DNA from: Clostridia bacterium
Lineage (GTDB): Bacteria; Bacillota; Clostridia; Oscillospirales; Acutalibacteraceae
Length of the DNA: 64,000 bases
Assembly (NCBI GenBank): GCA_017516745.1
Contig: JAFXBF010000016.1
Span: 50,596 to 114,595, forward strand
Reading direction: 5' to 3'
Part shown: piece after piece, positions 1-64,000 of the stretch
Numbering within the stretch: the first letter of the stretch is position 1
Layout of the letters: each line of letters starts with the position of its first letter
Notes under the pieces: generated by a model
The model's input: the letters and a program-made list of their open reading frames with translations, nothing else
Database searches by the model: none
Told to the model about the DNA's origin: nothing
Position numbers and translations under genes: made by a program

Positions 1-1871
1 GCTTTATATTTGCTCAATGTAGTGCTGCACTTTTCCGGAATTTCCAAAACATAGCCCTTATCGAAGGCTTTTTTAAATTCTCTTATTGCTTTATATACAA
101 TTCCTTCTTTTTCATCAAACATTTTGTCGCAAATAAAAGGATCTCTGTCTCTTTCGGGAATTACATTAGGACAATTTACTATGATCATACGGTCGTAGAC
201 CCACTCTCCTCTATCTCCGCCAAAAAGAGGCATCTGATTTGCACAAAACCACAGAAATCCGTTATATGTAGCAGTGAATTTGTCCTGATGCTTTTTTTCA
301 ATATCAATTGCATCTCCGCCGGTGAGCAGCTTAAAGAATTTAAGCTCAGAAACTTTCATATAGCCCATATCATTACAACCGGCGAGCCTTTTGCTATGCA
401 GATTGGATAGTCCGAATCGTTTTTCTATATCCGATAAATCTAAAGAGGAACAGTTCTCCTGACCAAGTATTCTTTCTACAAGTTTTTTTAGCTGGGTTTT
501 TCCTGTGTGCCCCTCGCCGATCAAAAACAGAGCTTTTTTAAAACGATAGCCCTTAACGTTCGATAAACATAATCCGATAATCTGCAATAAAAGGCGATAT
601 ACATCTTTATCACCATTGGTTAATGTGTTCATAAAACTATCAAATATAGGCGTCGGTGTTTCTTCATTATTCCAGTCTACCGGAAGCTGAATTGTAGATA
701 AATAATCGGGAGAATGGTTTTTAAAATCCATAGTAGTGATGTCCAGAATACCATTACGAAAATTGATAATATTTTCGTCTTTATTGAAATCATCAAGAGA
801 TATATAATCTTTATCTGATCGAAGAATCTCAATAACTTCCCGCACGGTGGACATTTTTAAAATACTCTCGTCATAACAGACAATGTAATCTTTAATTAGA
901 GCTTTCACACTGTCATCTGACAGAACCTTATATTTTCCATCTTCATAGAAGAAAAATTTGCTTGCCGCTAAATCATCACTTCTGACCAACACATAATCTT
1001 CATTGTGCTTGAATGCCTTAGCGAGCAAAGAAGCATTAACATATTTCTTGTTTCCGTCAGTACGAATATATTCCGGTGTTTTCTTTTTGAAATCATCTGC
1101 CGTTTCAATTGCTTCATCCAAGCGTTTCTGCGCCTCTTCTTGTCCTAACTCCTCAACAATATCTGAAAAATCTCCGCCTTTTTTAAGAGAATTAAGAAGT
1201 TTAATTGCCGGTATAATTTTTATACTGTTTGCTATCGATAAAATTCCAGAAGCAACATTGTGAGCATGTTTTTCACCTGGTTCATCGTTATCCGAGATGA
1301 CGATAACGTCTTTACCCATAAAAGGAATGTTGTAAATTTCAGGGAGCCATTTAGCTGCTGCACCGTTCGGAGCAGTAGTTGCTGTATACCCCATGGATGT
1401 TAAAGTATCGACATCCTTTTCACCTTCAACAATATAAAATGTCTGAGCGTCCGATGTTAAAAGCTCACGATACTTGTAAAGCGGCACTCTTAATCCATCC
1501 AAACCTACCTTCCAATTACCTTCACTGAACCGATACCAATAGCAATTCTTTCCGCCCTCTGAATTAGTGAAAATCACCTTTTTGGTAATCTGTGTGCCAT
1601 ATTCGTCAACGTATATGTGTTCACGCTTGGTACAGTCTTTATTGAGAACGGCATATCCCGGACATTTAATGAACAGATCGGATTTACTTAAGCCGACAGC
1701 CGCAACTATTGCTTCAGGCGAACAGCCGGCATGACAGTGCACGAGGATTTTATTCTCGTTTGAAGAAATACTCAGACTCGAGTGCTTGTCCTCATGCGCA
1801 GGACACAGTGCTTCATACTGGTTTTCTCCGGTTTTTCTTACGTTTTCGAAATTTTTTAAAAAGCTTTTCAT
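1..1871 (-). CDS. Phage/plasmid-type DNA primase-helicase (CHC2 + TOPRIM-like + D5/P4 helicase), partial
   Basis: The frame is open from the ATG at 1871 to the left edge, about 623 codons, so the C-terminus is missing. Residues 23-50 form a CHC2-type zinc finger (C23, H26, C46, C50). A TOPRIM-like part follows, with VEGEKD around residue 160 and SDND some 50 residues later. After a linker comes a D5/P4-type superfamily 3 helicase with the Walker A motif GEGHTGKTQ. This order is typical of primases that start replication of phages, integrative elements and plasmids, so the left edge is probably mobile DNA. A weak GGAGT sequence precedes the ATG. No other phage gene is visible to the right, so this is a boundary or a remnant. 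I am confident of the family; whether the element is functional cannot be seen here. Confidence 0.88.
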   Translation of the reverse strand, partial: MKSFLKNFENVRKTGENQYEALCPAHEDKHSSLSISSNENKILVHCHAGCSPEAIVAAVGLSKSDLFIKCPGYAVLNKDCTKREHIYVDEYGTQITKKVIFTNSEGGKNCYWYRFSEGNWKVGLDGLRVPLYKYRELLTSDAQTFYIVEGEKDVDTLTSMGYTATTAPNGAAAKWLPEIYNIPFMGKDVIVISDNDEPGEKHAHNVASGILSIANSIKIIPAIKLLNSLKKGGDFSDIVEELGQEEAQKRLDEAIETADDFKKKTPEYIRTDGNKKYVNASLLAKAFKHNEDYVLVRSDDLAASKFFFYEDGKYKVLSDDSVKALIKDYIVCYDESILKMSTVREVIEILRSDKDYISLDDFNKDENIINFRNGILDITTMDFKNHSPDYLSTIQLPVDWNNEETPTPIFDSFMNTLTNGDKDVYRLLLQIIGLCLSNVKGYRFKKALFLIGEGHTGKTQLKKLVERILGQENCSSLDLSDIEKRFGLSNLHSKRLAGCNDMGYMKVSELKFFKLLTGGDAIDIEKKHQDKFTATYNGFLWFCANQMPLFGGDRGEWVYDRMIIVNCPNVIPERDRDPFICDKMFDEKEGIVYKAIREFKKAFDKGYVLEIPEKCSTTLSKYK

Positions 1872-2102
1872 TAAATTTACTCCTTAAATATTATTTGAAC
1901 CCTTTTGTGTTGTTCATACTTTGGTAAAATTAGTATGATAAATTTTAAGGTTACACAGAAAATATGTAAGAATGAAATGAAAAAACTATTAATAACGCAC
2001 TTTTTACTGCTTTTGTTTGATTTTTGCTGTTTTTCTTGTATTTTACAGCAAAAAATTAATCCCGAAGTGCCAAAAGCAACTCAGGATTTAATAATTTTAT
2101 AT

Positions 2103-2137
2103 TATTGTTATTACTATATAGTATAGTAATAACAATA
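2103..2137. repeat. Perfect AT-rich palindrome, 15-bp arms
   Basis: The arms TATTGTTATTACTAT (2103-2117) and ATAGTAATAACAATA (2123-2137) are perfect inverted copies around a 5-nt loop. They lie about 230 bp upstream of the primase-helicase start in very AT-rich DNA. Such a cruciform could be a replication-initiation or repressor site of the mobile element, or a bidirectional terminator. Apart from this palindrome and the 450-bp repeat that follows, I see no gene in 1872-2771. Confidence 0.6.
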
Positions 2138-2258
2138 GTTACAAATATAAGTATTAGAAGAATTAATTAAATCGAATTATCATTAACTTATTCGGAAAGT
2201 TGCAGAAAAAAGATAACCAAAACCAAAAGCTAAAAAAACGAAACTTATAGTTATGAAA

Positions 2259-2705
2259 AAAGCGGTACTCAGAAATCACATTCTGAGTACCGCTTTGCTT
2301 GAGTATTCTGGTTTGATAAATGAATGAAAACAAAACCGATATAGTGGCTTTCTTCATTTACTTCTGCTTAGAAGCAACTCCAAAATTGATTCTTTTATTT
2401 GTAAGTTTTTCAGAAAATCCCCGATACGGATTTCTGAAAAACTTATGGCAGGCAGGATGGGTCAATTCAGCTTTTCAGCAAAAACCGAAAAGCAAATTTC
2501 GGCTTGTTTCAAACCTTATTGTACTGTATAAACCGAAACCTTTCCGTATACGGAATTGACCCATCCTGTACAAGTTACGAAAAGGTGTTTTCAGGGGTAT
2601 TTTAAAAAGCAAAGAAAACAGTGCTTTTAAGTGAATTTTTTCATCTGCTTTTTGCTGCTTTTATAGCAACACCCGACCTGAGTTTATCACTCAAGTCAGG
2701 TGTTG
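2259..2705. repeat. Dispersed structured repeat, copy 1 (possible ncRNA or non-autonomous element)
   Basis: This ~450-bp segment recurs in the same orientation at 17705-18157. It opens with a perfect 16-bp hairpin (2259-2274 with 2281-2296). The core is a perfect 16-bp stem, 2453-2468 with 2553-2568. Inside it is a small hairpin, GCTTTTC with GAAAAGC. ATACGGA at 2424-2430 could pair as a pseudoknot with TCCGTAT at 2543-2549. Near the end lie an AAAAGCA/TGCTTTT hairpin and an imperfect 16-bp hairpin at 2667-2705. The core stem of copy 2 has different bases but is again perfectly paired, so structure is selected. No convincing protein is encoded. It sits directly downstream of a secreted-protein gene on the minus strand, as copy 2 does. 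Confidence 0.75.
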
Positions 2706-2771
2706 TAATAACATATTTAATTGTTGTGTTGTGTGATTGTTATTTATATTTTTTCTCTTAGGTAGATTATA

Positions 2772-4592
2772 TCAGATAGTAAAAAAAGTAATAATCGAGT
2801 TGAACTTCCAACAAAGGCAATCCCAGATGAAATATACCATACGCAGAGAAATATATTCCGCAGGTGTGTTTATAATCTCTATCAGTTTGTCCGTATGTGC
2901 TTTGTATCCATTGAGAGTTGCCTTTTCTGTTTCGCCCATATTACCGTCAGCAAGAAGAGCGTCAATCTTTGCTTTGATAGCTTGAATTTCATCTTCTTGG
3001 AAGATGGTTATTCTTTCTTCGTCAAAAGACTCAAGTTCTATACCGATTGCTTCAACTGAATTTTGGCTGTCCGAAATAGCCTTAAGTAACTGATCACATT
3101 TATCGGTAATTGCTTTATACTCTGCTTTTGTCTGTTCGTCCGTATTATCATCTATTATTGCCTTAACAGCTTCTATTGCCGCTTTATCGTCGGATGTTAC
3201 ATTATCTACAGTAAGATTATCTATTGCTGAAGTGTCCGGTTTTATCTCATAACGCATAGTTGCGGTTGACGGATTCAACTTATAGTTTCCGTCAACAACA
3301 GATGCCGTTGCAGTATATTGACCGATCTGAGTGGCGGTGTTGTTTGATATAACTGCCTCAACCTCGTTGCCGTTTACATCGGTATAAAAGGCTGTAACTG
3401 TATGCGGATTGCCGTCATAGGTGAACTCTGTTTCGCTCCATACTGCATCGATGGTCTTCGGATTTATGGTAAACTTTTTTGTGGTTTTGCCTGTATAATA
3501 TCCGTTTTCTATGGCGGTAAAGGTTGCAGTAGCTGTGCCTGTATTTATGTTGTTATTGTATCTGACAGTATAATCCGTTCCTTCAACTAACGGATTACCG
3601 TCAACAACCAGTCCGGGCTTATTTGCTTCACCGCTGAATTCAAATTCAGTTTCCGAAAGAACGGCTCTTTCATCAAGGTTTTTTATACATTTGTCTACCT
3701 TGACATATCCGTCTATCTTTGCTGTATTATCATCAATAGCTATTCTTTTGCCGTTTTTGTCAAAGCAAGCACATCCGTCACCCAGTATCATACCGATAGA
3801 ATATTCACCGAAATAATACTCTTCGTTATAAGGTGTGTTTTTTATGGCAATACCGTTGGGGTAAACTCCGCCATTAACAACATATCCACCGTCACAGTTA
3901 TAAAACGTATCAGCAGAAGTGAACGTTCCTCCGTTTACAACAACGCTGACAGTGTTTCGTGCGTTATAAACAAACGACATTGTGCCGCCGTTAATTATGA
4001 GCGAGCCGTTATTAGTGATTTGACCGTTTATAATACCGTCGTTTATGATAAATGTTCCGTAAACATAAAGTGCAGCACTCCAACCTGTGGATGGTAATTC
4101 AACCGTACCCCCGTTTATTTCACAAACAGCATTATTACCACCGGCAATTCCTGTGAATCCACCTTTTATAGTGCCGCCGTTCAGCTTAAAAACTCCGTCA
4201 TTGATAATACAGTATTGGTCGGCATAAATCATACCGCCGCCAATGGAATCCATTACGGTCAATTCGGCATCTCTGTCTATTTCAAATCCGTCTTGTTCAA
4301 AAATATCCGTACTTTCATTAACAATTGATTTGCCGTTCAGGTCAATTGTGAATTTTCCGTAAGTAATATCCTGCGGTGCATTGGTAACAATGTCCTTCTG
4401 CAAAGTCAGCTTGCTGTTTTCGTTTTCGCACGCAACTGACACGGCATCGGCAAGCATATCAAAACTGCCCAGCAGATTGCCATTTGCATCCGTAACGACA
4501 ATGGCACTATCGTCGGTTGCAAAAGCACTCAAAGGCATAACCGATAAAAACATTAAAACAGAAATCAAAATGCAAGTAAGCTTGTTTTTCAT
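2772..4592 (-). CDS. Secreted surface protein with Ig-like modules, 606 residues
   Basis: The N-terminus has a clear signal peptide (basic MKNK, hydrophobic core, cleavage near AFA-TDD). Residues ~110-260 are Gly/Asn-rich repeats of the INGGT type, as in right-handed beta-helix autotransporter-like or pectate-lyase-like surface proteins. Residues ~310-445 hold two Ig-like modules (YNNNINTGTATATFTA and YDGNPHTVTAFYTD) resembling MBG/YDG domains. A charged helical region follows, and the chain ends in a hydrophobic tail starting at AEYISLRMVYFIWDC. The protein is probably exported and held at the membrane or cell wall, perhaps as an adhesin; ligand unknown. The start has a GGAGGTT ribosome site and a sigma-A promoter 30-60 nt upstream. 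The stop is just beyond dispersed-repeat copy 1. Confidence 0.75.
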   Translation of the reverse strand: MKNKLTCILISVLMFLSVMPLSAFATDDSAIVVTDANGNLLGSFDMLADAVSVACENENSKLTLQKDIVTNAPQDITYGKFTIDLNGKSIVNESTDIFEQDGFEIDRDAELTVMDSIGGGMIYADQYCIINDGVFKLNGGTIKGGFTGIAGGNNAVCEINGGTVELPSTGWSAALYVYGTFIINDGIINGQITNNGSLIINGGTMSFVYNARNTVSVVVNGGTFTSADTFYNCDGGYVVNGGVYPNGIAIKNTPYNEEYYFGEYSIGMILGDGCACFDKNGKRIAIDDNTAKIDGYVKVDKCIKNLDERAVLSETEFEFSGEANKPGLVVDGNPLVEGTDYTVRYNNNINTGTATATFTAIENGYYTGKTTKKFTINPKTIDAVWSETEFTYDGNPHTVTAFYTDVNGNEVEAVISNNTATQIGQYTATASVVDGNYKLNPSTATMRYEIKPDTSAIDNLTVDNVTSDDKAAIEAVKAIIDDNTDEQTKAEYKAITDKCDQLLKAISDSQNSVEAIGIELESFDEERITIFQEDEIQAIKAKIDALLADGNMGETEKATLNGYKAHTDKLIEIINTPAEYISLRMVYFIWDCLCWKFNSIITFFTI

Positions 4593-4623
4593 AACTCCAA
4601 CCTCCGTAACGGTCTATGTAATT

Positions 4624-4651
4624 ATTATATCATATTACAATTAAATAACAA
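4624..4651 (-). promoter_or_regulatory. Sigma-A promoter for the 606-residue surface protein
   Basis: On the minus strand TTGTTA (4651-4646) and TATAAT (4629-4624) are separated by 16 nt, giving a leader of about 25 nt to the ATG at 4592. Confidence 0.55.
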
Positions 4652-4682
4652 TATAGAAACCATATTTTAGGTTATTGCTTTT

Positions 4683-5468
4683 TCATACTGCTTTGGAGAG
4701 GGATTTTTCGCTGACGGTTTCAAGTCTTGCTTTTTTGCCTGTGCCACGCTGTCTGAACACATTATCAGCACTCGGACAGAACATTTCAACATCACCGCTT
4801 TCAGCACCTTTAAGGCGCATCTGTGCTGTGCCCAAAATCGGGAACACAAGCGGAATGAGTGTTTTATCCGAAACGGTGTTCCAAATTTTAAATGCGAAAA
4901 ATACACAGTTAAAGAACGGGTCCCAATAATTTGTATAGCTTCCAATTTGTTTACTGACACTTTCAAGCTCGGTTAAATTGAGCTCTTCCGTAAGCCAGGT
5001 GCAGCCTTCGGCAGAAATATTGTTACAGCAGTAAGCTTCAACATTGTAATAGATGCCCCAACCGTCTGCACGTGAAAGCGAAAGAAGTCCAACCGACACG
5101 CCTTCATTTGGTTGGACTGTGAGCAGACCGACTTCAAATGGGTCATCGGTGAGGTTTTCAACGTAAAGCCACACGTGTCCAACAAAACCCTTATTACGGA
5201 TTACAACAGACAGCTTCGCAACCGTGTCGCTATCTTCTGCCGGCGGTTCATCGAGCTGAGTGGTTGGTTCATCACCTTGTGTTGTATCTTCCTCAGTACC
5301 TGTTGCAGGCTCGTCTTTATTTGTCGTTTCTTCTTGTTCTGTTGTAAATTTCTCTGAAAAATCCTCATAAGGAGTTGCAGTTGCTTCTTCAGCAAATACC
5401 GTTGCGTTAGAACTGAAAACCAGAAGGCAGAGGATGACAGATATCAATTTAAAAGCAGTTGTTTTCAT
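4683..5468 (-). CDS. Secreted protein, possible permuted NlpC/P60-like fold, 261 residues
   Basis: A signal peptide (residues 1-27, ending VFAEEA) is followed by an acidic Thr/Glu/Asp-rich linker to about residue 85. The globular part begins with GHVWLYVENLTDD and contains YWDPFFNCVFFAFKIWN near residue 185. A GH motif followed much later by an NC motif in front of aromatic residues resembles circularly permuted papain-fold (NlpC/P60-like) proteins, so H and C may be catalytic; this is inference from motif order only. The protein would then act on peptides or amides at the cell surface. It is last in a minus-strand run of surface-protein genes, 123 bp after the 277-residue LRR protein, and that gap holds a folded element. 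The alternative is a binding domain without activity. Confidence 0.6.
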   Translation of the reverse strand: MKTTAFKLISVILCLLVFSSNATVFAEEATATPYEDFSEKFTTEQEETTNKDEPATGTEEDTTQGDEPTTQLDEPPAEDSDTVAKLSVVIRNKGFVGHVWLYVENLTDDPFEVGLLTVQPNEGVSVGLLSLSRADGWGIYYNVEAYCCNNISAEGCTWLTEELNLTELESVSKQIGSYTNYWDPFFNCVFFAFKIWNTVSDKTLIPLVFPILGTAQMRLKGAESGDVEMFCPSADNVFRQRGTGKKARLETVSEKSLSKAV

Positions 5469-5498
5469 TTATTATCACCGCTACTGTTTTTTTAATTA

Positions 5499-5563
5499 TC
5501 TGCGGCAAAGCCGCCAAAGGCAACGTTTAGTTATTGACCTTGACGGCTTCACCTTTACGCAGA
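5499..5563. promoter_or_regulatory. Three-step stem-loop in the leader of the 261-residue gene
   Basis: Nested pairs TCTGCG (5499-5504) with CGCAGA (5558-5563), AAGCCG (5508-5513) with CGGCTT (5544-5549), and CAAAGG (5515-5520) with CCTTG (5538-5542) form one interrupted hairpin. It fills most of the 123-bp gap between two surface-protein genes. It could be an mRNA processing site, an attenuator or a partial terminator. Confidence 0.5.
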
Positions 5564-5591
5564 CAAAACAAAAGAAATGTCAGGGTTTAAA

Positions 5592-6425
5592 TTACTTGCT
5601 CGGAAACAGGGACAGGAAAAAGTTTTTTGTCGATTCAAAAGACTCCTTTATATACTGCCAGATTATTTCCAAAAGTGAAAGTGCAGAGGTGCGGGTTGTT
5701 TCGGGAAGCTCGTTAGTATTTACGTCAAATTCTGCACTTGCGTTTGAGGCGAGCTTTGTCCAGTCACAGGACTTTTTAGTGTACAGGCTCTTATAGCTCC
5801 AAACAGCAATTTCATCAGCCTTTGCTTCAGAATATGCAAAGCAGAATTTTACGTCATTCTTTACTCCTGTAACTGCATCGGCGCTGAATGTTGTAACACC
5901 GCTGCCGACAACGATTCTCTCAAGCCTTGAGCAATATCCAAAGGCGTAGTGACCGATCTCTTTTACCATATTAGGTATTCTGATGCCGCTTATTCTGCCG
6001 CACATATAAAACGCATAAGCGTCAATTCTACTTACAGTGTAGCCGTCAAGCGTTTCGGGAATTACGATTTCGTCATAGGGCTTTTCACCGTAATAATTGT
6101 AGGCAATCGCTGCAGTGCCATCCTCGTTGAGTCTGTAAAGATAGTTGGAATTGTCCTTTGCAACAATATAATTCTTCTTGTTCAGGTAAACCCAATTTAC
6201 GCCGTTTTCATCGGTGTAAACGTTTCCGGGAGCATCCCATTTCTTCTCTTCTGCGGCTGTGTCTTTCTGATAAAGGTTGGTTGCAAGAATTCCACCGTTG
6301 GCAAGAACATTTTCTTTCTTCTGCTCGGGCTGGGTGCCTACATCTTCAGCGAATGCGGTAATACCTGCGGTGAACATAAGGATTGTTGCAAGAATAAATG
6401 CTGTGATTTTTTTACTGAGTTTCAT
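5592..6425 (-). CDS. Secreted BspA-like leucine-rich-repeat protein, 277 residues
   Basis: I place the start at the ATG at 6425, which has a good ribosome site (CGGAGGT) 9 nt upstream, rather than at upstream ATGs. The N-terminus MKLSKKITAF leads a signal peptide ending TAFAED. After a domain with Trp/Tyr-rich segments (VNWVYLNKKNY, residues ~60-110), one or two BspA-type repeats follow (IVIPETLDGYTVSRID, AFYMCGRISGIRIPN, AFGYCSRLERIVVG). The chain ends in an amphipathic hydrophobic tail (LLEIIWQYIKESF onward). Similar tails occur in other secreted proteins of this window. The role is likely surface binding. It starts 20 bp after the 409-residue gene, so the two are probably co-transcribed. 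Confidence 0.8.
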   Translation of the reverse strand: MKLSKKITAFILATILMFTAGITAFAEDVGTQPEQKKENVLANGGILATNLYQKDTAAEEKKWDAPGNVYTDENGVNWVYLNKKNYIVAKDNSNYLYRLNEDGTAAIAYNYYGEKPYDEIVIPETLDGYTVSRIDAYAFYMCGRISGIRIPNMVKEIGHYAFGYCSRLERIVVGSGVTTFSADAVTGVKNDVKFCFAYSEAKADEIAVWSYKSLYTKKSCDWTKLASNASAEFDVNTNELPETTRTSALSLLEIIWQYIKESFESTKNFFLSLFPSK

Positions 6426-6444
6426 TTTTGTAACCTCCGTTTTG

Positions 6445-7674
6445 TTAATTCTTTGTATATGTATAGTAGTTGCTGTCAATTAACTCTTTTGCGCCTTCAA
6501 AAGCCTCTTCCTTGGTACTGTAGCGTTCATAATGCGATGTTGTATCTACCCATAAAACCGTACCGCTGCTATCCTTATAACAATTGTTTATTTCGGCAAC
6601 ATAGAAATACTTTTGTGAAAACCAGCCAGTTGTTTCGTATTTCAATATTGTTATTACTTTGTTGTTGTATTTAGCGTCATCATTTGCAGCGGTAAGAATA
6701 TAACTGCCCTGTGCAGTGCTGTTGTTTTTGGTATCGACAAAAGCACTATAAATACTCTTTAAATTTTTCTTTACTTCTTCATCAGTTTTAAAAGCTTCAG
6801 GAACAAGAATAGTAAATTCTTTTTCGGTTTTAGCCAATATTGTGTTACCTCTAAGATTATGTGAGTAAGCTGTGACTGTGAGCTTTTCTCCGTTCTTCAA
6901 GTCTGTTGTTGAAGAAATGCTGAAATTAATTACTGAGTTCTCGGATTCGCTGTATTGAACCAACAACGAGTTCTTACCGGCTTTGATTATATAGTTTTCC
7001 TTTTTAACGTTTAGGTTTTCGTCAATTGCTATTGATGCTTTAACGTAACCAGATACACCCTCGAACTTCACTTCAATGTATTCAAACGGGTCTATTGCGT
7101 CACCTTTTTCGAGGTCTGCAACAATGAGCTCAACATTATCGATCTTGATTTTATAGCCAAAATCTTCAAGAGCTTTTTCGGCCTCTTTACTAAAAGAAAC
7201 AGTTGCTTCAAGCTTGTCACCGTTTGAAATATATTCTTCTTTGTTAAGTGAGCATTCCATAGTCTCGAACAAGTCTGAAAAAGCGGCATATTCACCGGTC
7301 ATCTTTTCATACAGTTCTTCGTACTTTTTAGCATATTTGCGAGCAGCTGCATCCATATCAACGCTATCAAAGTCTTCATATTTATCCATCGCCTTATTAA
7401 GATCTTCGCCGTATTTTTCATTTATTATTTCACGAAGTTTTTCGTCGATGTCTGAATGAAGAACCGTTGCTGTAGCTTTTGCATAACCGTCGAAACCGGA
7501 AACGTTGATTTGTACATATTCGGTAAGCTCAATACTTTGGCTTGTCCCGGAAGCAATTAAGCATATCGCTATAACGGCGACAATAACAGTTATGGTTGCG
7601 ATTATAATCAGTTTATATTTGCCGCCTTTTCTTTGGGTGTGGTGAATGGTGTCTGCATTAAAGTTTTCTGACAT
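6445..7674 (-). CDS. Membrane-anchored extracellular protein of unknown function, 409 residues
   Basis: A short cytoplasmic N-terminus (MSENFNADTIHHTQRKGGK) precedes one transmembrane segment at ~22-44 (LIIIATITVIVAVIAICLIA). The rest is outside the cell. It has two similar beta-rich segments starting ELTEYVQINVSGFDGYAKA (~51) and PFEYIEVKFEGVSGYVKA (~200), each followed by helical Lys/Glu-rich stretches, so an internal duplication is likely. The C-terminal ~100 residues resemble a small alpha/beta module. I do not recognise a catalytic motif. Architectures of this kind (single TM plus repeated YVxxxxSGxxGYxKA units) recur in Clostridia and may sense the cell envelope. The AGGAGGT ribosome site at 7682-7688 is strong. 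A 37-residue ORF lies just upstream. Confidence 0.7.
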   Translation of the reverse strand: MSENFNADTIHHTQRKGGKYKLIIIATITVIVAVIAICLIASGTSQSIELTEYVQINVSGFDGYAKATATVLHSDIDEKLREIINEKYGEDLNKAMDKYEDFDSVDMDAAARKYAKKYEELYEKMTGEYAAFSDLFETMECSLNKEEYISNGDKLEATVSFSKEAEKALEDFGYKIKIDNVELIVADLEKGDAIDPFEYIEVKFEGVSGYVKASIAIDENLNVKKENYIIKAGKNSLLVQYSESENSVINFSISSTTDLKNGEKLTVTAYSHNLRGNTILAKTEKEFTILVPEAFKTDEEVKKNLKSIYSAFVDTKNNSTAQGSYILTAANDDAKYNNKVITILKYETTGWFSQKYFYVAEINNCYKDSSGTVLWVDTTSHYERYSTKEEAFEGAKELIDSNYYTYTKN

Positions 7675-7705
7675 TTGAATTACCTCCTGATTTTGTTTTT
7701 ATCAC

Positions 7706-7819
7706 TCAGCAGCCGTAAGCACATTTACGGGCTGCATCCTGACTTGTAAAATATCTTCTGTGTGTACCGTAATCTGCGCACCAACGCTGGAACTTTGCAT
7801 CAAAATAAACACTTACCAT
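7706..7819 (-). CDS. Putative small protein, 37 residues
   Basis: The ORF starts at ATG 7819 with an excellent ribosome site (AAAGGAGAG, 8 nt upstream) and reads MVSVYFDAKFQRWCADYGTH and on to a C-terminal AYGC. Two features recall the AP2 DNA-binding fold: VYFDxKxxRW near the start and an FTSQDAARKCAY helix. The protein is too short for a full AP2 domain, so this is only a resemblance. It stands alone, 31 bp before the 409-residue gene and downstream of a sigma-ECF-like promoter. It may be a small regulator or a leader peptide. Ribosome profiling or a conserved frame in relatives would decide. Confidence 0.5.
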   Translation of the reverse strand: MVSVYFDAKFQRWCADYGTHRRYFTSQDAARKCAYGC

Positions 7820-7867
7820 AATGAAACTCTCCTTTGCTTTTAATAGGCTTTTTGCCGTTCTGCCTGT

Positions 7868-7895
7868 AAGACGACGGAGAGTTTCATTCGGTTCA
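7868..7895 (-). promoter_or_regulatory. ECF-sigma-like promoter upstream of the micro-ORF cluster
   Basis: On the minus strand TGAACC (7895-7890), 16 nt and CGTCTT (7873-7868) match, with one extra spacer base, the pattern found at 11706-11732, 11791-11817 and 21676-21702. Transcription would start near 7860 and run into the 37-residue ORF and the 409-residue gene. The -35 spacer contains GGAGAGTTTCATT (7876-7888 on the plus strand), an exact inverted copy of the ribosome-site region of the micro-ORF (7820-7832). Confidence 0.5.
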
Positions 7896-7959
7896 AAGTT
7901 TTTTATTATTTTTTGCTTATGAGGTTAAGCTGCATTAAATTAAGCAACAAATCAGTACA

Positions 7960-10005
7960 TCAATACCACAGAAAACCGAAGAGGATGATATATATTAACC
8001 ACTGCCAGAATGTGAATTTTACGGTCACTTCGCAAGTATCTTTAATGGTTTCGCCCTTTTCGGTTTCAACCATTGCTGTGATTGTAGCATTACCCCTGCC
8101 GTGTGTTGTAATGCTGCCGTTTTCATCTATAGTAACAACCTTGGGATTTGATGAGGTATATGTAACAGTCAAATCTTTATCTTTGGTTGCAACGAGAGAA
8201 GCTGTTGATGTATATATAAGCTCCATTGATTTTTGTTCAAATCCGAAATTGCAAATATCAAAATCGCTAAATGATGTTGTCTTGAACACAATGTAACCAT
8301 TTTCGACTTTGCCGTTAAGAACTTCACCTTTCTTTGTTCCGTTTGCGAGAGTAATCCAATGTCTGATTAAAAACTGCTTGTAGCTTTCATATCCCGTAGG
8401 AACAGGGATTCTCACGGTATATTCAGTTGAACTTTCGTTACTCATTACAATATTACCGTTATTGTCTTCAAGGTGAATGTCGTATCTCTTAATAAGAACA
8501 CCGTCTTCATCATATTCGGCAATGTTGCTGTTTTCTATATCTTTTTCTTCAGCCTTAAGAACGATGTTATCGTTATTATCGAAATATGTTGAATCATAAT
8601 TAACCTTAATACCGTTAGATGATTCTTTCTCTACAACTTCAGGTTCTTCAGGAATTATAGGTTCATCGGGAGGAATCACAGGAACATCGTGGTTTACGTT
8701 GTGATCACAAATAGTCAAGCCAAGCGGATTTTCGACAATGCTTGTGCAGATAACAGTTGAAAGATTGTCTGTTATATCTGAATATTTGCAATTAGTAGTG
8801 TTGAAATGGATATACTCCAGGTTTGAACAACCCCAAAAGGATTTGGGTGCTATTTTCTCAACAGATGATGGTATTACTATCGACTTTAACTTTCTGCATC
8901 CGTAAAATGTGGTTTCCCCAGAAGTGATAGTTCCGTTAACGCCAACAGTAGTGATACCTTCCGGAATATTAAATGCTTCAAGATTGATACAATTCAAAAA
9001 TGCACTATTACCTATATAGTCTTTTTCGTTCAGTACTGAAGAAGGAAGTTCAATATTTTTTAATGTTGAACAATGCGCAAAAAAGTATGCTGGGATATGA
9101 GTACTGTTCATTTTAACTGTTTTAACATTACTTCCTGTAAACACACCCGAATTACTTCCGTTAAACATACCTAAATCTACCGACGAAATCCTGCCCTTGA
9201 TTTCTATAGATTCAATACTCGAACCTGAAAAGATTTCGTGTCCTAAGTTTGTTGTACTTTCAGGAATCACCAAGCTGCTAAGTTTCGAACAATTGGCAAA
9301 AACTTTGTCTCCTATATATTCAATAGTGTTAGGAATTGTACACTCTGTAAAGCAACAACCACTAAAAGCCATTGCTCCAATTGTTTTTATACCGTTAGGA
9401 ATAGAAACAGGCTCAAGATTTATACAGTTAGCAAATGCGTATTCCCCCACAATATCCTGACTGCTTTTTGCAAAATCAGGCAACTCTATTCTTTCAAGAG
9501 TTGAACAATAAGCAAACAAGTAACGAGGGATATTTGTGCCAAACATTTTTACTATTGTAACATTACTCCCAGTAAACGGGCCGGGGTTAGTAGAAGATCC
9601 TATTCCATCCCAACCAATTTCCACATTTGAAATACTACCTTGAATTTCAACTTCTGCTATCTGAGCTTTATTAAATATACGATATGATAGTTGGCTTACA
9701 GTATCAGGAATTACAACTTTATAGGATTGACAATCTTCAAAAGCTTTTTCACCGATTTTAACAACCGTGTGTTCAAATTGCCCATCTGACACACTCTCGG
9801 GAACTTCAACAATTTCCGCGCGACCACTGTATTTTGTAATCGTTGCTGATGAATCGTCATTTATAGCAAACGTAAAATCGCCATCGGTATAGTTGGCCGC
9901 GCTGGCTACTAAACAAAAATCGGCAAGGTTTATCAATGGTGCACATCCGAACATAAGCACGATTGCCAAAACGAGAGATAGAGCTTTTTTAAAAGTTTTT
10001 TTCAT
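7960..10005 (-). CDS. Secreted BspA-like LRR protein with Ig-like (Big_2) domain and WQW...WY tail, 681 residues
   Basis: A signal peptide (MKKTFKKALSLVLAIVLMFG) leads into about 350 residues of BspA/Treponema-type leucine-rich repeats with the recurring pattern AFxxCxxLxxxxIPxxxxxIG. A Glu/Pro-rich hinge follows (VIPPDEPIIPEEPEVVEKE), then an IPVPTGYE-type domain and a Big_2-like Ig domain (TYTSSNPKVVTIDENGSITT). The last 20 residues, FTFWQWLIYIILFGFLWY, form a hydrophobic tail shared with the 855-residue protein at 13485. The gene starts 20 bp after the sigma-factor fusion gene stop, so both are likely one operon. Expected role: surface adhesion or ligand capture. It is probably the direct output of the neighbouring sigma factor. 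Confidence 0.85.
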   Translation of the reverse strand: MKKTFKKALSLVLAIVLMFGCAPLINLADFCLVASAANYTDGDFTFAINDDSSATITKYSGRAEIVEVPESVSDGQFEHTVVKIGEKAFEDCQSYKVVIPDTVSQLSYRIFNKAQIAEVEIQGSISNVEIGWDGIGSSTNPGPFTGSNVTIVKMFGTNIPRYLFAYCSTLERIELPDFAKSSQDIVGEYAFANCINLEPVSIPNGIKTIGAMAFSGCCFTECTIPNTIEYIGDKVFANCSKLSSLVIPESTTNLGHEIFSGSSIESIEIKGRISSVDLGMFNGSNSGVFTGSNVKTVKMNSTHIPAYFFAHCSTLKNIELPSSVLNEKDYIGNSAFLNCINLEAFNIPEGITTVGVNGTITSGETTFYGCRKLKSIVIPSSVEKIAPKSFWGCSNLEYIHFNTTNCKYSDITDNLSTVICTSIVENPLGLTICDHNVNHDVPVIPPDEPIIPEEPEVVEKESSNGIKVNYDSTYFDNNDNIVLKAEEKDIENSNIAEYDEDGVLIKRYDIHLEDNNGNIVMSNESSTEYTVRIPVPTGYESYKQFLIRHWITLANGTKKGEVLNGKVENGYIVFKTTSFSDFDICNFGFEQKSMELIYTSTASLVATKDKDLTVTYTSSNPKVVTIDENGSITTHGRGNATITAMVETEKGETIKDTCEVTVKFTFWQWLIYIILFGFLWY

Positions 10006-10025
10006 AAGAATTTCCTCCTGTTATT

Positions 10026-11672
10026 TTAAGATACCATTACTTTGTAATAGTATGTTTTACCTTGTTCTACGCCGGGAGCAGATGAAATAATTTCGCCCTC
10101 CTCTATGGTGACCAGACCGGTGAAATGCTCTCCGTACTCCGACGTGTGCTTTAATACTTCTGTTTTTAGTGTGTTTGCTGTAATATAACTTCCGGCAGCC
10201 ACTTCAATATTGGTAATAGTTTTAAGCAGTTGCCAATCTCCGTTGTAAACACTAATTACAACCGTTGCCGTGCCGACTGTTGCGGGTTGTGTTGTAGTTG
10301 GTGCTTGCGTTGTGGTTTGTTTTGCTGTGGTAGTGGGCTTTGCGGTTGTTTGTGCGGTGGTTGTTGGCTTCGTTGTGGTTACTCTTACTGTAGTTGTGAC
10401 CGAGCCGCTTAGACCTCCGCTTGCTGACTGCTTTTTTGTTGCACTTGGTGCAACTGTCGTTTGTTTTTCTGTAGTTGCAGGTTTTGTTGTGCGTTTAACC
10501 GTTGTTGCCTGTGCGGTGGTTTTATTTTGTATAGTTGTTTTAACTGTGTCGGGTGGACCGGTTGATTGCAATACATCGGATTTTGTTGTATTGTCCGTTT
10601 TGTTCAGGGTTACGGTTATGTGCGTTGTACCATTTTCGTTTGAAACAGTTATGATTGAGTTTTTGTATTCAATTGTTGCTTCTGTGCTTCCTTCGGTTGC
10701 GATTACCTCTATGTTTTCACTTGACAGCTCGGTTGATTGCTCGGTGACAGCAGTAGTTGTTTCTTCTGCACGCTTGTCGTGCGCAACCTTTGCTGCTGTT
10801 GCACCTCCGCCGATTATAACGGCACCTGCGGCAACAATTGCAACTACCTTTGCTGTAACGCCTGTTGCAACCGTAGTTCCTGCAACTGTTGTAGCTGCAG
10901 TACTTGCCGCTGCGGTTGCCACTGCCGTGCCGGCGGTTGCTGTACTCGCAGCTGTCGCCGCTGCCGCAGTGCTTACCGCAGCAGCTTTGACACCTGCAAG
11001 TACGCTCGTATAAGCAGGGCTCGCAGCAAACGATGCCTGAGCAGTTTGGGCAGAGCTTCTGAGTGCCCAAATTATAATGCCAATCGGCGCCGCACTGTAA
11101 AGCGAGGTCACGCCCGCACGCTCAAAGCACCGTTTGAGTTCGTTACGCCCGTGGTACAGTCTCGTTTTGACCGTGCCTTCGGGAATTTCGAGGCATTTGG
11201 CAATTTCGCCAATGCTGTTTTCCTCGTAATACATCATAACGATGCACGCTTTTTTATCTTCGCTAAGCTCATCGAGCGCCTGCATAACGGTTTTTCTGAG
11301 GTCTTCCTTGTCAACGTTTTCTTCAGGTGAGAACGTCATATTCTCGTCTGCTATAACCTCATACGCTTCGTCCTCGTCACATTCAAAAAGCGAGGGCTTT
11401 TTCTTTTTTATATAATCCTTGCTTTTGTTGGCAACTATTCTATTGAACCAACTCACAAAGGTTTCGGGATTTTCAAGTTCATTGATTTTTGCAAGTGCCT
11501 TTATGTAGCTGTCCTGGAGTATATCTTCTGCATCGTCATCGTTCTTGACAAATTCCTTTGCAAGGAAAAAGGCTCTCTTGCTTGTAAGGTGATAAAGCTC
11601 CTCGAAAGCGGAATCATCACCGTTCTGTATCTGAACAACAAGCTCGGCTGTTCTTTTGAAATCAATCTCCAT
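10026..11672 (-). CDS. Membrane-tethered ECF sigma factor with Thr-rich extracytoplasmic domain, 548 residues
   Basis: I choose ATG 11672 (GGTGGTG ribosome site) over an upstream ATG at 11744. Residues ~8-90 are a sigma region 2 (DDAEDILQDSYIKAL, then WFNRIVANKSKDYIKKKK). Residues ~125-180 are a region 4 helix-turn-helix (IGEIAKCLEIPEGTVKTRLY). An Ala/Thr-rich stretch leads to one transmembrane helix at ~275-297 (VVAIVAAGAVIIGGGATAA). Outside the membrane come HDKRAEETTTA, a beta-strand segment, a long Thr/Lys/Pro linker and a C-terminal domain ending TYYYKVMVS. Sigma factor and outer sensor share one chain, so signalling probably involves proteolysis or conformational release (inference). 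A paralogue lies divergently at 11940. Two ECF-like promoters upstream suggest autoregulation. Confidence 0.88.
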   Translation of the reverse strand: MEIDFKRTAELVVQIQNGDDSAFEELYHLTSKRAFFLAKEFVKNDDDAEDILQDSYIKALAKINELENPETFVSWFNRIVANKSKDYIKKKKPSLFECDEDEAYEVIADENMTFSPEENVDKEDLRKTVMQALDELSEDKKACIVMMYYEENSIGEIAKCLEIPEGTVKTRLYHGRNELKRCFERAGVTSLYSAAPIGIIIWALRSSAQTAQASFAASPAYTSVLAGVKAAAVSTAAAATAASTATAGTAVATAAASTAATTVAGTTVATGVTAKVVAIVAAGAVIIGGGATAAKVAHDKRAEETTTAVTEQSTELSSENIEVIATEGSTEATIEYKNSIITVSNENGTTHITVTLNKTDNTTKSDVLQSTGPPDTVKTTIQNKTTAQATTVKRTTKPATTEKQTTVAPSATKKQSASGGLSGSVTTTVRVTTTKPTTTAQTTAKPTTTAKQTTTQAPTTTQPATVGTATVVISVYNGDWQLLKTITNIEVAAGSYITANTLKTEVLKHTSEYGEHFTGLVTIEEGEIISSAPGVEQGKTYYYKVMVS

Positions 11673-11705
11673 ATTTTCACCACCGTTTTGTCCTCTCACA
11701 TGCAT

Positions 11706-11732
11706 AAGACGAGCGAAAAACGAAAAGGTTTC
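11706..11732 (-). promoter_or_regulatory. ECF-sigma-like promoter P1 of the tethered sigma gene
   Basis: On the minus strand GAAACC (11732-11727), a 15-nt T-rich spacer and CGTCTT (11711-11706) match the GAAAC...CGTC form used by many ECF sigma factors. The start point would leave a leader of roughly 25-30 nt to ATG 11672. Confidence 0.65.
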
Positions 11733-11790
11733 ATAAATTTGCAAAAAAATTTAAAAAATTCAAAAATATTTTTTGCCCGTCTGCTCACCA

Positions 11791-11817
11791 TAGACGAATG
11801 AAAAAGCAAAAGGTTAC
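11791..11817 (-). promoter_or_regulatory. ECF-sigma-like promoter P2 of the tethered sigma gene
   Basis: GTAACC (11817-11812), 15 nt and CGTCTA (11796-11791) on the minus strand repeat the P1 pattern 85 bp upstream with the same spacing and a similar T-rich spacer. Tandem sites support autoregulation of the 548-residue sigma factor. Confidence 0.55.
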
Positions 11818-11872
11818 GCAAAAACAGAAAAATTTATAGAAAATTAATAAATCGCCAATTCGCTCTTTTATA

Positions 11873-11900
11873 TTGAAATAAGAATATTATTTGATATAAT
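11873..11900 (+). promoter_or_regulatory. Sigma-A-like promoter of the plus-strand tethered sigma gene
   Basis: TTGAAA (11873-11878), a 16-nt spacer and TATAAT (11895-11900) lie 40 nt before ATG 11940. No ECF-like site is visible in this direction, so the two paralogues seem to be driven differently. Confidence 0.55.
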
Positions 11901-11939
11901 TAATACATTGATTATTCTACGGAAAGGAACGGACTGCGG

Positions 11940-13466
11940 ATGAATGAGGGCGTTATTGCCTCGCTTGCCGAAAAAGCAAAGCAAGGCGATATGCAGGCGT
12001 TTGAACAGCTTTATACCGAGTTTTCACCGCTCATGTATTCAATACTGTTTGAAATTACGCACGATGCATACGAAGCGGAAAACCTAACGCAGGACTGTTT
12101 CGTTTCTGCTTTGCAAAGCATACACACACTAAAAGAGCCTGAAAAAGCAAAAAAGTGGCTCACGGCAATTGCCGCCAACCACGGTAGGGACTATTTAAGG
12201 AAGAAAAAGCCTGCTCTGCTCGGCGCAGAGCACGAATACATATTTGATATCAAAGAAGAAGAGGATGTCTCTCTTCTTCCCGAAGCGAGCACGGAGCTTG
12301 ACGAGCGAAGCAAAGAGATAAGAGAAATAGTCAACTCCGTATCGGAGGATAAGCGGCTTTGCCTTGTGCTTTTTTATCAGCACGAAATGAGCATAGCCGA
12401 AATTTCCGAAGAGCTCGGCATTTCGGAAAGCGCTGTCAAGACCCGACTTTACAGAGCGAGAGAGGATATAAAGCAAGAGGTTGAAAAGCGGAACAAAAAG
12501 GGTATGCCGCTGTTTGGTGTTGCTCCCTTGCCGCTTATACTCTTTGCTTTGCGCAAATCATCCGAAGCTGCAAGCGCTTCGTTTGCAGGCAGTGCGGCAC
12601 AGACGGCAGCCTTTGCGGCTGTTACTGCAACGGCAAACACAGCGGCAGTTACTGCGGCGGCTTCAACCGCAACTGCTGCAACAGCCACGGGCACGGCAAC
12701 CGCTTCGGCTGCAACAGCAACAACGGCAACAGCTGCTGCGACAGGTACGGCGGCAACCGCAGCCGCAACGGGCATATCCGTAAAGGTTATCGCAATAGCG
12801 GCGGCAGGTGCAGTAGCCGTCGGAGGCGGAGCAGTAGGCGCAAAGGTTGTGCACGACAGGCGTGCAGAAGAAACAACTACCGCAATAACCGAAGAATCAA
12901 CCGAGCTTGCAAGCGAAAACATAGCCGTTGCCGCTACAGAGCTCGATAGCGAAACTCAAATAACGCTTGAGAATACAACGTTAACTGTTTCAACTTCAAA
13001 CGGCACAACTGTTCTGACGGTGACAACCGCCGGCAAAACAACGGCAGCGAACAGCACCACAAAAGCAGTCACCACAAGTCAGAAAACTACAACCACCACA
13101 ACCAAGCCAACGACAACGGCTAAGCCTACGACTACAGCTAAGCCCACCACTACGGCAAAGCCGACTACGACTGCTGCTACAACAGCGGCAACTACAACGA
13201 AGCCTACAACCACAACCCAGCCGACAACCGCTGCTCCGACCACCACAGCAACTTCACCGGCAACGGTTACGGTTAAGGTTTACAGTGCAGGATCAGGAAG
13301 CGAATATAAAACCTATAGTTTAACTTTTGATGCTGGTGTTACACTTACAGGTTCAGATATCGAAACACAGCTTATGAATCAGTACGGCATAGATACTATG
13401 GCAGATACCTTCAATGTAACAACGCAGCCGGGAGGAAGCTATTCTGCAACGGCATACGAAATTTAA
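11940..13466 (+). CDS. Membrane-tethered ECF sigma factor, paralogue of the 10026-11672 gene, 508 residues
   Basis: Sigma region 2 spans ~10-90 (YEAENLTQDCFVSALQSI, WLTAIAANHGRDYLRKKKP). Region 4 spans ~130-185 (IAEISEELGISESAVKTRLY). An Ala/Thr-rich segment and a transmembrane helix at ~283-306 (VIAIAAAGAVAVGGGAVG) follow. The outer juxtamembrane motif HDRRAEETTTAITEESTE is nearly identical to that of the divergent paralogue, which shows duplication. A KPTTTA repeat linker then leads to a different C-terminal domain (ATVTVKVYSAGSGSEYKT). The conserved cytoplasmic part with divergent outer ends suggests the two sense different signals but may read similar promoters. A GGAAAGGAAC ribosome site precedes the ATG. 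It lies 18 bp upstream of the gene for the 855-residue LRR protein. Confidence 0.88.
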   Translation: MNEGVIASLAEKAKQGDMQAFEQLYTEFSPLMYSILFEITHDAYEAENLTQDCFVSALQSIHTLKEPEKAKKWLTAIAANHGRDYLRKKKPALLGAEHEYIFDIKEEEDVSLLPEASTELDERSKEIREIVNSVSEDKRLCLVLFYQHEMSIAEISEELGISESAVKTRLYRAREDIKQEVEKRNKKGMPLFGVAPLPLILFALRKSSEAASASFAGSAAQTAAFAAVTATANTAAVTAAASTATAATATGTATASAATATTATAAATGTAATAAATGISVKVIAIAAAGAVAVGGGAVGAKVVHDRRAEETTTAITEESTELASENIAVAATELDSETQITLENTTLTVSTSNGTTVLTVTTAGKTTAANSTTKAVTTSQKTTTTTTKPTTTAKPTTTAKPTTTAKPTTTAATTAATTTKPTTTTQPTTAAPTTTATSPATVTVKVYSAGSGSEYKTYSLTFDAGVTLTGSDIETQLMNQYGIDTMADTFNVTTQPGGSYSATAYEI

Positions 13467-13484
13467 TCAACGGGAAGTGCTTGT

Positions 13485-16052
13485 ATGAACTCTAATAAAA
13501 AGTTTTCAAAAATCATCTCTGTAGTAATTATTTTATCAATACTCTTAACCAACATTACAGCTTTCGCAGCTGAGCGTGAAATTACTGCAAGCGGAACTTA
13601 CCAAAAGGCATCTTGGACCTTGTACAGCGATGGTGAACTTGTAATAAGTGGTAAAGAAAAAACTGGAAATGACTGGAGAAAAGTTATTTCAAACGAAGAT
13701 GTTACCAAGGTCACAATAGGAGAAGGAATAACCTCCATTACCGGTAATGCATTTAACGGTTATAAAAATATGACAGACATTACACTTCCTTCAAGTCTGG
13801 AGACGATACATAATACTGTATTTAACGGTTGTACGGCGTTGGAAAATGTATACTATACAGGCGATATTACAGATTGGTGCTTATTGGGATTCGGTACAAA
13901 TGAGCAAAACCCATTAGAATACGCAGAAAACCTTTATATCAATAATGCGGTTATAACAGACTTGGTAATACCCGAAGGGGTTACTGTAATTGCACTTAAC
14001 GCTTTTCGTGGTTATAAAAAGCTTTCAAGCGTAACGTTCCCCAACAGCATGCTTACTATTGGAGAATCTGCATTCCGTGATTGCACTTCTCTTTCGAGAG
14101 CTTATTTTTCCGAAAGCATTGCAACGATAGGCGACTCTGCATTTTACGGTTGTACCGAGCTAAACGAAATAACACTTCCGGAAAATATCGAACATATCGG
14201 AGCGGCCGCTTTTAAAAATACAGCTTACTATAACGATGCGGCTAATTGGGATAGTGGATTCCTTTATATTGGAAGCAATCTGATAAATGCAAACGCTCAA
14301 AAAGTTTCTTCAGCCTGTAAACTTTTTTCCAAAACAAGACTTATTGCCTCAAATGCATTCTATAATTGCACGTCAATAGAAAGCATTGCTATGCCTGACA
14401 GTGTAGAATATATTAATGACAGCGCCTTTTACGGCTGTTCAAATATGAAATTATCTAATCTTCCTGCCAATCTGAAGGCAATTGATAGCGGTGCATTTAG
14501 GTACTGCGCCTTGTTGGGGGCAAATAAAGTTGAAATTCCTTCATCAGTTATCCGAATTGGCGACAATGCTTTTTATGGTTGTAATCTGAAAAGCATTATT
14601 ATCAATGACGGCCTGCAAGTAGTCGGAAGTAATGCGTTTGCAAACAATTACGAACTTACCGAAATTAACATACCGCGAACAGTTGAAACTTTGGACAACA
14701 ATTCATTTTCCTCAAGTTCGATAACGGATATATATTATGGCGACACAAAAGCGGAATGGAAACGTCTTGCAAGTGAAGTGAAAGTTGAAAACATAACAGT
14801 CCATTATACTCTCCGAAATACAGACGATTCTGTTCTCATTCAGCACACTGACAAAAACTTTATTTGGGAAGCAGGTAATGTTCATCTTGAGGTTTCGGAA
14901 ATAACTCCTGCAAGCCCTGCATATGACCGGAACGGATATTATAACAAAAATATGATAAGTCCGATTAAGGTGCTTGATATCAGAATAGTTGATGGCGACG
15001 GCAACTCCATTCAACCGCTGAGTGAGGAAAACATAACCGTAAAAATTAAAGCTCCCGACGAATTTGTAAATATGGTGTCGACCCTGCTCAATATTGAGGA
15101 TGAAGTTGATTTTAAAACGGTTGGGTTCAGTGACTGTGTGTTTTCGTACGAGAAAGACGGTGGAACTATAGCAATCAGCCTTCCTGAAGAAAAGCTGAAT
15201 AAATTAAAAATTGTTCACTGGTTTTCTGACGGAACAGAGCCGGGAGATTATGAGGTTTTTACATATGACAGAATGAAAATATATGACGGCTACATCATTC
15301 TTGAAACCAATCATTTCAGCGAATATGCTGTTTGTACGGATATGCTTGAAATCGAGCAGACCGAGCTTGAAATTGAAAACGGAAAAACGGCTCAGCTTAA
15401 TGTTACTGTCGGTGAAGGCGAGAACGTAACTTACACTTCGTCGGATGAGAATGTTGCGAAGGTTGACTCAAACGGTGTTGTTACCGCAGTCGGTCCGGGC
15501 ACAGCAACAATCATAGCTACAGTTGATGGCACGGGTGTCAGCGCAAAGTGTACGGTAAACGTTCCGTTCAGAAAATTCACGGTTAAGTGGGTTGTTGAAG
15601 GTGTTGTAACAGAGCAGGAAATAACCGAGCAATCACCATTAATTGCACCCACCGAAGCTCCGGAAAAGGCCGGATATATCTTCAAAGGCTGGTCACCTGC
15701 AGTCCCTGACACAATGCCTGCGAAAAATCTTACCTTTACAGCAGTATTTGAAGCTGCACCTGTTGCAGATATAGAGATTATCACCACCCCGACAAAAACT
15801 GCTTATACATATAAAACGGGAAATATTGATTTAAGCGGAATTGAGCTGAAAGTAACCTATGAGGACGGTTACAGCGAAACCGTAACCGATACTTCAAAAA
15901 TGACTGTCAGCGGCTTTGACAGCAAAAAGGTCGGCAATCAGACAGTTACCGTTGAATATGCAGGCGCAACTGCCGAATTCCAGGTCGGTGTTTCATACGC
16001 TTGGTGGCAGTGGATAATCCGAATTATCCTTCTCGGTATTTTCTGGTATTAA
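13485..16052 (+). CDS. Secreted BspA-like LRR protein with Big_2 and InlB-type repeats, 855 residues
   Basis: After a signal peptide (residues 1-29, ITAFAAERE) come about 400 residues of BspA-type leucine-rich repeats. They include IGDSAFYGCTELNEITLPEN and IGESAFRDCTSLSRAYF. A connecting domain is followed by a Big_2 module (VTYTSSDENVAKVDSNGVVT, ~645-685). Next are an InlB B-repeat-like segment (GYIFKGWSPAVPDTMPAKN, ~725-755) and a bacterial Ig-like domain of the TKTAYTYKTGNIDLSGIELK type. The end, WWQWIIRIILLGIFWY, matches the tail of the 681-residue protein. It is translated 18 bp after the sigma-fusion gene, so it is the probable output of that regulator. Function is likely adhesion or host-glycan/protein binding. 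Confidence 0.87.
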   Translation: MNSNKKFSKIISVVIILSILLTNITAFAAEREITASGTYQKASWTLYSDGELVISGKEKTGNDWRKVISNEDVTKVTIGEGITSITGNAFNGYKNMTDITLPSSLETIHNTVFNGCTALENVYYTGDITDWCLLGFGTNEQNPLEYAENLYINNAVITDLVIPEGVTVIALNAFRGYKKLSSVTFPNSMLTIGESAFRDCTSLSRAYFSESIATIGDSAFYGCTELNEITLPENIEHIGAAAFKNTAYYNDAANWDSGFLYIGSNLINANAQKVSSACKLFSKTRLIASNAFYNCTSIESIAMPDSVEYINDSAFYGCSNMKLSNLPANLKAIDSGAFRYCALLGANKVEIPSSVIRIGDNAFYGCNLKSIIINDGLQVVGSNAFANNYELTEINIPRTVETLDNNSFSSSSITDIYYGDTKAEWKRLASEVKVENITVHYTLRNTDDSVLIQHTDKNFIWEAGNVHLEVSEITPASPAYDRNGYYNKNMISPIKVLDIRIVDGDGNSIQPLSEENITVKIKAPDEFVNMVSTLLNIEDEVDFKTVGFSDCVFSYEKDGGTIAISLPEEKLNKLKIVHWFSDGTEPGDYEVFTYDRMKIYDGYIILETNHFSEYAVCTDMLEIEQTELEIENGKTAQLNVTVGEGENVTYTSSDENVAKVDSNGVVTAVGPGTATIIATVDGTGVSAKCTVNVPFRKFTVKWVVEGVVTEQEITEQSPLIAPTEAPEKAGYIFKGWSPAVPDTMPAKNLTFTAVFEAAPVADIEIITTPTKTAYTYKTGNIDLSGIELKVTYEDGYSETVTDTSKMTVSGFDSKKVGNQTVTVEYAGATAEFQVGVSYAWWQWIIRIILLGIFWY

Positions 16053-16060
16053 GTTAAATA

Positions 16061-16102
16061 AAAAACCTCTCGGACGTTTTGAAATGTAGCCGAGAGGTTT
16101 TT
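16061..16102. terminator. Bidirectional terminator between convergent genes
   Basis: AAAAACCTCTCGG (16061-16073) pairs with CCGAGAGGTTTTT (16090-16102). It has an A-run before and a T-run after the stem, and lies between the stops of the 855-residue LRR gene and the convergent hydrolase gene. Confidence 0.85.
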
Positions 16103-16183
16103 CTTGTGATAAAAATATATCTATATAACGAATATGATTTGTTGGAATAGTTTGCAAGAATAAATTAAAATAGTTTGCTTTTA

Positions 16184-17206
16184 TTAACCGAATAAGGGTC
16201 TGAACAAATTTCTCAATAGAATATAGATTGCCATAAATGGAGCTTTTATTATATTGAAAATGTTAATTGATGCTTTTATTTCGCTGTTATCGGTATCCGG
16301 ATTATAATCCGATGTGTGACGCATAAGCCACGATATCATTCCGTCAGGAAAGGACAGTGTAACATCTTCACCATTTCCGTCAATAGTTGACATATAAGGG
16401 TACTGTCCGTTTTCTGTTGTAAACATATCGTAGGTAACAGCCTCCCACGAATAGTGCTCTGTCGGTGCCGATTTACCGTCGGGCATACAAACCTTATGCA
16501 AAGTGGTAAATCTGCACTCTGAAGAAACATTGGTCGTTGAAATTACCGCATTCCAGTCTTTCAGAACTCTGTTCTTGTAGCTTACAAGCGGATCGTTTTC
16601 GCCTGCAACAAGCCATACCGGAACATCTGAAAGCATTTTCGCTTCCTCATTGGTTATTGTTATATAAGGGCAAATCGGGAATATTGCCGCAAACATATCA
16701 GGAAAAGTAATTGCCATTTTAAAGCTCATCATTCCGCCAAGTGAGAAGCCGCCAATATAAATTTTGGTTGTATCAACAAAATCTTTGTTTTTGATGATAA
16801 AATCGTCGATCGAAGCCTTCAACGGAGCCAACATATCATCGCCCCAAGAAATTCCGAAGTTTTCGGGTGCTCTTACAGCCATTATGTAAAAGCCCTTTTC
16901 TGTGCGTGACTGAAACTCTTCACTTGACCAGTTGACAATATCGTTTGATTTAATCTGATAGCCTTCATACTGGCCGTGCGAGTGCCCGTGCACCCATATC
17001 ACCAACGGATATTTACCGGAATCGTTGTTGCTTTCAGGCGAATAATATCTGTAATCCACAGAATACAGTCCGGTCCGTGGACCGCATCCGTATTCAAACT
17101 GTTCTCTGAGTATAGCTTTTGTATCGGTAACAGAAGCGGCCAATGATGTCAGCGGAAAACTCAATAACAAATAAATTGAAAGAAATACAGAAATAATTCT
17201 TCGCAT
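16184..17206 (-). CDS. Secreted alpha/beta-hydrolase (esterase/PHB-depolymerase-like), 340 residues
   Basis: A signal peptide (MRRIISVFLSIYLLLSFPL, cleavage near LAAS) precedes an alpha/beta-hydrolase fold. The nucleophile elbow is GGFSLGGMM around residue 165, the oxyanion region VIWVHGHSHG around residue 70, and a likely catalytic Asp follows in GENDPLVSYKNR; the His is probably in EHYSWEAV. The architecture resembles secreted dienelactone-hydrolase/PHB-depolymerase-like esterases that remove acyl groups from plant polysaccharides (family inference). The protein ends in a hydrophobic amphipathic tail (INIFNIIKAPFMAIYILL). It is convergent with the LRR gene and has its own sigma-A promoter. 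Substrate unknown. Confidence 0.75.
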   Translation of the reverse strand: MRRIISVFLSIYLLLSFPLTSLAASVTDTKAILREQFEYGCGPRTGLYSVDYRYYSPESNNDSGKYPLVIWVHGHSHGQYEGYQIKSNDIVNWSSEEFQSRTEKGFYIMAVRAPENFGISWGDDMLAPLKASIDDFIIKNKDFVDTTKIYIGGFSLGGMMSFKMAITFPDMFAAIFPICPYITITNEEAKMLSDVPVWLVAGENDPLVSYKNRVLKDWNAVISTTNVSSECRFTTLHKVCMPDGKSAPTEHYSWEAVTYDMFTTENGQYPYMSTIDGNGEDVTLSFPDGMISWLMRHTSDYNPDTDNSEIKASINIFNIIKAPFMAIYILLRNLFRPLFG

Positions 17207-17310
17207 TTTTTCCTCCCTATTCTTGCTTTAACAAGCAGTCTTGTGCTTTATACACCCTTTTTAAAAGGGAACTCACACATATGACTAATATTGAATTGCA
17301 TTGCAATATC

Positions 17311-17338
17311 AGTATACTATTTGTCAATATTTTGTCAA
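17311..17338 (-). promoter_or_regulatory. Sigma-A promoter of the secreted hydrolase
   Basis: TTGACA (17338-17333), 16 nt, TATACT (17316-17311) on the minus strand, about 100 nt before the start. The sequence TTTGTCAATA is present twice here, so a second -35 copy lies inside the spacer. Confidence 0.6.
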
Positions 17339-17425
17339 TATTTAAGAAAAACACAAGTTCGGTTTGAAAATAAATAGTGTTGATTTATTCAGAAAAGTAT
17401 TCCCGTCATATTTTCTGGATTATTA

Positions 17426-17863
17426 GGAACAAGAGGAATTGTTATCATAAATAAACCCGACGAAATCACAATTTTAAATCTGGGCGGTTTCAGAATAGAG
17501 CTTGAAGCTGCCAAATTCGGCGGAATATCCGACCCGAGAAATACTGTACTTATGAAAATGTTTACCCTTATAGATATCGGTGAACGTGCCGGAAGTGGTA
17601 TTCCGAATATCTATAGTAATTGGAACAAGCGAGACTGGTCTGTGTCGACAATCAGTGAGGAATTTGATCCTGAACGTATAACATTATCGTTACCTCTTAA
17701 AAAATTGGTACTCAGAAACTGCATTCTGAGTACCGCTTTGCTTGAGTATTCTGGTTTGATAAATGAGCATAAACAAAAACGATATAGTGGCTTTCTTCAT
17801 TTACTTCTGCTCAGAAACAAACCCTTATATTGCTCCTGTTTTACTTGTGCGTTATGTTATTAA
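17426..17863 (+). pseudogene. 3' remnant of an AlbA_2/RecG-like ATP-binding protein gene
   Basis: The frame reads GIVIINKPDEITILNLGGF, ISDPRNTVLMKMFTLIDIGE and RAGSGIPNIYSNWNK. This is the characteristic C-terminal ATPase-like end of proteins with an AlbA_2/Schlafen-type DNA-binding N-terminus (often annotated RecG-like helicases or transcription regulators). Everything upstream is missing; the frame has a stop at 17381-17383 and no ribosome site. From about 17705 the frame runs into the dispersed repeat, so the last ~50 codons are not part of the family. The remnant may come from the insertion or recombination event that placed repeat copy 2 here. Confidence 0.7.
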
Positions 17864-18157
17864 GAAATCCCCGATACGGATTTCTAAAAAACTTATGGCT
17901 GGCTGAATGGGAAATTCTGCTTTTTAGGAGGAAGCTAAAAAGCATATTCTCGGTTTGTTTTAATCTGTGTTTTCAGTCAAGAACCGATAACCTTTCCGTA
18001 TACGGAATTTCCCATTCAGTATAAATTACGGAAAGGTGTTTTAAGGGGTATTTTAAAGAGCAAAGAAAACAGTGCTTTTTAATCAATTTTTTCTTCTGAT
18101 TTTTGCCGTTTTTATAGCAACACCCAACCTGAGTTTTTATCACTCAAGTCGGGTGTT
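17705..18157. repeat. Dispersed structured repeat, copy 2
   Basis: This matches 2259-2705 in order and orientation but has clearly diverged. The first hairpin is shortened to 11 bp (17707-17717 with 17724-17734). The core stem CTGAATGGGAAATTC (17903-17917) with GAATTTCCCATTCAG (18005-18019) is perfect although several pairs differ from copy 1. The inner hairpin GCTTTTTAG/CTAAAAAGC is also re-paired. The blocks ATCCCCGATACGGATTTCT and CCTTTCCGTATACGGAATT are kept. The end hairpin (18119-18157) adjoins the stop of the papain-dockerin gene. The two copies bracket the 2.7-17.4 kb surface-protein island as direct repeats. Confidence 0.75.
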
Positions 18158-18173
18158 TATGAGTTTATATGAG

Positions 18174-20555
18174 TTATTTAATTATGAATGAAAATACAAG
18201 TGCGAAAAGCTTCTTAATTAAATTGAATATGGTTGTGATTATCGCTTCAATGCTTATTTCATCGGCTGACTGTTCGGGTGTTGTGTTTGTATCGGTTATC
18301 ACCTGATGCGTATCATCAACATCAGGTGTGATACCCGGAGTCATACCTGCGGACTGGTCAATAAGCATTACATATTCGATATAATCTGCATTTGTAGCAA
18401 GTTCTACCGCTGTTTTTGTCTGGTCAACTTTATTGAGCAACAGACCGGCACCAATGAGCAAGTCAACATCCTTATCATCTATCACACCGTCGTGATTACA
18501 GTCTGCCGCTGTCCATATTGCGGTGCCGACGTCTTCTTTATCAAGTAATCCTTTGGCAATAAGATTTACAATGAAAGCATCCTCGCCGTCATACCAGCCG
18601 TCGCCATTGATGTCGCCAAAAATAATAACGGTATATTCATCTAATATTTTATCGCCGTTTTTGAGTGTAGCCTTTGTTCCCGTGCCGAAGCCGTTTTCGC
18701 TTTCTGTATAAATCCACTCATAACCGTCAGCTACAAATGCTGTGTAGGTGTCGAGTGAAACAGCACCTGCATCAAGACCGTAGATTTTATTTTCTGCATA
18801 GTCAACAACCATTCCGTTTGTTGCTTCAAAACCTGTTGCAGGTATTGTATGTAAATCGGTTTCATTTCCACACTCTGCGCAAACCTGCTTTTTGCAGCCG
18901 TCTGTTACAGCGGTCGGCTCTGATTCAACAACCCATTGGTAATTGTGTTCAAACTTCGGAATAACTGTTGATTTAAGTATTTCTTTGCACTGTGTACATT
19001 TGGTTTCTGAATAGCCGGATTCTTTACAGGAAGCAGAAACAGTTGTGGTTTCAGCCTGATGATCACAGTTTGTGAACGCTTGAACGAAAACATTTTTTGT
19101 ACCTTGTTCTTCACTGTAGAACCAAGCAGAACGATTTGATACATATATGAAACTTTCGCCTTTGTTACTTGAATAAGTAAAATTAGCATTCTCGTATCCG
19201 AAATCATAGTCGTATTCTATCGGGATTCGGGTTACACCGTTTGTTGCTTCATATTCAATAACTACAGAAAAGTATGTATTAGGATTCAATTTGATATCTT
19301 GTGGAAGCTCTATTGTATGATAACCCTTTTTCGGAACAACAATCGGATAATTAATGGCAAGTGTACCCTGTGTGGGATCTGTGTAATTTGAATTAATATC
19401 TGTATATATTTTGATATTTAGATTTTGGTTTTCTTCGACTGTATATGTAGATACGGCGGAAAGAATTTCATGTTCGTCCGCTTTAAAAACATTGGACACA
19501 GAAGCAGGACCTTGTAATGTTCCGTACACTTGTGTTCCCGTGCCATTGTATGTGTAATTTTCTCTGTAAGTATCTGAAGGCTGTGCGGTATATCCTACGA
19601 TTTCAATTATACTTGCGTCGTAATATGATATCCAAAGATAATCGTTATTACTATCTTTACAAAGCCAAGCGCCGTCTGCGGGAGGCATGAAATCTGGTCG
19701 TCCCCATTCTGTTTCGTAATAAGAGTATTTTTCCCTCATTGGGAAGTAATCATCCCAACCTATAATGGCGACTTCATGTAAAGATGTTCTATTGTAATCA
19801 TATTCATAAGTCCAAGTAATATCTGGTCCGTTAAAATCAGCATGCATATTGCCATATGAAAAAGAAATGCTTGCCGAACCAAAATTACTAACCCAGTTTT
19901 TTACATCGGTTATGTTATTCAGCCATTCAGCGGACTTGATTACAAATCCGCTGTCTGTATTATATCGGTATGTTTCATCAATTATAGGACCTTCGCTTTC
20001 GGGAGGGAAATCAGCTTCATTAGCTATACCTGACCATCTTGCGAGAGCTCCGATAGCAGTAGAGTGAGTGGCACCGATTGCGTAAGCTCCCATTTTGTCG
20101 GCGTTGGGGTATTCTGCTATAAAATAATCGTCAGGATTAAAATTAACCGTAACACCGTCGCCATATGTAGGATTATTGACATATGTTGATTTGGTGTTGC
20201 CAAACCAAGCAAGATGAGCTTCGGAATAATCGGCGTTGATATCGTCAAAACCCTGCGAAATGTTGTATGTTTCAAGAATGCTTATTTTCGCATAGCTCCA
20301 ACAGGTTCCCCACTCTTGTCTCTTAAGTGGTGTAACCCATCCATAGTCTCTTGCATCAAACGATGACGGCAGAGCTTCATCTTCGGACATCAGCGTTATC
20401 TGACCGACGCTTGAGTATGTCGGTGTATAGCTCTTTTCCGGCAGCCCGTCGGGACTGACGATAATTTCCATATCACTCGTTTTTGCATATGCAGAAACCG
20501 GTACAGATGCTAACAGCAAACAGAGTATAAGAGTTATGGTAATAAATCTTTTCAT
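18174..20555 (-). CDS. Secreted papain-family (C1) cysteine protease with type I dockerin, 793 residues
   Basis: A signal peptide (1-24) precedes a C1 peptidase domain. FDARDYGWVTPLKRQEWGTC contains Gln80 and the nucleophile Cys85; His lies in TSLHEVAIIGWDD and the Asn region in WLCKDSNNDYLWISYYD. A lectin-like beta domain follows (~330-485). Next are two Cys-pair modules of the CTQCKEI/CAECGNE type (~490-570) and a type I dockerin at ~647-706 with two calcium loops, GDINGDGWYDGED and ADCNHDGVIDDKD. The C-terminal tail (ISIEAIITTIFNLIKKLF) is hydrophobic. The dockerin predicts docking to a cohesin scaffold; no cohesin is in this window. It is transcribed after the 293-residue LRR gene. No clear ribosome site precedes the ATG. 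Confidence 0.88.
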   Translation of the reverse strand: MKRFITITLILCLLLASVPVSAYAKTSDMEIIVSPDGLPEKSYTPTYSSVGQITLMSEDEALPSSFDARDYGWVTPLKRQEWGTCWSYAKISILETYNISQGFDDINADYSEAHLAWFGNTKSTYVNNPTYGDGVTVNFNPDDYFIAEYPNADKMGAYAIGATHSTAIGALARWSGIANEADFPPESEGPIIDETYRYNTDSGFVIKSAEWLNNITDVKNWVSNFGSASISFSYGNMHADFNGPDITWTYEYDYNRTSLHEVAIIGWDDYFPMREKYSYYETEWGRPDFMPPADGAWLCKDSNNDYLWISYYDASIIEIVGYTAQPSDTYRENYTYNGTGTQVYGTLQGPASVSNVFKADEHEILSAVSTYTVEENQNLNIKIYTDINSNYTDPTQGTLAINYPIVVPKKGYHTIELPQDIKLNPNTYFSVVIEYEATNGVTRIPIEYDYDFGYENANFTYSSNKGESFIYVSNRSAWFYSEEQGTKNVFVQAFTNCDHQAETTTVSASCKESGYSETKCTQCKEILKSTVIPKFEHNYQWVVESEPTAVTDGCKKQVCAECGNETDLHTIPATGFEATNGMVVDYAENKIYGLDAGAVSLDTYTAFVADGYEWIYTESENGFGTGTKATLKNGDKILDEYTVIIFGDINGDGWYDGEDAFIVNLIAKGLLDKEDVGTAIWTAADCNHDGVIDDKDVDLLIGAGLLLNKVDQTKTAVELATNADYIEYVMLIDQSAGMTPGITPDVDDTHQVITDTNTTPEQSADEISIEAIITTIFNLIKKLFALVFSFIIK

Positions 20556-20563
20556 AAAGCATC

Positions 20564-20593
20564 GGCAAACAAATTATCTTTAGCTTGTTTGCC
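20564..20593 (-). promoter_or_regulatory. Hairpin just before the papain-dockerin gene
   Basis: GGCAAACAA (20564-20572) pairs with TTGTTTGCC (20585-20593) 8 nt upstream of the start codon, where a ribosome site would normally lie. It could tune translation relative to the upstream LRR gene. Confidence 0.4.
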
Positions 20594-20626
20594 CTACGCC
20601 CCCTTGCCTATGTTTTGCATTTGCAA

Positions 20627-21508
20627 TTACTGACCGAATGTGAACCAAGAAACAATCATTTTGAAAAAGCTGATAACAGTTGCAAAGAAGGTTTTAATCG
20701 GAGCAAAAATCTGTTCGAATATGGACTGCTCTTCTTCGGGAACAAGATCTTCAAGTGTGTCGGGATCTACATTAAAATGAACAGCTTTAACAAACGAGTC
20801 GACTTTGTCGCCTTTATGTGTTTTCTCAAGCCAATTAAAATTAGTTACCGCCCAAAAATCCATATCCATAGTGCTCGGATGATTCCAGACAACGATATCG
20901 TTCCACTGCTCTTCAGTACCACAGTAGTACAGTTCAATATCATCCGTAAGAGAAAAAGCCTCAACTTCAATGGACTTAACGCTTGTGGGAATTACAACTC
21001 GTTTTAAATTTTGACGATTTCTGAACGCCCATAATTCAATACTTGTTACTGTATCGGGAATGATTATGCTTAATGTATTTTCGTTGCCGGCACTCATAAC
21101 TTTAGTTACTGTTTTACCTTCAAGAATAGAAGGAACTATAATATTTGCGTCTTTTTCAGTATTTTTTTCAATATCGGGGTTACCAACAATAAATAATGTT
21201 CCGTCATCTAAAACTTTATAAAGCCATCTGTCATCTTCGTTTGAATAAAGCCAGTTTTTGTTATTATAATGACGCCATTCATTGCCTTCATCATCTGTAT
21301 AGCTTAAACCATAAACATCTCTGTCCCAAAAACATTCTTCATCCGAATAAGCGGCGGAAAGATATGCAGCATCCAAAACGAATTGTTCCTGCTCATAAGC
21401 GCTGCCAATCGGTGTACCGCTGCCGGGAGCTGCGAATGCGACTGTACTCATTACAAAAACAAAAACAACTGCCAGAATGAGCGACATAATTTTCTTAAAG
21501 TTTTTCAT
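20627..21508 (-). CDS. Secreted BspA-like LRR protein, 293 residues
   Basis: A signal peptide (MKNFKKIMSLILAVVFVFVM, cleavage near AFAAPG) is followed by a Trp/Tyr-rich domain (EWRHYNNKNWLYSNEDDRW) like that of the 277-residue protein at 5592. Then come BspA-type repeats (IIIPDTVTSIELWAFRN, VVIPTSVKSIEVEAFS). The C-terminal 30 residues (IFEQIFAPIKTFFATVISF) are an amphipathic hydrophobic tail. The two small LRR proteins are therefore paralogues. The AGGAGGT ribosome site is strong. It heads an operon with the papain-dockerin protease 71 bp downstream, behind an ECF-like promoter and a ~155-nt leader, which links it to the tethered-sigma regulon. Confidence 0.82.
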   Translation of the reverse strand: MKNFKKIMSLILAVVFVFVMSTVAFAAPGSGTPIGSAYEQEQFVLDAAYLSAAYSDEECFWDRDVYGLSYTDDEGNEWRHYNNKNWLYSNEDDRWLYKVLDDGTLFIVGNPDIEKNTEKDANIIVPSILEGKTVTKVMSAGNENTLSIIIPDTVTSIELWAFRNRQNLKRVVIPTSVKSIEVEAFSLTDDIELYYCGTEEQWNDIVVWNHPSTMDMDFWAVTNFNWLEKTHKGDKVDSFVKAVHFNVDPDTLEDLVPEEEQSIFEQIFAPIKTFFATVISFFKMIVSWFTFGQ

Positions 21509-21675
21509 AAATTTACCTCCTGAAACTTCGTGCCCTAATATATATGATTGTTACGGCACATTTTTATTAATGAAATCCGGCGTTGCACTTATTAGCTGCT
21601 TTTCAAAAAATTTGTCAAAGTCTACATAAAACGACATTGCAGTTTAAGAGCAAGTTTGTCAGCTTTCTGTAAACA

Positions 21676-21702
21676 TAGACGAATGAGATATGAAAAGGTT
21701 TC
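21676..21702 (-). promoter_or_regulatory. ECF-sigma-like promoter of the LRR/papain-dockerin operon
   Basis: GAAACC (21702-21697), 15 nt and CGTCTA (21681-21676) on the minus strand are the best match to the two sites upstream of the sigma gene at 10026-11672. On the plus strand the shared block reads ATAGACGAATGA here and at 11790. Confidence 0.65.
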
Positions 21703-21737
21703 AACTTTTTTGAAAAATTTTAAAAGTTAACAATAAA

Positions 21738-21895
21738 AAAGTGCGCAGCCAGAAGCTACGCACCGAAAAATACATAGCTCCGATTGCTGCGACACAATTC
21801 TGCCTTCTGCGTGAGAATGCTGAGAAAAGAGCATGTATTTTTACCAAAGATAAAAATACAAACTCACGCTTTAGGCCAATATTGAATTGTGTCGC
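21738..21895 (-). ncRNA. Candidate small RNA of about 158 nt with own promoter and terminator
   Basis: A sigma-A promoter ends 7 nt before 21895. The predicted first base starts a 12-bp closing stem (21884-21895 with 21789-21800). Inside are a GCC/GGC pair, a 7-bp stem (GCGTGAG/CTCACGC) and two apical hairpins. One is GTATTTTTA/TAAAAATAC; the other is ATGCT/AGCAT with a CTTTTCTC loop. Together they form a three-way junction. A Rho-independent terminator follows: GTGCG.AGC with GCT.CGCAC (21741-21763) and then TTTTTTATTG. No protein is encoded. The pyrimidine-rich loop could pair with ribosome-binding sites. I do not recognise it as 6S, SRP or another known family. Confidence 0.65.
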
Positions 21896-21901
21896 ACTAA
21901 T

Positions 21902-21930
21902 AGTATATCATTTGTTTTTCAGCGTTTCAA
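21902..21930 (-). promoter_or_regulatory. Sigma-A promoter of the small RNA
   Basis: TTGAAA (21930-21925), exactly 17 nt, TATACT (21907-21902) on the minus strand. Confidence 0.7.
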
Positions 21931-21990
21931 TAGAAACTTTCGCTTTTTGCCGCCAAATTAAAACTAATTTAATATTTTATAATTACTTGT

Positions 21991-22015
21991 AGATTACAAA
22001 CTGTTTACGTAATCT
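21991..22015. promoter_or_regulatory. Operator-like inverted repeat upstream of the 175-residue gene
   Basis: AGATTAC (21991-21997) and GTAATCT (22009-22015) form a 7-bp inverted repeat with an 11-nt centre, about 90 nt before ATG 22103. The spacing fits a dimeric repressor site; the protein is unknown. Confidence 0.35.
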
Positions 22016-22102
22016 TAGCGCTTTATACGTACTCTCTCAGCATTCTTCCTGTATGATGTATTTGTCGGAAGACAATATCAAAAATCGAAAGGATGTTTAA
22101 AA

Positions 22103-22630
22103 ATGGTAGTAAGTGAAATGTTCGTAAAACATGTGTGCGAGGAATACGGCTTAGAGGTTCCGCTTTTCACAGAAGCCTTCAACTGCACGCAAAAACCGCT
22201 GCCGTATATTATTTTCCACATTGCAAAGGAAAAGTGCGGAGTAGAAAGTATCGGCGAGTTTTTAAGTGTAGAAAGGATAAAGGATTATTTGTTCGAGGAT
22301 GAGCAGGAGGAATTCACTATGTGCATTCTTGAAGAAAACGAGTTTGTGGTGTGTGACCGATCGTTAGAGAATCTCGGTATTCATCCAACGGACATTATAC
22401 TCTGTGACCCGAAAAACAAAGAACCCGAAAACAATAAGCTTATGGTAATAAAAGTTGATGATTTCGTTTTCGCCGCAATGCTTGAGGAATGTGATGACCC
22501 TCAAAAATATTTGATTAAAGCCAACGGGTGGTGTGATGATTTCACTATGTTCAGGGATAAAATTAAAGTTTTAGGTGCCGCAATCGGTTGGAGAAGAGCA
22601 AACGAATCTGAACACAGAGAGATTATTTAA
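22103..22630 (+). CDS. Protein of unknown function, 175 residues
   Basis: The gene starts at ATG 22103 after a GAAAGGATG ribosome site. The protein is acidic, with no signal peptide or transmembrane segment, and rich in Cys (7 residues). The second half (LMVIKVDDFVFAAMLEECDD, then KVLGAAIGWRR at the end) recalls the C-terminal part of S24/LexA-like repressor proteins. However, I see no clear Ser-Lys dyad, no DNA-binding domain and the length is short, so I do not assign that family. It is monocistronic: two hairpins follow it. The leader contains TCTCAGCATTCT at ~22034-22045, the same 12-mer carried by the divergent small RNA. Confidence 0.6.
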   Translation: MVVSEMFVKHVCEEYGLEVPLFTEAFNCTQKPLPYIIFHIAKEKCGVESIGEFLSVERIKDYLFEDEQEEFTMCILEENEFVVCDRSLENLGIHPTDIILCDPKNKEPENNKLMVIKVDDFVFAAMLEECDDPQKYLIKANGWCDDFTMFRDKIKVLGAAIGWRRANESEHREII

Positions 22631-22643
22631 AATTTATTGCTGC

Positions 22644-22749
22644 AGGGAAGCGCCTTTTAGTGCTTCCCTATATGTATTGTTTTTGCAGTCGCCGAAATTA
22701 TTAAGCACCGCTTTGCCGTGATTATAAAACGGTTCAGCGGTGTTTTTTT
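22644..22749 (+). terminator. Two terminator hairpins after the 175-residue gene
   Basis: AGGGAAGC (22644-22651) pairs with GCTTCCCT (22662-22669). A second hairpin, CACCGCT (22706-22712) with AGCGGTG (22736-22742), is followed by a run of seven T and is the stronger Rho-independent terminator. Confidence 0.75.
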
Positions 22750-22810
22750 CATTTTAATCTTTTTGAATACGGAGTATTGAAACAGCATACAATAATAATG
22801 TTTATAAATA

Positions 22811-22846
22811 TTGACAATTTATTTGTTTTTGTTTATAATTATAAAC
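22811..22846 (+). promoter_or_regulatory. Promoter and palindromic operator of the hipBA operon
   Basis: TTGACA (22811-22816), 17 nt and TATAAT (22834-22839) form a consensus sigma-A promoter. The -10 is embedded in a perfect 16-bp palindrome, GTTTATAATTATAAAC (22831-22846), the expected kind of site for autorepression by the HTH antitoxin encoded next. Confidence 0.75.
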
Positions 22847-22865
22847 GTTATCAGAGGTGATTGAT

Positions 22866-23186
22866 ATGGGAAAGAAAGCTGTAACAGTATTACCGAGTAC
22901 AGAAAAGATATTAACAACTATGGGGGAACAAATACGCTTAGCACGACTACGCAGGCAGCTTTCTGCAGAGCTTGTTGCCGAGAGAGCAGGAATCAGCCGT
23001 GCGACTTTATGGAGTGTTGAAAAAGGAAGCCCTTCGGTTGCTATAGGAATCTATGCTGCTGTTTTGCACGCACTCAATAATATGGATACGGATTTATTGC
23101 TTGTTGCAAAGGATGATGAATTCGGTAAGAAGATGCAGGACCTGAATATGCAGGTTAAAAAGAGAGCGCCGAAGGGAGATAAATAA
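22866..23186 (+). CDS. HipB-like XRE-family antitoxin/repressor, 106 residues
   Basis: I use ATG 22866, with AGAGGTG 7 nt upstream, instead of the in-frame GTG at 22857. Residues ~20-75 are a Cro/C1-type helix-turn-helix (IRLARLRRQLSAELVAERAG, ISRATLWSVEKGSPSVAIG). The C-terminal tail is basic. The stop overlaps the hipA start by one base (TAATG), so translation is coupled. In known HipBA systems the HTH partner binds and neutralises the kinase and represses the operon; the palindrome over the -10 box fits this. The symbol is by family and context. Confidence 0.85.
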   Translation: MGKKAVTVLPSTEKILTTMGEQIRLARLRRQLSAELVAERAGISRATLWSVEKGSPSVAIGIYAAVLHALNNMDTDLLLVAKDDEFGKKMQDLNMQVKKRAPKGDK

Positions 23187-24436
23187 TGGAAAAGAAGATA
23201 TTTGTGTATGAGAATTTCAGTTCAGAAAAACCTCAGAAATTAGGCGTTCTGTATGTAGATTCTCTTCGAGGTGCTGAGCATTATTCATTTGAATACGATA
23301 ATGAATGGTTAAAGAAAACCAACTTCCGTTATCATCTTGACCCTGACCTTTCAATGTTTTCCGGCAGGCAGTACACAACAAAACAGGTTTTCGGACTTTT
23401 CGCCGATGCTTCACCCGACAGATGGGGCAGAGTGCTTATGAAGCGCCGTGAAGCAATACAGGCACGCAAGGAAGACAGAAAACCGAACAAGCTTTATGAC
23501 AGTGATTTTCTGCTTGGTGTATATGATGAAACCCGTGTCGGTGCAATCAGATTTAAAGATACAGAGGACGGACCGTTCTTATCCGACGACAAAGAAACCG
23601 CAGCACCGCCTTGGGCAACTCTTCGTTCTTTAGAAGAAGCATCCCGTCAGTTTGAGAAGGATGAAAACATTCTGAATGAAAAGTGGCTCAAGCAGCTGCT
23701 AAAACCCGGCTCATCGCTTGGCGGTGCAAGACCGAAAGCAACGGTTGAAGATGAAAGTGGTAATTTATGGATTGCAAAGTTCCCTTCAAAAAATGACGAT
23801 TACAATGTCGGTGCATGGGAAAAGGTCGTACATGATTTAGCAAGAATGTGCAAGCTGGATGTACCCGAATCCAAATTAGAGAAATTCTCAAAGGACGGAA
23901 GCACTTTTCTTGTTAAACGTTTTGACAGAGACGGGAAAAGGAGAATACATTTTGCTTCAGCAATGACTATGCTTGGCAAAAGTGACGGTGCATCAGGCGA
24001 TGACGGTTCAAGCTATTTAGACATTGTCGAGTTTATAAAATCATACGGTGCATATCCGAAAGAGGATCTGCTTGAGCTTTTCAAGCGTATAGTATTCAAT
24101 ATGGCTGTATCAAATACGGACGACCATTTGAGAAACCACGGTTTTGTTCTGGCGGAAAAAGGGTGGAAACTGTCTCCGCTTTATGATGTAAATCCCGTGC
24201 CCTACGGCGATACGCTGTCCTTGAATGTTGATAGCTTTGACAACAGCATTTCAATAGAGCTTGCCGTTGACTCGGCAGAATATTTCGATATTAAAACAGG
24301 TGAGGCAGAAAAAATAGCTGAAGAAATACTAAGCGTTGTAAAAGCTAACTGGGAACAGCTTGCGGCTGAATACGGAATTAACCGTGAACAGGTCGAAGAA
24401 ATGCGCCCGGCATTTGATGTGTGTTACAGAAATTAA
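23186..24436 (+). CDS. hipA: HipA-like serine/threonine kinase toxin, 416 residues
   Basis: The N-terminal ~100 residues match the HipA N1 domain (YENFSSEKPQKLGVLYVD, then FGLFADASPDRWGR). The kinase part contains the P-loop-like SSLGGARPKATVEDESG, the Lys of LWIAKFPSK, the catalytic-loop SNTDDHLRNHGF and the metal-binding LSPLYDVNP. HipA kinases phosphorylate glutamyl-tRNA synthetase in E. coli and related targets elsewhere; the target here is unknown. The length is normal for the family (about 410-440). All key motifs are present, so it is probably active. The region downstream (24437-24760) contains a terminator hairpin, a GGTGTAAAT direct repeat (24594-24615) and no gene. Confidence 0.88.
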   Translation: MEKKIFVYENFSSEKPQKLGVLYVDSLRGAEHYSFEYDNEWLKKTNFRYHLDPDLSMFSGRQYTTKQVFGLFADASPDRWGRVLMKRREAIQARKEDRKPNKLYDSDFLLGVYDETRVGAIRFKDTEDGPFLSDDKETAAPPWATLRSLEEASRQFEKDENILNEKWLKQLLKPGSSLGGARPKATVEDESGNLWIAKFPSKNDDYNVGAWEKVVHDLARMCKLDVPESKLEKFSKDGSTFLVKRFDRDGKRRIHFASAMTMLGKSDGASGDDGSSYLDIVEFIKSYGAYPKEDLLELFKRIVFNMAVSNTDDHLRNHGFVLAEKGWKLSPLYDVNPVPYGDTLSLNVDSFDNSISIELAVDSAEYFDIKTGEAEKIAEEILSVVKANWEQLAAEYGINREQVEEMRPAFDVCYRN

Positions 24437-24528
24437 TAAAACAGATTACCAAATCATCGTTGACATCTGAAAAAAGCAGTTTACAATATATTTATCTACC
24501 AAACTGTAACAAATCGAACAATAAATAA

Positions 24529-24554
24529 AGGTGTTGAGACAAATCTCAACACCT
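24529..24554 (-). terminator. Terminator hairpin downstream of the S-component operon
   Basis: AGGTGTTGAGA (24529-24539) pairs with TCTCAACACCT (24544-24554). The T-rich tail (TTTATTTATTG) is on the minus-strand side, so it best serves transcripts coming from 25.7 kb. Confidence 0.55.
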
Positions 24555-24760
24555 CCATGTCATATCAAGGCTGTTTTTTGCATCAATTGGTGTAAATTTG
24601 GTGTAAATCGGCGATAAGTTCAGTCCAAACCCTAAGTATATCAACGATTTCAGAGATTAGTGCAGATATTGCCGTGGCAGACAAAAAGAACTCTGAACAT
24701 AAAACTATCTCCGATTCTAAAATACAGTTTTATGCAACAATAAATTGTTGCTAAAAGAAT

Positions 24761-25273
24761 TTACGAAGCAACTTTCCCTGCTCTTTTCAATATGGCTATC
24801 AGTGGGCAGATAAGCACGCCGCACAGCAGGTTGCTTATGCCGTGTGTTATGTCAAACGGCAGACCTGCGGCTATCCACGTGAGCATACCTTTAAAATCAA
24901 GCCCGAAAAGCAAGGCCTGTGCAGGCGCATAAAGCACGCCGTAGAGCAGCCCGTGAAGACCGCATACGACCATATAAACTATGGGTCTGATTTTCTTTGG
25001 CATATTTTTGGGCAGCAGCATTACCGCTCCCCAAAGCACAGCCCAGATGTAAAGATAGGGTATCCACCACGTTGCAAAGCCGCTGAGAAGACCCGTTACA
25101 AAAACAAAAATGTACAGAGGATAAAGGGCTTTTTTTCTGTAAACTACTGTCATTGCAACAATAAAAGTGCCGATAAGGTGAATATTCGGCAGTAAGTCCA
25201 TAAGCACCTTTGAGGCGTACATCATTGCGCCGAGCATTGCAAAAACGGCGGTTTCACGCACGGTCAGCTTCAT
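24761..25273 (-). CDS. ECF-transporter S component, probably for cobalamin or a relative, 170 residues
   Basis: The protein has about six hydrophobic segments and the AMLGAMMYASK start typical of substrate-capture (S) components of energy-coupling-factor importers. The shape GLHGLLYGVLYAPAQALLFG and the C-terminal DITHGISNLLCGVLICPLIA also fit. Its start overlaps the DUF4430 lipoprotein stop by 4 bp (ATGA), so the two are coupled. A cobalamin riboswitch controls the operon, which points to a corrinoid as substrate (inference from context). The EcfA/EcfA'/EcfT module is not in this window and would be shared from elsewhere in the genome. Confidence 0.8.
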   Translation of the reverse strand: MKLTVRETAVFAMLGAMMYASKVLMDLLPNIHLIGTFIVAMTVVYRKKALYPLYIFVFVTGLLSGFATWWIPYLYIWAVLWGAVMLLPKNMPKKIRPIVYMVVCGLHGLLYGVLYAPAQALLFGLDFKGMLTWIAAGLPFDITHGISNLLCGVLICPLIAILKRAGKVAS

Positions 25274-25722
25274 TTGCTCACCACAAAGCCGTAGCTTTCG
25301 CCGGCAACTATTTCGGTCATATCAACACCCGTGGGTGCCATATTGCCGTTGATGAAAAACGCCCAATAGGTGCCCGTTGTGTCGTAATCGGCGGTAATGC
25401 CGTTTACCTTTTTGACATACAGACCGTACGGGCCTTCCTCGCCCTCGATAAGCCCCAATTCCTGCAAGGCTTCGCCGACAAGGGTTTTGTCTGTGTGAAT
25501 TTCAAAGGCGGTTTCCTTGCCTTCACCGTCTGTTACGGTAAAGAGGAAGGAGGTTTCGCCCTCACCAAGCACGGTTGCCTGAATTTCGGGCGCTTCGACG
25601 GTTGATTTTTCTTCCGTCGGGGGCGTAGTGTTGTTGCATCCGCTTGAAAAAAGTGCTATCGCCGCAATAAGCACCGTGCAAACCAACAACGACATTTTTC
25701 TTGTAAAACGTGTCTTTTGCAT
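25270..25722 (-). CDS. DUF4430 lipoprotein (transcobalamin-like C-terminal domain), 150 residues
   Basis: The start is ATG 25722, 9 nt after AAGGAG; an ATG directly abutting AAGGAG is too close. The N-terminus is a lipoprotein signal with lipobox LFSSGC. After an acidic linker comes a DUF4430 domain (VGEALQELGLIEGEEGPYG, TGTYWAFFINGNMAPTGVD). This domain is shared with the C-terminal part of transcobalamin and with surface corrinoid-binding proteins. The protein probably captures cobalamin or cobinamide outside the membrane and hands it to the S component encoded next. Regulation by the upstream B12 riboswitch supports this strongly. Confidence 0.87.
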   Translation of the reverse strand: MQKTRFTRKMSLLVCTVLIAAIALFSSGCNNTTPPTEEKSTVEAPEIQATVLGEGETSFLFTVTDGEGKETAFEIHTDKTLVGEALQELGLIEGEEGPYGLYVKKVNGITADYDTTGTYWAFFINGNMAPTGVDMTEIVAGESYGFVVSK

Positions 25723-25743
25723 AGTATGCATCTCCTTGAAAAT

Positions 25744-25955
25744 ATTGGATTTTTTCCCTTTCAAAAGGCACTCGCAATTGTTTTTCAGGGCAATCCTGCT
25801 ACGGGTATTTCGACTCGGCGCATTTTTCTCACCTTCTCGGAAAAAATCCAATGGTTTGTCCCTGAATTGCGGCTTCAGGTAAGAGAAAAACTTTTATGTG
25901 CGCCTCACGGCGACGGGCTCGTACAGGAATTTCACCTGTTTCCCCGACAGCATTG
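25744..25955 (-). promoter_or_regulatory. Cobalamin riboswitch
   Basis: The minus strand contains the B12 core GGGGAAACAGGTGAAATTCC, followed by GAGCCCGTCGCCGTGAGGCG, and, nearer the gene, GCGCCGAGTCGAAATACCCG. These are recognisable variants of the conserved aptamer segments. Close to the gene GGAAAAAATCCAAT (25757-25744 region) can pair over 14 bp with ATTGGATTTTTTCC (25852-25839). This stem ends next to the AAGGAG ribosome site and is a likely expression platform. Confidence 0.88.
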
Positions 25956-25960
25956 TCCAG

Positions 25961-25989
25961 ATTATAGCACAGATGTAATTGAGTATCAA
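25961..25989 (-). promoter_or_regulatory. Sigma-A promoter of the cobalamin-uptake operon
   Basis: TTGATA (25989-25984), 17 nt, TATAAT (25966-25961) directly precede the riboswitch. Confidence 0.75.
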
Positions 25990-26102
25990 TAAAAAGAGAA
26001 AAAAGTGGAGATAATTTGCAAAAAATTTCTTTTAAGATAGTGACAAATTGAATAATTAGTACTATTATATATATTAATTATATATAATAGGAGGAGTATG
26101 GA

Positions 26103-27830
26103 ATGTTCACGAAAATAATTTCGTTTATTATGGCGGTTATTACTTCGCTTGTCGGTATGGGAAGCTCTGCTTTTGCCGCCGCTGCGGATGGCGTGTTTTC
26201 TTCTGCGCTGTCGCTGGTTACGGAGCGTTCCGCCTTCCTTGAGGATATAACGGACAAGGACGTTTCACAGTTTGATGAAAACAGCGGCTATATCAAAAAT
26301 ATGCTGCTCGTCTTTTTTGAAGGGGATGCCTCTTTCTTTGATAAGCTTTCAGCCCTTCGCAAAACGGGCGGAGCGGTTGTGGGCAGTATGCCTGAGGCTG
26401 AGCTTTGCGTTGTAAGAACAAGCGGCCTCAATTACGAAAAGCTCACAGCTCTTTGCGAAGAGATAATGCTCCTTGATGCGGTTGCACTCGCAAGCGTCTG
26501 CCCTGCTTCAAGAATAGCCGAGCAATATACCCCCAACGACCCGTTCACCGATTACGACTGGTACACCGAATACTGGAACGAGGCTGAGCCTGCAGGCAAC
26601 AACTGGTGGCTTGAAGCAACTCAGACCAGAGCGGCATGGGGCTACGACAGCTATTTCGAAGATATAGATATCGGCATTGTTGACGGCGGCTTCAACGAGC
26701 TTCACGAGGAGCTTGACGGTAAAATTTCCTTCCCCTCGGCAAAAGAGGCGAAACGCAACAACCGCAGCTACCACGGCACACACGTTGCAGGCATTATTGC
26801 CGCAAAGGCTGACAACGGTATCGGCATCAGCGGTATCTGTCAGAATTCCGAGCTTATCTGCGTTGACTGGAGTCCTTCGGGCTCACAGCTCTGGATTGGC
26901 GATGTTGCGATTTTCTTCGGCTTCGGCAAGGTTGTCAAGGCAGGTGCAAAGGTGCTCAACTTCTCGCTCGGTGCTTCGGGCTCACTCGGCGCAAACCAAA
27001 GGTCGTGGGGCAGCTTTGTTCAGAATCTTGATGCAATGCTCTATTCCTGCTATATGTCCGCTTTGCTTAACAGCGGCTACGATTTTGTGGTTGTTCAGTC
27101 CGCAGGCAACGGCAATTCCGAGGGCAGAGCGGTTGATGCAAGCGCAAACGGCTGCTTCTGCGCAATAACGGAGAAGAACACATTTATTCCCTATGCAAAA
27201 ATTAAGCCGAGAGATTTGCTCGACAGAATAATTATTGTCGGCAGCGCAAGAGCTGAAAACGGCAGATACATTCAGGCGGATTCATCAAATGTCGGCGATA
27301 CGGTTGATATCTGCGCACCGGGTGTGGATGTTTACAGCTGCTCAACGGAAGGCTATATGAGCCTTTCGGGCACGTCAATGGCGGCACCCGTTGTAACGGG
27401 TATTGCTTCACTCGTCTGGTCGGTTGACAGCAGTTTAAGCGGTGCGGATGTAAAGCGGATTGTCTGCTCCAACACCTGCGATACGGTTGTACCTGCACCC
27501 GAATATTATTTCGATTCACTCAACACAAAAATTTACCCGATGGTAAACGCAAAGCTTGCCGTTGAAGCGGCTTTGAAGAATAAATACGATATGCACACAA
27601 TCGGCATAAACCTCGGCGGTATGTCACAGATTAAGTTTATCAATGAAAACTCACAGGAGTTTATTTTTGAAACAGATGCTTCGGGAGTTACAGCCTGCCT
27701 GCTTGAAAGCGGTGTTTATACGGTTGAGGTAAACGGCGAAACAGTCAGCACGGATTTTACCGTTGAAGGCGATACTCGGTTTACTGCCGAAACACCCGAA
27801 GAGGAAGAAACAACACAGGCTGATTTATAA
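26103..27830 (+). CDS. Secreted subtilisin-like serine protease (S8), 575 residues
   Basis: A strong AGGAGG ribosome site precedes the start. A signal peptide (1-26, GSSAFAAAADG) and a propeptide-like region (~30-140, including VVGSMPEAELCVVRTSG) precede the S8 catalytic domain. The triad is Asp in DIGIVDGGF (~194), His in SYHGTHVAGIIAA (~224) and Ser in LSGTSMAAPVVTG (~423). The oxyanion Asn lies in VVQSAGNGNSEG. The last ~80 residues form a small beta domain and an acidic Glu/Thr tail without a visible anchor. Role: extracellular protein degradation. The next gene starts 23 bp after the stop. AT-rich DNA upstream holds a likely GTGACA/TATTAT promoter near 26041-26070. Confidence 0.9.
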   Translation: MFTKIISFIMAVITSLVGMGSSAFAAAADGVFSSALSLVTERSAFLEDITDKDVSQFDENSGYIKNMLLVFFEGDASFFDKLSALRKTGGAVVGSMPEAELCVVRTSGLNYEKLTALCEEIMLLDAVALASVCPASRIAEQYTPNDPFTDYDWYTEYWNEAEPAGNNWWLEATQTRAAWGYDSYFEDIDIGIVDGGFNELHEELDGKISFPSAKEAKRNNRSYHGTHVAGIIAAKADNGIGISGICQNSELICVDWSPSGSQLWIGDVAIFFGFGKVVKAGAKVLNFSLGASGSLGANQRSWGSFVQNLDAMLYSCYMSALLNSGYDFVVVQSAGNGNSEGRAVDASANGCFCAITEKNTFIPYAKIKPRDLLDRIIIVGSARAENGRYIQADSSNVGDTVDICAPGVDVYSCSTEGYMSLSGTSMAAPVVTGIASLVWSVDSSLSGADVKRIVCSNTCDTVVPAPEYYFDSLNTKIYPMVNAKLAVEAALKNKYDMHTIGINLGGMSQIKFINENSQEFIFETDASGVTACLLESGVYTVEVNGETVSTDFTVEGDTRFTAETPEEEETTQADL

Positions 27831-27853
27831 AATTATTTTTACGGAGAAACATA

Positions 27854-28996
27854 ATGGATACGGGGCTTATCGCTTCAAGGCTTTTTGCCTTTTCGGCTGA
27901 CGGAGTACCCTGTGAGGAATTAAAACACGAGCAGATTGATTATCCTGCGCTCTATAAGTTTTCAAAGGCTCACAGTATAGTAAATACCGTCTGCTACGCA
28001 CTTGAAAAACTGAATATGCTTCCCGAAGAATATGCCGCACCCTTTCGCCGTGAATTGAAAATCGGCAGGGCGAGAGAGGCTGTGCAGGAGCTTGAGCTTG
28101 AAGAAATTTCGGCTCAGCTTGAAAGCAGGGGAATAAAGTATATGCCGCTCAAAGGCAGCGTTATGAAGCACCTTTATCCCCGTCCCGACCTTCGCTCAAT
28201 GTGTGACCTTGATATCAAGTACGACAAGGCACGCAAAAATGAGCTTGACGAAATAATGCTGCCCTTGGGCTACACCGTTGCGGAGGTTTCGTGCACGGAC
28301 GGTGTGAATATCGCCTACATCAAAAAGCCGTTTATGTATATTGAGTTCCACGGCGTGCTGATGGATACGGACATTCCGCTTTACAACAGCTACTTCGGTA
28401 CGGATTTTGAGCGTACCGTGCCCGATTCGGGCTGCAGGTGCAAATATACAGATGAAGATTTCTTTGTCTTTATGGCGGCACACCTTGCAAAGCACTATTT
28501 CCTCGGCGGCACGGGGCTGCGGTCGCTTGCGGATATTTGGCTGTTCTTAAGAAAAAAAACCGAGCTTGATATGAATTATATTTTTGAAGAGCTGAAAAAA
28601 ATCAGGCTCGACGAATTTATAAAAATCATAATCGGCGTGAACGAAGTTCTGTTTGACGGCAAAGCCCCCGATGAAACGCAGAAATCGGTTATCAGCTATA
28701 TTCTCGGCAGCGGTACCTACGGTACAACGGAAAACCGCTCTGCGGAGAATGTAAAAAATCAAAGCAAGCTGAAATATCTGCTTGGGCGCTTGTTCCCCGA
28801 CAGAAGGTTTATGGCAATCAATTATCCCGTTGTAAAAAAATGTGTTCTGCTTTTGCCTTTGTTCTGGATAATAAGGCTTGTGAGCACCTTTATAAAAAAG
28901 GGATATAAGGGCAGCGATGTTGATGTGGTAATGAACGTCAGCAGTGCACAGATAGATGCAAGAAAAATTCCGGGTAACCCGTTGGAGAAAGAATAG
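27854..28996 (+). CDS. Nucleotidyltransferase-family protein (NTP_transf_5 type), 380 residues
   Basis: The centre contains the signature LKGSVMKHLYPRPDLRSMCD followed by LDIKY. This is the minimal nucleotidyltransferase motif of the uncharacterised family often encoded next to polysaccharide or peptide-maturation genes. A helical region with MAAHLAKHYFLGGTGLRSLA DIW follows (H-containing, family-typical). The C-terminus has a hydrophobic stretch (KKCVLLLPLFWIIRL, ~330) that may touch the membrane. It lies between the subtilase and a cupin gene and is probably co-transcribed with both. The substrate is unknown; roles in glycan or protein modification are possible but not supported here. Confidence 0.75.
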   Translation: MDTGLIASRLFAFSADGVPCEELKHEQIDYPALYKFSKAHSIVNTVCYALEKLNMLPEEYAAPFRRELKIGRAREAVQELELEEISAQLESRGIKYMPLKGSVMKHLYPRPDLRSMCDLDIKYDKARKNELDEIMLPLGYTVAEVSCTDGVNIAYIKKPFMYIEFHGVLMDTDIPLYNSYFGTDFERTVPDSGCRCKYTDEDFFVFMAAHLAKHYFLGGTGLRSLADIWLFLRKKTELDMNYIFEELKKIRLDEFIKIIIGVNEVLFDGKAPDETQKSVISYILGSGTYGTTENRSAENVKNQSKLKYLLGRLFPDRRFMAINYPVVKKCVLLLPLFWIIRLVSTFIKKGYKGSDVDVVMNVSSAQIDARKIPGNPLEKE

Positions 28997-29012
28997 AGAA
29001 AGGGAAAGAAAT

Positions 29013-29360
29013 ATGATTAAAAGAGCAGAGGAAATGAAAAGCGCAGTCAAGGTAAATATGCGTGACGGCGACGGTCAGGTCGTAGTTACAAACATACTTG
29101 AAAGCGGCGAATATAAGGGCAAGTCAAGGCTTGTTGCAACGCTTACTCTCGAGCCGGGCTGCTCAATTGGCGAACATGTGCACGAAAACGAGGAAGAAAT
29201 TTTCTACGTTATTGAGGGTGAGGCACAGTACCTCGACAACGGCGAATGGGTAACGCTTAATAAGGGCGACAGCTGTCTTTGCCTTGGCGGTCAGACCCAC
29301 TCAATCGCAAACCGAGGCGACAAGACACTCGTGGTTGTTGCGGTAATTCTCACATATTAA
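29013..29360 (+). CDS. Small cupin-domain protein, 115 residues
   Basis: The start is ATG 29013, after an AAGGGAAAG site. The single cupin barrel shows motif 1 as GEHVHENEEEIFYVIEGE (two His and one Glu for metal) and motif 2 as GDSCLCLGGQTHSIANRG. Such one-domain cupins bind a metal and may act as dioxygenases, isomerases or small-molecule sensors; the function is not predictable from sequence. It sits 29 bp before alaS and appears to be a passenger in this operon. Confidence 0.82.
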   Translation: MIKRAEEMKSAVKVNMRDGDGQVVVTNILESGEYKGKSRLVATLTLEPGCSIGEHVHENEEEIFYVIEGEAQYLDNGEWVTLNKGDSCLCLGGQTHSIANRGDKTLVVVAVILTY

Positions 29361-29389
29361 GAAACTGAATCGAAAGGATTTTGAATACA

Positions 29390-32026
<2,637 letters not shown>

Positions 32027-32048
32027 TTTTACAAAAGGAGAAATAAAA

Positions 32049-32390
32049 ATGTCCGATTGTATTTTCTGTAAAATAGCGGCGGGAGAAATCCCGAGCAATA
32101 AGGCTTATGAGGATGACAAGGTTTTGGCTTTCTACGACCTTGACCCTCAGGCCCCCACACATATACTTGTTATCCCCAAGGAGCACATAAAGTCAGCCGC
32201 AGAAATTGACGAAAGCAACTCCGCACTCGTTGCCCATATTTTTGAGGTTGCGGCAAAGCTTGCCAAGCAGCTCGGTCTCGATAACGGCTTCCGTGTAGTT
32301 ACCAACTGCGGCGAAAGCGCAGGCCAGAGCGTGCACCACCTCCACTTCCACCTCCTCGGCGGAAGAGATTTCACCTGGCCTCCCGGTTGA
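32049..32390 (+). CDS. HIT-family nucleotide hydrolase, 113 residues
   Basis: The start ATG 32049 follows AAAGGAGAAA. The protein reads SDCIFCKIAAGEIPSNKAY with the CxxC zinc pair and ends with the histidine triad QSVHHLHFHLLGGR (H-x-H-x-H). It belongs to the HinT branch, which hydrolyses purine phosphoramidates such as AMP-lysine. It follows alaS by 23 bp. A 15-bp hairpin overlaps its stop codon. Confidence 0.95.
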   Translation: MSDCIFCKIAAGEIPSNKAYEDDKVLAFYDLDPQAPTHILVIPKEHIKSAAEIDESNSALVAHIFEVAAKLAKQLGLDNGFRVVTNCGESAGQSVHHLHFHLLGGRDFTWPPG

Positions 32391-32524
32391 TTAATTTCCA
32401 AAGGAAATTAATCAACCAACACAACAAATTCAAAGAATTTGTTGTATATCACATTTTTGATTTATCAAAAATATATCACTGCCAAACTTCAGTTTGGCAA
32501 TATCACATTCTGGCTCTGCCGGAA
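32385..32524. repeat. Array of five unrelated hairpins joined by ATATCACAT linkers
   Basis: Five perfect or near-perfect hairpins follow each other: 32385-32417 (15 bp), 32421-32445 (11 bp), 32454-32471 (8 bp), 32480-32499 (9 bp) and 32508-32524 (7 bp with one wobble). Loops are only 2-3 nt. The linkers after hairpins 2, 3 and 4 are ATATCACAT, TATATCACT and ATATCACAT. Stem sequences are unrelated to each other. The array fills the gap between the HIT gene and the phosphoribosyltransferase gene. Confidence 0.8.
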
Positions 32525-32559
32525 TATATAACTAAAATCATGTGAAAGGAACGATTACA

Positions 32560-33099
32560 ATGTCCGGATTTTACACGATGAATATTGCAGGGCTTGAAAG
32601 GCATCTGCCCATCTGTCCTCTCAATGAAAATATCGATATTGCGGGCTTCATCATCTTCGGTGATGTTGAACTGACCGTAAAGGCCTGCGAAGAGCTGCTC
32701 AAAAAACTTCCCGAGTTTGACTACATAGTCACACCCGAGGCAAAGAGCATTCCGCTTGCATACGAAATGTCCCGTCAGAGCGGCAAGAAATACTTTGTCG
32801 CAAGAAAGCGAGCAAAGCTCTATATGCGTGACCCTGTTGAGGTTAATGTGCGCTCAATCACAACCGATGCCGTGCAGACACTCATTCTCGACGGTGCGGA
32901 CGGTGAGCAGATAAGAGGCAAGCGTGTAGTCGTGCTTGACGATGTTATCAGTACGGGTGAATCACTCAAGGCTATGGATGCCCTTATGGAAAAATTCGAT
33001 GTTCAGGTTGTCGCAAAGGCTGCCGTGCTTGCAGAGGGCGACGCCGCAGACAGAACAGACATTGTGTTCCTCGAAAAACTGCCTCTGCTCTTTAAATGA
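32560..33099 (+). CDS. Type I phosphoribosyltransferase (apt-like), 179 residues
   Basis: ATG 32560 follows a GAAAGGAA site. The PRPP-binding motif VVVLDDVISTGESLKAM lies at ~120-137. Upstream is YIVTPEAKSIPLAYEMSRQ, as in adenine/xanthine phosphoribosyltransferase-like proteins. The hood segment FVARKRAKLYMRDP is typical of the Firmicutes subgroup. It likely salvages a purine base to a nucleotide; the base cannot be fixed from sequence. The stop overlaps the comEC start (ATGA), so translation is coupled. Confidence 0.85.
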   Translation: MSGFYTMNIAGLERHLPICPLNENIDIAGFIIFGDVELTVKACEELLKKLPEFDYIVTPEAKSIPLAYEMSRQSGKKYFVARKRAKLYMRDPVEVNVRSITTDAVQTLILDGADGEQIRGKRVVVLDDVISTGESLKAMDALMEKFDVQVVAKAAVLAEGDAADRTDIVFLEKLPLLFK

Positions 33100-34637
33100 T
33101 TTTACGCCCCTTTGCTCTTGTGGGCTTCAGCTTCACGCTGACCTTTCTTGCACTGTGTCTTTTTGAAGATTCGGCACTTGTTATTTCAGTCAGCGCAGTT
33201 GCCTGTTTGATTATATGTTGCTTTGCAAGACGTCTGGATGGCAGAGGGAAAATTGCGGTTTCGCTTTTGTGTGTAATCTGCGCCTGCCTGTGGTTTTCCC
33301 TTCATAACAGTTTTGTTTACAGGGATGCCATAAGCTATGCAGGCAGTAATACACAGGTGACGGCACAGATAATAAGCCTGCCCGAAAGAAGCGAAAAGGG
33401 CTGGTTTTATACGCTCAAGTCAAGTGAAATCGGCGGCGAAAAGGCTGAATATAAAATAAGCTTTTTTTCAAAAGAGCTTCTTGATGCCCAAGTCTATGAC
33501 GAAATCAGCTTCAGGGCAGAGCTTTACAGTATAGAAGATTCGGGCTCGCAATCTTATTACAAGCCTAAAGGAATATATCTTCAGTCCTTCTGGCACAGTA
33601 AAACCGAGGTTACAAAAAGCACGGACAGACCGATAGGGTATTACCTGCTCAAAGCAAAGGAATACGCCGTGCAGCACCTTGGTGATGTTATGAAGGGCGA
33701 GGAGGCAGACCTTGCCGTGGCAATGCTCACGGGTGACAAAGGCGGTCTTTCCGACGAAACGGTTGCGGCTTTTGCCCGTGCAGGGCTTTCGCACACAATG
33801 GCGGTTTCGGGTCTTCATATGAGCATAATAGTAATGGGGCTCTATAAACTGCTGATGCTGTTTTGCCGACGCATTAACTGGCTGCCAGGTATTATATGTA
33901 CCCTTGTCAGCTTCGGTTACGCAGGTGTCACGGGCTTTTCAATGTCGGCTGTGCGCTCGTGCCTTATGATAACGGTTATGCTTTTAGGTTCAGCGTTTTT
34001 CAAGCGGTCGGATTCTCTCAATTCTCTGGGGCTTGCGGCATTGGGAATAACGCTTGTCAATCCCTTTGCGGTGCTTGACTGGTCGTTTATGCTCTCGTTT
34101 TCCGCAACGCTCGGAATTGTGCTGTGCTCAAAACATATCAATCTGATATCATGCAGGGTATCGGAAAGAATAAAATTGAGAGCGTTTAGATATCTTGTTC
34201 GTACCGTTGTTACTACGGCGCTCATATCTCTGGCGGCAACGGTTTTCTGTCTGCCCGTAACGCTGTTCTTTATCGGTGCGGTTTCGCTCGTGTTTCTGCC
34301 TGCGAATCTGCTCACGCTTTATGCCGTACCCGTTGCACTCGTTTCGGCGATGTTTGCTCTTGTGCCGTGGGGAGTGATTTCAGGCTTTGCGGCAACCGTG
34401 TGCGAAGCGGTATGCGGATACATATTAAAGGCCGTGCGTTGGCTGGCTTCGTTTGAATTTGCGTACATAAGCACGGATTATACCGTGGTAAAATTGAGTT
34501 TTCTTGCCGTGATGGCGGTTGTTGCGCTTGAACGGTTTATATTAAAAGACAACAGAACATTTTTCAGGTCTGTTGCATTAACGGTATTGTTTGCCGTAGT
34601 AATTAATTTTGTTATACGGTTTTACTTTAACAGATGA
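33096..34637 (+). CDS. ComEC/Rec2-type membrane protein without the beta-lactamase-like domain, 513 residues
   Basis: An N-terminal hydrophobic pair and an OB-like extracellular part (DUF4131-type, ~60-180) are followed by the competence transmembrane domain. Diagnostic segments are LTGDKGGLSDETVAAFARAG, LSHTMAVSGLHMSIIVMG and GFSMSAVRSCLMITVMLLG. ComEC forms the channel through which single-stranded DNA enters during transformation. Full-length proteins (about 750 residues) end in a metallo-beta-lactamase-like nuclease domain; here the chain stops after the last transmembrane segments, with holA 16 bp downstream. The nuclease part may be encoded elsewhere or be absent, as in several Clostridia. 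Confidence 0.87.
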   Translation: MILRPFALVGFSFTLTFLALCLFEDSALVISVSAVACLIICCFARRLDGRGKIAVSLLCVICACLWFSLHNSFVYRDAISYAGSNTQVTAQIISLPERSEKGWFYTLKSSEIGGEKAEYKISFFSKELLDAQVYDEISFRAELYSIEDSGSQSYYKPKGIYLQSFWHSKTEVTKSTDRPIGYYLLKAKEYAVQHLGDVMKGEEADLAVAMLTGDKGGLSDETVAAFARAGLSHTMAVSGLHMSIIVMGLYKLLMLFCRRINWLPGIICTLVSFGYAGVTGFSMSAVRSCLMITVMLLGSAFFKRSDSLNSLGLAALGITLVNPFAVLDWSFMLSFSATLGIVLCSKHINLISCRVSERIKLRAFRYLVRTVVTTALISLAATVFCLPVTLFFIGAVSLVFLPANLLTLYAVPVALVSAMFALVPWGVISGFAATVCEAVCGYILKAVRWLASFEFAYISTDYTVVKLSFLAVMAVVALERFILKDNRTFFRSVALTVLFAVVINFVIRFYFNR

Positions 34638-34653
34638 AAAGGAGGTGTAAGCT

Positions 34654-35685
34654 GTGGCATTCTTAAGCGAACAGGATTTTAAAAAGCAGATATCCTCGGG
34701 CGAATTGCCGCCGCTTTGCCTTGTTTTCGGCGATGAGGATTATCTGAAAAAGCACTATGTTTCCGTGCTCGAAAAAAAGAGTGTGGACGAGGCTATGGCG
34801 CAGTTCAATCTTCACCGCATCAACGGCGAAAATTTCGTTTTCGATGAGCTTTATCAGGTTTCGCAGTCAATGCCGTTTATGAGTGACTATAACTGCGTTG
34901 TCGTTAAAGACCTCGCCGTTGACAAAATGAAAAATGACGATTTTGACGTGCTTCTTGATTTGCTTGGCGACCCTCCCGAAACCTGCGTTATGGTTTTCTG
35001 GATGGACAGCGTTCAGCTTGACGAAAAGAAGGACAAAACCAAGCAGTTTATTGAGGCTGTCAATCAGGCAGGCGTTGTGCTGCGGCTCGACAAAATGAGC
35101 GGCACGGCACTTTTCAAGCTGATTGAAAACGGCGCAAAAAAACGTGGCTGTGAAATGAGCAGGGATTGTTCTTCATACCTTGTTAAAAGAGTCGGCGATG
35201 AACTGAATTTACTGCTCAACGAGCTTGACAAGCTCTGCTTTTATAAAGGCGAGGGTGAAATCACAAGGCGTGATATTGACGAAATCTGCGTACGCTCTCT
35301 TGATGCAAGTGTGTTCGATTTGTCAAAGGCTCTTGTAAGCGGTACGGCACAGCAGGCGTTTGACATTTTAGGCGATTTGCTTGCGCAGAAGGAAAAGCCC
35401 GTTGTAATTCTCGGCACTCTCGTTTCGGCTTATGTCGATATGTACCGTGCGCAGGTTGCACTTGCCTCGGGCGAAAATGCGGATGCAGCAGCAGGAGTTT
35501 TCAATTATAAGCGAAAAGAATTCAGACTCAAAAACGCTGCACGAAACAGCGCCAATATGTCTATGGAGCAGCTGCGAAGCTGCCTTGAAATTCTTGCTGA
35601 TGCCGATATGCGCCTGAAAAGCACGGCTCTTGACGAGCGCAGAATACTTGAAGAGGTTATGTTGAAACTCATTCTTATGAGTTGA
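34654..35685 (+). CDS. holA: DNA polymerase III delta subunit, 343 residues
   Basis: The start is GTG 34654 with a strong AGGAGGT site. The AAA+-like N-terminus (LPPLCLVFGDEDYLKKHYVS) and later RRDIDEICVRSLDASVFDL and AQKEKPVVILGTLVSAYVDM are typical of the Firmicutes delta subunit that opens the sliding clamp in the clamp loader. Length is normal. It follows comEC by 16 bp, an order seen in many Firmicutes. Confidence 0.93.
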   Translation: MAFLSEQDFKKQISSGELPPLCLVFGDEDYLKKHYVSVLEKKSVDEAMAQFNLHRINGENFVFDELYQVSQSMPFMSDYNCVVVKDLAVDKMKNDDFDVLLDLLGDPPETCVMVFWMDSVQLDEKKDKTKQFIEAVNQAGVVLRLDKMSGTALFKLIENGAKKRGCEMSRDCSSYLVKRVGDELNLLLNELDKLCFYKGEGEITRRDIDEICVRSLDASVFDLSKALVSGTAQQAFDILGDLLAQKEKPVVILGTLVSAYVDMYRAQVALASGENADAAAGVFNYKRKEFRLKNAARNSANMSMEQLRSCLEILADADMRLKSTALDERRILEEVMLKLILMS

Positions 35686-35695
35686 TTTGATAAAG

Positions 35696-36289
35696 ATGAT
35701 AAAATTAAAGCAGGCTGTAATTGTTGAAGGTAAATACGACAAAATCCGTCTTGAAGCGTTGCTTGATGCAACAATAATCCCGACGGACGGCTTCGCAATT
35801 TTCAAAGATAAAGAGAAACAAAAGCTCATCCGCCGTCTTGCCGAAAAAAACGGCATACTCATTCTTACCGACAGCGATTCGGCAGGCTTTAAAATCCGTT
35901 CTTTTTTGGGCGGAAGCATACCCAAGGAAAAGGTCACCCACGCTTATATCCCCGATGTTCTTGGTAAGGAAAAACGCAAGACCGAGCCGTCAAAAGAGGG
36001 TAAGATAGGCGTTGAGGGTATGAGGACTCAGGCGCTGCTTGATGCGCTCGAAAAAGCAGGTGTGCTCTGCGAAGAAACAAAGGAAAAATCGAGAGCGGTA
36101 CAGGTCATAGACCTTTTTGAGGACGGTATAAGCGGCGGCGAAAACAGCAAGTCAAGGCGTGAAAAGCTGCTTAAAATTCTTGATTTGCCGCAGCGGCTTT
36201 CCACTTCCGCTTTGATAGATATGATTAACACCTTTATGAGCTTTGAGGAATACAAGGGCGCAGTTAAAAGGATTGATGAAAATGAATGA
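35696..36289 (+). CDS. rnmV: Ribonuclease M5-like TOPRIM protein, 197 residues
   Basis: The start ATG 35696 lacks a strong ribosome site; translation may be coupled to holA, which stops 10 bp upstream. The TOPRIM domain has the catalytic Glu in VIVEGKYDKIRLE and the DxD in ILTDSDSAGFKIR. The middle segment KTEPSKEGKIGVEGMRTQAL and the C-terminal helical domain are typical of RNase M5, which matures 5S rRNA. Length fits (about 180-200). An rRNA operon begins at the right end of the window, 28 kb away. Confidence 0.88.
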   Translation: MIKLKQAVIVEGKYDKIRLEALLDATIIPTDGFAIFKDKEKQKLIRRLAEKNGILILTDSDSAGFKIRSFLGGSIPKEKVTHAYIPDVLGKEKRKTEPSKEGKIGVEGMRTQALLDALEKAGVLCEETKEKSRAVQVIDLFEDGISGGENSKSRREKLLKILDLPQRLSTSALIDMINTFMSFEEYKGAVKRIDENE

Positions 36290-36968
36290 AAAAGGCTTTG
36301 TCAGCGCAGTAATAGTTGCTGCAGGCAGTTCAAGGCGTATGGGCGGCATAAATAAATTACTGCTCACACTTCTTGGCAAAACCGTGCTGGAAAGAACGGT
36401 TGAAGCCTTCGATAAAAACGAAAACGTGAACGAAATTGTCCTTGCTGCAAGGGCAGAGGATATTGAAGAATATACTAATCTGCTTTCAGAGTATAAGAAA
36501 GTGAAATGTATTGTTGAGGGCGGTCAAACAAGGCAGAAAAGCGTTGCCACCGCAGTTGCAGCGTGTGACGAAAAATGCACACTCCTTGCAATTCACGACG
36601 GTGCAAGACCGCTGGTTTCGCAAAAAATTATCAACGATACCGTTGCCGCCGCTTACTGCTGCGGTGCCGCCGCCTGTGCGGTGGAGGTAAAGGATACAAT
36701 AAAAATAATTGACGAAAATTCCTTTATTACCGATACGCCCGAAAGGGCAACGCTTCGTGCGGTACATACTCCGCAATGCTTTGACAAAAAGCTCTACCTC
36801 GACTGCATTGAGCAGCTGGGCGAAAAAGCAAAGGATATGACGGACGACTGCCGCCTTGCAGAGCTTTGCGGCAAAAAAGTAAGAATTGTTGCAAGCTCTT
36901 ACACAAATATTAAAATCACCACGGCAGAGGATATACCCTTTGCGGAAAGTATATTAAAGGGGGAATGA
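36282..36968 (+). CDS. ispD: 2-C-methyl-D-erythritol 4-phosphate cytidylyltransferase, 228 residues
   Basis: I start at ATG 36282, 9 nt after AAAGGA; an ATG at 36276 is too close to that site. It overlaps the rnmV stop by 8 bp. The CTP-binding loop is VIVAAGSSRRMGGINK; later motifs are VLAAR, IHDGARPLVS and RAVHTPQCFDKKL. The enzyme makes CDP-methylerythritol in the MEP isoprenoid pathway. It is followed after 3 bp by ispF, giving two consecutive pathway genes. Confidence 0.95.
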   Translation: MNEKGFVSAVIVAAGSSRRMGGINKLLLTLLGKTVLERTVEAFDKNENVNEIVLAARAEDIEEYTNLLSEYKKVKCIVEGGQTRQKSVATAVAACDEKCTLLAIHDGARPLVSQKIINDTVAAAYCCGAAACAVEVKDTIKIIDENSFITDTPERATLRAVHTPQCFDKKLYLDCIEQLGEKAKDMTDDCRLAELCGKKVRIVASSYTNIKITTAEDIPFAESILKGE

Positions 36969-36971
36969 GCA

Positions 36972-37448
36972 ATGTTCAGAATAGGTCACGGCTACGATGT
37001 GCACCGCCTTGTTGAAGGCAGAAAACTCATTCTCGGCGGTGTTGAAATTGAACACAGCCTCGGCCTTTTAGGCCATTCGGATGCCGACGTTTTGCTCCAC
37101 GCAATAAGCGATGCGCTTTTAGGTGCCGCCGCTATGGGTGATATAGGCGGAATGTTCCCCGATACCGACCCTGCTTTTAAGGATGCGGACAGCCTCGAGC
37201 TTTTAAAGCAGGTTGTTGCAAGACTTAAAAGTAACGGTTACTCGGTAGGCAATATCGATGCTACCGTAATTGCACAAAAGCCGAAATTAAAGCCCTTTAT
37301 CGAAAAAATGCGTGAGAACATTGCTTGTGCTTGTGAATGTGATGTTTCGCAGATAAATGTTAAAGCAACCACGGAAGAAAAGCTCGGCTTTACAGGCAAC
37401 GAAGATGGCATTGCCGCACACGCTGTGTGTATAATTGAGGTTGAGTAA
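36972..37448 (+). CDS. ispF: 2-C-methyl-D-erythritol 2,4-cyclodiphosphate synthase, 158 residues
   Basis: The metal site is GHGYDVHRL (D8, H10) with H42 in [20 protein letters not shown]. The C-terminal [20 protein letters not shown] is diagnostic. Length is standard. It acts in the MEP pathway after IspE, converting CDP-methylerythritol phosphate to the cyclodiphosphate. The stop overlaps the next start by one base (TAATG). Confidence 0.97.
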
Positions 37449-38299
37449 TGTTCGGCTACGTAAAAATATATAAGCCCGAGCTGAAGGTAAAGCATTATGA
37501 GGCTTACAAGGGCGTTTACTGCTCGCTTTGCAAAACGCTCAAAAAAGAATACGGCGTTTTCGCTTCGCTTACGCTTAATTACGATTTTACCCTGCTTGCC
37601 CTTACCCGGCTTGCCTTTGCTGAAGAATGCTGCGGTTTTACCGACAGCCGCTGTGTCTACAATCCGCTGAAAAAATGTCAGCAATGTGTCAACGGCAATG
37701 AAGAACTAAAATATTCTGCTGCCGCCGCAATGATAATGTGCTATTATAAAGTCGCTGACGATATTGCCGATTCATCCTTTTTTAAGGGACTTGCCAAGCG
37801 GATGTTGAAGCCGTATTTTGCAATCAAACGCAAAAAGGCAAAGAAGAAGTATCCCGAGCTTGATGAAATAATTTCCCGTGCAATGCAAAAGCAGAGTGAA
37901 ACGGAAAAGAGAAAAGAAACAAGCGTGGATATTGCCGCAGACCCTTCCGCAAAAGCTATGGGTGAAATACTGTGCTGTGGCTTTGAAGGCGAAGCAAAGG
38001 AAAAATTAAACCGCTTCGGTTATCTTGTCGGGCGCTGGGTTTATCTTGTCGATGCGCTTGACGATATGGAAGACGACAGAAAGAACAACTCTTATAATGT
38101 TTTTAATAATATAAATAAAAGAGAAAAAGAAGCAAGGGATTATGCCGTCGGTGCAATCAACCTTACCGCAGGTCAGCTTGTAAGAGAATTTGAGAACCTT
38201 AACCCTGCAAGATTTTCCGAAATAATGGAAAACATAGTTTACGATGGCTTGCACAATTCTATGAAGGAGATACTGAATAAAAAGGAGGAAGAAAAATGA
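37448..38299 (+). CDS. DUF5685-type protein of unknown function, 283 residues
   Basis: The N-terminus [20 protein letters not shown] followed by KGVYCSLCKTLKKEYG is the hallmark of this uncharacterised Clostridia family. Cys pairs (CSLC, CVYNPLKKCQQC) may bind metal. The middle is mainly helical, with a conserved-looking acidic segment YLVDALDDMEDDRKNNSYN near residue 200. That DDxxD-like pattern recalls isoprenoid synthases, and the gene directly follows ispF, but the resemblance is only local. No signal peptide. Its stop overlaps the J-domain gene by 4 bp. Confidence 0.75.
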   Translation: MFGYVKIYKPELKVKHYEAYKGVYCSLCKTLKKEYGVFASLTLNYDFTLLALTRLAFAEECCGFTDSRCVYNPLKKCQQCVNGNEELKYSAAAAMIMCYYKVADDIADSSFFKGLAKRMLKPYFAIKRKKAKKKYPELDEIISRAMQKQSETEKRKETSVDIAADPSAKAMGEILCCGFEGEAKEKLNRFGYLVGRWVYLVDALDDMEDDRKNNSYNVFNNINKREKEARDYAVGAINLTAGQLVREFENLNPARFSEIMENIVYDGLHNSMKEILNKKEEEK

Positions 38300-38910
38300 A
38301 AGACCCGTTTTTTGTGCTTGGTTTGCAAAGCGGAGCAAGTGACGAGCAGGTGCGTGAAGCGTACAGAGTTCTTGCACGCCGTTACGGCGAAGGCGGCGAA
38401 AGCCCCGATGCCAAAAAAATGGCGGAGCTTGATGCGGCATACGATGCAATTATTTTAAGCCGCACGGGTAACGGCGGCTCAACGGCCGATACAAGCGGTT
38501 ACAGCGGCTACAACACCTACACACGCTACGACAGCTCTGCACCCGATTTCGGTGATATCAGAGCAAAAATCAATTCGGGCAGGATTGACGAAGCGGAAAT
38601 CCTGCTTGAGGGTATTCCGGCAGGTCAGCGTACGGCAGAGTGGTACTACCTGAAGGGTACTGTTTCCCACCGCAAGGGCTGGCTTGAGGATGCGGCAAGG
38701 AATTTTGAGCGTGCCTCACAGCTTGACCCGACCAATTCTGAATACCGCCGTGCCGCTAATAATATAAATTCCGACAGGGCAGGCGGCTACCGCACGGAAA
38801 GAAGCTCGGGCAACAGCACAGAGTGTTCTGCCTGTCATTTGTGCACCGGCTTGTTTTGTGCTGATTGCTGTTGTGAAAGCATGGGCTGCGACTGTATTCC
38901 GTGCTGTTAA
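38296..38910 (+). CDS. J-domain-like protein with Cys-rich tail, 204 residues
   Basis: Residues 1-65 fit a J domain in layout (PFFVLGLQSGASDEQVREAY, then KMAELDAAYDAIIL). The loop, however, reads RRYGEGGESPDAKK and lacks the HPD tripeptide needed to stimulate DnaK. A Gly/Ser/Tyr linker leads to a TPR-like helical pair (INSGRIDEAEILLEGIPAGQ, KGWLEDAARNFERASQLDP). The last 33 residues contain 11 Cys in CxxC/CCC arrangements (SACHLCTGLFCADCCCESMG), probably a metal-binding tail. It may be a scaffold derived from a J protein. Co-transcribed with the DUF5685 and membrane-protein genes. Confidence 0.72.
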   Translation: MKDPFFVLGLQSGASDEQVREAYRVLARRYGEGGESPDAKKMAELDAAYDAIILSRTGNGGSTADTSGYSGYNTYTRYDSSAPDFGDIRAKINSGRIDEAEILLEGIPAGQRTAEWYYLKGTVSHRKGWLEDAARNFERASQLDPTNSEYRRAANNINSDRAGGYRTERSSGNSTECSACHLCTGLFCADCCCESMGCDCIPCC

Positions 38911-38923
38911 GAGGTAGTGTGAA

Positions 38924-39457
38924 ATGAAGCAATCCTCTAAAACCGCCTTGGGCGGTATAGTCAGTGCGCTTAGCATAGTGCTTATGCTTATGACGGCGGT
39001 TATTCCGTTTATGTCATACGCCTTGCCGCTTGTTGCAGGTGCCCTGCTGATACTTATGGTAATCGAAATCAGCAAAAGCTGGGCTTTCATCGTCTATGCG
39101 GCGGTCAGTCTGCTTGCGGTTTTCGTTGTGCCGGACAAAGAGGCAGCCACATTTTATGTTGCCTTTTTCGGATATTATCCGATTATCAAATCAACGCTTG
39201 AAAAACACCTGCCGAATGTGGTAGAGTGGTTGGTAAAGCTGATTATTTTCAATGCGGCTACCGTGGCAGGCTATCTGTTCACCGTGTACGTGCTGGGAAT
39301 ACCGTTTGACGATATGGGCGAATGGGGTAAATACGGCGCTGCGGTGCTGCTTATACTTGCAAATATCGTATTTATAATGTATGATATTTTACTCACAAAG
39401 TTAATTACGCTTTATATGATTAAGTTCAGAAAAAGCTTCAGAAAAATTTTCAAATAA
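38924..39457 (+). CDS. Integral membrane protein of unknown function, 177 residues
   Basis: Four to five transmembrane segments fill most of the chain (ALSIVLMLMTAVIPF, VAGALLILMVI, AFIVYAAVSLLAVFVV, LIIFNAATVAGYLFTVYVLG, AAVLLILANIVFIMYDILL). The C-terminus is basic (FRKSFRKIFK), suggesting a cytoplasmic end. The spacing resembles small substrate-binding (S-component-like) membrane proteins, but I cannot assign a family. It follows the J-like gene by 13 bp and touches the oxidoreductase leader. Confidence 0.65.
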   Translation: MKQSSKTALGGIVSALSIVLMLMTAVIPFMSYALPLVAGALLILMVIEISKSWAFIVYAAVSLLAVFVVPDKEAATFYVAFFGYYPIIKSTLEKHLPNVVEWLVKLIIFNAATVAGYLFTVYVLGIPFDDMGEWGKYGAAVLLILANIVFIMYDILLTKLITLYMIKFRKSFRKIFK

Positions 39458-39477
39458 TGAAACGAGAGGATAGAAAA

Positions 39478-40716
39478 ATGAACAACAAAAAATTTGCTGT
39501 TATCGGTGTCAGCGGCCGTGGCTCAGGTATGGCTCTTGAGCTTCAGAACGTTGAAGGCGTAGAGGTTGCCGCAATCTGCGACCTGTATGCCGACAGAGTT
39601 GAGGACACACAGAAGAGATTTCTGGAGGAGCACGGCTTTACTCCCGACGGCTACACGGATTATAAGGAGCTTCTCAAGAGAGAGGATATCTGCGCCGTTA
39701 TGGTTTCAACCACCTGGATTACACACTCCAGAATTGCTGTTGACTGTATGAACGCAGGCAAGCACGTTGCTATGGAGGTCGGCGGTGCAGCAAGCGCAGA
39801 TGAGTGCTGGCAGCTTGTACGCACAAGCGAAAAGACAGGCAAGTTCTGTATGCTTCTTGAAAACTGCTGTTATGACCGCTTTGAAATGGCTCTTTACAAT
39901 ATGTCAAGACAGGGTCTTTTCGGCGAAATCGTACATACACAGGGCGCATATCAGCACGACCTTCGTGACGAAATTGCTCTCGGCAGAGAAAACCGCCACG
40001 GCAGACTTTTCAACTTTATGAACCGTGACGGCGAGGTTTACCCGACCCATCAGTTAGGCCCGATTTGCAAGCTTCTCAACGTCAACAGAGGTAACAGAAT
40101 TGTTTCTCTCGTTTCAATGTCCTCAAAGGCAAGAGGCCTTAACCAGTGGATTAAGGACAACAAGGGTGAGGATTATGACATTGCCGACTATCCGTTCACA
40201 CAGGGCGACGTTGTTACAACAATGATGAAGTGTGCTCACGGCGAAACAATCCTTCTCACTCACGAGTGCACTCTGCCCAGACCCTATTCAAGAGGCTACC
40301 GCATTGACGGCACAAAGGGTATGTACACAGAGGACGACAACCAGATTTATATTGAGGGTCGCTCACCTCAGCACGAGTTTGAAAAGGTTGAGCCGTATAT
40401 CGAAGAATACGAGCATCCGCTGTGGAAGGAATACTATCAGAAGGGTGTTCACGAGGCAGGTCACGGCGGTATGGACTTCCTTGTTCTCTCTGCCTTCGGT
40501 GAGGCTGCACTCAACGACAAAAAGCCCCCGATTGACGTTTACGATGCCGCTACATGGATGGCTGTTACATATCTTTCGGAGCAATCCATTGCAACGGGCA
40601 GCACAAGCATTCCCTTCCCCGATTTCACGGACGGTATGTGGATAGACAGAGAGCCCTACGAGCGTGGCAGATACTGCCTTGACGAAGTCTGTACAGACTT
40701 TTACGACGTAAAATAA
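39478..40716 (+). CDS. Gfo/Idh/MocA-family protein resembling GH109 NAD-dependent glycosidases, 412 residues
   Basis: The start ATG 39478 has GAGAGGA upstream. The Rossmann fold shows FAVIGVSGRGSGMALEL, and the family Glu-Lys-Pro region is HVAMEVGGAAS. The C-terminal domain has NRDGEVYPTHQLGPICKLLN, then VNRGNRIVSLVSM, GYRIDGTKGMY and EAGHGGMDFLVLS. The pair YPTHxLGP and GHGGMDF matches my knowledge of the GH109 alpha-N-acetylgalactosaminidases, which remove sugars by an NAD-redox mechanism. The family assignment is an inference from motifs. Together with the kinase and GH4 enzyme downstream it suggests use of host or dietary amino-sugar glycans. Confidence 0.8.
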   Translation: MNNKKFAVIGVSGRGSGMALELQNVEGVEVAAICDLYADRVEDTQKRFLEEHGFTPDGYTDYKELLKREDICAVMVSTTWITHSRIAVDCMNAGKHVAMEVGGAASADECWQLVRTSEKTGKFCMLLENCCYDRFEMALYNMSRQGLFGEIVHTQGAYQHDLRDEIALGRENRHGRLFNFMNRDGEVYPTHQLGPICKLLNVNRGNRIVSLVSMSSKARGLNQWIKDNKGEDYDIADYPFTQGDVVTTMMKCAHGETILLTHECTLPRPYSRGYRIDGTKGMYTEDDNQIYIEGRSPQHEFEKVEPYIEEYEHPLWKEYYQKGVHEAGHGGMDFLVLSAFGEAALNDKKPPIDVYDAATWMAVTYLSEQSIATGSTSIPFPDFTDGMWIDREPYERGRYCLDEVCTDFYDVK

Positions 40717-40737
40717 TTCTGAAAGGAAAGAAAATAT

Positions 40738-41673
40738 ATGTTCTACATTGGCGTTGACGGCGGCGGTACAAAAACCGTCTATACACTTTTTGATGAAAAC
40801 AAGAATATTCTCGACGAGGTAAAGACCCCCGGCAGTAACCACGAGAATATGGAAGGCTCCTTTGACGAGGCTTCCGAAATAATCTGGGGCGGACTTACAG
40901 CCCTTGTTGCAAAGCACGGCATCAGCCTTGACGATGTCAGCTTCACACTTATGGGTCTTGCAGGCATTGACCACCCCTATCAGCACGACATTATGTGCGA
41001 AAAGCTCAATGCAAAGGGTCTGAAAAACTACGCTATTTATAACGACGGCTTCCTCGGCGTAAAGGCAGGCAGCGAAACGGGTGCAGCTATCGGCTACAAT
41101 ATGGGCACGGGTATGTGCTGTAACGCTATCGACCGTAAGGGCGAAATGCGCCAGCTTGCAGGTCTTGGCGAATTTTCGGGTGATATCGGCGGCGGCCACC
41201 AGATTGCAATTACCGCTTACAAAATTATTTATGACGATGTAATGCTCAACATTGCAAAGACCGCAATGACGGATATGTTTTTTGAAGAATTTGAAATCAA
41301 GACCAAGGAAGAATTCCTCGGCACAGTTGCAATGTATGAGGATGAAACACAGTTTGACCGCTTTGTAATGCGCCTTATCGATTTCTTCTTTGCCGCCGCA
41401 AATATGGGTGACGAGCCCGTTATGAAGGCTGTTGAAGCCCTTGCAGACCGTGGCGCTTACCTTATTGCCGCCCACGCAAATCAGCTTGATTTTGACGATG
41501 AGGTTGAGGTTGTCCTCGCAGGCTCAATCCACACAAAGCTCCCCAGCGAAAAGTATGTTGACCTTATGATTGAAAAGGCAGGCAAGCTCACAGAAAAGAA
41601 GCTTTGCTTCAAGAAGCTCACAGCCGCACCCGTATTCGGCTGCATCAACTGGATACTTCAGCAGTATGTTTAA
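40738..41673 (+). CDS. BadF/BadG-family ATPase, probable N-acetylhexosamine kinase, 311 residues
   Basis: The ASKHA phosphate loop is YIGVDGGGTKTVYTLFD. Further motifs are LAGIDHPYQHD, the second phosphate region GAAIGYNMGTGMCCNA and LGEFSGDIGGGHQIA. The fold and length match N-acetylglucosamine kinases of the BadF/BadG/BcrA group. In context it would phosphorylate the sugar released by the upstream GH109-like enzyme (inference). The GAAAGGAAAG site precedes the ATG by a few bases; the GH4 gene begins 15 bp downstream. Confidence 0.85.
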   Translation: MFYIGVDGGGTKTVYTLFDENKNILDEVKTPGSNHENMEGSFDEASEIIWGGLTALVAKHGISLDDVSFTLMGLAGIDHPYQHDIMCEKLNAKGLKNYAIYNDGFLGVKAGSETGAAIGYNMGTGMCCNAIDRKGEMRQLAGLGEFSGDIGGGHQIAITAYKIIYDDVMLNIAKTAMTDMFFEEFEIKTKEEFLGTVAMYEDETQFDRFVMRLIDFFFAAANMGDEPVMKAVEALADRGAYLIAAHANQLDFDDEVEVVLAGSIHTKLPSEKYVDLMIEKAGKLTEKKLCFKKLTAAPVFGCINWILQQYV

Positions 41674-41688
41674 TGGAGGTATAAAATA

Positions 41689-42972
41689 ATGAAAGAGATT
41701 AATGTTTGCGTTATCGGCTCAGGCAGTACATATTGCCCCGAGCTTGTAGACGGTTTCCTTCAGGCAAGAGATACTCTCAAGCTCAAGAAGATTTCCTTTA
41801 TGGATATTGACGACCGCAAGAGAAACATAGTCGGTAACCTTTGTGTCCGTATGCTCAAGGCTGCAGGTCTTGACTGCGAAACAGTCCTCACGGATGACCT
41901 TGACGTTGCCCTTCAGGGAGCAGACTTCGTCGTTACACAGATTCGTGTCGGCAAGCTTCCATGCAGACACCTGGACGAAACAATTCCGCTCAAGTACGGC
42001 CTCATAGGTCAGGAAACAACGGGTATCGGCGGCTTCTTCAAGGCTCTTCGTACAATTCCCGTTATGAAGAACATCTGTAACAAGATTGAAGAAATCTGCC
42101 CCGATGCATGGCTTATCAACTTCACAAACCCCTCGGGCATCGTTACCGAGTATGTTCTCAACAACACAAACGTAAAGTGCATCGGCCTTTGCAACGTGCC
42201 GATTGATATGCTCGACGATACAAAGGAAATCGTCGGCGAGGATGCCGAAATCAAGTATGTCGGTCTTAACCACCTTAGCTGGATGACCTCTGTCAAGGTT
42301 GACGGCAAGGAAATGATTGACGAGCTTATCGAAAACGGCTTCTCACCCAAGGTTATGGCAAACATCAAGGACGACGGCTTCTCACTTGAAACACTTGCCG
42401 CTATCCACGCTCTGCCCTCCTCTTATCTCCAGTACTACTACTGCCGCAACGCAAAGTTAGAGTACCTTATGAAGGGCGAAAAGAGCCGTGCACAGAAGTG
42501 TATGGAAATTGAAGAAGAGCTTCTCGAAATGTACTCCGACGAGGGTCTTTACGTAAAGCCTGCCCTGCTTGACCAGAGAGGCGGTCACAAGTATTCACTT
42601 GTTGCTGTTTCCCTTATCAATTCAATCGCAAACGATGTCGGCGACGTTCAGGTTGTCAACATCAAGAACGGCAATACTCTTCCCTTCCTCAAGCCCGACG
42701 ATGTTATCGAGGTGCCTGCAAGAATCGGCAAGAACGGCGCAGAGCCTGTTGACCTCGGCGAAATCAACAACCGTCACATCATCGGCCTTATGAGCGTTGT
42801 CAAGGAGTACGAGCGCTACACCGTTGAAGCCGCAAAGACCGGCTCCAATGAAGCAGCCCTCAACGCCCTTCTTATTCATCCGCTCGTAGGCGACTGGGAA
42901 AAGGCTCTCAACTGCTTCAACGAAATGAAGGAAGCACATAAGGATTATCTGCCTCAGTTTTTCAATAACTAA
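41689..42972 (+). CDS. GH4-family NAD-dependent 6-phospho-glycosidase, 427 residues
   Basis: The NAD-binding loop is VCVIGSGSTYCPELVDG. The family signature NPSGIVTEYVLNN and the Cys/His metal ligands CNVPIDM and VGLNHLSWM are present. The remaining chain (LPSSYLQYYYCRNAKLEY and so on) matches 6-phospho-beta-glucosidases. These enzymes hydrolyse 6-phosphorylated disaccharides through oxidation at C3. With the kinase gene in front it completes a sugar-phosphate utilisation unit. Followed by a strong terminator. Confidence 0.93.
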   Translation: MKEINVCVIGSGSTYCPELVDGFLQARDTLKLKKISFMDIDDRKRNIVGNLCVRMLKAAGLDCETVLTDDLDVALQGADFVVTQIRVGKLPCRHLDETIPLKYGLIGQETTGIGGFFKALRTIPVMKNICNKIEEICPDAWLINFTNPSGIVTEYVLNNTNVKCIGLCNVPIDMLDDTKEIVGEDAEIKYVGLNHLSWMTSVKVDGKEMIDELIENGFSPKVMANIKDDGFSLETLAAIHALPSSYLQYYYCRNAKLEYLMKGEKSRAQKCMEIEEELLEMYSDEGLYVKPALLDQRGGHKYSLVAVSLINSIANDVGDVQVVNIKNGNTLPFLKPDDVIEVPARIGKNGAEPVDLGEINNRHIIGLMSVVKEYERYTVEAAKTGSNEAALNALLIHPLVGDWEKALNCFNEMKEAHKDYLPQFFNN

Positions 42973-42981
42973 CTAAAACAT

Positions 42982-43021
42982 AAAACGCATCGCAGACCAA
43001 AAATCTGCGGTGCGTTTTTTG
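42982..43021. terminator. Terminator after the GH4 gene
   Basis: AAAACGCATCGCAGA (42982-42996) pairs with TCTGCGGTGCGTTTT (43004-43018), followed by more T. A short AATTACGAATTGCGC-type repeat lies between it and the GH3 gene stop. Confidence 0.85.
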
Positions 43022-43055
43022 TTTAATTTAATTACGAATTGCGCATCATTGAGAA

Positions 43056-45242
43056 TTACGCATTATGAATTTTTCCGTTTCTCACTTTAATTTCAAACGT
43101 TTTATGTATATCCGTGCAGGATGTGCCGACGAGGATGGAGTAATCGCCGTCGTGCATTCCCAAATTCATTTTGCGGTCGTAGTAGAGGAAGGCTTCGTTG
43201 GGTACGGCAATGCTGAGCTTGGCTTTTTCGCCCTTTTTTAGCTCAACACGTTTGTATGCCTTGAGCTCCTTTACGGGCATTACAACGTCGCAAAACTTAC
43301 CCGAAAGATAAATCTGCACAACCTCTGCGCCGTCAAAATCACCCGTGTTTTCTGCGGTGAGCTCAATATTCAGGCTGTCACCGTTGTTTATGCACTCAAA
43401 ATTATCAAGCGCAAAGCTCGTATAGGAAAGACCGTAGCCAAAGGGATAACGGGGTGAGCCGTCGTTTTCGACGTAGCCGTAGCCTCTGCCCGAGGGCTTA
43501 TATGAATAGAAAAGCGGCACCTGACCGACGGTTTTAGGGAAGGTTATGGGCAGCTTTCCGCTGGGGCTGATTTCGCCGAAGAGGATTTCGCAGATTGCCT
43601 GTGCGCCCTGTTCACCGGGGTACCACGCTTCAAGTATTGCTCCGCAGCCGTCAACCCAACTGCACATATCAACGGGCGAGCCGTTGAGCAGAATTACTGC
43701 GGAGTTTTTGTTTGCGGCGGTCATTCTGCGTATGCTTTCTTCCTGGTCGGTCTTTACAACCATTTCAATTTTGCCGACTATTGTTGCGCTTTCGTCCTTC
43801 TGTACCGTGCGTGTAACACCGGGCAGGCGGATATCGGAGCGGTCAAGGCCTTCACCCTCAACAAGTGCCGTCATATAAATTGCGGCATCGCACTCGGCGG
43901 CAACCTTTTCGATGTCTTCATCCTCAGCAAAAATAACCTCGGCACAGCCGTCAAGGTATTCACGAAGATATTGAAGCGGCGTTTTTGCATCCTCTGCCGT
44001 CCAATCTACTTCGAACGGGCCCGAGTAATTCTTGCCTACGGGGAAAACATCCACACCCATACCGAATACGGCAAGCTTTTTGATTTTGTTTTTGTCAAAC
44101 GGCAGTACGCTCTCGTTTTTGAGCAGTACCATAGCTCTGCGTGCGGTTTCAAGGGCAAGGCGCTTATGCTCCTCGCAACGGACAAGGTTTTTTGCTTCTT
44201 CTCTGTCGGCAAAGGGCTTGTCCATAAGACCTACGGCGTACTTTGCCGTGAGCACACGCAAAAGCGCACGGTCAATGTCGGCCTCGGTTATCCAGCTCTC
44301 ATTATACGCCTTCATCAGGTCGTCGTAAGAATTCTGCGGAAGGTCAACGTCAAGACCTGCCTTGAGGCTGTCTGCCTGTGCCTTCCACTCCGCATCGTAA
44401 AGCTGATGTGCTTCCCACACACCCTCTACAGAGTTGTAGTCCGAAACAACAAAGCCCTCAAAGCCCCACTCACCACGCAGAATGTCGGTCAGCAGCCTTT
44501 CGTTACAGGTGCAGGGCACACCGTCCCAGCTGTTGTAGGCGGACATAATCGACATTGCTCCGCCTTCTTTGATGCACTTTTCAAAGGGCTTTAAATAAAC
44601 CTCACGCATTGTGCGTTCGCAGGTGTCCGAAACGTTGGAATCCCTGCCGCCGTAGGAATAGTTGTCCGCATAGTGCTTCGGGGTGGCGATAACGCCGTTT
44701 TTCTGTAAGCCTCGGCAAACAGCCGCACCGAGGTCGGAATTAATCAGCACATCCTCGCCGAAGGACTCGATTGTCCTGCCCCAGCGGCAGTCACGCACAA
44801 CGTTTACAACGGGGGTGAGTGCCTGCCTTACGCCGACAACGGCACACTCCTTGCCGATAACGTCTGCAATCTGTTCAACAAGGTCAACGTCAAACATCGA
44901 AGCCATACCGATAGGCTGGGGAAAGCAGGTTGCCATACCCCATTGCGCACCGTGAAGCGCCTCGGCGTGCTCAATCGGCGGAATGGACTGGGAGTTTTGA
45001 GCCATACTCTTGCGGATATCCTCGTTTATCGCATCAACAACCTCTTCGGTCGGAACGGCACAGCCTCTTTGCTCGTGCAGAAAGTGACCGGGGTTGCGGA
45101 AATTGCCGAATTTGTAAAGACGCCTCTCCTCGTAATCCTCACGGATGGGATAAAGCATCTGGCAGGAAAGCTGGCATATTTTTTCTTCGAGCGTGAGCTT
45201 TGCCATAAGTTCCTTTGCTCGCTCTGTCGGAGTTTTGTGCAT
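43056..45242 (-). CDS. GH3-family beta-glycosidase, 728 residues
   Basis: I start at ATG 45242 with AAGGAGAG upstream; an earlier in-frame start is unlikely. The GH3 N-terminal barrel shows SMFDVDLVEQIADVIGKE, TPKHYADNYSYGGRDS and the nucleophile Asp in GFVVSDYNSVEGV. The C-terminal alpha/beta sandwich (GPFEVDWTAEDAKTPLQYL) and a fibronectin-III-like end (AENTGDFDGAEVVQIYLSG) complete the normal architecture. There is no signal peptide, so it is cytoplasmic; the activity is beta-glucosidase or beta-xylosidase type. The last residues (KIHNA) and the stop lie in a short repeated sequence. Confidence 0.93.
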   Translation of the reverse strand: MHKTPTERAKELMAKLTLEEKICQLSCQMLYPIREDYEERRLYKFGNFRNPGHFLHEQRGCAVPTEEVVDAINEDIRKSMAQNSQSIPPIEHAEALHGAQWGMATCFPQPIGMASMFDVDLVEQIADVIGKECAVVGVRQALTPVVNVVRDCRWGRTIESFGEDVLINSDLGAAVCRGLQKNGVIATPKHYADNYSYGGRDSNVSDTCERTMREVYLKPFEKCIKEGGAMSIMSAYNSWDGVPCTCNERLLTDILRGEWGFEGFVVSDYNSVEGVWEAHQLYDAEWKAQADSLKAGLDVDLPQNSYDDLMKAYNESWITEADIDRALLRVLTAKYAVGLMDKPFADREEAKNLVRCEEHKRLALETARRAMVLLKNESVLPFDKNKIKKLAVFGMGVDVFPVGKNYSGPFEVDWTAEDAKTPLQYLREYLDGCAEVIFAEDEDIEKVAAECDAAIYMTALVEGEGLDRSDIRLPGVTRTVQKDESATIVGKIEMVVKTDQEESIRRMTAANKNSAVILLNGSPVDMCSWVDGCGAILEAWYPGEQGAQAICEILFGEISPSGKLPITFPKTVGQVPLFYSYKPSGRGYGYVENDGSPRYPFGYGLSYTSFALDNFECINNGDSLNIELTAENTGDFDGAEVVQIYLSGKFCDVVMPVKELKAYKRVELKKGEKAKLSIAVPNEAFLYYDRKMNLGMHDGDYSILVGTSCTDIHKTFEIKVRNGKIHNA

Positions 45243-45324
45243 AGTTTTTTCTCTCCTTTTGAAAAGGTTAAATTCATAATACCACAACTTCTTCCAAACC
45301 GCAAACATATCATTTATAAAAAAC

Positions 45325-46611
45325 TTACTCTTTTTCTTGCAAACACATAAAAACAAATTCTTCGTCTTTGCCGTGTCTGTCTTTTTCAATATCTTTATAC
45401 TGTTTTTTAAAACCACAGCTTTTATAACACTTTATTGCTCTTTGATTCCAAGAGCGTACTTGCACCCATATTGTTTTATTCGGGTATCGTTTTTTTGCTT
45501 CGGAAATACCTTGAAGAAGATATACCTTTCCGAGTTTTTTGCCGCATTTTTCGGGAGAAAGCCCAATGCCTAGGAAGAACTTATCGTTTTTGCAGTAAAT
45601 GTTTATGTATGCGTTGAGAGTGTCGTTTTCCCAGAAACACAAATAGTTTTTGCACTTTTCTTCTTCCAGCATGGAGCCTGATACTTCATCATATTCGCAA
45701 TTATAAACATTATAGGGTGGAGGGTATTTCCAAGAACAGATGTCTTTTACGGCAGCTTCCGAAATAAAGTATTCTGTTCCGCTTTTTAACTTAACAAAAG
45801 CAGCAAACGCCTTGTTCAGTTTCCGATAGGGCAGATTTGCAACCTCTTTGAGCGTGTATGTTTTCATAAGGTACTCAACAAATTTGCAGCCGAGGTAGTA
45901 GCCGACATCGGAGTGACCGTTGTAAGAGCACCAATCGCCGAAAAAGTCCTGCACGCTTTCTTTTTTATCAAGTCGGCGCAGATATTCTTTTTTGATTTCG
46001 CTTTCGTTTTCACGGCACCAGTCGAGCCAGCCGTCTTTATTCTGGTGATAAAAGTTTTCATCGCCGCACAGAATGTGCTCGCAAACCATAGCAACGCCCT
46101 CTTGGTATAAGTGCTGTATGCCTTTTCTGCGCTTTGTGAAATCCGGCAGATATAATTTGCCGTTGAGCTTATGCCACAGGTGACCGATTTCGTGCAGAAT
46201 AAGGGCACGCATATTCGTTTCATCGTCCCAATCAAGCTCAATTATTTTTTCAATTCCGAGAAGCACGGTGCTTTTGCCGTCAAGCGTTGTTGCCCAGCCT
46301 GCACCGTTGCAAAGCCCGAGGTAAAGAACAATATTTATATCGGGCTCTTCGTCAAAAAGCTTTGTGAGGTTTTCGTTAAGGGTTTCAATAACCGCCTGAA
46401 AATTATTGTTAACAAAGTCAATTCTTTCAGTGTTCAAAGCCTGTTCAAGCACGGGCAGAACCTGCTTTTCAAAGTCATATTCCTTTGCATCGCTTTCGCA
46501 TTTTTGCGGCAATTCTTTCGATATTTCGCTTGCATATCTTCTCCATACGGCAATATCAAAGTCGTTCGGAAAAAGAGTTTTGATTTTGTCGCAGGTGTTT
46601 ATTATTTTCAT
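45325..46611 (-). CDS. Metallopeptidase-like domain fused to GNAT acetyltransferase, 428 residues
   Basis: The N-terminal ~260 residues resemble the DUF2268-type predicted zinc peptidases. There is an HExxH-type motif in LILHEIGHLWHKLNG (~140) and a downstream Glu in LYQEGVAMVCEHIL. The C-terminal ~140 residues form a GNAT fold: FFLGIGLSPEKCGKKLGKVY, VRSWNQRAIKCYKSCGFKKQ with the acetyl-CoA end motif. The two halves are in one unbroken frame. Neither substrate is known. It follows the TIM-barrel hydrolase gene by 18 bp in a minus-strand cluster. Fusion to GNAT suggests regulation by acetylation or a bifunctional modifier. Confidence 0.78.
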   Translation of the reverse strand: MKIINTCDKIKTLFPNDFDIAVWRRYASEISKELPQKCESDAKEYDFEKQVLPVLEQALNTERIDFVNNNFQAVIETLNENLTKLFDEEPDINIVLYLGLCNGAGWATTLDGKSTVLLGIEKIIELDWDDETNMRALILHEIGHLWHKLNGKLYLPDFTKRRKGIQHLYQEGVAMVCEHILCGDENFYHQNKDGWLDWCRENESEIKKEYLRRLDKKESVQDFFGDWCSYNGHSDVGYYLGCKFVEYLMKTYTLKEVANLPYRKLNKAFAAFVKLKSGTEYFISEAAVKDICSWKYPPPYNVYNCEYDEVSGSMLEEEKCKNYLCFWENDTLNAYINIYCKNDKFFLGIGLSPEKCGKKLGKVYLLQGISEAKKRYPNKTIWVQVRSWNQRAIKCYKSCGFKKQYKDIEKDRHGKDEEFVFMCLQEKE

Positions 46612-46629
46612 AAAAAATCATCCCTGTTA

Positions 46630-48393
46630 TTAACTTAATTCAAAAACCGCCGTATCAAATTTTTTCATATTGAGCGTGAGTTCATCCGTTTCGCACGCAT
46701 TCATATCTGTGCCGAGAAGCGGTTTGATTTTATATTTCTGCGGTAAGGTGATTTTAACTTCTCCGTCGTTTACCGAATGGACGGCTAAAAAGCCCTCGCC
46801 ACAGTAAATTACGTTGCCGTCGGAATTATAGCAATGAATGCCCGACGAAACAAGGAAATCACGCAGCTCATCAACGCTGTAAAACGGCTTTTCTTCGCTT
46901 GTGTGAAGGTAAGGAATGCTGAGCTTTTTACAAAGCTCAACCGCCGCTCTGCCGCTGTCGGTGGGTAAGGGGGCTGTGAAGATTGCCGCACGGTAATTTT
47001 TAATCACTTTTTCGGCGTCCTCGACAAGGCACAAATCAAAGGGGATGCCCGAATTGCCCATTCTTATCCTTGTGTGGTTTACGGCGTGGCAAAGCTCACT
47101 GCCTGTTGGATTATTGAGGTACGCTTTTTCATCGATGAACAAAACCGTTTCTGCTTGCGGATATTGTTCTGTGTTTTTATCCTTTGCAATTTCTGCAATT
47201 GCCCTCATTTTTGCCATTTCGGACATAATCTCATCACTATGGTACCAGCCTCCCCACATATCAAACCACCATATACCCGAAGCCTTTGTAAGCTGGTGCG
47301 CAAAGGCCTTGCGGATTGCGGAAAGGGAGAGCTCTTGACTTTCGGGTCCGCACCATACGGTTTTGTTTCCGTTACCGTCGTGCAGTTCATAAATTCCGTC
47401 ACGGTATCTGCCCGGGCGTGAAGCCTGCATTCTTTGGGTTAAATGTGTTCTGATGTCGCATTCAACAAAATACAGCTTGCCGTGTTCCTTTACCGACTGT
47501 GCGGTGAGCATATCTCCCCAGTCAAAGCCGAGGCTTCGGTTTTCGTCGTAACAGCAAGGGGAGGAGAAAAAGTCTATGTAAGGTGAATCAATAATAAGCC
47601 TCAGCCCGTGCAGACCCCACAGGGGATTGTTTACATAGGCGTTGTAGCCGTAGAAAACGCCTGCAATCTGCTCGCCGTTTATGTGCTCCTTGAGCACCCT
47701 TGCAAAATGCTCAACGGTTTTCGCTGCCTCTTCACAGCAGAATTCGCCGTAGCAGCTGTCTTTACCCAAATCGTCTTTGGCTAAATCCGGCACATCGGTT
47801 ATGTCGTATTTTTCTTTCATCCAAAGGCGGAATTTTTGCAACCCCATATCGGAAAACGAGCCCGAAAGGTCGTGATGCATCCACTCCTGCGTGGTGCCAC
47901 CGCAAAGCTGATACCCTGCAACTCTGTCGGCGTAAGGTGCATTGCGTATGTGCGAAACAAGTTTTTTCAGAAGCTCTGAACCGTCATATTTAAACAAATC
48001 GGAATAAAGTGATTCCCGTCTGCCCGTCGGTGTTTCAACGGTTTCGTCAAGGTGTGCTTCAATCCATTTGCGTGGCATTGCTATGTTTATTCTCGGAAAA
48101 ATAAACGCATCGGGGCATTCATCAAGAATACGGTTAACCGTGCCGTCAAATTCATTATAATCGGGGCTGTCACCCTCGAAAATACCCGTTAAAAACGGCG
48201 TGAAGCCCGTAACATTGTTAATCGGCAAATCGGTAAAGGAAACATTGACGAAAAACATTCTGTATCCGCTTGCGATAAAATCGGAATATTCGGCACACTC
48301 CTCAAAATAAGCGGTGTACGCAAGCGGAGCGTACAATTCCCCGTCAATTTTTATGTACGGCCTGCCGTGTTGAAATTCGATTGAAGATGTCAT
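46630..48393 (-). CDS. TIM-barrel glycoside hydrolase-like protein (clan GH-A-like), 587 residues
   Basis: The N-terminal 380 residues read as a (beta/alpha)8 hydrolase. They include FQHGRPYIKIDGELYAPLAY, AFIFPRINIAMPRKW, VAGYQLCGGTTQEWMHHD and, late in the barrel, LYFVECDIRTHL, where the Glu is a candidate catalytic acid or nucleophile. A second domain (AETVLFIDEKAYLNN and on) resembles the trimerisation domain of GH42-type beta-galactosidases. I do not recognise the exact family. No signal peptide, so the substrate would be an imported oligosaccharide. It starts 4 bp after the methyltransferase gene, with AAGGTG as ribosome site. Confidence 0.68.
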   Translation of the reverse strand: MTSSIEFQHGRPYIKIDGELYAPLAYTAYFEECAEYSDFIASGYRMFFVNVSFTDLPINNVTGFTPFLTGIFEGDSPDYNEFDGTVNRILDECPDAFIFPRINIAMPRKWIEAHLDETVETPTGRRESLYSDLFKYDGSELLKKLVSHIRNAPYADRVAGYQLCGGTTQEWMHHDLSGSFSDMGLQKFRLWMKEKYDITDVPDLAKDDLGKDSCYGEFCCEEAAKTVEHFARVLKEHINGEQIAGVFYGYNAYVNNPLWGLHGLRLIIDSPYIDFFSSPCCYDENRSLGFDWGDMLTAQSVKEHGKLYFVECDIRTHLTQRMQASRPGRYRDGIYELHDGNGNKTVWCGPESQELSLSAIRKAFAHQLTKASGIWWFDMWGGWYHSDEIMSEMAKMRAIAEIAKDKNTEQYPQAETVLFIDEKAYLNNPTGSELCHAVNHTRIRMGNSGIPFDLCLVEDAEKVIKNYRAAIFTAPLPTDSGRAAVELCKKLSIPYLHTSEEKPFYSVDELRDFLVSSGIHCYNSDGNVIYCGEGFLAVHSVNDGEVKITLPQKYKIKPLLGTDMNACETDELTLNMKKFDTAVFELS

Positions 48394-48397
48394 TTTA

Positions 48398-49186
48398 TCA
48401 CCTTGTTTTTCTTGCCAGCTGTAAATCTATTGTGTCATAAATTTCTATTTTTCCGCCGTGGCGGTTAACGGCTTTTTCTATTTCGGAAAAGAACTCGTTT
48501 CGGATTGTTTCCTCAATGGCGATGTGGTCGGAATATGTGCCGAGAAGCATTGTGTATTCCTTTGCAGTGAAAGTCCGTGTACGGTAAAACAGTTTGTATT
48601 GAATATCCGTAAAGCCGTATTTTTCGGCAATCAATGCCCTGCTTCGTGCTTGTTCCTCGGTGTATTCTTTTGGCTTTTGCTGCTCTTTGTTGTAATATTT
48701 ATAATAGTATTCTGCATAAATCCGGTCAATTTCTTCCGATAAAGCGGGGTTGCCCTTATCACGGTACGGATGGTTTGCAAAGCGGCAGAACACACCGCCG
48801 TCTTTGAGTATATCATAAACCTTTTTGTATCCGATTTCTTCGGGTATCCAATGAAATGCAGATGCAGAATAAATCAGGTCATATTTACCTCTTAAATCAA
48901 TATCTTCAAACCTTTCCGAAACTGCCGAAAAGTTAGGGTATGCTCTGAATTTGTCACGGCAGATTTCGCAGAAGTTTTCACCGTAATCTATTGCAAGCAA
49001 AGCACAACCTGTTTTAAGAACAGGTAATGTCGCCTGACCGCCGCCTATACCGATTTCAATAACATGGCTGTTTTCATCTATTGGTGCGTATTCAAAAATT
49101 GCCCTGTATAATTCGTCAACATATCCCGGTCGCAGTTTTTCATAACTGTCTGCAACGGTGTCAAAAGTCCAGTTTAATTCATTCAT
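48398..49186 (-). CDS. Class I SAM-dependent methyltransferase, 262 residues
   Basis: The glycine-rich SAM loop is SHVIEIGIGGGQATLPVL (~40-57), followed by the acidic LLAIDYGENFCEICRDK and motif YDLIYSASAFHWIPEE. The His-Trp pair after SASAF is typical of small-molecule methyltransferases of the UbiE/Methyltransf_11 type. Substrate unknown. It is the first gene of a minus-strand cluster with the TIM-barrel hydrolase and the metallopeptidase-GNAT fusion. Confidence 0.88.
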   Translation of the reverse strand: MNELNWTFDTVADSYEKLRPGYVDELYRAIFEYAPIDENSHVIEIGIGGGQATLPVLKTGCALLAIDYGENFCEICRDKFRAYPNFSAVSERFEDIDLRGKYDLIYSASAFHWIPEEIGYKKVYDILKDGGVFCRFANHPYRDKGNPALSEEIDRIYAEYYYKYYNKEQQKPKEYTEEQARSRALIAEKYGFTDIQYKLFYRTRTFTAKEYTMLLGTYSDHIAIEETIRNEFFSEIEKAVNRHGGKIEIYDTIDLQLARKTR

Positions 49187-49240
49187 TGGCGTTGTTCTCC
49201 CATAAACTAAAAAGTAACAGCATTGTCAGAGTGTAGCATT

Positions 49241-49363
49241 ACCTCCTTTTCAAAGGAGGTGGCACGGCGTAAGCCGTGACGGAGAATTGCAAAATTATAT
49301 GAAGATTGAATTCCAACGAACAATCCTCAGTCACCTTCGGTGACAGCTCCTTTAAAAAGGAGC
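49241..49363. repeat. MITE-like palindromic repeat (CTCCTTT type)
   Basis: A chain of palindromes: ACCTCCTTTTCAAAGGAGGT, GGCACGGCGTAAGCCGTGAC, CAGTCACCTTCGGTGACAG and CTCCTTTAAAAAGGAG. Its ends are inverted copies. The right end overlaps the 3' end of the GrpB/kinase gene and encodes its last residues and stop. Confidence 0.75.
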
Positions 49364-50359
49364 GTTTACCAAAGCCTTAAAATACCTGTCCGCTTCTTCG
49401 TGTGAGTGTAATATTATCACTTGTTTCTCTGTTTTGTATTTGTCAATTAATTCGTATATTCTCGGCAACGATGTTTTAGAAAAATCCCTTATAAACCCTT
49501 CAAATTCGGGGTCAAGCTCTTTTTCATTCCACGGCAAATCGTACCTGCCCTTGCCGAGCCTTTCTGTTGCGCCCTGCAAACAAACCTCAACGGGCAAATC
49601 GAAAAGAAAAACCGTGTCGCATTCTTTGAGCCGAATTTCAATTGTTCGATTATAATTGCCGTCGATTATCCATTCGTCAGTTGCAAATATTTCCGATATT
49701 CTTTCGTCAAATTCTTCTCTCGGAATATGCGTTTTGTCAGGCTTATGCCATATAGCATCCAGATGATATAACGGCAAGCCCGTGTATTTATGAAGTTTTT
49801 CTGCAAAGGTAGTCTTGCCGCTACCCGGACAGCCGATTACAATTACTTTTTGCATTTCTATCTTTTTGTAAATCTCCTCAATGCACGGGGCTTTGAATTT
49901 GATATAATCATCAATGCTGTCGGGGAAAATTTTCGCCCCTTCTTCTTTTATTCTGCTGTATCGGGTTACGGCTTCGGGGTGGTTGCGCAGATAATCTCTG
50001 AACGCAATGTGTCGGCGAAGCTCTGCCGAAAATTCGGGACAGACATACAAATGATGTTTGGGTAAATCCGTGCTGCCCCTGTAATCAAAAGCCTCTCTGT
50101 CTTTAATTCCGAGGTTGCCCTCGTGTATGTAGCCGAGAGTTGCCAGCCTTTCAACAACCTTGTCAAACACAGAATAATCCTTGATAACAATATCAATGTC
50201 AATAATCGGCTTTGCCGACAGCCCCTCAACAGATGTGCTGCCGATATGTTCAATGCCGATTGCCGTATCCTTTACAGCCGTTAAAAGATATTGCCTGATT
50301 ATTTCAAAATCATTTTTCCATTGTTCATTATACGGAACAACAATAACTTTTCTCGCCAT
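49352..50359 (-). CDS. GrpB (UPF0157) nucleotidyltransferase fused to a FlaR-like P-loop kinase, 335 residues
   Basis: Residues 1-165 match the GrpB/UPF0157 family (IGIEHIGSTSVEGLSAKPII with DIDIV, then FDYRGSTDLPKHHLYVC). Residues ~170-335 are a DNA-topology-modulation FlaR-like adenylate-kinase-type P-loop protein: VIVIGCPGSGKTTFAEKLH, YHLDAIWHKPDKTHIPREEF and WIIDGNYNRTIE. The two are usually separate genes; here they share a frame. Both families probably modify nucleotides or small phosphorylated substrates. The C-terminal APF and stop are encoded by the neighbouring repeat. No linked gene explains the substrate. Confidence 0.87.
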   Translation of the reverse strand: MARKVIVVPYNEQWKNDFEIIRQYLLTAVKDTAIGIEHIGSTSVEGLSAKPIIDIDIVIKDYSVFDKVVERLATLGYIHEGNLGIKDREAFDYRGSTDLPKHHLYVCPEFSAELRRHIAFRDYLRNHPEAVTRYSRIKEEGAKIFPDSIDDYIKFKAPCIEEIYKKIEMQKVIVIGCPGSGKTTFAEKLHKYTGLPLYHLDAIWHKPDKTHIPREEFDERISEIFATDEWIIDGNYNRTIEIRLKECDTVFLFDLPVEVCLQGATERLGKGRYDLPWNEKELDPEFEGFIRDFSKTSLPRIYELIDKYKTEKQVIILHSHEEADRYFKALVNAPF

Positions 50360-50379
50360 TGCTTAAACTTCCTTCCTTG

Positions 50380-50617
50380 AATTACAGTTTGTCGAACGCT
50401 TTTACACCTCATCCACCGCCGTTCGGCGGTCCCCCTTCCCCTCAAGGGGAAGGCAAGAAGAGTTACTGCTATAGCTAATGGCTTCCCCTTTGAGGGGAAG
50501 CTGTCACCGCAGGTGACTGATGAGGTGTATGCGGAGCATTTTATAATCGGAGCGTAGCGACCCTTAATTTTGCACTTTGCGTTTTGCACTTTGCATTCAT
50601 TTCGACAAACCGTAATT
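50380..50617. repeat. 238-bp element with 17-bp terminal inverted repeats
   Basis: AATTACAGTTTGTCGAA (50380-50396) and TTCGACAAACCGTAATT (50601-50617) are inverted copies with one mismatch. Near the right end is a GCAAAGTGCAAAACGC-type block that also occurs, inverted, at 62441-62500 in an element with the same ends. A second palindromic element is nested inside. The right inverted repeat encodes the last residues and stop of the acetyltransferase gene. Confidence 0.78.
50404..50528. repeat. Nested 125-bp palindromic element (ACACCTCATC type)
   Basis: ACACCTCATC (50404-50413) and GATGAGGTGT (50519-50528) are perfect 10-bp terminal inverted repeats. The interior holds CACCGCCGTTCGGCGGT and CTTCCCCTCAAGGGGAAG hairpins and a TCACCGCAGGTGA hairpin. 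No coding potential. Confidence 0.75.
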
Positions 50618-51378
50618 TATCTCATATCCGTCTTTGAAAACAAAACCTATAATTTTCCCTTCGCTATACAGTGCTTTGAAGCTTACTGCTTTATTTTCTC
50701 TTGCTCTGAATGCCATTTTGCGCACGGCGGTTTTGCGGAATTTTTTATTATTCTCACGGCAGTATTTTTTCCACACGCCGTGCATTTCTTTTATCTGCGC
50801 TTTGTTGTACGGGTTTACGGTAATTAAATCGGTCGGGGTAATAAGTGCTGAAATTGCGTTTTCAATTTCAACATCCTTTTCGGTCAGGTGTTTGATATAA
50901 ACAAGGTGCCGTCCCCAGCCTTGGTGAAGCCCCGTATCACAATAGCCCATAGCTTTCCAGAAATCAATGCCGCTTACCGGGTCGGGGCTGAGCAAAACTG
51001 TATTTGTTTCGTCGGCTTTAAAACATTTTCAATGTGAATGTTCAGTATTCTGCCGTAACCCTTTCTTCGGTGTTTCGGCGAAATATAAAAATCGTTTATC
51101 ACACCGTAGCTGTAAGGAATTGCAACAACATCGGTTGAAGATGTTTCTATCGATGCAAAACCGATTAACTCCTTGCCCGATTGTATAACAATAAAATGCT
51201 TTGTGTCGCTTTCGCAAACCATTTCAACAATGCTGTCAAACAAATTGTAAAATATCTTTTTTCTGCAGGGTGTTTCGCCTTGATTGCGTAAAGATTTTAT
51301 TTTATATTTGGCAAAAACTTTTCGCAAATTTTTATATTGGCTTATGTTTTCTTTTGTGAGCGGTCTGATTTCGTACAT
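50597..51378 (-). pseudogene. GNAT acetyltransferase split by a frameshift
   Basis: Translation from ATG 51378 (AGAGGA site) gives a GNAT N-terminus (MYEIRPLTKENISQYKN) and the acetyl-CoA loop DFYISPKHRRKGYGRILNIH, then runs into a stop at 50974. The expected continuation, starting VLLSPDPVSGIDFWKAMGYC, lies in the -1 frame. Restoring one A in the TTTTAAAGCC run near 51017-51022 joins the halves into ~260 residues. After the GNAT fold there is a helical extension ending INYGLSK, encoded by the repeat. This is a recent inactivation, a sequencing error or, less likely, programmed frameshifting. The leader carries a full attenuator. Confidence 0.8.
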
Positions 51379-51388
51379 TAAAAATCCT

Positions 51389-51488
51389 CTTTCCGTAAAA
51401 TAATAAAGGCACCTCCGAAACGGAGATGCCGACAATCTACGGAAAGATAATTATTTATCAATCGCAAACGGACAAAACGGCACTCCCG
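51389..51488 (-). promoter_or_regulatory. Transcription attenuator of the acetyltransferase gene
   Basis: Arm 2/3 is a terminator: GGCATCTCCG (51430-51421) with CGGAGGTGCC (51417-51408), then TTTATTATTTT. Arm 1, CGGGAGTGCCG (51488-51478) at the end of the leader-peptide frame, can pair with CGGCATCTCCG (51431-51421) over 11 positions (two wobbles, one mismatch) and would act as antiterminator. CTTTCCGT (51446-51439) can also pair with ACGGAAAG (51396-51389), which abuts the AGAGGA ribosome site of the gene. Confidence 0.72.
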
Positions 51489-51514
51489 AGTCGGAAACTG
51501 AAATTCATTGTCAT
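51458..51514 (-). CDS. Leader peptide of 18 residues (MTMNFSFRLGSAVLSVCD)
   Basis: ATG 51514 follows an AGGTGG ribosome site by 5 nt and the frame stops at 51458, just before the attenuator arms. GGACAAAA (at its ribosome site) and TTTTGTCC (inside the frame) can pair. Stalled ribosomes on such peptides control antibiotic-resistance and other genes in Firmicutes; the inducing signal here is unknown. Confidence 0.6.
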   Translation of the reverse strand: MTMNFSFRLGSAVLSVCD

Positions 51515-51546
51515 TTTGTCCACCTGCCTTTCGTTGATTTTTATTG

Positions 51547-51575
51547 ATTATAGCATCTGAAATTCAAAAAGTCAA
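51547..51575 (-). promoter_or_regulatory. Sigma-A promoter of the leader peptide/acetyltransferase unit
   Basis: TTGACT (51575-51570), 17 nt, TATAAT (51552-51547). The predicted leader is about 160 nt. Confidence 0.72.
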
Positions 51576-51628
51576 TTGAACGGTTAATAATAAAAGCAAA
51601 TGATTTTTTGAAATGGAGAATAAAAAAT

Positions 51629-52603
51629 ATGTGTACTGCGGCTGTTTATAAAACAAAGGATTTTTATTTCGGCAGAACGCTCGACAACGACTTTTCCTAC
51701 GGTGAGGAGGTCGTTATTACGCCACGCAGCTTTCCGCTTCGCTTCCGCCGTGTTGAGATACCCGAACCTCGTTTTGCAATAATCGGCACAGCTTTGGTTG
51801 CAGACGGTTATCCGCTTTATTACGATGCCGTAAACGAAAAAGGGCTTTGTATGGCAGGGCTCAACTTTGTAGGCAACGCTGTTTACAACAAGCCTGTTGA
51901 CGGCAGGGACAATGTTGCCCAGTTTGAGCTTGTGCCGTGGATTATTTCGCAATGCCAAACGGTTGAAGAAGCAAGGGCTTTGTTGGGTAGAATAAACATC
52001 ACGGATGATGCTTTCAGCGATGAGCTGCCGCCTGCGCAGCTTCATTGGATTATAGCCGACAGAACGCAGGCGATAACCGTTGAATCAACCGCCGACGGGC
52101 TGAAAATTTACGATAACCCTGTGGGTGTTCTGACAAACAATCCGCCCTTTGATATGCAGCTTTTTGCGCTTAATAATTATATGGGTCTTTCCGCAAAGCC
52201 GCCCGTAAACCGTTTTTCGGATGGCTTGGATTTGAACGTTTACAGCAGGGGAATGGGCGCAATCGGTCTGCCGGGGGATTTGTCCTCGCAGTCAAGGTTT
52301 GTAAGAGCAACCTTTGTGAAAATGAACTCCGTCAGCGGTGAGGGTGAAGAGGAAAGCGTCGGACAGTTTTTCCATATTTTAGGCTCGGTCGAACAGCAAA
52401 AGGGCTGCTGCGTGCTCGGAAACGGAAAGCACGAAATAACAATTTATACCTCGTGCTGTAATGCGGATAAGGGTGTTTATTATTACACGACCTATACCAA
52501 CCGACAAATCACCGCCGTTGATATGCACAGGGAAAACCTGAATTCTTGTGAACTGATACGCTATCCGTTTATTACTAATGAGCAGATAAACAGGGCTAAT
52601 TGA
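51629..52603 (+). CDS. Choloylglycine-hydrolase family enzyme (bile salt hydrolase/penicillin V acylase type), 324 residues
   Basis: The start ATG 51629 places Cys at position 2, the N-terminal nucleophile exposed after Met removal (TAAVYKTKDFYFGRTLDNDF follows). Other family sites are present: NEKGLCMAGLNFVGN, LTNNPPFDMQL (oxyanion Asn region) and SSQSRFVRATFVKMNS with the conserved Arg. Length is right (about 320-330). Such Ntn hydrolases cleave amide bonds of conjugated bile acids, penicillin V or N-acyl homoserine lactones. Bile salt hydrolase is plausible for a gut organism, but substrate cannot be fixed by sequence alone. Cytoplasmic, no signal peptide. Transcribed divergently from the attenuated acetyltransferase. 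Confidence 0.92.
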   Translation: MCTAAVYKTKDFYFGRTLDNDFSYGEEVVITPRSFPLRFRRVEIPEPRFAIIGTALVADGYPLYYDAVNEKGLCMAGLNFVGNAVYNKPVDGRDNVAQFELVPWIISQCQTVEEARALLGRINITDDAFSDELPPAQLHWIIADRTQAITVESTADGLKIYDNPVGVLTNNPPFDMQLFALNNYMGLSAKPPVNRFSDGLDLNVYSRGMGAIGLPGDLSSQSRFVRATFVKMNSVSGEGEEESVGQFFHILGSVEQQKGCCVLGNGKHEITIYTSCCNADKGVYYYTTYTNRQITAVDMHRENLNSCELIRYPFITNEQINRAN

Positions 52604-52765
52604 GATTTTAAATAATAAAGAATAAATAAAAAAGAATAAAGAATAAAGAATAAATGTGGGAGGGCTTTGCCCTCACCCATTATATATTCGGGTGCGGGTG
52701 TCCCGCCGACAATTATTCTTTATTCAATATTATTTATTATTTCAGCAACAATTTGTTGTTGCGCT
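52604..52765. repeat. AT-rich and palindromic repeat region
   Basis: Tandem AAAGAATAAAGAATAA-like units on the left and an inverted form (TTATTCTTTATT) on the right flank GTGGGAGGGCTTTGCCCTC. The last block recurs inverted at about 62524-62548 with one change. No gene. Confidence 0.65.
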
Positions 52766-53956
52766 TCAGTTGAACATATACAGTATTGCTGCGCCTATGC
52801 CCGAAATGTTCTTGAGGAAGAGAAGAAGGTGCTCGGTGAAGATCCAGAAAACAGCTTCAATGGTGCTGATGCCGACTTCCTTTGCAAAATCCTTGTCCTT
52901 GAGCGCAAAGTCGTTGTAGGTGATAACCTGTGACTTGAACTTTGCAGGGTTTTCTTCCTTTACGGTGATAAGGCGGCTGCCTCTTGTAAGAGCGGTGTCG
53001 TAAGCGTGATGTGTTACACCGGGTGTGTTGATGAGCTTGATGCCTTTGTAGTTGACTTCATAGGTGTTGTAATGGTCGTGGCCGACGAAGAGACCCTTCA
53101 CGTCGCCGATTTCAAGCATTGCATCAACCTGGCCGTAGTTGAAGGGGCCGGGTGAGGGCGGCTCAAAAAGATGACCCTTGAACACGCTTGTGTCGGGGCA
53201 GACGATGGGGTAGTGCTTGCCGTTGTTATAGGTTTCGGTAAGGTCGCCGAGCTCGAAGGGGATCTCGGGGAACATAACCTCGTAAATTTCGCCGACTATC
53301 ATATGCTGGAAGGCGATTGCAGGCACGGTGCCGCCTGCCTGCTTTGCAAGGTCCTTTGCGGTTTGCTTGTACCAGTTAATCTGGTCTTCTCTGACGCTGT
53401 CGTAGCCGAGGTGCTTGTCGTTTTCGTCGGTTACATAGTCGCCTGTGTCAAACATCCATACATTGAACTTGATGTCGTTGCCCTCGGAAGCGAGAACGGG
53501 CAGGTTGTGCTTTGCAGAGCCGCTGACGGATGTGTCGGCATCGTAAGCAAGGCAGTATTCGCCGCCGTGCTTCTGATAGTAAGAGAGGAGTGTTGCCTTG
53601 TCAACACCCTGTTCGTGGTCGTGGTTGCCGAAAACAAGTGTGAACGGAACCTTGTGCTCAACAAAGGGTGTGACAAGCTCCTGAATGGCAAGCTCCTTTG
53701 TTGCTTCGGGGCCGATAGTGTTGTCGCCGCCGAGGACTACAAGCTGGGGCTTGTAATAGTCGAGCATATGGTTGATGTAAGCGAGCATTTTTTCATTTGC
53801 AGGGTAGGTATCCTGACAGTCGCAGATGTGCAGAATTCTGAACTCTCCGTTTTCGTCAAAGCGGAGTGCATCGCTTTTTGCTTTTGCTGCTGCAGGCACA
53901 GCCGTTGCAAGCACAAGCATGAGTGCAAGCACAGCCGCAAGAATACGCTTTTTCAT
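52766..53956 (-). CDS. Secreted calcineurin-type metallophosphoesterase, 396 residues
   Basis: A signal peptide (MKKRILAAVLALMLVLATAV, then PAAAKAK) precedes a metallophosphoesterase domain with the ordered motifs ILHICDCQDTYP, VVLGGDNTIGP, VFGNHDHEQG, the His in AFQHMIVGE and GLFVGHDHYNTYEV. These bind a two-metal centre. The arrangement resembles purple-acid-phosphatase-like exported phosphatases. The C-terminus (ISTIEAVFWIFTEHLLLFL and on) is a hydrophobic tail like those of other secreted proteins here, suggesting membrane retention. Role: phosphate scavenging or nucleotide breakdown outside the cell. Confidence 0.9.
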   Translation of the reverse strand: MKKRILAAVLALMLVLATAVPAAAKAKSDALRFDENGEFRILHICDCQDTYPANEKMLAYINHMLDYYKPQLVVLGGDNTIGPEATKELAIQELVTPFVEHKVPFTLVFGNHDHEQGVDKATLLSYYQKHGGEYCLAYDADTSVSGSAKHNLPVLASEGNDIKFNVWMFDTGDYVTDENDKHLGYDSVREDQINWYKQTAKDLAKQAGGTVPAIAFQHMIVGEIYEVMFPEIPFELGDLTETYNNGKHYPIVCPDTSVFKGHLFEPPSPGPFNYGQVDAMLEIGDVKGLFVGHDHYNTYEVNYKGIKLINTPGVTHHAYDTALTRGSRLITVKEENPAKFKSQVITYNDFALKDKDFAKEVGISTIEAVFWIFTEHLLLFLKNISGIGAAILYMFN

Positions 53957-54099
53957 AAGGTTTAACCTCCATATATTTTATGATTTAATTATAAGTGCAG
54001 GCAATAAAAATGTCAATGTTTTGCATTTGAAGACAAGCCTATTTGACAGTGAATTTTCACTGTGTTATAATTATATTTCAATGAAAAGAGGTGATGGCT

Positions 54100-55311
54100 G
54101 TGGAACGCAAAGAAAATATGAAAATACTTTTCAGGGGTATTTCCTTAAGCGGCGGTGCGCCCAAATCCGTGTTCCAGCACCTGCGGATTTTAAAGCAGGA
54201 CGGTCATCATATCAGCGTAATTATTCAGGGCAGTGAACAGTATCTCAAGGAGCTTTACGAAAGCGAGTTCGAGTCGCTGACTCTCTTGCCCGATGTTGTT
54301 GCGCTTTTTAGAAAGCGCCGCTTCACACAGCTTTACAGGCAGCTTTGCCGTGAGTATAAGGCTCTTAAATCAAGCCGACCCGACCTTGTAATTGCTTTCG
54401 GCTGTGCGTATCCGTTTTTTTACGGCAGATTTTGCAGTGAGCTTCAGATACCCTGTATTCAGCTTGTCGCAGGGGGAGATTTGTCCGACAACGAGCTTTA
54501 CCTCAAGGGCGGTGAATGGTGCCACGCAATAGGCTTCAGCGAAGAAAACCGTGAGGTGTTGCGCAGATATACTCATGATAAGAACATCAGCGTTATTCCG
54601 AACAGAATAGCCCTTAAAACAAAGTTTGACAGTTTGCCCGAGCACCTTGCAACGGTTCAGAAGGGAATTAATATACTGCTCACTTCAAGAGTTGCAGGCG
54701 GCAAGTATGAATCGATAACCAATTTTATCGACAACCTCTGTCGTGCCGCAGACGGAAGGGTTAAAATAAACCTTGCCGTTGCAGGCGGCGGTGAGAAGCT
54801 TGAACAGCTCAAAAAATATGTTTCGGGTATCGATAACCCGTTTGTGAATATTGAAATAAAGGGACATCTTGATAATCTGATTCCCGAGTTTGAAAAGGCT
54901 CACCTTGTTGTCGGCAAGGGCAGAAGCGTGCTTGAGCCCGTTATGATGAACAGACCGGGCTGCGTAATAGGTGATGACGGCAAAATCGAACCGTGTACAC
55001 CCGAAAACTTTGACCGCCTTTACCGTCACAATTTTTCGGGCAGAGGTCTTGTGTGTGAAGACCCCGTGGCTGTTATAAAGGAAGTTCTTGCTTCACTCGC
55101 AAACAACACGGTCGATATTGAAAACATATTTCAAACTGCACAGCTTGCACGGGAATATTATTCGGCAGAATTTTTGCGTGAAAAGCTGTACGCCGCTCTG
55201 GACAGTGCAGATTTCCGACTCAAAAAGAAAATGCATATTCCCGTAATTTTACGCCTGCTTAAATTCACGCTTGTGCGTTTTAAGCAGAAGATGAAAAACA
55301 AAAAGAAATGA
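54100..55311 (+). CDS. Glycosyltransferase family 4-like protein, 403 residues
   Basis: I start at GTG 54100 with AGAGGTG 6 nt upstream; ATG 54118 is an alternative. The N-terminus MKILFRGISLSGGAPKSVFQ has the GG loop of GT-B enzymes. The middle has NRIALKTKFDSLPEHLA and the second domain ILLTSRVAGGKYESITNFID and HLVVGKGRSVLEPVMMNRPG. The last is a variant of the GT4 E-x7-E region. It transfers a sugar from a nucleotide donor to a growing surface polymer (family knowledge). Its stop overlaps the acetyltransferase start, and the flippase follows: a minimal polysaccharide cluster. Donor and polymer unknown. Confidence 0.82.
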   Translation: MERKENMKILFRGISLSGGAPKSVFQHLRILKQDGHHISVIIQGSEQYLKELYESEFESLTLLPDVVALFRKRRFTQLYRQLCREYKALKSSRPDLVIAFGCAYPFFYGRFCSELQIPCIQLVAGGDLSDNELYLKGGEWCHAIGFSEENREVLRRYTHDKNISVIPNRIALKTKFDSLPEHLATVQKGINILLTSRVAGGKYESITNFIDNLCRAADGRVKINLAVAGGGEKLEQLKKYVSGIDNPFVNIEIKGHLDNLIPEFEKAHLVVGKGRSVLEPVMMNRPGCVIGDDGKIEPCTPENFDRLYRHNFSGRGLVCEDPVAVIKEVLASLANNTVDIENIFQTAQLAREYYSAEFLREKLYAALDSADFRLKKKMHIPVILRLLKFTLVRFKQKMKNKKK

Positions 55312-55871
55312 TGTGGCTGAAAATGAGCAAAGAATTTCGTGAATACATTGAAGCGGAAATTCCACGTATAAAAAAATATCCGCCCTTACTCAGAGCGGTT
55401 ATGCTTTTGAAAATAAGGCGTGAAAGCCCTGCCGCCGATGCGGTTTATATGTTCCGCTATTGCCTTATGTTCATACACGGTAGCTGTCTTATAAAAAAAC
55501 TTGTTGCACGCAGGTTTATGCGCCTGCTTGTTCACCGCTACGGCATATTTTTCGATTTCAGGCAAGGCTCGCACTTTGGCAAGGGACTCAAATTTCCGCA
55601 CCCGTCAAGCATAATTATCGGCTCGGATGTAAAGGTTGGCGACAACTGCGTGATTTACCAGAATGTCACAATCGGTGCGGCAAGGGCAGGCGATGCCGCC
55701 AAGGGCAAGTACCCCGTAATCGGTAACAACTGCACGCTGTTTGCAGGCTGCAAGGTGCTCGGCAGTATTGATGTTGCCGACGGTACCACAGTCGGCGCAA
55801 ACGCAGTTCTGCTCAAAAGCACCGAAAAGGGCAGCACCTACGCAGGCGTGCCTGCCGAAAGGATAAAATAA
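55308..55871 (+). CDS. Hexapeptide-repeat acetyltransferase (CysE/LpxA fold), 187 residues
   Basis: After a helical N-terminus the left-handed beta-helix begins at FDFRQGSHFGKGLKFPHPSS. It continues with GSDVKVGDNCVIYQNVTIGA and VLGSIDVADGTTVGANAVLL, typical hexapeptide turns. The serine-acetyltransferase-like FGKGLKFPHP motif supplies the catalytic His. In this cluster it probably acetylates a sugar of the polymer made by the adjacent glycosyltransferase rather than serine. Overlaps with both neighbours (ATGA and TAATG) show tight coupling. Confidence 0.86.
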   Translation: MMWLKMSKEFREYIEAEIPRIKKYPPLLRAVMLLKIRRESPAADAVYMFRYCLMFIHGSCLIKKLVARRFMRLLVHRYGIFFDFRQGSHFGKGLKFPHPSSIIIGSDVKVGDNCVIYQNVTIGAARAGDAAKGKYPVIGNNCTLFAGCKVLGSIDVADGTTVGANAVLLKSTEKGSTYAGVPAERIK

Positions 55872-57133
55872 TGGAGCGCAAAGGAATTTCAAAGCTGCTG
55901 AAAAGCGATTATACGCTCAGCGCCGTGAGCAAGGTTTCCACAATGCTCATAGGGCTTATATCCTCCGTTTTTTCAACGAGGTATCTCGGCGTTGTGAACA
56001 AGGGCACCTATGCCTACATATCCCAGCTTTCCAAAAACGCCGTTATAATCAGCAACCTGGGCGTGTATCAGTCCTATTCATATAACTATAAAAAGCTTGG
56101 CAAGGATACACTGAAAAAATACAGCGATATCTGTTTTTTACAGTTTTTTGTTTTTGCCGTGCTGGCTGCGGCGGTATGCTTTGTTTCAAAGGATTTCAGC
56201 ATAATTATGGCGGCGCTTCTTGTGCCGTTCAATATGCTCAAAATGCAGTACGAGAACATAGTGCTGGTTGAAAATATGCGGCTGAGAATGTTTCTGCACG
56301 TGTTCAATCAGGTGTTGCTTACGGTTTGTTATGCCGTGCTTTACTTTACGGCAGAATCAAACGTGCTGTATATAGTTCTGCTCACCGTGTTTGTCGATGC
56401 GTTTACGGTTGTGTTTTACCTGTGCAGGCTGCACTATGTACCGAAAATATGGCAGGTGGATTTCCGCTTCCTTCTTGAAGTGCTCAAGTTCGGTTTTATC
56501 CCTATGCTTTCCCTGCTTCTCGTCACGCTCAACTACAGCGTGGATATCTTCTTCCTCGAGCATCTCGGTACTGAAGAAGAGCTCGGCCAGTACGCCTTTG
56601 CCGCAACAATCATAAACTATGTTTGGATGCTGCCTGATGCATTCAAAGAGGTGCTTTTCTCGAAATCCGCAAGGAAGTTTGACAGGGAAAACATTTCGCT
56701 TTCGGTCAAAATTTCGGTCGGCGCAATGCTTTGCTGTCTTGTCGGCTTTGCCGTTTTGGGCAAATTTCTGATAAGCCTTGTTTACGGCAGCGAGTTCCTG
56801 CCTGCCTACGGTGTAGTGCTTGTGCTCATTATCGGTGCTTTCCCGATGGCTATGTTCAAGCTGTTGGGTATTGTCCTTGTTTCGCAGGGCAAGCGAGGCA
56901 CACACTTCGTTTCCCTTGCCGTGAGTGCGGCAATAAATGTTGTCGCCAACATTTATGCAATACCGATATGGGGAATGTACGGTGCGGCGTGGGCAAGCGT
57001 TATCAGCTATACCGTCTGCGGCACCGTGCTGACAGTTTATTTTTGCAAACTTTATTCTTTCGGCTTGAAAGAATTGTTCCTGCCGAGTAAGGATGATATT
57101 GCGAAGTTGAAAAAGTTGATAAAGAGAAAATAA
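55871..57133 (+). CDS. Polysaccharide flippase (Wzx/MATE-like), 420 residues
   Basis: About 12 transmembrane segments follow a short cytoplasmic start (LSAVSKVSTMLIGLISSVFS). The pattern STRYLGVVNKGTYAYISQL and the later GTEEELGQYAFAATIINYVW are typical of oligosaccharide translocases. The C-terminal third resembles the PST/MVIN superfamily. It would flip lipid-linked repeat units made by the preceding two enzymes. A terminator-like hairpin (57143-57175) separates it from the convergent GH16 operon. Confidence 0.85.
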   Translation: MERKGISKLLKSDYTLSAVSKVSTMLIGLISSVFSTRYLGVVNKGTYAYISQLSKNAVIISNLGVYQSYSYNYKKLGKDTLKKYSDICFLQFFVFAVLAAAVCFVSKDFSIIMAALLVPFNMLKMQYENIVLVENMRLRMFLHVFNQVLLTVCYAVLYFTAESNVLYIVLLTVFVDAFTVVFYLCRLHYVPKIWQVDFRFLLEVLKFGFIPMLSLLLVTLNYSVDIFFLEHLGTEEELGQYAFAATIINYVWMLPDAFKEVLFSKSARKFDRENISLSVKISVGAMLCCLVGFAVLGKFLISLVYGSEFLPAYGVVLVLIIGAFPMAMFKLLGIVLVSQGKRGTHFVSLAVSAAINVVANIYAIPIWGMYGAAWASVISYTVCGTVLTVYFCKLYSFGLKELFLPSKDDIAKLKKLIKRK

Positions 57134-57142
57134 ACAACAAAC

Positions 57143-57175
57143 AACGGCTGTCTTGCGTGTAGCAGGACAGCCGTT
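57143..57175. terminator. Bidirectional terminator-like hairpin
   Basis: AACGGCTGTC (57143-57152) pairs with GACAGCCGTT (57166-57175) between convergent gene ends. Flanking T/A runs are weak, so termination may be partial. Confidence 0.6.
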
Positions 57176-57188
57176 ACTTATATCATAA

Positions 57189-58121
57189 TTATATATACTG
57201 ATAACACTTTACATAATCCACAACCATTGAGGCTGGCAGATAGTCGTTGTCGTCTACTCTTTCGTCAACACCGAGTGAGATAATCAGATAAAGCGGTACC
57301 TGACACACACCGCCGAAGGAGGTTCTTGCGGTTTCAACACCGTTGATATAGAAGATGTACTCGTTTTCGTTCCACTCTACGCCGTAAGTGTTGAACTCGC
57401 TATACGGGTCGTTGGCGTAGAATTCTCCCTGGTTTTCCCATTTGTGCGCTTCATCGTATGCGTCAACGTGAATTGTCTGAACGATGGAATTGAAGCTCGG
57501 GTCAAACGGGTCGTAACGGGTGTTTGTTTCAAGAATATCTATCTCTGCACCTGTAACACCGCCGTCTGTGTCGTCATCCCACATACCGTCGGAAAGAAGC
57601 CAGAATGCAGGGTTGAGGCCTGCACCCTTGGGCAGAATACAGCGGATTTCAAAGTAGCCGTAAAGCTGTTCGTAGCCCTCATAGCCTTCATCATAACACT
57701 TGTTGGGGTTGGTTTCCATTCCGTAGGAGTAATAGCCTGCACCTTTAGGGCCGTCCTCTTTGTATTCGGCGGTGATAAGCAGGCAGCCGTCCTCGGTGAA
57801 GCTCACCTGACCTCTGTTCCACATTGCCGTGTCACGGGGCTGTGTGTCATTTGCGCCGTAAACATAGTGTCCCTGCCAGTATTTAGTGTCAAAGCCCTTG
57901 TCGAAGTTGTCTTCCCACTTGAGCTCGAATTTGCTCATATCAATTTCATTCTTGTACGGTGTAACGGGTGTATCAAATATTACTAAACCGATAAGCTGAA
58001 AGAAAGCAACGATAAGTGCAATAACACGCTTGAAATCGAATTTGAAAAGTGCCTTGAATATCATTGAGGGGATGTTTTTAATTTCCTCAATACCCCTTAA
58101 CTGTCTGGCTGCAAAGTTCAT
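57189..58121 (-). CDS. GH16-family beta-glucanase, membrane-anchored, 310 residues
   Basis: The N-terminus has a basic patch and one transmembrane segment at ~34-51 (VIALIVAFFQLIGLVIFD) instead of a classical signal. The GH16 jelly roll follows, with KFELKWEDNFDKGFDTKYW and the catalytic EIDILE motif in TGAEIDILETNTRYD (~190). NTYGVEWNENEYIFYINGVE is typical of laminarinase/lichenase enzymes. It hydrolyses beta-1,3 or mixed-linked glucans at the cell surface. It follows the GPH transporter gene by 3 bp, so imported products and enzyme belong together. Confidence 0.92.
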   Translation of the reverse strand: MNFAARQLRGIEEIKNIPSMIFKALFKFDFKRVIALIVAFFQLIGLVIFDTPVTPYKNEIDMSKFELKWEDNFDKGFDTKYWQGHYVYGANDTQPRDTAMWNRGQVSFTEDGCLLITAEYKEDGPKGAGYYSYGMETNPNKCYDEGYEGYEQLYGYFEIRCILPKGAGLNPAFWLLSDGMWDDDTDGGVTGAEIDILETNTRYDPFDPSFNSIVQTIHVDAYDEAHKWENQGEFYANDPYSEFNTYGVEWNENEYIFYINGVETARTSFGGVCQVPLYLIISLGVDERVDDNDYLPASMVVDYVKCYQYI

Positions 58122-58124
58122 ACA

Positions 58125-59609
58125 TTAGCTCTCCTTGATGCTGTCGACGTAGCCCATAACATTTTCCTGGCGGCGCTTTGCCAGCTCCTCGTACATAAGC
58201 TCACGCTTCTGCTTTGTAATCGGCCAGAGGAATTTGGGCACGATACGCAGTATGCCCGTAACGGTGGGCACGATTGTGCAAAGCGCAAACTCCCAGAACT
58301 TTGTTCTGTCGTTCTGCGTGCCTATTTCAAGGCCTTGCACATAGCCGATTTTCTTCATTATGATACTCGTAACCGAGCCAAGCAGAGCACTCTGCATTTT
58401 GAGGATAAGTCCCTTTGCAACGCCCGTTGTGGCTTCCATACGGTAGCCGTTTTTCCATTCGCAGTAGTCCATAGCCTCGTTCCACAGGTCTGCGGTGATA
58501 ACCTTTGAAATACCCCACGACCATTTTACAAACCATTCCTTAAGGCCGAAGGCAATACACATCGGTATGGTCTGATAGAACATCGTCCTCTTTTTCGTCA
58601 TACCGAAGAGGAAAACGGCTGTCATAATAACGGAGTTATAAACATCGTTGAATATCCACAGCGATTTTGAGGAGAAACGCTTTCTCAACGGCTTTACAAA
58701 GCCGTAGCTGATACTGCCGTTCATCGAAGAGGGGATATTCAGAATAGTGATTAGTGAGTAGCTGCCTAAAACGTCAATAAAGTAGTTGGTTTCGCTCTTG
58801 CTGATTGAAAAGTTGCCGAGGAATTCGGACAGGCACATCAGCAGTACGGGGTAGTTGGAGAAGATAGCCTTCATACCTTCTTTAATGCTTGGCTTTTCAA
58901 TCGACTGCGGAACACGTTCCTTCGACTGCATAAAGAACCAGAAGGTGCACAGCGAAGAAATTAGTGCCGTGCCGCCGCCCATAACCATAAATACGGAGCT
59001 TAATTTCCAGCTGACAACCTTTTTGTTAACAAGGTCAATGAGCACACCCATTATGTATCGGGGCATATCCTCACCCATATAGCCTGTCAGAAGCTCGGCA
59101 AGCGTAATCAGCCTTATTCTCTCGGCAGGGTTCGGCGTTATGGTTGACATATATCCGCTTTTGGCAACGTTTGTAAATGTGCCTGCGGTTTCGTTTACGA
59201 TAAGGAAGAAATAGTAGTAAATGAGCTTTGGCAGATAGGTGCCGTTTGTTGCTGGGAAGAAAAGAGGAATAAGCCACGAGAAGATACCGAGCAAGGTAAG
59301 CGGCAGCTGCATACCGACAAGGAAGGGTCGGAATTTGCCTATTCTCGTTCTTGTTCCGTCAACGATAACGGAAATAAACGTGTCGTTGATTATATCCCAC
59401 GCAGCGGTAGCAAGGTTCATTACCGCATTTACGGTGAAGTCAATGTTTACAACGTCCCATATATATCTTTCGGAGAATGAGTTGATGTTGAAGGTGTTTG
59501 ACCAGTCGTTGAAAAGATATGACACCGTCTCCTTTACGCCGACATAGTTTCTGCCCTTGTAATAGGAAACTTCGCCTGCTTCTTTTGCTTTTGTGTTTTG
59601 TTCAGCCAT
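58125..59609 (-). CDS. GPH-type (MFS_2) sugar symporter, 494 residues
   Basis: About 12 transmembrane segments with the glycoside-pentoside-hexuronide family region near the start (DIINDTFISVIVDGTRTRIG, KFRPFLVGMQLPLTLLG). The matching cytoplasmic loop in the second half (DYCEWKNGYRMEATTGVAKG) is also characteristic. It likely takes up oligosaccharides by cation symport. Expected substrate is the product of the GH16 enzyme encoded next (inference). Transcribed with the two upstream membrane genes. Confidence 0.9.
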   Translation of the reverse strand: MAEQNTKAKEAGEVSYYKGRNYVGVKETVSYLFNDWSNTFNINSFSERYIWDVVNIDFTVNAVMNLATAAWDIINDTFISVIVDGTRTRIGKFRPFLVGMQLPLTLLGIFSWLIPLFFPATNGTYLPKLIYYYFFLIVNETAGTFTNVAKSGYMSTITPNPAERIRLITLAELLTGYMGEDMPRYIMGVLIDLVNKKVVSWKLSSVFMVMGGGTALISSLCTFWFFMQSKERVPQSIEKPSIKEGMKAIFSNYPVLLMCLSEFLGNFSISKSETNYFIDVLGSYSLITILNIPSSMNGSISYGFVKPLRKRFSSKSLWIFNDVYNSVIMTAVFLFGMTKKRTMFYQTIPMCIAFGLKEWFVKWSWGISKVITADLWNEAMDYCEWKNGYRMEATTGVAKGLILKMQSALLGSVTSIIMKKIGYVQGLEIGTQNDRTKFWEFALCTIVPTVTGILRIVPKFLWPITKQKRELMYEELAKRRQENVMGYVDSIKES

Positions 59610-59621
59610 TTCGCCACCTCC

Positions 59622-60758
59622 TTAACTGTTGTTGAGATTTTCGTCATCGGTTACAATGACCGTACATTCGTCGGTGAATGCTTCGCCGAGATATTCGAGC
59701 GTTACCGTTATCGTAACGGGTGTATCGGATGCCTTGATTCCCTTCACATAACCCATTTCGTCAATTGTTGCAATTGATTCATCCGATGAATCAAAGGTAA
59801 CCGTATAAACGCTGTCGTTTTCGATAACTGCGGCAACGGTGAGTGCAGTTTCATCTCCCGGTGCAACCGTAACTGCAGTTTGCGCAAAGCTGATACCTGC
59901 GTAGCGGTATTCGTATCTTTCACAGACCTTGTAATCAAAATCAATCTTTTTACTGCCGAAAACTTCAAGCTCGTTTACAAAAGCAACATCGGCGCTGATT
60001 GAATAGATTTTTTCAAAGTTTATGTGCAGTATTTCGTCTGTCAGACGGTTGACCTTGGCAAAAATTTTGAGCTCTTTAACGGAAATGTCACAGCCGTTAA
60101 TCACACACTTATCTGCCAAATCCGCCTTAAACCGGTCAGCAACAGTTTGCTTTTCGTCAAGCGAGAAAAGCGCTGAAACCGTACTGTCGGCAACGGCGTC
60201 TGCATTCAGATAAAGCGTAATAAAATAACAGTCGGGGTCAATCAGCTCACCTGTGTCCGTGTTGTAAACGGGGTTGCCGTTTTCGTCTGCCTCACCGACG
60301 GAGAAGCGGCTTTCACTTATCAGCGAAACGGGTAAATCAATTACGGGCATGCCTTCGTAGGCCGTGCCGAAAACGCCCTTGTAATCCTCGGGATAGTAGC
60401 CGTCAACACCGCCGAGCATTTTGTTTTTGGCATATATAAAAAGGCTTTTGTCCGTTCCGTCGTCGCCGTAAACGGCTATCGAGTTATCGTCAACGGAAAT
60501 GTCCGTGTAAGTATCTGCCTTGATAAAGCGGTTGTCGGCGGTTTTCTGTGTCAGGTTTTTAATGTAGGCAAGAAGCTCGGGTGTTTCGCCCTTGATTTCG
60601 GTCTTGCTCACCGTTTCGTATTCGACCGTGCCCGAAGTGTTACCCTCAACGGTGCGTACGGTCACAACAAGTACAACCATACAAGCCGCAACGGCAAGCA
60701 GACTGCACAATGCAAAAATCAGGTATTGGTATTTTCTGCTCTTGTTCTTATCAGCCAT
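59622..60758 (-). CDS. Membrane-anchored protein with Ig-like (Big_2) domain, 378 residues
   Basis: ATG 60758 with GGTGAG fits; upstream in-frame ATGs lack sites. A short cytoplasmic MADKNKSRKYQY leads to one transmembrane helix (~13-35, FALCSLLAVAACMVVLVVTV). The outer part is ~260 residues of unknown beta-rich fold, with a Big_2-type Ig domain near the C-terminus (FDSSDESIATIDEMGYVKGI). It overlaps the preceding zinc-ribbon gene by 8 bp and precedes the sugar transporter by 13 bp. It may bind glucan or the wall, or be a structural partner of the GH16 system. I see no catalytic motif. Confidence 0.72.
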   Translation of the reverse strand: MADKNKSRKYQYLIFALCSLLAVAACMVVLVVTVRTVEGNTSGTVEYETVSKTEIKGETPELLAYIKNLTQKTADNRFIKADTYTDISVDDNSIAVYGDDGTDKSLFIYAKNKMLGGVDGYYPEDYKGVFGTAYEGMPVIDLPVSLISESRFSVGEADENGNPVYNTDTGELIDPDCYFITLYLNADAVADSTVSALFSLDEKQTVADRFKADLADKCVINGCDISVKELKIFAKVNRLTDEILHINFEKIYSISADVAFVNELEVFGSKKIDFDYKVCERYEYRYAGISFAQTAVTVAPGDETALTVAAVIENDSVYTVTFDSSDESIATIDEMGYVKGIKASDTPVTITVTLEYLGEAFTDECTVIVTDDENLNNS

Positions 60759-61620
60759 TGTGCTCACCGCCTCTCGCTTTGTCGGCAAGTGTTTTGCTTT
60801 CCGCTTCCTCTTCAAGGCGCTTTGCCTTTTCCTCTTCCGTTTCAAAAACGGGCAGAGGAAGCTCGTCAAGCGTAATTTCGCCTGCCTTTATTCTTTTGCG
60901 AAGCTCAACACGCTTTAAATCCACCTCTTTGATGTCGGGTGCAATGTTTTTCCTTATAACAAGCAGGTTGAGTGCAAAAATAAAGGCGAAAATCGCAATG
61001 CAGAAAAATGCACCGATAAATGGCTTTGCCTGAATAAAAGTGCCTTCGGCGATTTTCGGCATAACAAAGCTCATAACAGCACCGGCAAGGCTGAAAGCCA
61101 TACCTGCAACCGAAAAACCGCAAGCTGCCTTTGCACTCTTTCTGATGTTGATGAAAGAAAGCAGCAGCGTACCGAATACACCAAGCCCCATTAAGAAAAC
61201 CAGTACAAACAGCACGCACAGTGCAAGCGTTGCCGCAAACACTTCAGGTATGTATTCACGCAGGTTGAGCAGAGCAATAAGCTCACCGCCCGAAAAAGCC
61301 TCGTAAACTCCCCACGCACCGAGGCTGAATTTTGCCCCGAACAGCGGAAGGGAAGCGTTAAGCGTTACAAACGGAATAAAAATAATTCCTATCGCTGCTA
61401 CCATTGCGACTATTCGAAGAATCTGTATCGGTCCGCCGATGAAAGCGGCCTTGAGCTTTTCCTTCAGAATACGGAAGGAGGCAAATTCAAGCTCGCATTT
61501 TTTGGCGTCATCGGTCAGCAGCTTTTCCTGCTGGCAGTAGAAAATGTTTGCACCGCAGTGCTTGCATTCGGGCGACAGCTCAAACCTGCCGATTTCGCCG
61601 TTGCAGTTTGGACACTTCAT
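60751..61620 (-). CDS. Zinc-ribbon membrane protein, 289 residues
   Basis: The start is ATG 61620 (AGGTGAG site). The N-terminus is a zinc ribbon with two Cys pairs, MKCPNCNGEIGRFELSPECK with CKHCGANIF. A connecting helix and four transmembrane segments (e.g. ILRIVAMVAAIGIIFIPFV, LALCVLFVLVFLMGLGVFG, AFFCIAIFAFIFALNLL) follow, then a charged Lys/Glu C-terminus. The layout suggests a cytoplasmic metal-binding head on a membrane anchor. Function unknown; first gene of the GH16/transporter operon. Confidence 0.7.
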   Translation of the reverse strand: MKCPNCNGEIGRFELSPECKHCGANIFYCQQEKLLTDDAKKCELEFASFRILKEKLKAAFIGGPIQILRIVAMVAAIGIIFIPFVTLNASLPLFGAKFSLGAWGVYEAFSGGELIALLNLREYIPEVFAATLALCVLFVLVFLMGLGVFGTLLLSFINIRKSAKAACGFSVAGMAFSLAGAVMSFVMPKIAEGTFIQAKPFIGAFFCIAIFAFIFALNLLVIRKNIAPDIKEVDLKRVELRKRIKAGEITLDELPLPVFETEEEKAKRLEEEAESKTLADKARGGEHNG

Positions 61621-61799
61621 TTTCTCACCTCTGATAAATTTGTTGTTCAACTTACAAGGTTATCTAATGTTTTTAATTATACTAAATATATATACTTTTG
61701 TAAATAAAATATATATACGAATTATACAGCGGCGTTTTGTGAATAATTCCGCATAGCTTTACCAATAATTACCTCAAACATAATAAAAGAGGTATAAAA

Positions 61800-62402
61800 A
61801 TGAAAAGTAAAATTTGTCTTATGCTGTGTCTGGTTGCGGTAATTGCGGCTTGTGTGATTAGCGTTGCACCGTTTGCAAACACATGTGAAAATGTCCGCCG
61901 TGATGTCCTGCGTCTGCACGTTGTGGCGGATTCCGACAGCGAAACCGACCAGAAATTGAAACTGCTCGTCCGTGATGAGGTGCTCAAAAAAGGCAGAGAG
62001 ATTTTTGACGGCACACTCACCGCCGACGAAGCCGAAAGGGCAATCACACCGAAAACGGCTGAACTCAAAGCGGCGGCAGAGAACATATTGCGAAAAAACG
62101 GATGCAATAACAGCGTTGAAATAACGGTCGGCGAAGAATATTTTGCTACACGCTGTTATGAGAATTTCACCATGCCTGCAGGAGTCTATACCGCCGTGCG
62201 TGTGAACATAGGCTCTGCAAAGGGAAAGAATTGGTGGTGTGTAATGTTTCCGCCGCTGTGCCTGCCTGCCGCAACTGCCGATGCAGATGCCTTTTTCACC
62301 GAAGACGAAATGAAAGTCGTCTCCTCCTCGCCCAAATACGAGCCAAGGTTTAAAATAGTGGAAATATATGAAAGCTTGAAAAACAAATTTTTGGAGAGAT
62401 AA
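61800..62402 (+). CDS. spoIIR: Stage II sporulation protein R
   Basis: After a signal/anchor segment (ICLMLCLVAVIAACVISVAP), the family core VRRDVLRLHVVADSDSETDQ and KLKLLVRDEVLKKGREIF, with later ENFTMPAGVYTAVRVNIGSA and GKNWWCVMFPPLC, is unmistakable. SpoIIR is made in the forespore and secreted to activate processing of pro-sigma-E by SpoIIGA in the mother cell. Its presence indicates the organism sporulates or did so recently. Length (200 residues) is normal. The stop codon lies in the inverted repeat of a mobile-type repeat. I did not find a convincing sigma-F promoter. Confidence 0.95.
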   Translation: MKSKICLMLCLVAVIAACVISVAPFANTCENVRRDVLRLHVVADSDSETDQKLKLLVRDEVLKKGREIFDGTLTADEAERAITPKTAELKAAAENILRKNGCNNSVEITVGEEYFATRCYENFTMPAGVYTAVRVNIGSAKGKNWWCVMFPPLCLPAATADADAFFTEDEMKVVSSSPKYEPRFKIVEIYESLKNKFLER

Positions 62403-62607
62403 ATTACAGTTTTGCGAGTTTCTCGCAAAACTGTAATTAGTGCAAAGTGCAAAACGCAAAGTGCAAAGTTAAGGGTCGCTTCGCTCCAATTCTATAAAAT
62501 GTTATTTTAGAGCGATTTATACAAATGGGTGAGGGCGAAGCCCTCCCACAATTTTGCATTTTGAACTTTGCATTTTGCATTGTTTGTCCCCGACAAACTG
62601 TAATTTA
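62400..62607. repeat. 208-bp element with 13-bp terminal inverted repeats, same family as 50380-50617
   Basis: TAAATTACAGTTT (62400-62412) and AAACTGTAATTTA (62595-62607) are perfect inverted repeats. The left end also forms a perfect 17-bp hairpin with 62422-62438. The interior has GCAAAGTGCAAAACGC, GGGTCGCTTCGCTCC and GAGGGCGAAGCCCTC blocks found at 50.5 and 52.7 kb. The two ends provide the stop codons of spoIIR (62400-62402) and of the convergent radical SAM gene (62605-62607). Confidence 0.8.
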
Positions 62608-63483
62608 TACCAACTCTCTTATTCTTCTGTTTATCTCATTCAACACCCGTTTTTTGTCGGCACTCCACATTGGTGCAATCAAATCCTTCTTTGCGCCGTC
62701 GCCTGTCAGGCGGTGAATGACCATATCGGGCGGCAGAATTTTCAGGCAGTCCATCAATATATCAATATATATATCCATATCAAGCGTTTCAAATTTGCCC
62801 TGTCTGTAATCTTCAGCAAGGTCTGTGCCTTCGAGTACGTGCAAAAGCTGCAGCTTGATTCCTTTTGCGCCGCTTCTGCCGACATAGTCAACTGTCTGTA
62901 GCATCATTTCTCTTGTTTCACCCGGCAGACCGAGTATTACGTGCACGATAACCTCAAGCCCGTTATCGGTCAAATCCTTTACCGCCTTGTCAAACACAGG
63001 CAGGTCGTACCCTCTGCGGATATATTCGGCCGTCTGCGGATGGATTGTCTGCAAGCCGAGTTCAACAAACACGGGTTTGATTTTATTCAACTCACACAAA
63101 AGCTCAACAACCTCGTCGGGCAGACAGTCGGGGCGTGTGCCTATTGAAAGCGCAACTATGTCGTCGGGTTTGATTGCGGAATAAAAAAGCTCACGCAGAT
63201 ATTCGACGGGCGCATAGGTGTTGGTGTAGTCCTGAAAGTAGGCTATGTATTTTGCGTCCTTTGCCTTTTTACTCACAAGCTGCTTTGCCTTTTCAATCTG
63301 TGAAGCTATGCTTTCACACCTTGGTGCGGCAAAATCACCCGAGCCGTGTGCGGAGCAGAAAATACAGCCCCGTGTGCCGAGCGTACCGTCACGGGTGGGG
63401 CAGGTCATACCTCCGCTGAGCGCAAGCTTATATATTTTGCAGCCGAAACGCCGCTTCATTTCGCTGTTGAACGAGTTATACAC
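62605..63483 (-). CDS. Radical SAM protein of the TIGR01212/YtqA type, 292 residues
   Basis: The start is GTG 63483 with AGGAGG upstream. The cluster motif is in TCPTRDGTLGTRGCIFCSAH, with C-x-x-C spacing expanded as usual in this Elp3-like family. Later motifs are YIAYFQDYTNTYAPVEYLRE, LSIGTRPDCLPDEVVELL and LGLQTIHPQTAEYIRRGYD. Members probably modify tRNA or related molecules; biochemistry is poorly known. Convergent with spoIIR. Confidence 0.93.
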   Translation of the reverse strand: MYNSFNSEMKRRFGCKIYKLALSGGMTCPTRDGTLGTRGCIFCSAHGSGDFAAPRCESIASQIEKAKQLVSKKAKDAKYIAYFQDYTNTYAPVEYLRELFYSAIKPDDIVALSIGTRPDCLPDEVVELLCELNKIKPVFVELGLQTIHPQTAEYIRRGYDLPVFDKAVKDLTDNGLEVIVHVILGLPGETREMMLQTVDYVGRSGAKGIKLQLLHVLEGTDLAEDYRQGKFETLDMDIYIDILMDCLKILPPDMVIHRLTGDGAKKDLIAPMWSADKKRVLNEINRRIRELV

Positions 63484-63654
63484 CGAATAAAGCCTCCTAT
63501 AATAATTAATACAATTATATCATAAGGACACGGTTTGTTCAATAAGTAGTGCGTTTTGAACATATAGCCACAACATAATGTAAACAATTGTGTAAACTGT
63601 GTGCGAAACACGAGGAAGCGTGTAATATTGTACAAAAAATTGTCGAAAAAACTG

Positions 63655-63683
63655 TTGACAAATGCCAAATGATTTGATATTAT
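63655..63683 (+). promoter_or_regulatory. rRNA operon promoter P1
   Basis: TTGACA (63655-63660), 17 nt, TATTAT (63678-63683). Confidence 0.75.
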
Positions 63684-63758
63684 AACGAAGCTGTCCGCAA
63701 GAGGGGCGGCGCCGGAAGAGCGAACCGAAAAAAGTTTGAAAAAAGTTTTAAAAAAGGC

Positions 63759-63787
63759 TTGACAAGCAGAAAGCGGTTTGGTATAAT
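63759..63787 (+). promoter_or_regulatory. rRNA operon promoter P2
   Basis: TTGACA (63759-63764), 17 nt, TATAAT (63782-63787). It lies in a ~110-bp unit (A-rich upstream block AAAAAAGTTTGAAAAAAGTT plus promoter) that is repeated at P3. Confidence 0.85.
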
Positions 63788-63868
63788 GGCAAGGCTCTCT
63801 CTTCGAGAGCGGAAAAACTTAACAGAGTTTCTTGAAAAAAGAAATTCAAAAAAGTTTGAAAAAAAGTG

Positions 63869-63897
63869 TTGACAAGCGAAAAGGTTTGTGGTATACT
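63869..63897 (+). promoter_or_regulatory. rRNA operon promoter P3
   Basis: TTGACA (63869-63874), 17 nt, TATACT (63892-63897), preceded by an A-rich UP-like block. It is a diverged duplicate of P2. Confidence 0.85.
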
Positions 63898-64000
63898 TCA
63901 TAAACGTTGTCGCAAAAAGACAGCACGAAACGCACCTTGAAAATTAAACAACGATTGAAAGAACAAACCCTTGAAGATTCTTTTAGAAGTTAAGTACTTC
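63898..64000 (+). other. Leader of a 16S rRNA transcript (gene begins beyond the window)
   Basis: The sequence CGCACCTTGAAAATTAAACA and the following ATTGAAAGAACAAAC are typical of the leader and antitermination region before 16S genes in Clostridia. No mature 16S sequence is reached. The call rests on this leader and three strong promoters without an ORF. Confidence 0.75.

Follow-up and report, generated by a model that had tools for sequence, protein, structure and literature searches.

In transcription attenuators and riboswitch-type leaders, a structured 5′ leader can form an alternative, long-range helix, and a terminator lies shortly before the ribosome-binding site. Autoregulated ECF promoters carry an AAC −35 and a CGT −10 element, according to PMC8103513, and ECF sigmas with membrane-bound C-terminal extensions are described in PMC8999054 as ECF48/52/53 (SCO4117) and ECF243 (IutY). 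The literature searched says little about how these Clostridia control their surface proteins, BspA-type LRR and CHAP proteins among them.

The window analyzed here, the whole stretch of 64,000 nt, carries two genes for tethered ECF sigmas. SigA (548 aa; 10026..11672, minus strand) contains sigma regions 2 and 4, a hydrophobic helix at residues ~276-294, a Ser/Thr-rich stretch and a small C-terminal domain, and SigB (508 aa; 11940..13466, plus strand) likewise joins sigma domains to a hydrophobic helix. Both scored over the Pfam cut-off for Sigma70_r2 and Sigma70_r4_2, the region 3 model being absent, and at E 0.001 matched sigma and helix-turn-helix models only, with no zinc-finger or FecR match. 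By hydropathy alone, a transmembrane helix follows the sigma domains in each (19-residue window means of 2.14 for SigA and 2.01 for SigB). AlphaFold modelled the sigma domains in the N-terminal part of SigA with confidence, and because residues 211-320 fall under 50 we make no statement on a built-in inhibitor. The C-terminal domain (mean pLDDT 70.7) had no PDB match at E 0.001, the best being 0.018. A gene for a 681-aa exported LRR_5/Big_2 protein with a WQW tail (7960..10005, minus) lies 20 nt downstream of sigA and probably shares its operon, and an 855-aa exported LRR_5/Big protein with a WQW tail (13485..16052, plus) is encoded 18 nt downstream of sigB. Farther along are LRR293, a 293-aa exported LRR_5 protein (20627..21508, minus), and, 71 nt downstream, a 793-aa exported protein (18174..20555, minus). 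Of the LRR/papain-dockerin operon described here by the original prediction, the LRR part is confirmed; the papain- and dockerin-like features of the 793-aa protein are seen by eye only, Pfam at E 0.001 giving Lectin_like alone.

Searched on either strand with spacers of 14-17 nt, the proposed ECF-type pattern occurs at exactly the four places claimed (11706, 11791, 21676 and 7868), all on the minus strand. Two precede the tethered sigma gene sigA and one precedes LRR293, as had been stated. P1 (11706..11732, minus; GAAACC-N15-CGTCTT) has its −10 box 33 nt from the ATG at 11672, which leaves a short leader, and P2 (11791..11817, minus; GTAACC-N15-CGTCTA) lies 85 bp farther upstream. P3 (21676..21702, minus; GAAACC-N15-CGTCTA) is ~168 nt upstream of LRR293, the first gene downstream of it. 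The spacers of these three sites were said to be T-rich, and each indeed opens with TTTT. All three place an AAC −35 and a CGT −10 at ECF spacing and presumably act as promoters.

On balance, we think that P1, P2 and P3 serve a tethered ECF sigma, likely SigA, which would activate its own gene and the LRR293 operon, and that an RNA ahead of P3 attenuates transcription and is bypassed by the ECF promoter. A signal at the surface would be sensed by the external C-terminal part of SigA, and the sigma domain would be set free, probably by proteolysis. The freed domain would raise expression of sigA and the surface LRR protein operon through the two tandem promoters, and of the second operon, encoding LRR293 and the 793-aa protein, through P3 alone. 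SigB would be made from a housekeeping-type promoter. Upstream of LRR293, a separate housekeeping-type promoter would give rise to a structured RNA of 190 nt with a terminator at its 3′ end. Control would then have two layers, the RNA damping basal transcription and the ECF promoter beyond the terminator bypassing it when the sigma is active.

The leader RNA (190 nt; 21729..21918, minus; 155.5 bits) has a closing helix, P1 of the RNA, a long-range helix, P4, and a terminator, and its 3′ end lies 26 nt upstream of the P3 site at 21676. Its housekeeping-type promoter (21902..21930, minus) reads TTGAAA-17-TATACT with TG before the −10 (10 of 12), and the intrinsic terminator at its 3′ end (21740..21764, minus; 9 pairs) is paired in 99.1% of cells in 25 copies. 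These copies form alignment A5, made up of 26 anchored copies minus L238 (false) and L305 (cut), plus L089, added by hand. Covariation across the RNA is strong, with its level reached in 0 of 500 shuffles. With P4 taken alone, paired cells and covariation were above all 500 shuffles and pairs changed on both sides were reached by 10 of 500; further pair types were not above shuffles (303/500). A candidate antiterminator, mutually exclusive with the terminator, pairs in 93.3% of cells, with covariation within the shuffles (54/500). The RNA presents a covarying structure and then an intrinsic terminator ahead of a gene, as for an attenuator leader, and it is probably an attenuator bypassed by the ECF promoter. 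It forms no part of the original prediction. Rfam 15 at curated thresholds, run on nine sequences (window positions 1-24000 and eight loci), left the leader RNA unmatched, and the lone sub-threshold match over a copy was to MIR7996 in L280 (26.6 bits vs 119, E 0.62). Our literature search returned no description of the RNA, with an earlier unnamed listing possible in the supplementary tables of PMC8040213, a source available in part.

The RNA was found in 116 of 300 genomes of the host family. Its surroundings were assessed in 45 copies, anchored by sequence pattern in L277-L335, L203 and L213, where tandem copies share their next gene. It might instead be a small RNA acting on its own, or a mobile repeat, that does not attenuate and lies before P3 by accident. 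In favour of this, the RNA comes with a promoter and terminator of its own, occurs in tandem in L282 and L292, varies in copy number between genomes and has no close downstream ORF in 4 of the 45 copies. We regard this as rather unlikely, since 26 of the 45 are followed within 60 nt of the terminator by an ORF start with a ribosome-binding site, the next ORFs look exported in 30 of 41 cases compared with 22 of 115 baseline ORFs, and P4 overlaps the stretch immediately upstream of the terminator. An ECF-type site above the 99% null lies downstream of five of the 45 copies, so that the RNA and the ECF-type site recur together across genera. Two of the five, an LRR293 ortholog in G294 and a tethered sigma in G159, were reached via the RNA and not via the promoter, and the G159 site, at 11.0, stays below the null maximum of 12.2. 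Of 26 tethered-sigma loci only 2 have the RNA nearby, and the RNA model matched none of 61 loci surrounding ECF genes, 15 of which are tethered. We tentatively propose, as a possibility short of an expectation, that a widespread and uncatalogued leader RNA stops transcription at surface-protein genes unless signalled, and that tethered-sigma promoters just past its terminator let a surface sensor override the RNA sensor, in some genomes at a tethered sigma gene too.

Positive autoregulation would fit the sites seen upstream of sigA and of homologous sigma genes. The homologs came from 26 tethered-sigma loci, of which 23 were used (L075, L082 and L086 were dropped for unclear start or cut flank, in-frame stops and no start), and from a second set of 80 loci, of which 18 were inspected and 15 used, L119, L124 and L136 being dropped as short sigmas. 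Among 37 homolog upstream regions, SigA excluded, AAC-N16/17-YGTC was present in nine (shuffle mean 1.9; nine reached in 0 of 300 shuffles; antisense two), the Y having been allowed post hoc after some of the regions had been viewed. The textbook AAC-N16/17-CGT was present in eight (shuffle mean 3.9; reached in 8 of 300; antisense five), and strict CGTC in two of 37, which is not significant. Small ORFs between site and sigma gene, under a strict rule, were found in 7 of 38 cases vs 27 of 380 random positions, which is no more than suggestive. Sites in G130 stand upstream of a tethered sigma, two BspA-type LRR (LRR_5) genes, a lipoprotein/Big_2 operon and a kinase, and in G294, another genus, a similar site occupies the matching position ahead of the LRR293 ortholog, in the same arrangement. 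Of the original prediction, this comparison supports ECF-type sites upstream of tethered sigma genes and, in G130 and G294, a link to exported proteins; the extension to a broad surface regulon is not supported. Within the genus, comparison of the sigA promoter footprint between G000 and G002 is uninformative because the whole intergenic stretch is alike. For the P3 footprint, relatives of the 793-aa protein occur in 8 of 11 genomes of the genus, and other than in the own copy the matches cover only ~residue 505 onward.

The reader of the three sites could instead be SigB or some other ECF sigma, with constitutive SigB driving sigA and the LRR293 operon in a cascade rather than a self-loop. 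SigB is 46% identical to SigA across the aligned part, and its promoter (11873..11900, plus; TTGAAA-16-TATAAT with TG before the −10; 11 of 12) is the best-scoring housekeeping-type promoter in the region, where such matches are no commoner than in shuffles (37 vs 36.3); upstream of SigB on its own strand there is no good ECF site. The genome moreover holds 25 sigma region 4 matches, any of them a possible reader. We judge this unlikely: in other genera the site stands ahead of the homologous sigma gene, in several stretches with no second sigma seen adjoining, and autoregulation is the usual ECF habit (PMC8103513). SigA stays our likely candidate.

The original prediction extended the regulon to surface proteins at large, and genome-wide scans do not bear this out. 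GAAACC-N14..17-CGTCT gave 6 matches in the 2.89-Mb genome vs 8 for the pattern read backward. A tight word defined from the three sites themselves, AACCTTTT-N6-TC-NN-TCGTCT, has three exact matches genome-wide (11706, 11791 and 21676, hence two operons), none with one mismatch and one with two; with up to three mismatches it gave 33 matches vs 50 in the control. Only two of ~20 LRR_5 ORFs in the own genome sit downstream of it, and of 11 genomes from the same genus just 2 contain it. A broader pattern gave 39 matches in 20 genomes vs 85 for the backward control; classification of the control matches covered the 30 that had a locus. Once the nine matches that had shaped the pattern were removed, 10 of 30 lay upstream of genes vs 4 of 30 in the control (p 0.06), and 5 of 30 upstream of exported genes vs 1 of 30 (p 0.10). 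An extended motif searched in 398 family genomes with at most one mismatch gave 21 matches in 17 genomes vs 8 in the control; its six exact matches are at genes for tethered sigmas or at targets in G130, sites that had shaped the motif. A broad regulon whose sites are too degenerate for exact patterns would fit the exported proteins, LRR proteins and lipoproteins, that appear as targets in G130, G081, G001 and G294, but the own genome was unenriched at every stringency tried and ~18 of 20 LRR_5 ORFs lack a tight site, and we consider it improbable. The best reading seems to be a membrane-tethered ECF sigma that autoregulates its operon and controls a single LRR operon besides.

A matrix trained on eight sites upstream of tethered sigma genes from other genera was used to score 127,900 window positions. 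P3 at 21676 ranked first (22.0), P1 at 11706 second (20.7), P2 at 11791 fourth (15.4) and the site at 7868 fifth (15.0), while the top scores in ten locally shuffled windows were 12.8-15.3. When single training sites were omitted, 21676 and 11706 stayed the top two, 11791 dropped as low as rank 12 and 7868 to rank 13, the latter with L099 omitted. The case for 11791 rests on the shared tight word and its counterpart in G002, of the same genus, in which the tandem P1/P2 pair is retained. It is hard to credit that the sites resemble promoters by chance, or go back to duplication of a small stretch, and have no promoter function. In favour of this view, AAC and CGTC are short elements, the sites themselves supplied the tight word, and the matrix puts 11791 and 7868 at the edge of chance. 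Against it, 21676 and 11706 outscore every one of the ten shuffles under a matrix trained on other genera, the spacers are not alike between sites, and a similar site precedes the G294 ortholog of LRR293.

The fourth claimed site (7868..7895, minus; TGAACC-N16-CGTCTT) is not established as a promoter, and we set it aside. It is without a T-tract, falls in rank on leave-one-out, and overlaps an inverted repeat with a 13-bp perfect core (7820..7888, minus), whose arms at 7820-7832 and 7876-7888 hold the site in one and underlie the micro-ORF start region with the other.

A few reporters could put this control to the test, given a tethered sigma that works with no anti-sigma of its own nearby, a target set that is small and defined, and a leader RNA that recurs before surface-protein genes. 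An attenuating role would make the RNA a new family of regulatory RNAs, present in over a third of the family genomes searched.

As in the autoregulated ECF promoters of PMC8103513, AAC and CGTC are 16 nt apart and stand ahead of the sigma gene's own operon. Unlike in those systems, there is a T-tract after AAC, a TC-NN-T before the −10 and two tandem sites, and a separate anti-sigma gene was not seen alongside. SigA and SigB resemble ECF48/52/53 and ECF243, as presented in PMC8999054, in that the sigma domains are followed by a transmembrane stretch and, beyond it, an external part, an order in which a free anti-sigma is not needed. They differ from ECF48/52/53 in having no zinc-finger match between region 4 and the membrane (by Pfam alone), from ECF243 (IutY) in having no fused FecR-type match (Pfam), and from all of these in that the external parts consist of BspA-type LRR or of small domains rich in beta structure, and the hosts are Clostridia.

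The leader RNA is like attenuator and riboswitch-type leaders in its structure, its long-range helix and a terminator near the ribosome-binding site, and unlike them in being unmatched among the nine sequences run against Rfam 15 and in standing before genes that mostly encode exported-looking proteins.

The pattern put forward in the original prediction, an ECF-type promoter motif, occurs at exactly the four places claimed within the 64-kb window, 11706-11732 (P1), 11791-11817 (P2), 21676-21702 (P3) and 7868-7895, all on the minus strand, and the motif observation holds for three of them. The longer word AACCTTTT-N6-TC-NN-TCGTCT is common to three of the four sites. Within the 2.89-Mb genome these three were its only exact matches; one further match had two mismatches and no match had a single one, and with up to three mismatches it was not enriched (33 matches versus 50 in the control). 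Of 11 same-genus genomes, just 2 carried the word when up to one mismatch was allowed. Because it was derived from the sites themselves, a separate weight matrix was built from other genera, trained on eight sites before tethered sigma genes, and the window was scanned (127,900 positions). Sites 21676, 11706, 11791 and 7868 ranked 1, 2, 4 and 5, with scores of 22.0, 20.7, 15.4 and 15.0; ten local shuffles of the window gave top scores of 12.8 to 15.3. When single training sites were omitted, 21676 and 11706 stayed the top two and thus stand independently, while the worst ranks of 11791 and 7868 were 12 and 13. The case for 11791 as a putative promoter comes from the shared word and from conservation of the tandem pair in same-genus genome G002; 7868 is not established. 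A 13-bp perfect inverted repeat at 7820-7888 (-) covers site 7868 and the micro-ORF start region, and the leader there folds (z -2.33).

Both adjacent membrane-tethered ECF sigma factors, SigA (10026-11672) and SigB (11940-13466), contain sigma regions 2 and 4 and a single strong hydrophobic helix, then a stretch rich in Ser and Thr and a small domain at the C-terminus. This domain had no Pfam match; its predicted structure is beta-beta-alpha-beta and gave weak matches of ubiquitin-like and MUB-like type. The SigA ATG, at 11672, is separated from the P1 -10 box by 33 nt. A 681-aa LRR_5/Big_2 protein (7960-10005) lies 20 nt after SigA and an 855-aa LRR_5/Big protein (13485-16052) 18 nt after SigB. 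No good ECF site was found upstream of SigB on its strand; SigB has the best-scoring housekeeping-type promoter of the region, where such matches are no commoner than in shuffles. Exported proteins adjoining tethered sigma genes in the window's genome, G002 and G001 share a W-W/F-Q-W...F-W-Y/F hydrophobic tail (7960-10005 and 13485-16052 in the window; L204:12906-16241; L212:5003-8620). Several exported proteins (5592-6479, 16184-17206, 18174-20555 and 20627-21508) have a C-terminal tail that is short, Phe-rich and amphipathic or hydrophobic, e.g. FFLSLFPSK or LFRPLFG, perhaps an anchoring signal.

Homologs of SigA (E 1e-20) were present in 19 of 150 family genomes, and their external parts vary, several being LRR repeats. 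With SigA excluded, AAC-N16/17-YGTC was found in 9 of 37 homolog upstream regions (shuffle mean 1.9, at least 9 in 0/300; antisense 2), the Y having been allowed only after some of the regions had been looked at. The textbook AAC-N16/17-CGT occurred in 8/37 (shuffle mean 3.9, reached by 8/300; antisense 5). Strict CGTC occurred in 2/37 and was not significant. Comparison of upstream sequences supports putative autoregulation of the tethered sigma. By eye, short ORFs of ~40-60 codons lie between the ECF-type site or upstream gene and the sigma gene, just 5' of the sigma start (L067, L071, L072, L073, L093, L096, L098, L099 and L101); a strict rule placed one there in 7/38 cases versus 27/380 random positions.

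The broad surface-protein regulon also predicted was not borne out. In the genome the loose pattern gave 6 matches versus 8 when read backward, i.e. no enrichment, and the tight site lies ahead of 2 of ~20 LRR_5 ORFs, which argues for a small and local regulon. Across 20 genomes (the 19 with a SigA homolog plus G002), AACYTTTT-N11/12-YGTCT gave 39 matches versus 85 backward (our sums), so the motif is not enriched in number. A same-strand gene lay downstream of 19/39 matches versus 4/30 classified control matches (p 0.0018), nine of the 19 having shaped the pattern; without these nine, 10/30 versus 4/30 preceded genes (p 0.06) and 5/30 versus 1/30 exported genes (p 0.10). The clearest genome was G130, of another genus, in which 5 of 6 sites precede genes: a tethered sigma, two LRR_5 proteins, a lipoprotein/Big_2-YARHG operon and a kinase. 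The chance of this is ~3e-4 without the sigma and at most 5e-6 with it, taking ~17 LRR_5 ORFs (our count) and an assumed 2000-2400 genes, and uncorrected for the choice of G130.

The more novel result is a structured RNA leader at 21729-21918 (-), upstream of P3 and on its strand, framed by a promoter of housekeeping type at 21930-21902 and a terminator at 21764-21740. A DNA search with the stretch between the two gave 29 matches in 9 of 11 same-genus genomes; copies outside the window lie at G000:C24:14253-14440 (-), in the window's own genome, and at loci L277-L335. Among 25 aligned copies, both-side changes occurred in 8/12 pairs of the closing helix (helix P1 of the RNA), 5/9 of the terminator helix and 4/14 of helix P4, a long-range pairing of AAAAAUACAUGCUC with GGAGCUAUGUAUUUUU that crosses helix P1. 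In the alignment 96.8% of cells pair, each of the five measures was reached by 0/500 shuffles, and slid versions of the structure gave only 35-58% pairing. Helix P4 alone is weaker, yet beyond shuffles on two measures. With at most 8 candidates scored per genome, a covariance model identified the RNA in 116 of 300 genomes of the family, and in 58 of 135 genera. Searches of the window and of eight loci (nine sequences in all) against Rfam 15 gave no over-threshold match on the element; the L280 copy had a sub-threshold miRNA match (E 0.62).

An ECF-type site above 99% of the null lies at most 200 nt past the terminator in 5 of 45 RNA copies, scored with a matrix lacking the one training site known to sit behind an RNA element. 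These are the window copy, G081 (tethered sigma), the C24 copy, and G294 and G159, both discovered via the RNA. In G294 the order RNA, ECF-type site, gene is as in the window, the gene being an ortholog (40% identical) of LRR293, the 293-aa exported LRR_5 protein encoded at 20627-21508 (-); its site scores 14.7 versus a null maximum of 12.2. In G159 the RNA precedes a tethered sigma, and the site there scores lower (11.0, same null maximum). On C24 lies a third tethered sigma (14535-16283, +) whose C-terminal part is of LRR_5 type; it is divergent from the RNA copy and an ECF-type site (14094-14118, -) before a zinc-ribbon protein gene. Counting against a general link, the RNA was found at 2/26 loci of the SigA-homolog search and 0/15 tethered loci among 61 ECF-gene loci, and the covariance model had no match in the 676 kb around those 61 genes.

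The next ORF lies within 260 nt for 41 of 45 anchored copies, and within 60 nt for 26. By a simple hydropathy rule, 30 of these 41 ORFs have an exported or membrane-like N-terminus, compared with 22 of 115 ORFs in the baseline; since the RNA copies are related, the naive p of 9e-14 serves as an indication only. Pfam matches, including CHAP, LRR_5, Flg_new and Lectin_C, were obtained for 7 of 10 next ORFs scanned. Because the terminator is close to the ribosome-binding site, an attenuating leader fits better than a free RNA. Such a leader could possibly form an antiterminator, to which covariation lends no support. The C-terminal part (from ~residue 505) of the 793-aa protein at 18174-20555 recurs in 8 of 11 same-genus genomes including the window's own (C25, C13), and several of these relatives share contig and strand with an RNA copy.

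Most likely, a surface signal would free the tethered sigma, presumably SigA, which would then drive its own operon and that of LRR293. At operons headed by the RNA, transcription from the ECF promoter would start past the terminator and bypass the presumed attenuation. Proteolytic release is described, in the review PMC8999054, as shown for IutY and expected for ECF48, ECF52 and ECF53. The zinc-finger of ECF48/52/53 and the FecR features of IutY were not found in SigA by Pfam, and SigA is therefore not placed in these groups. SigA may still work as IutY and ECF48/52/53 do.
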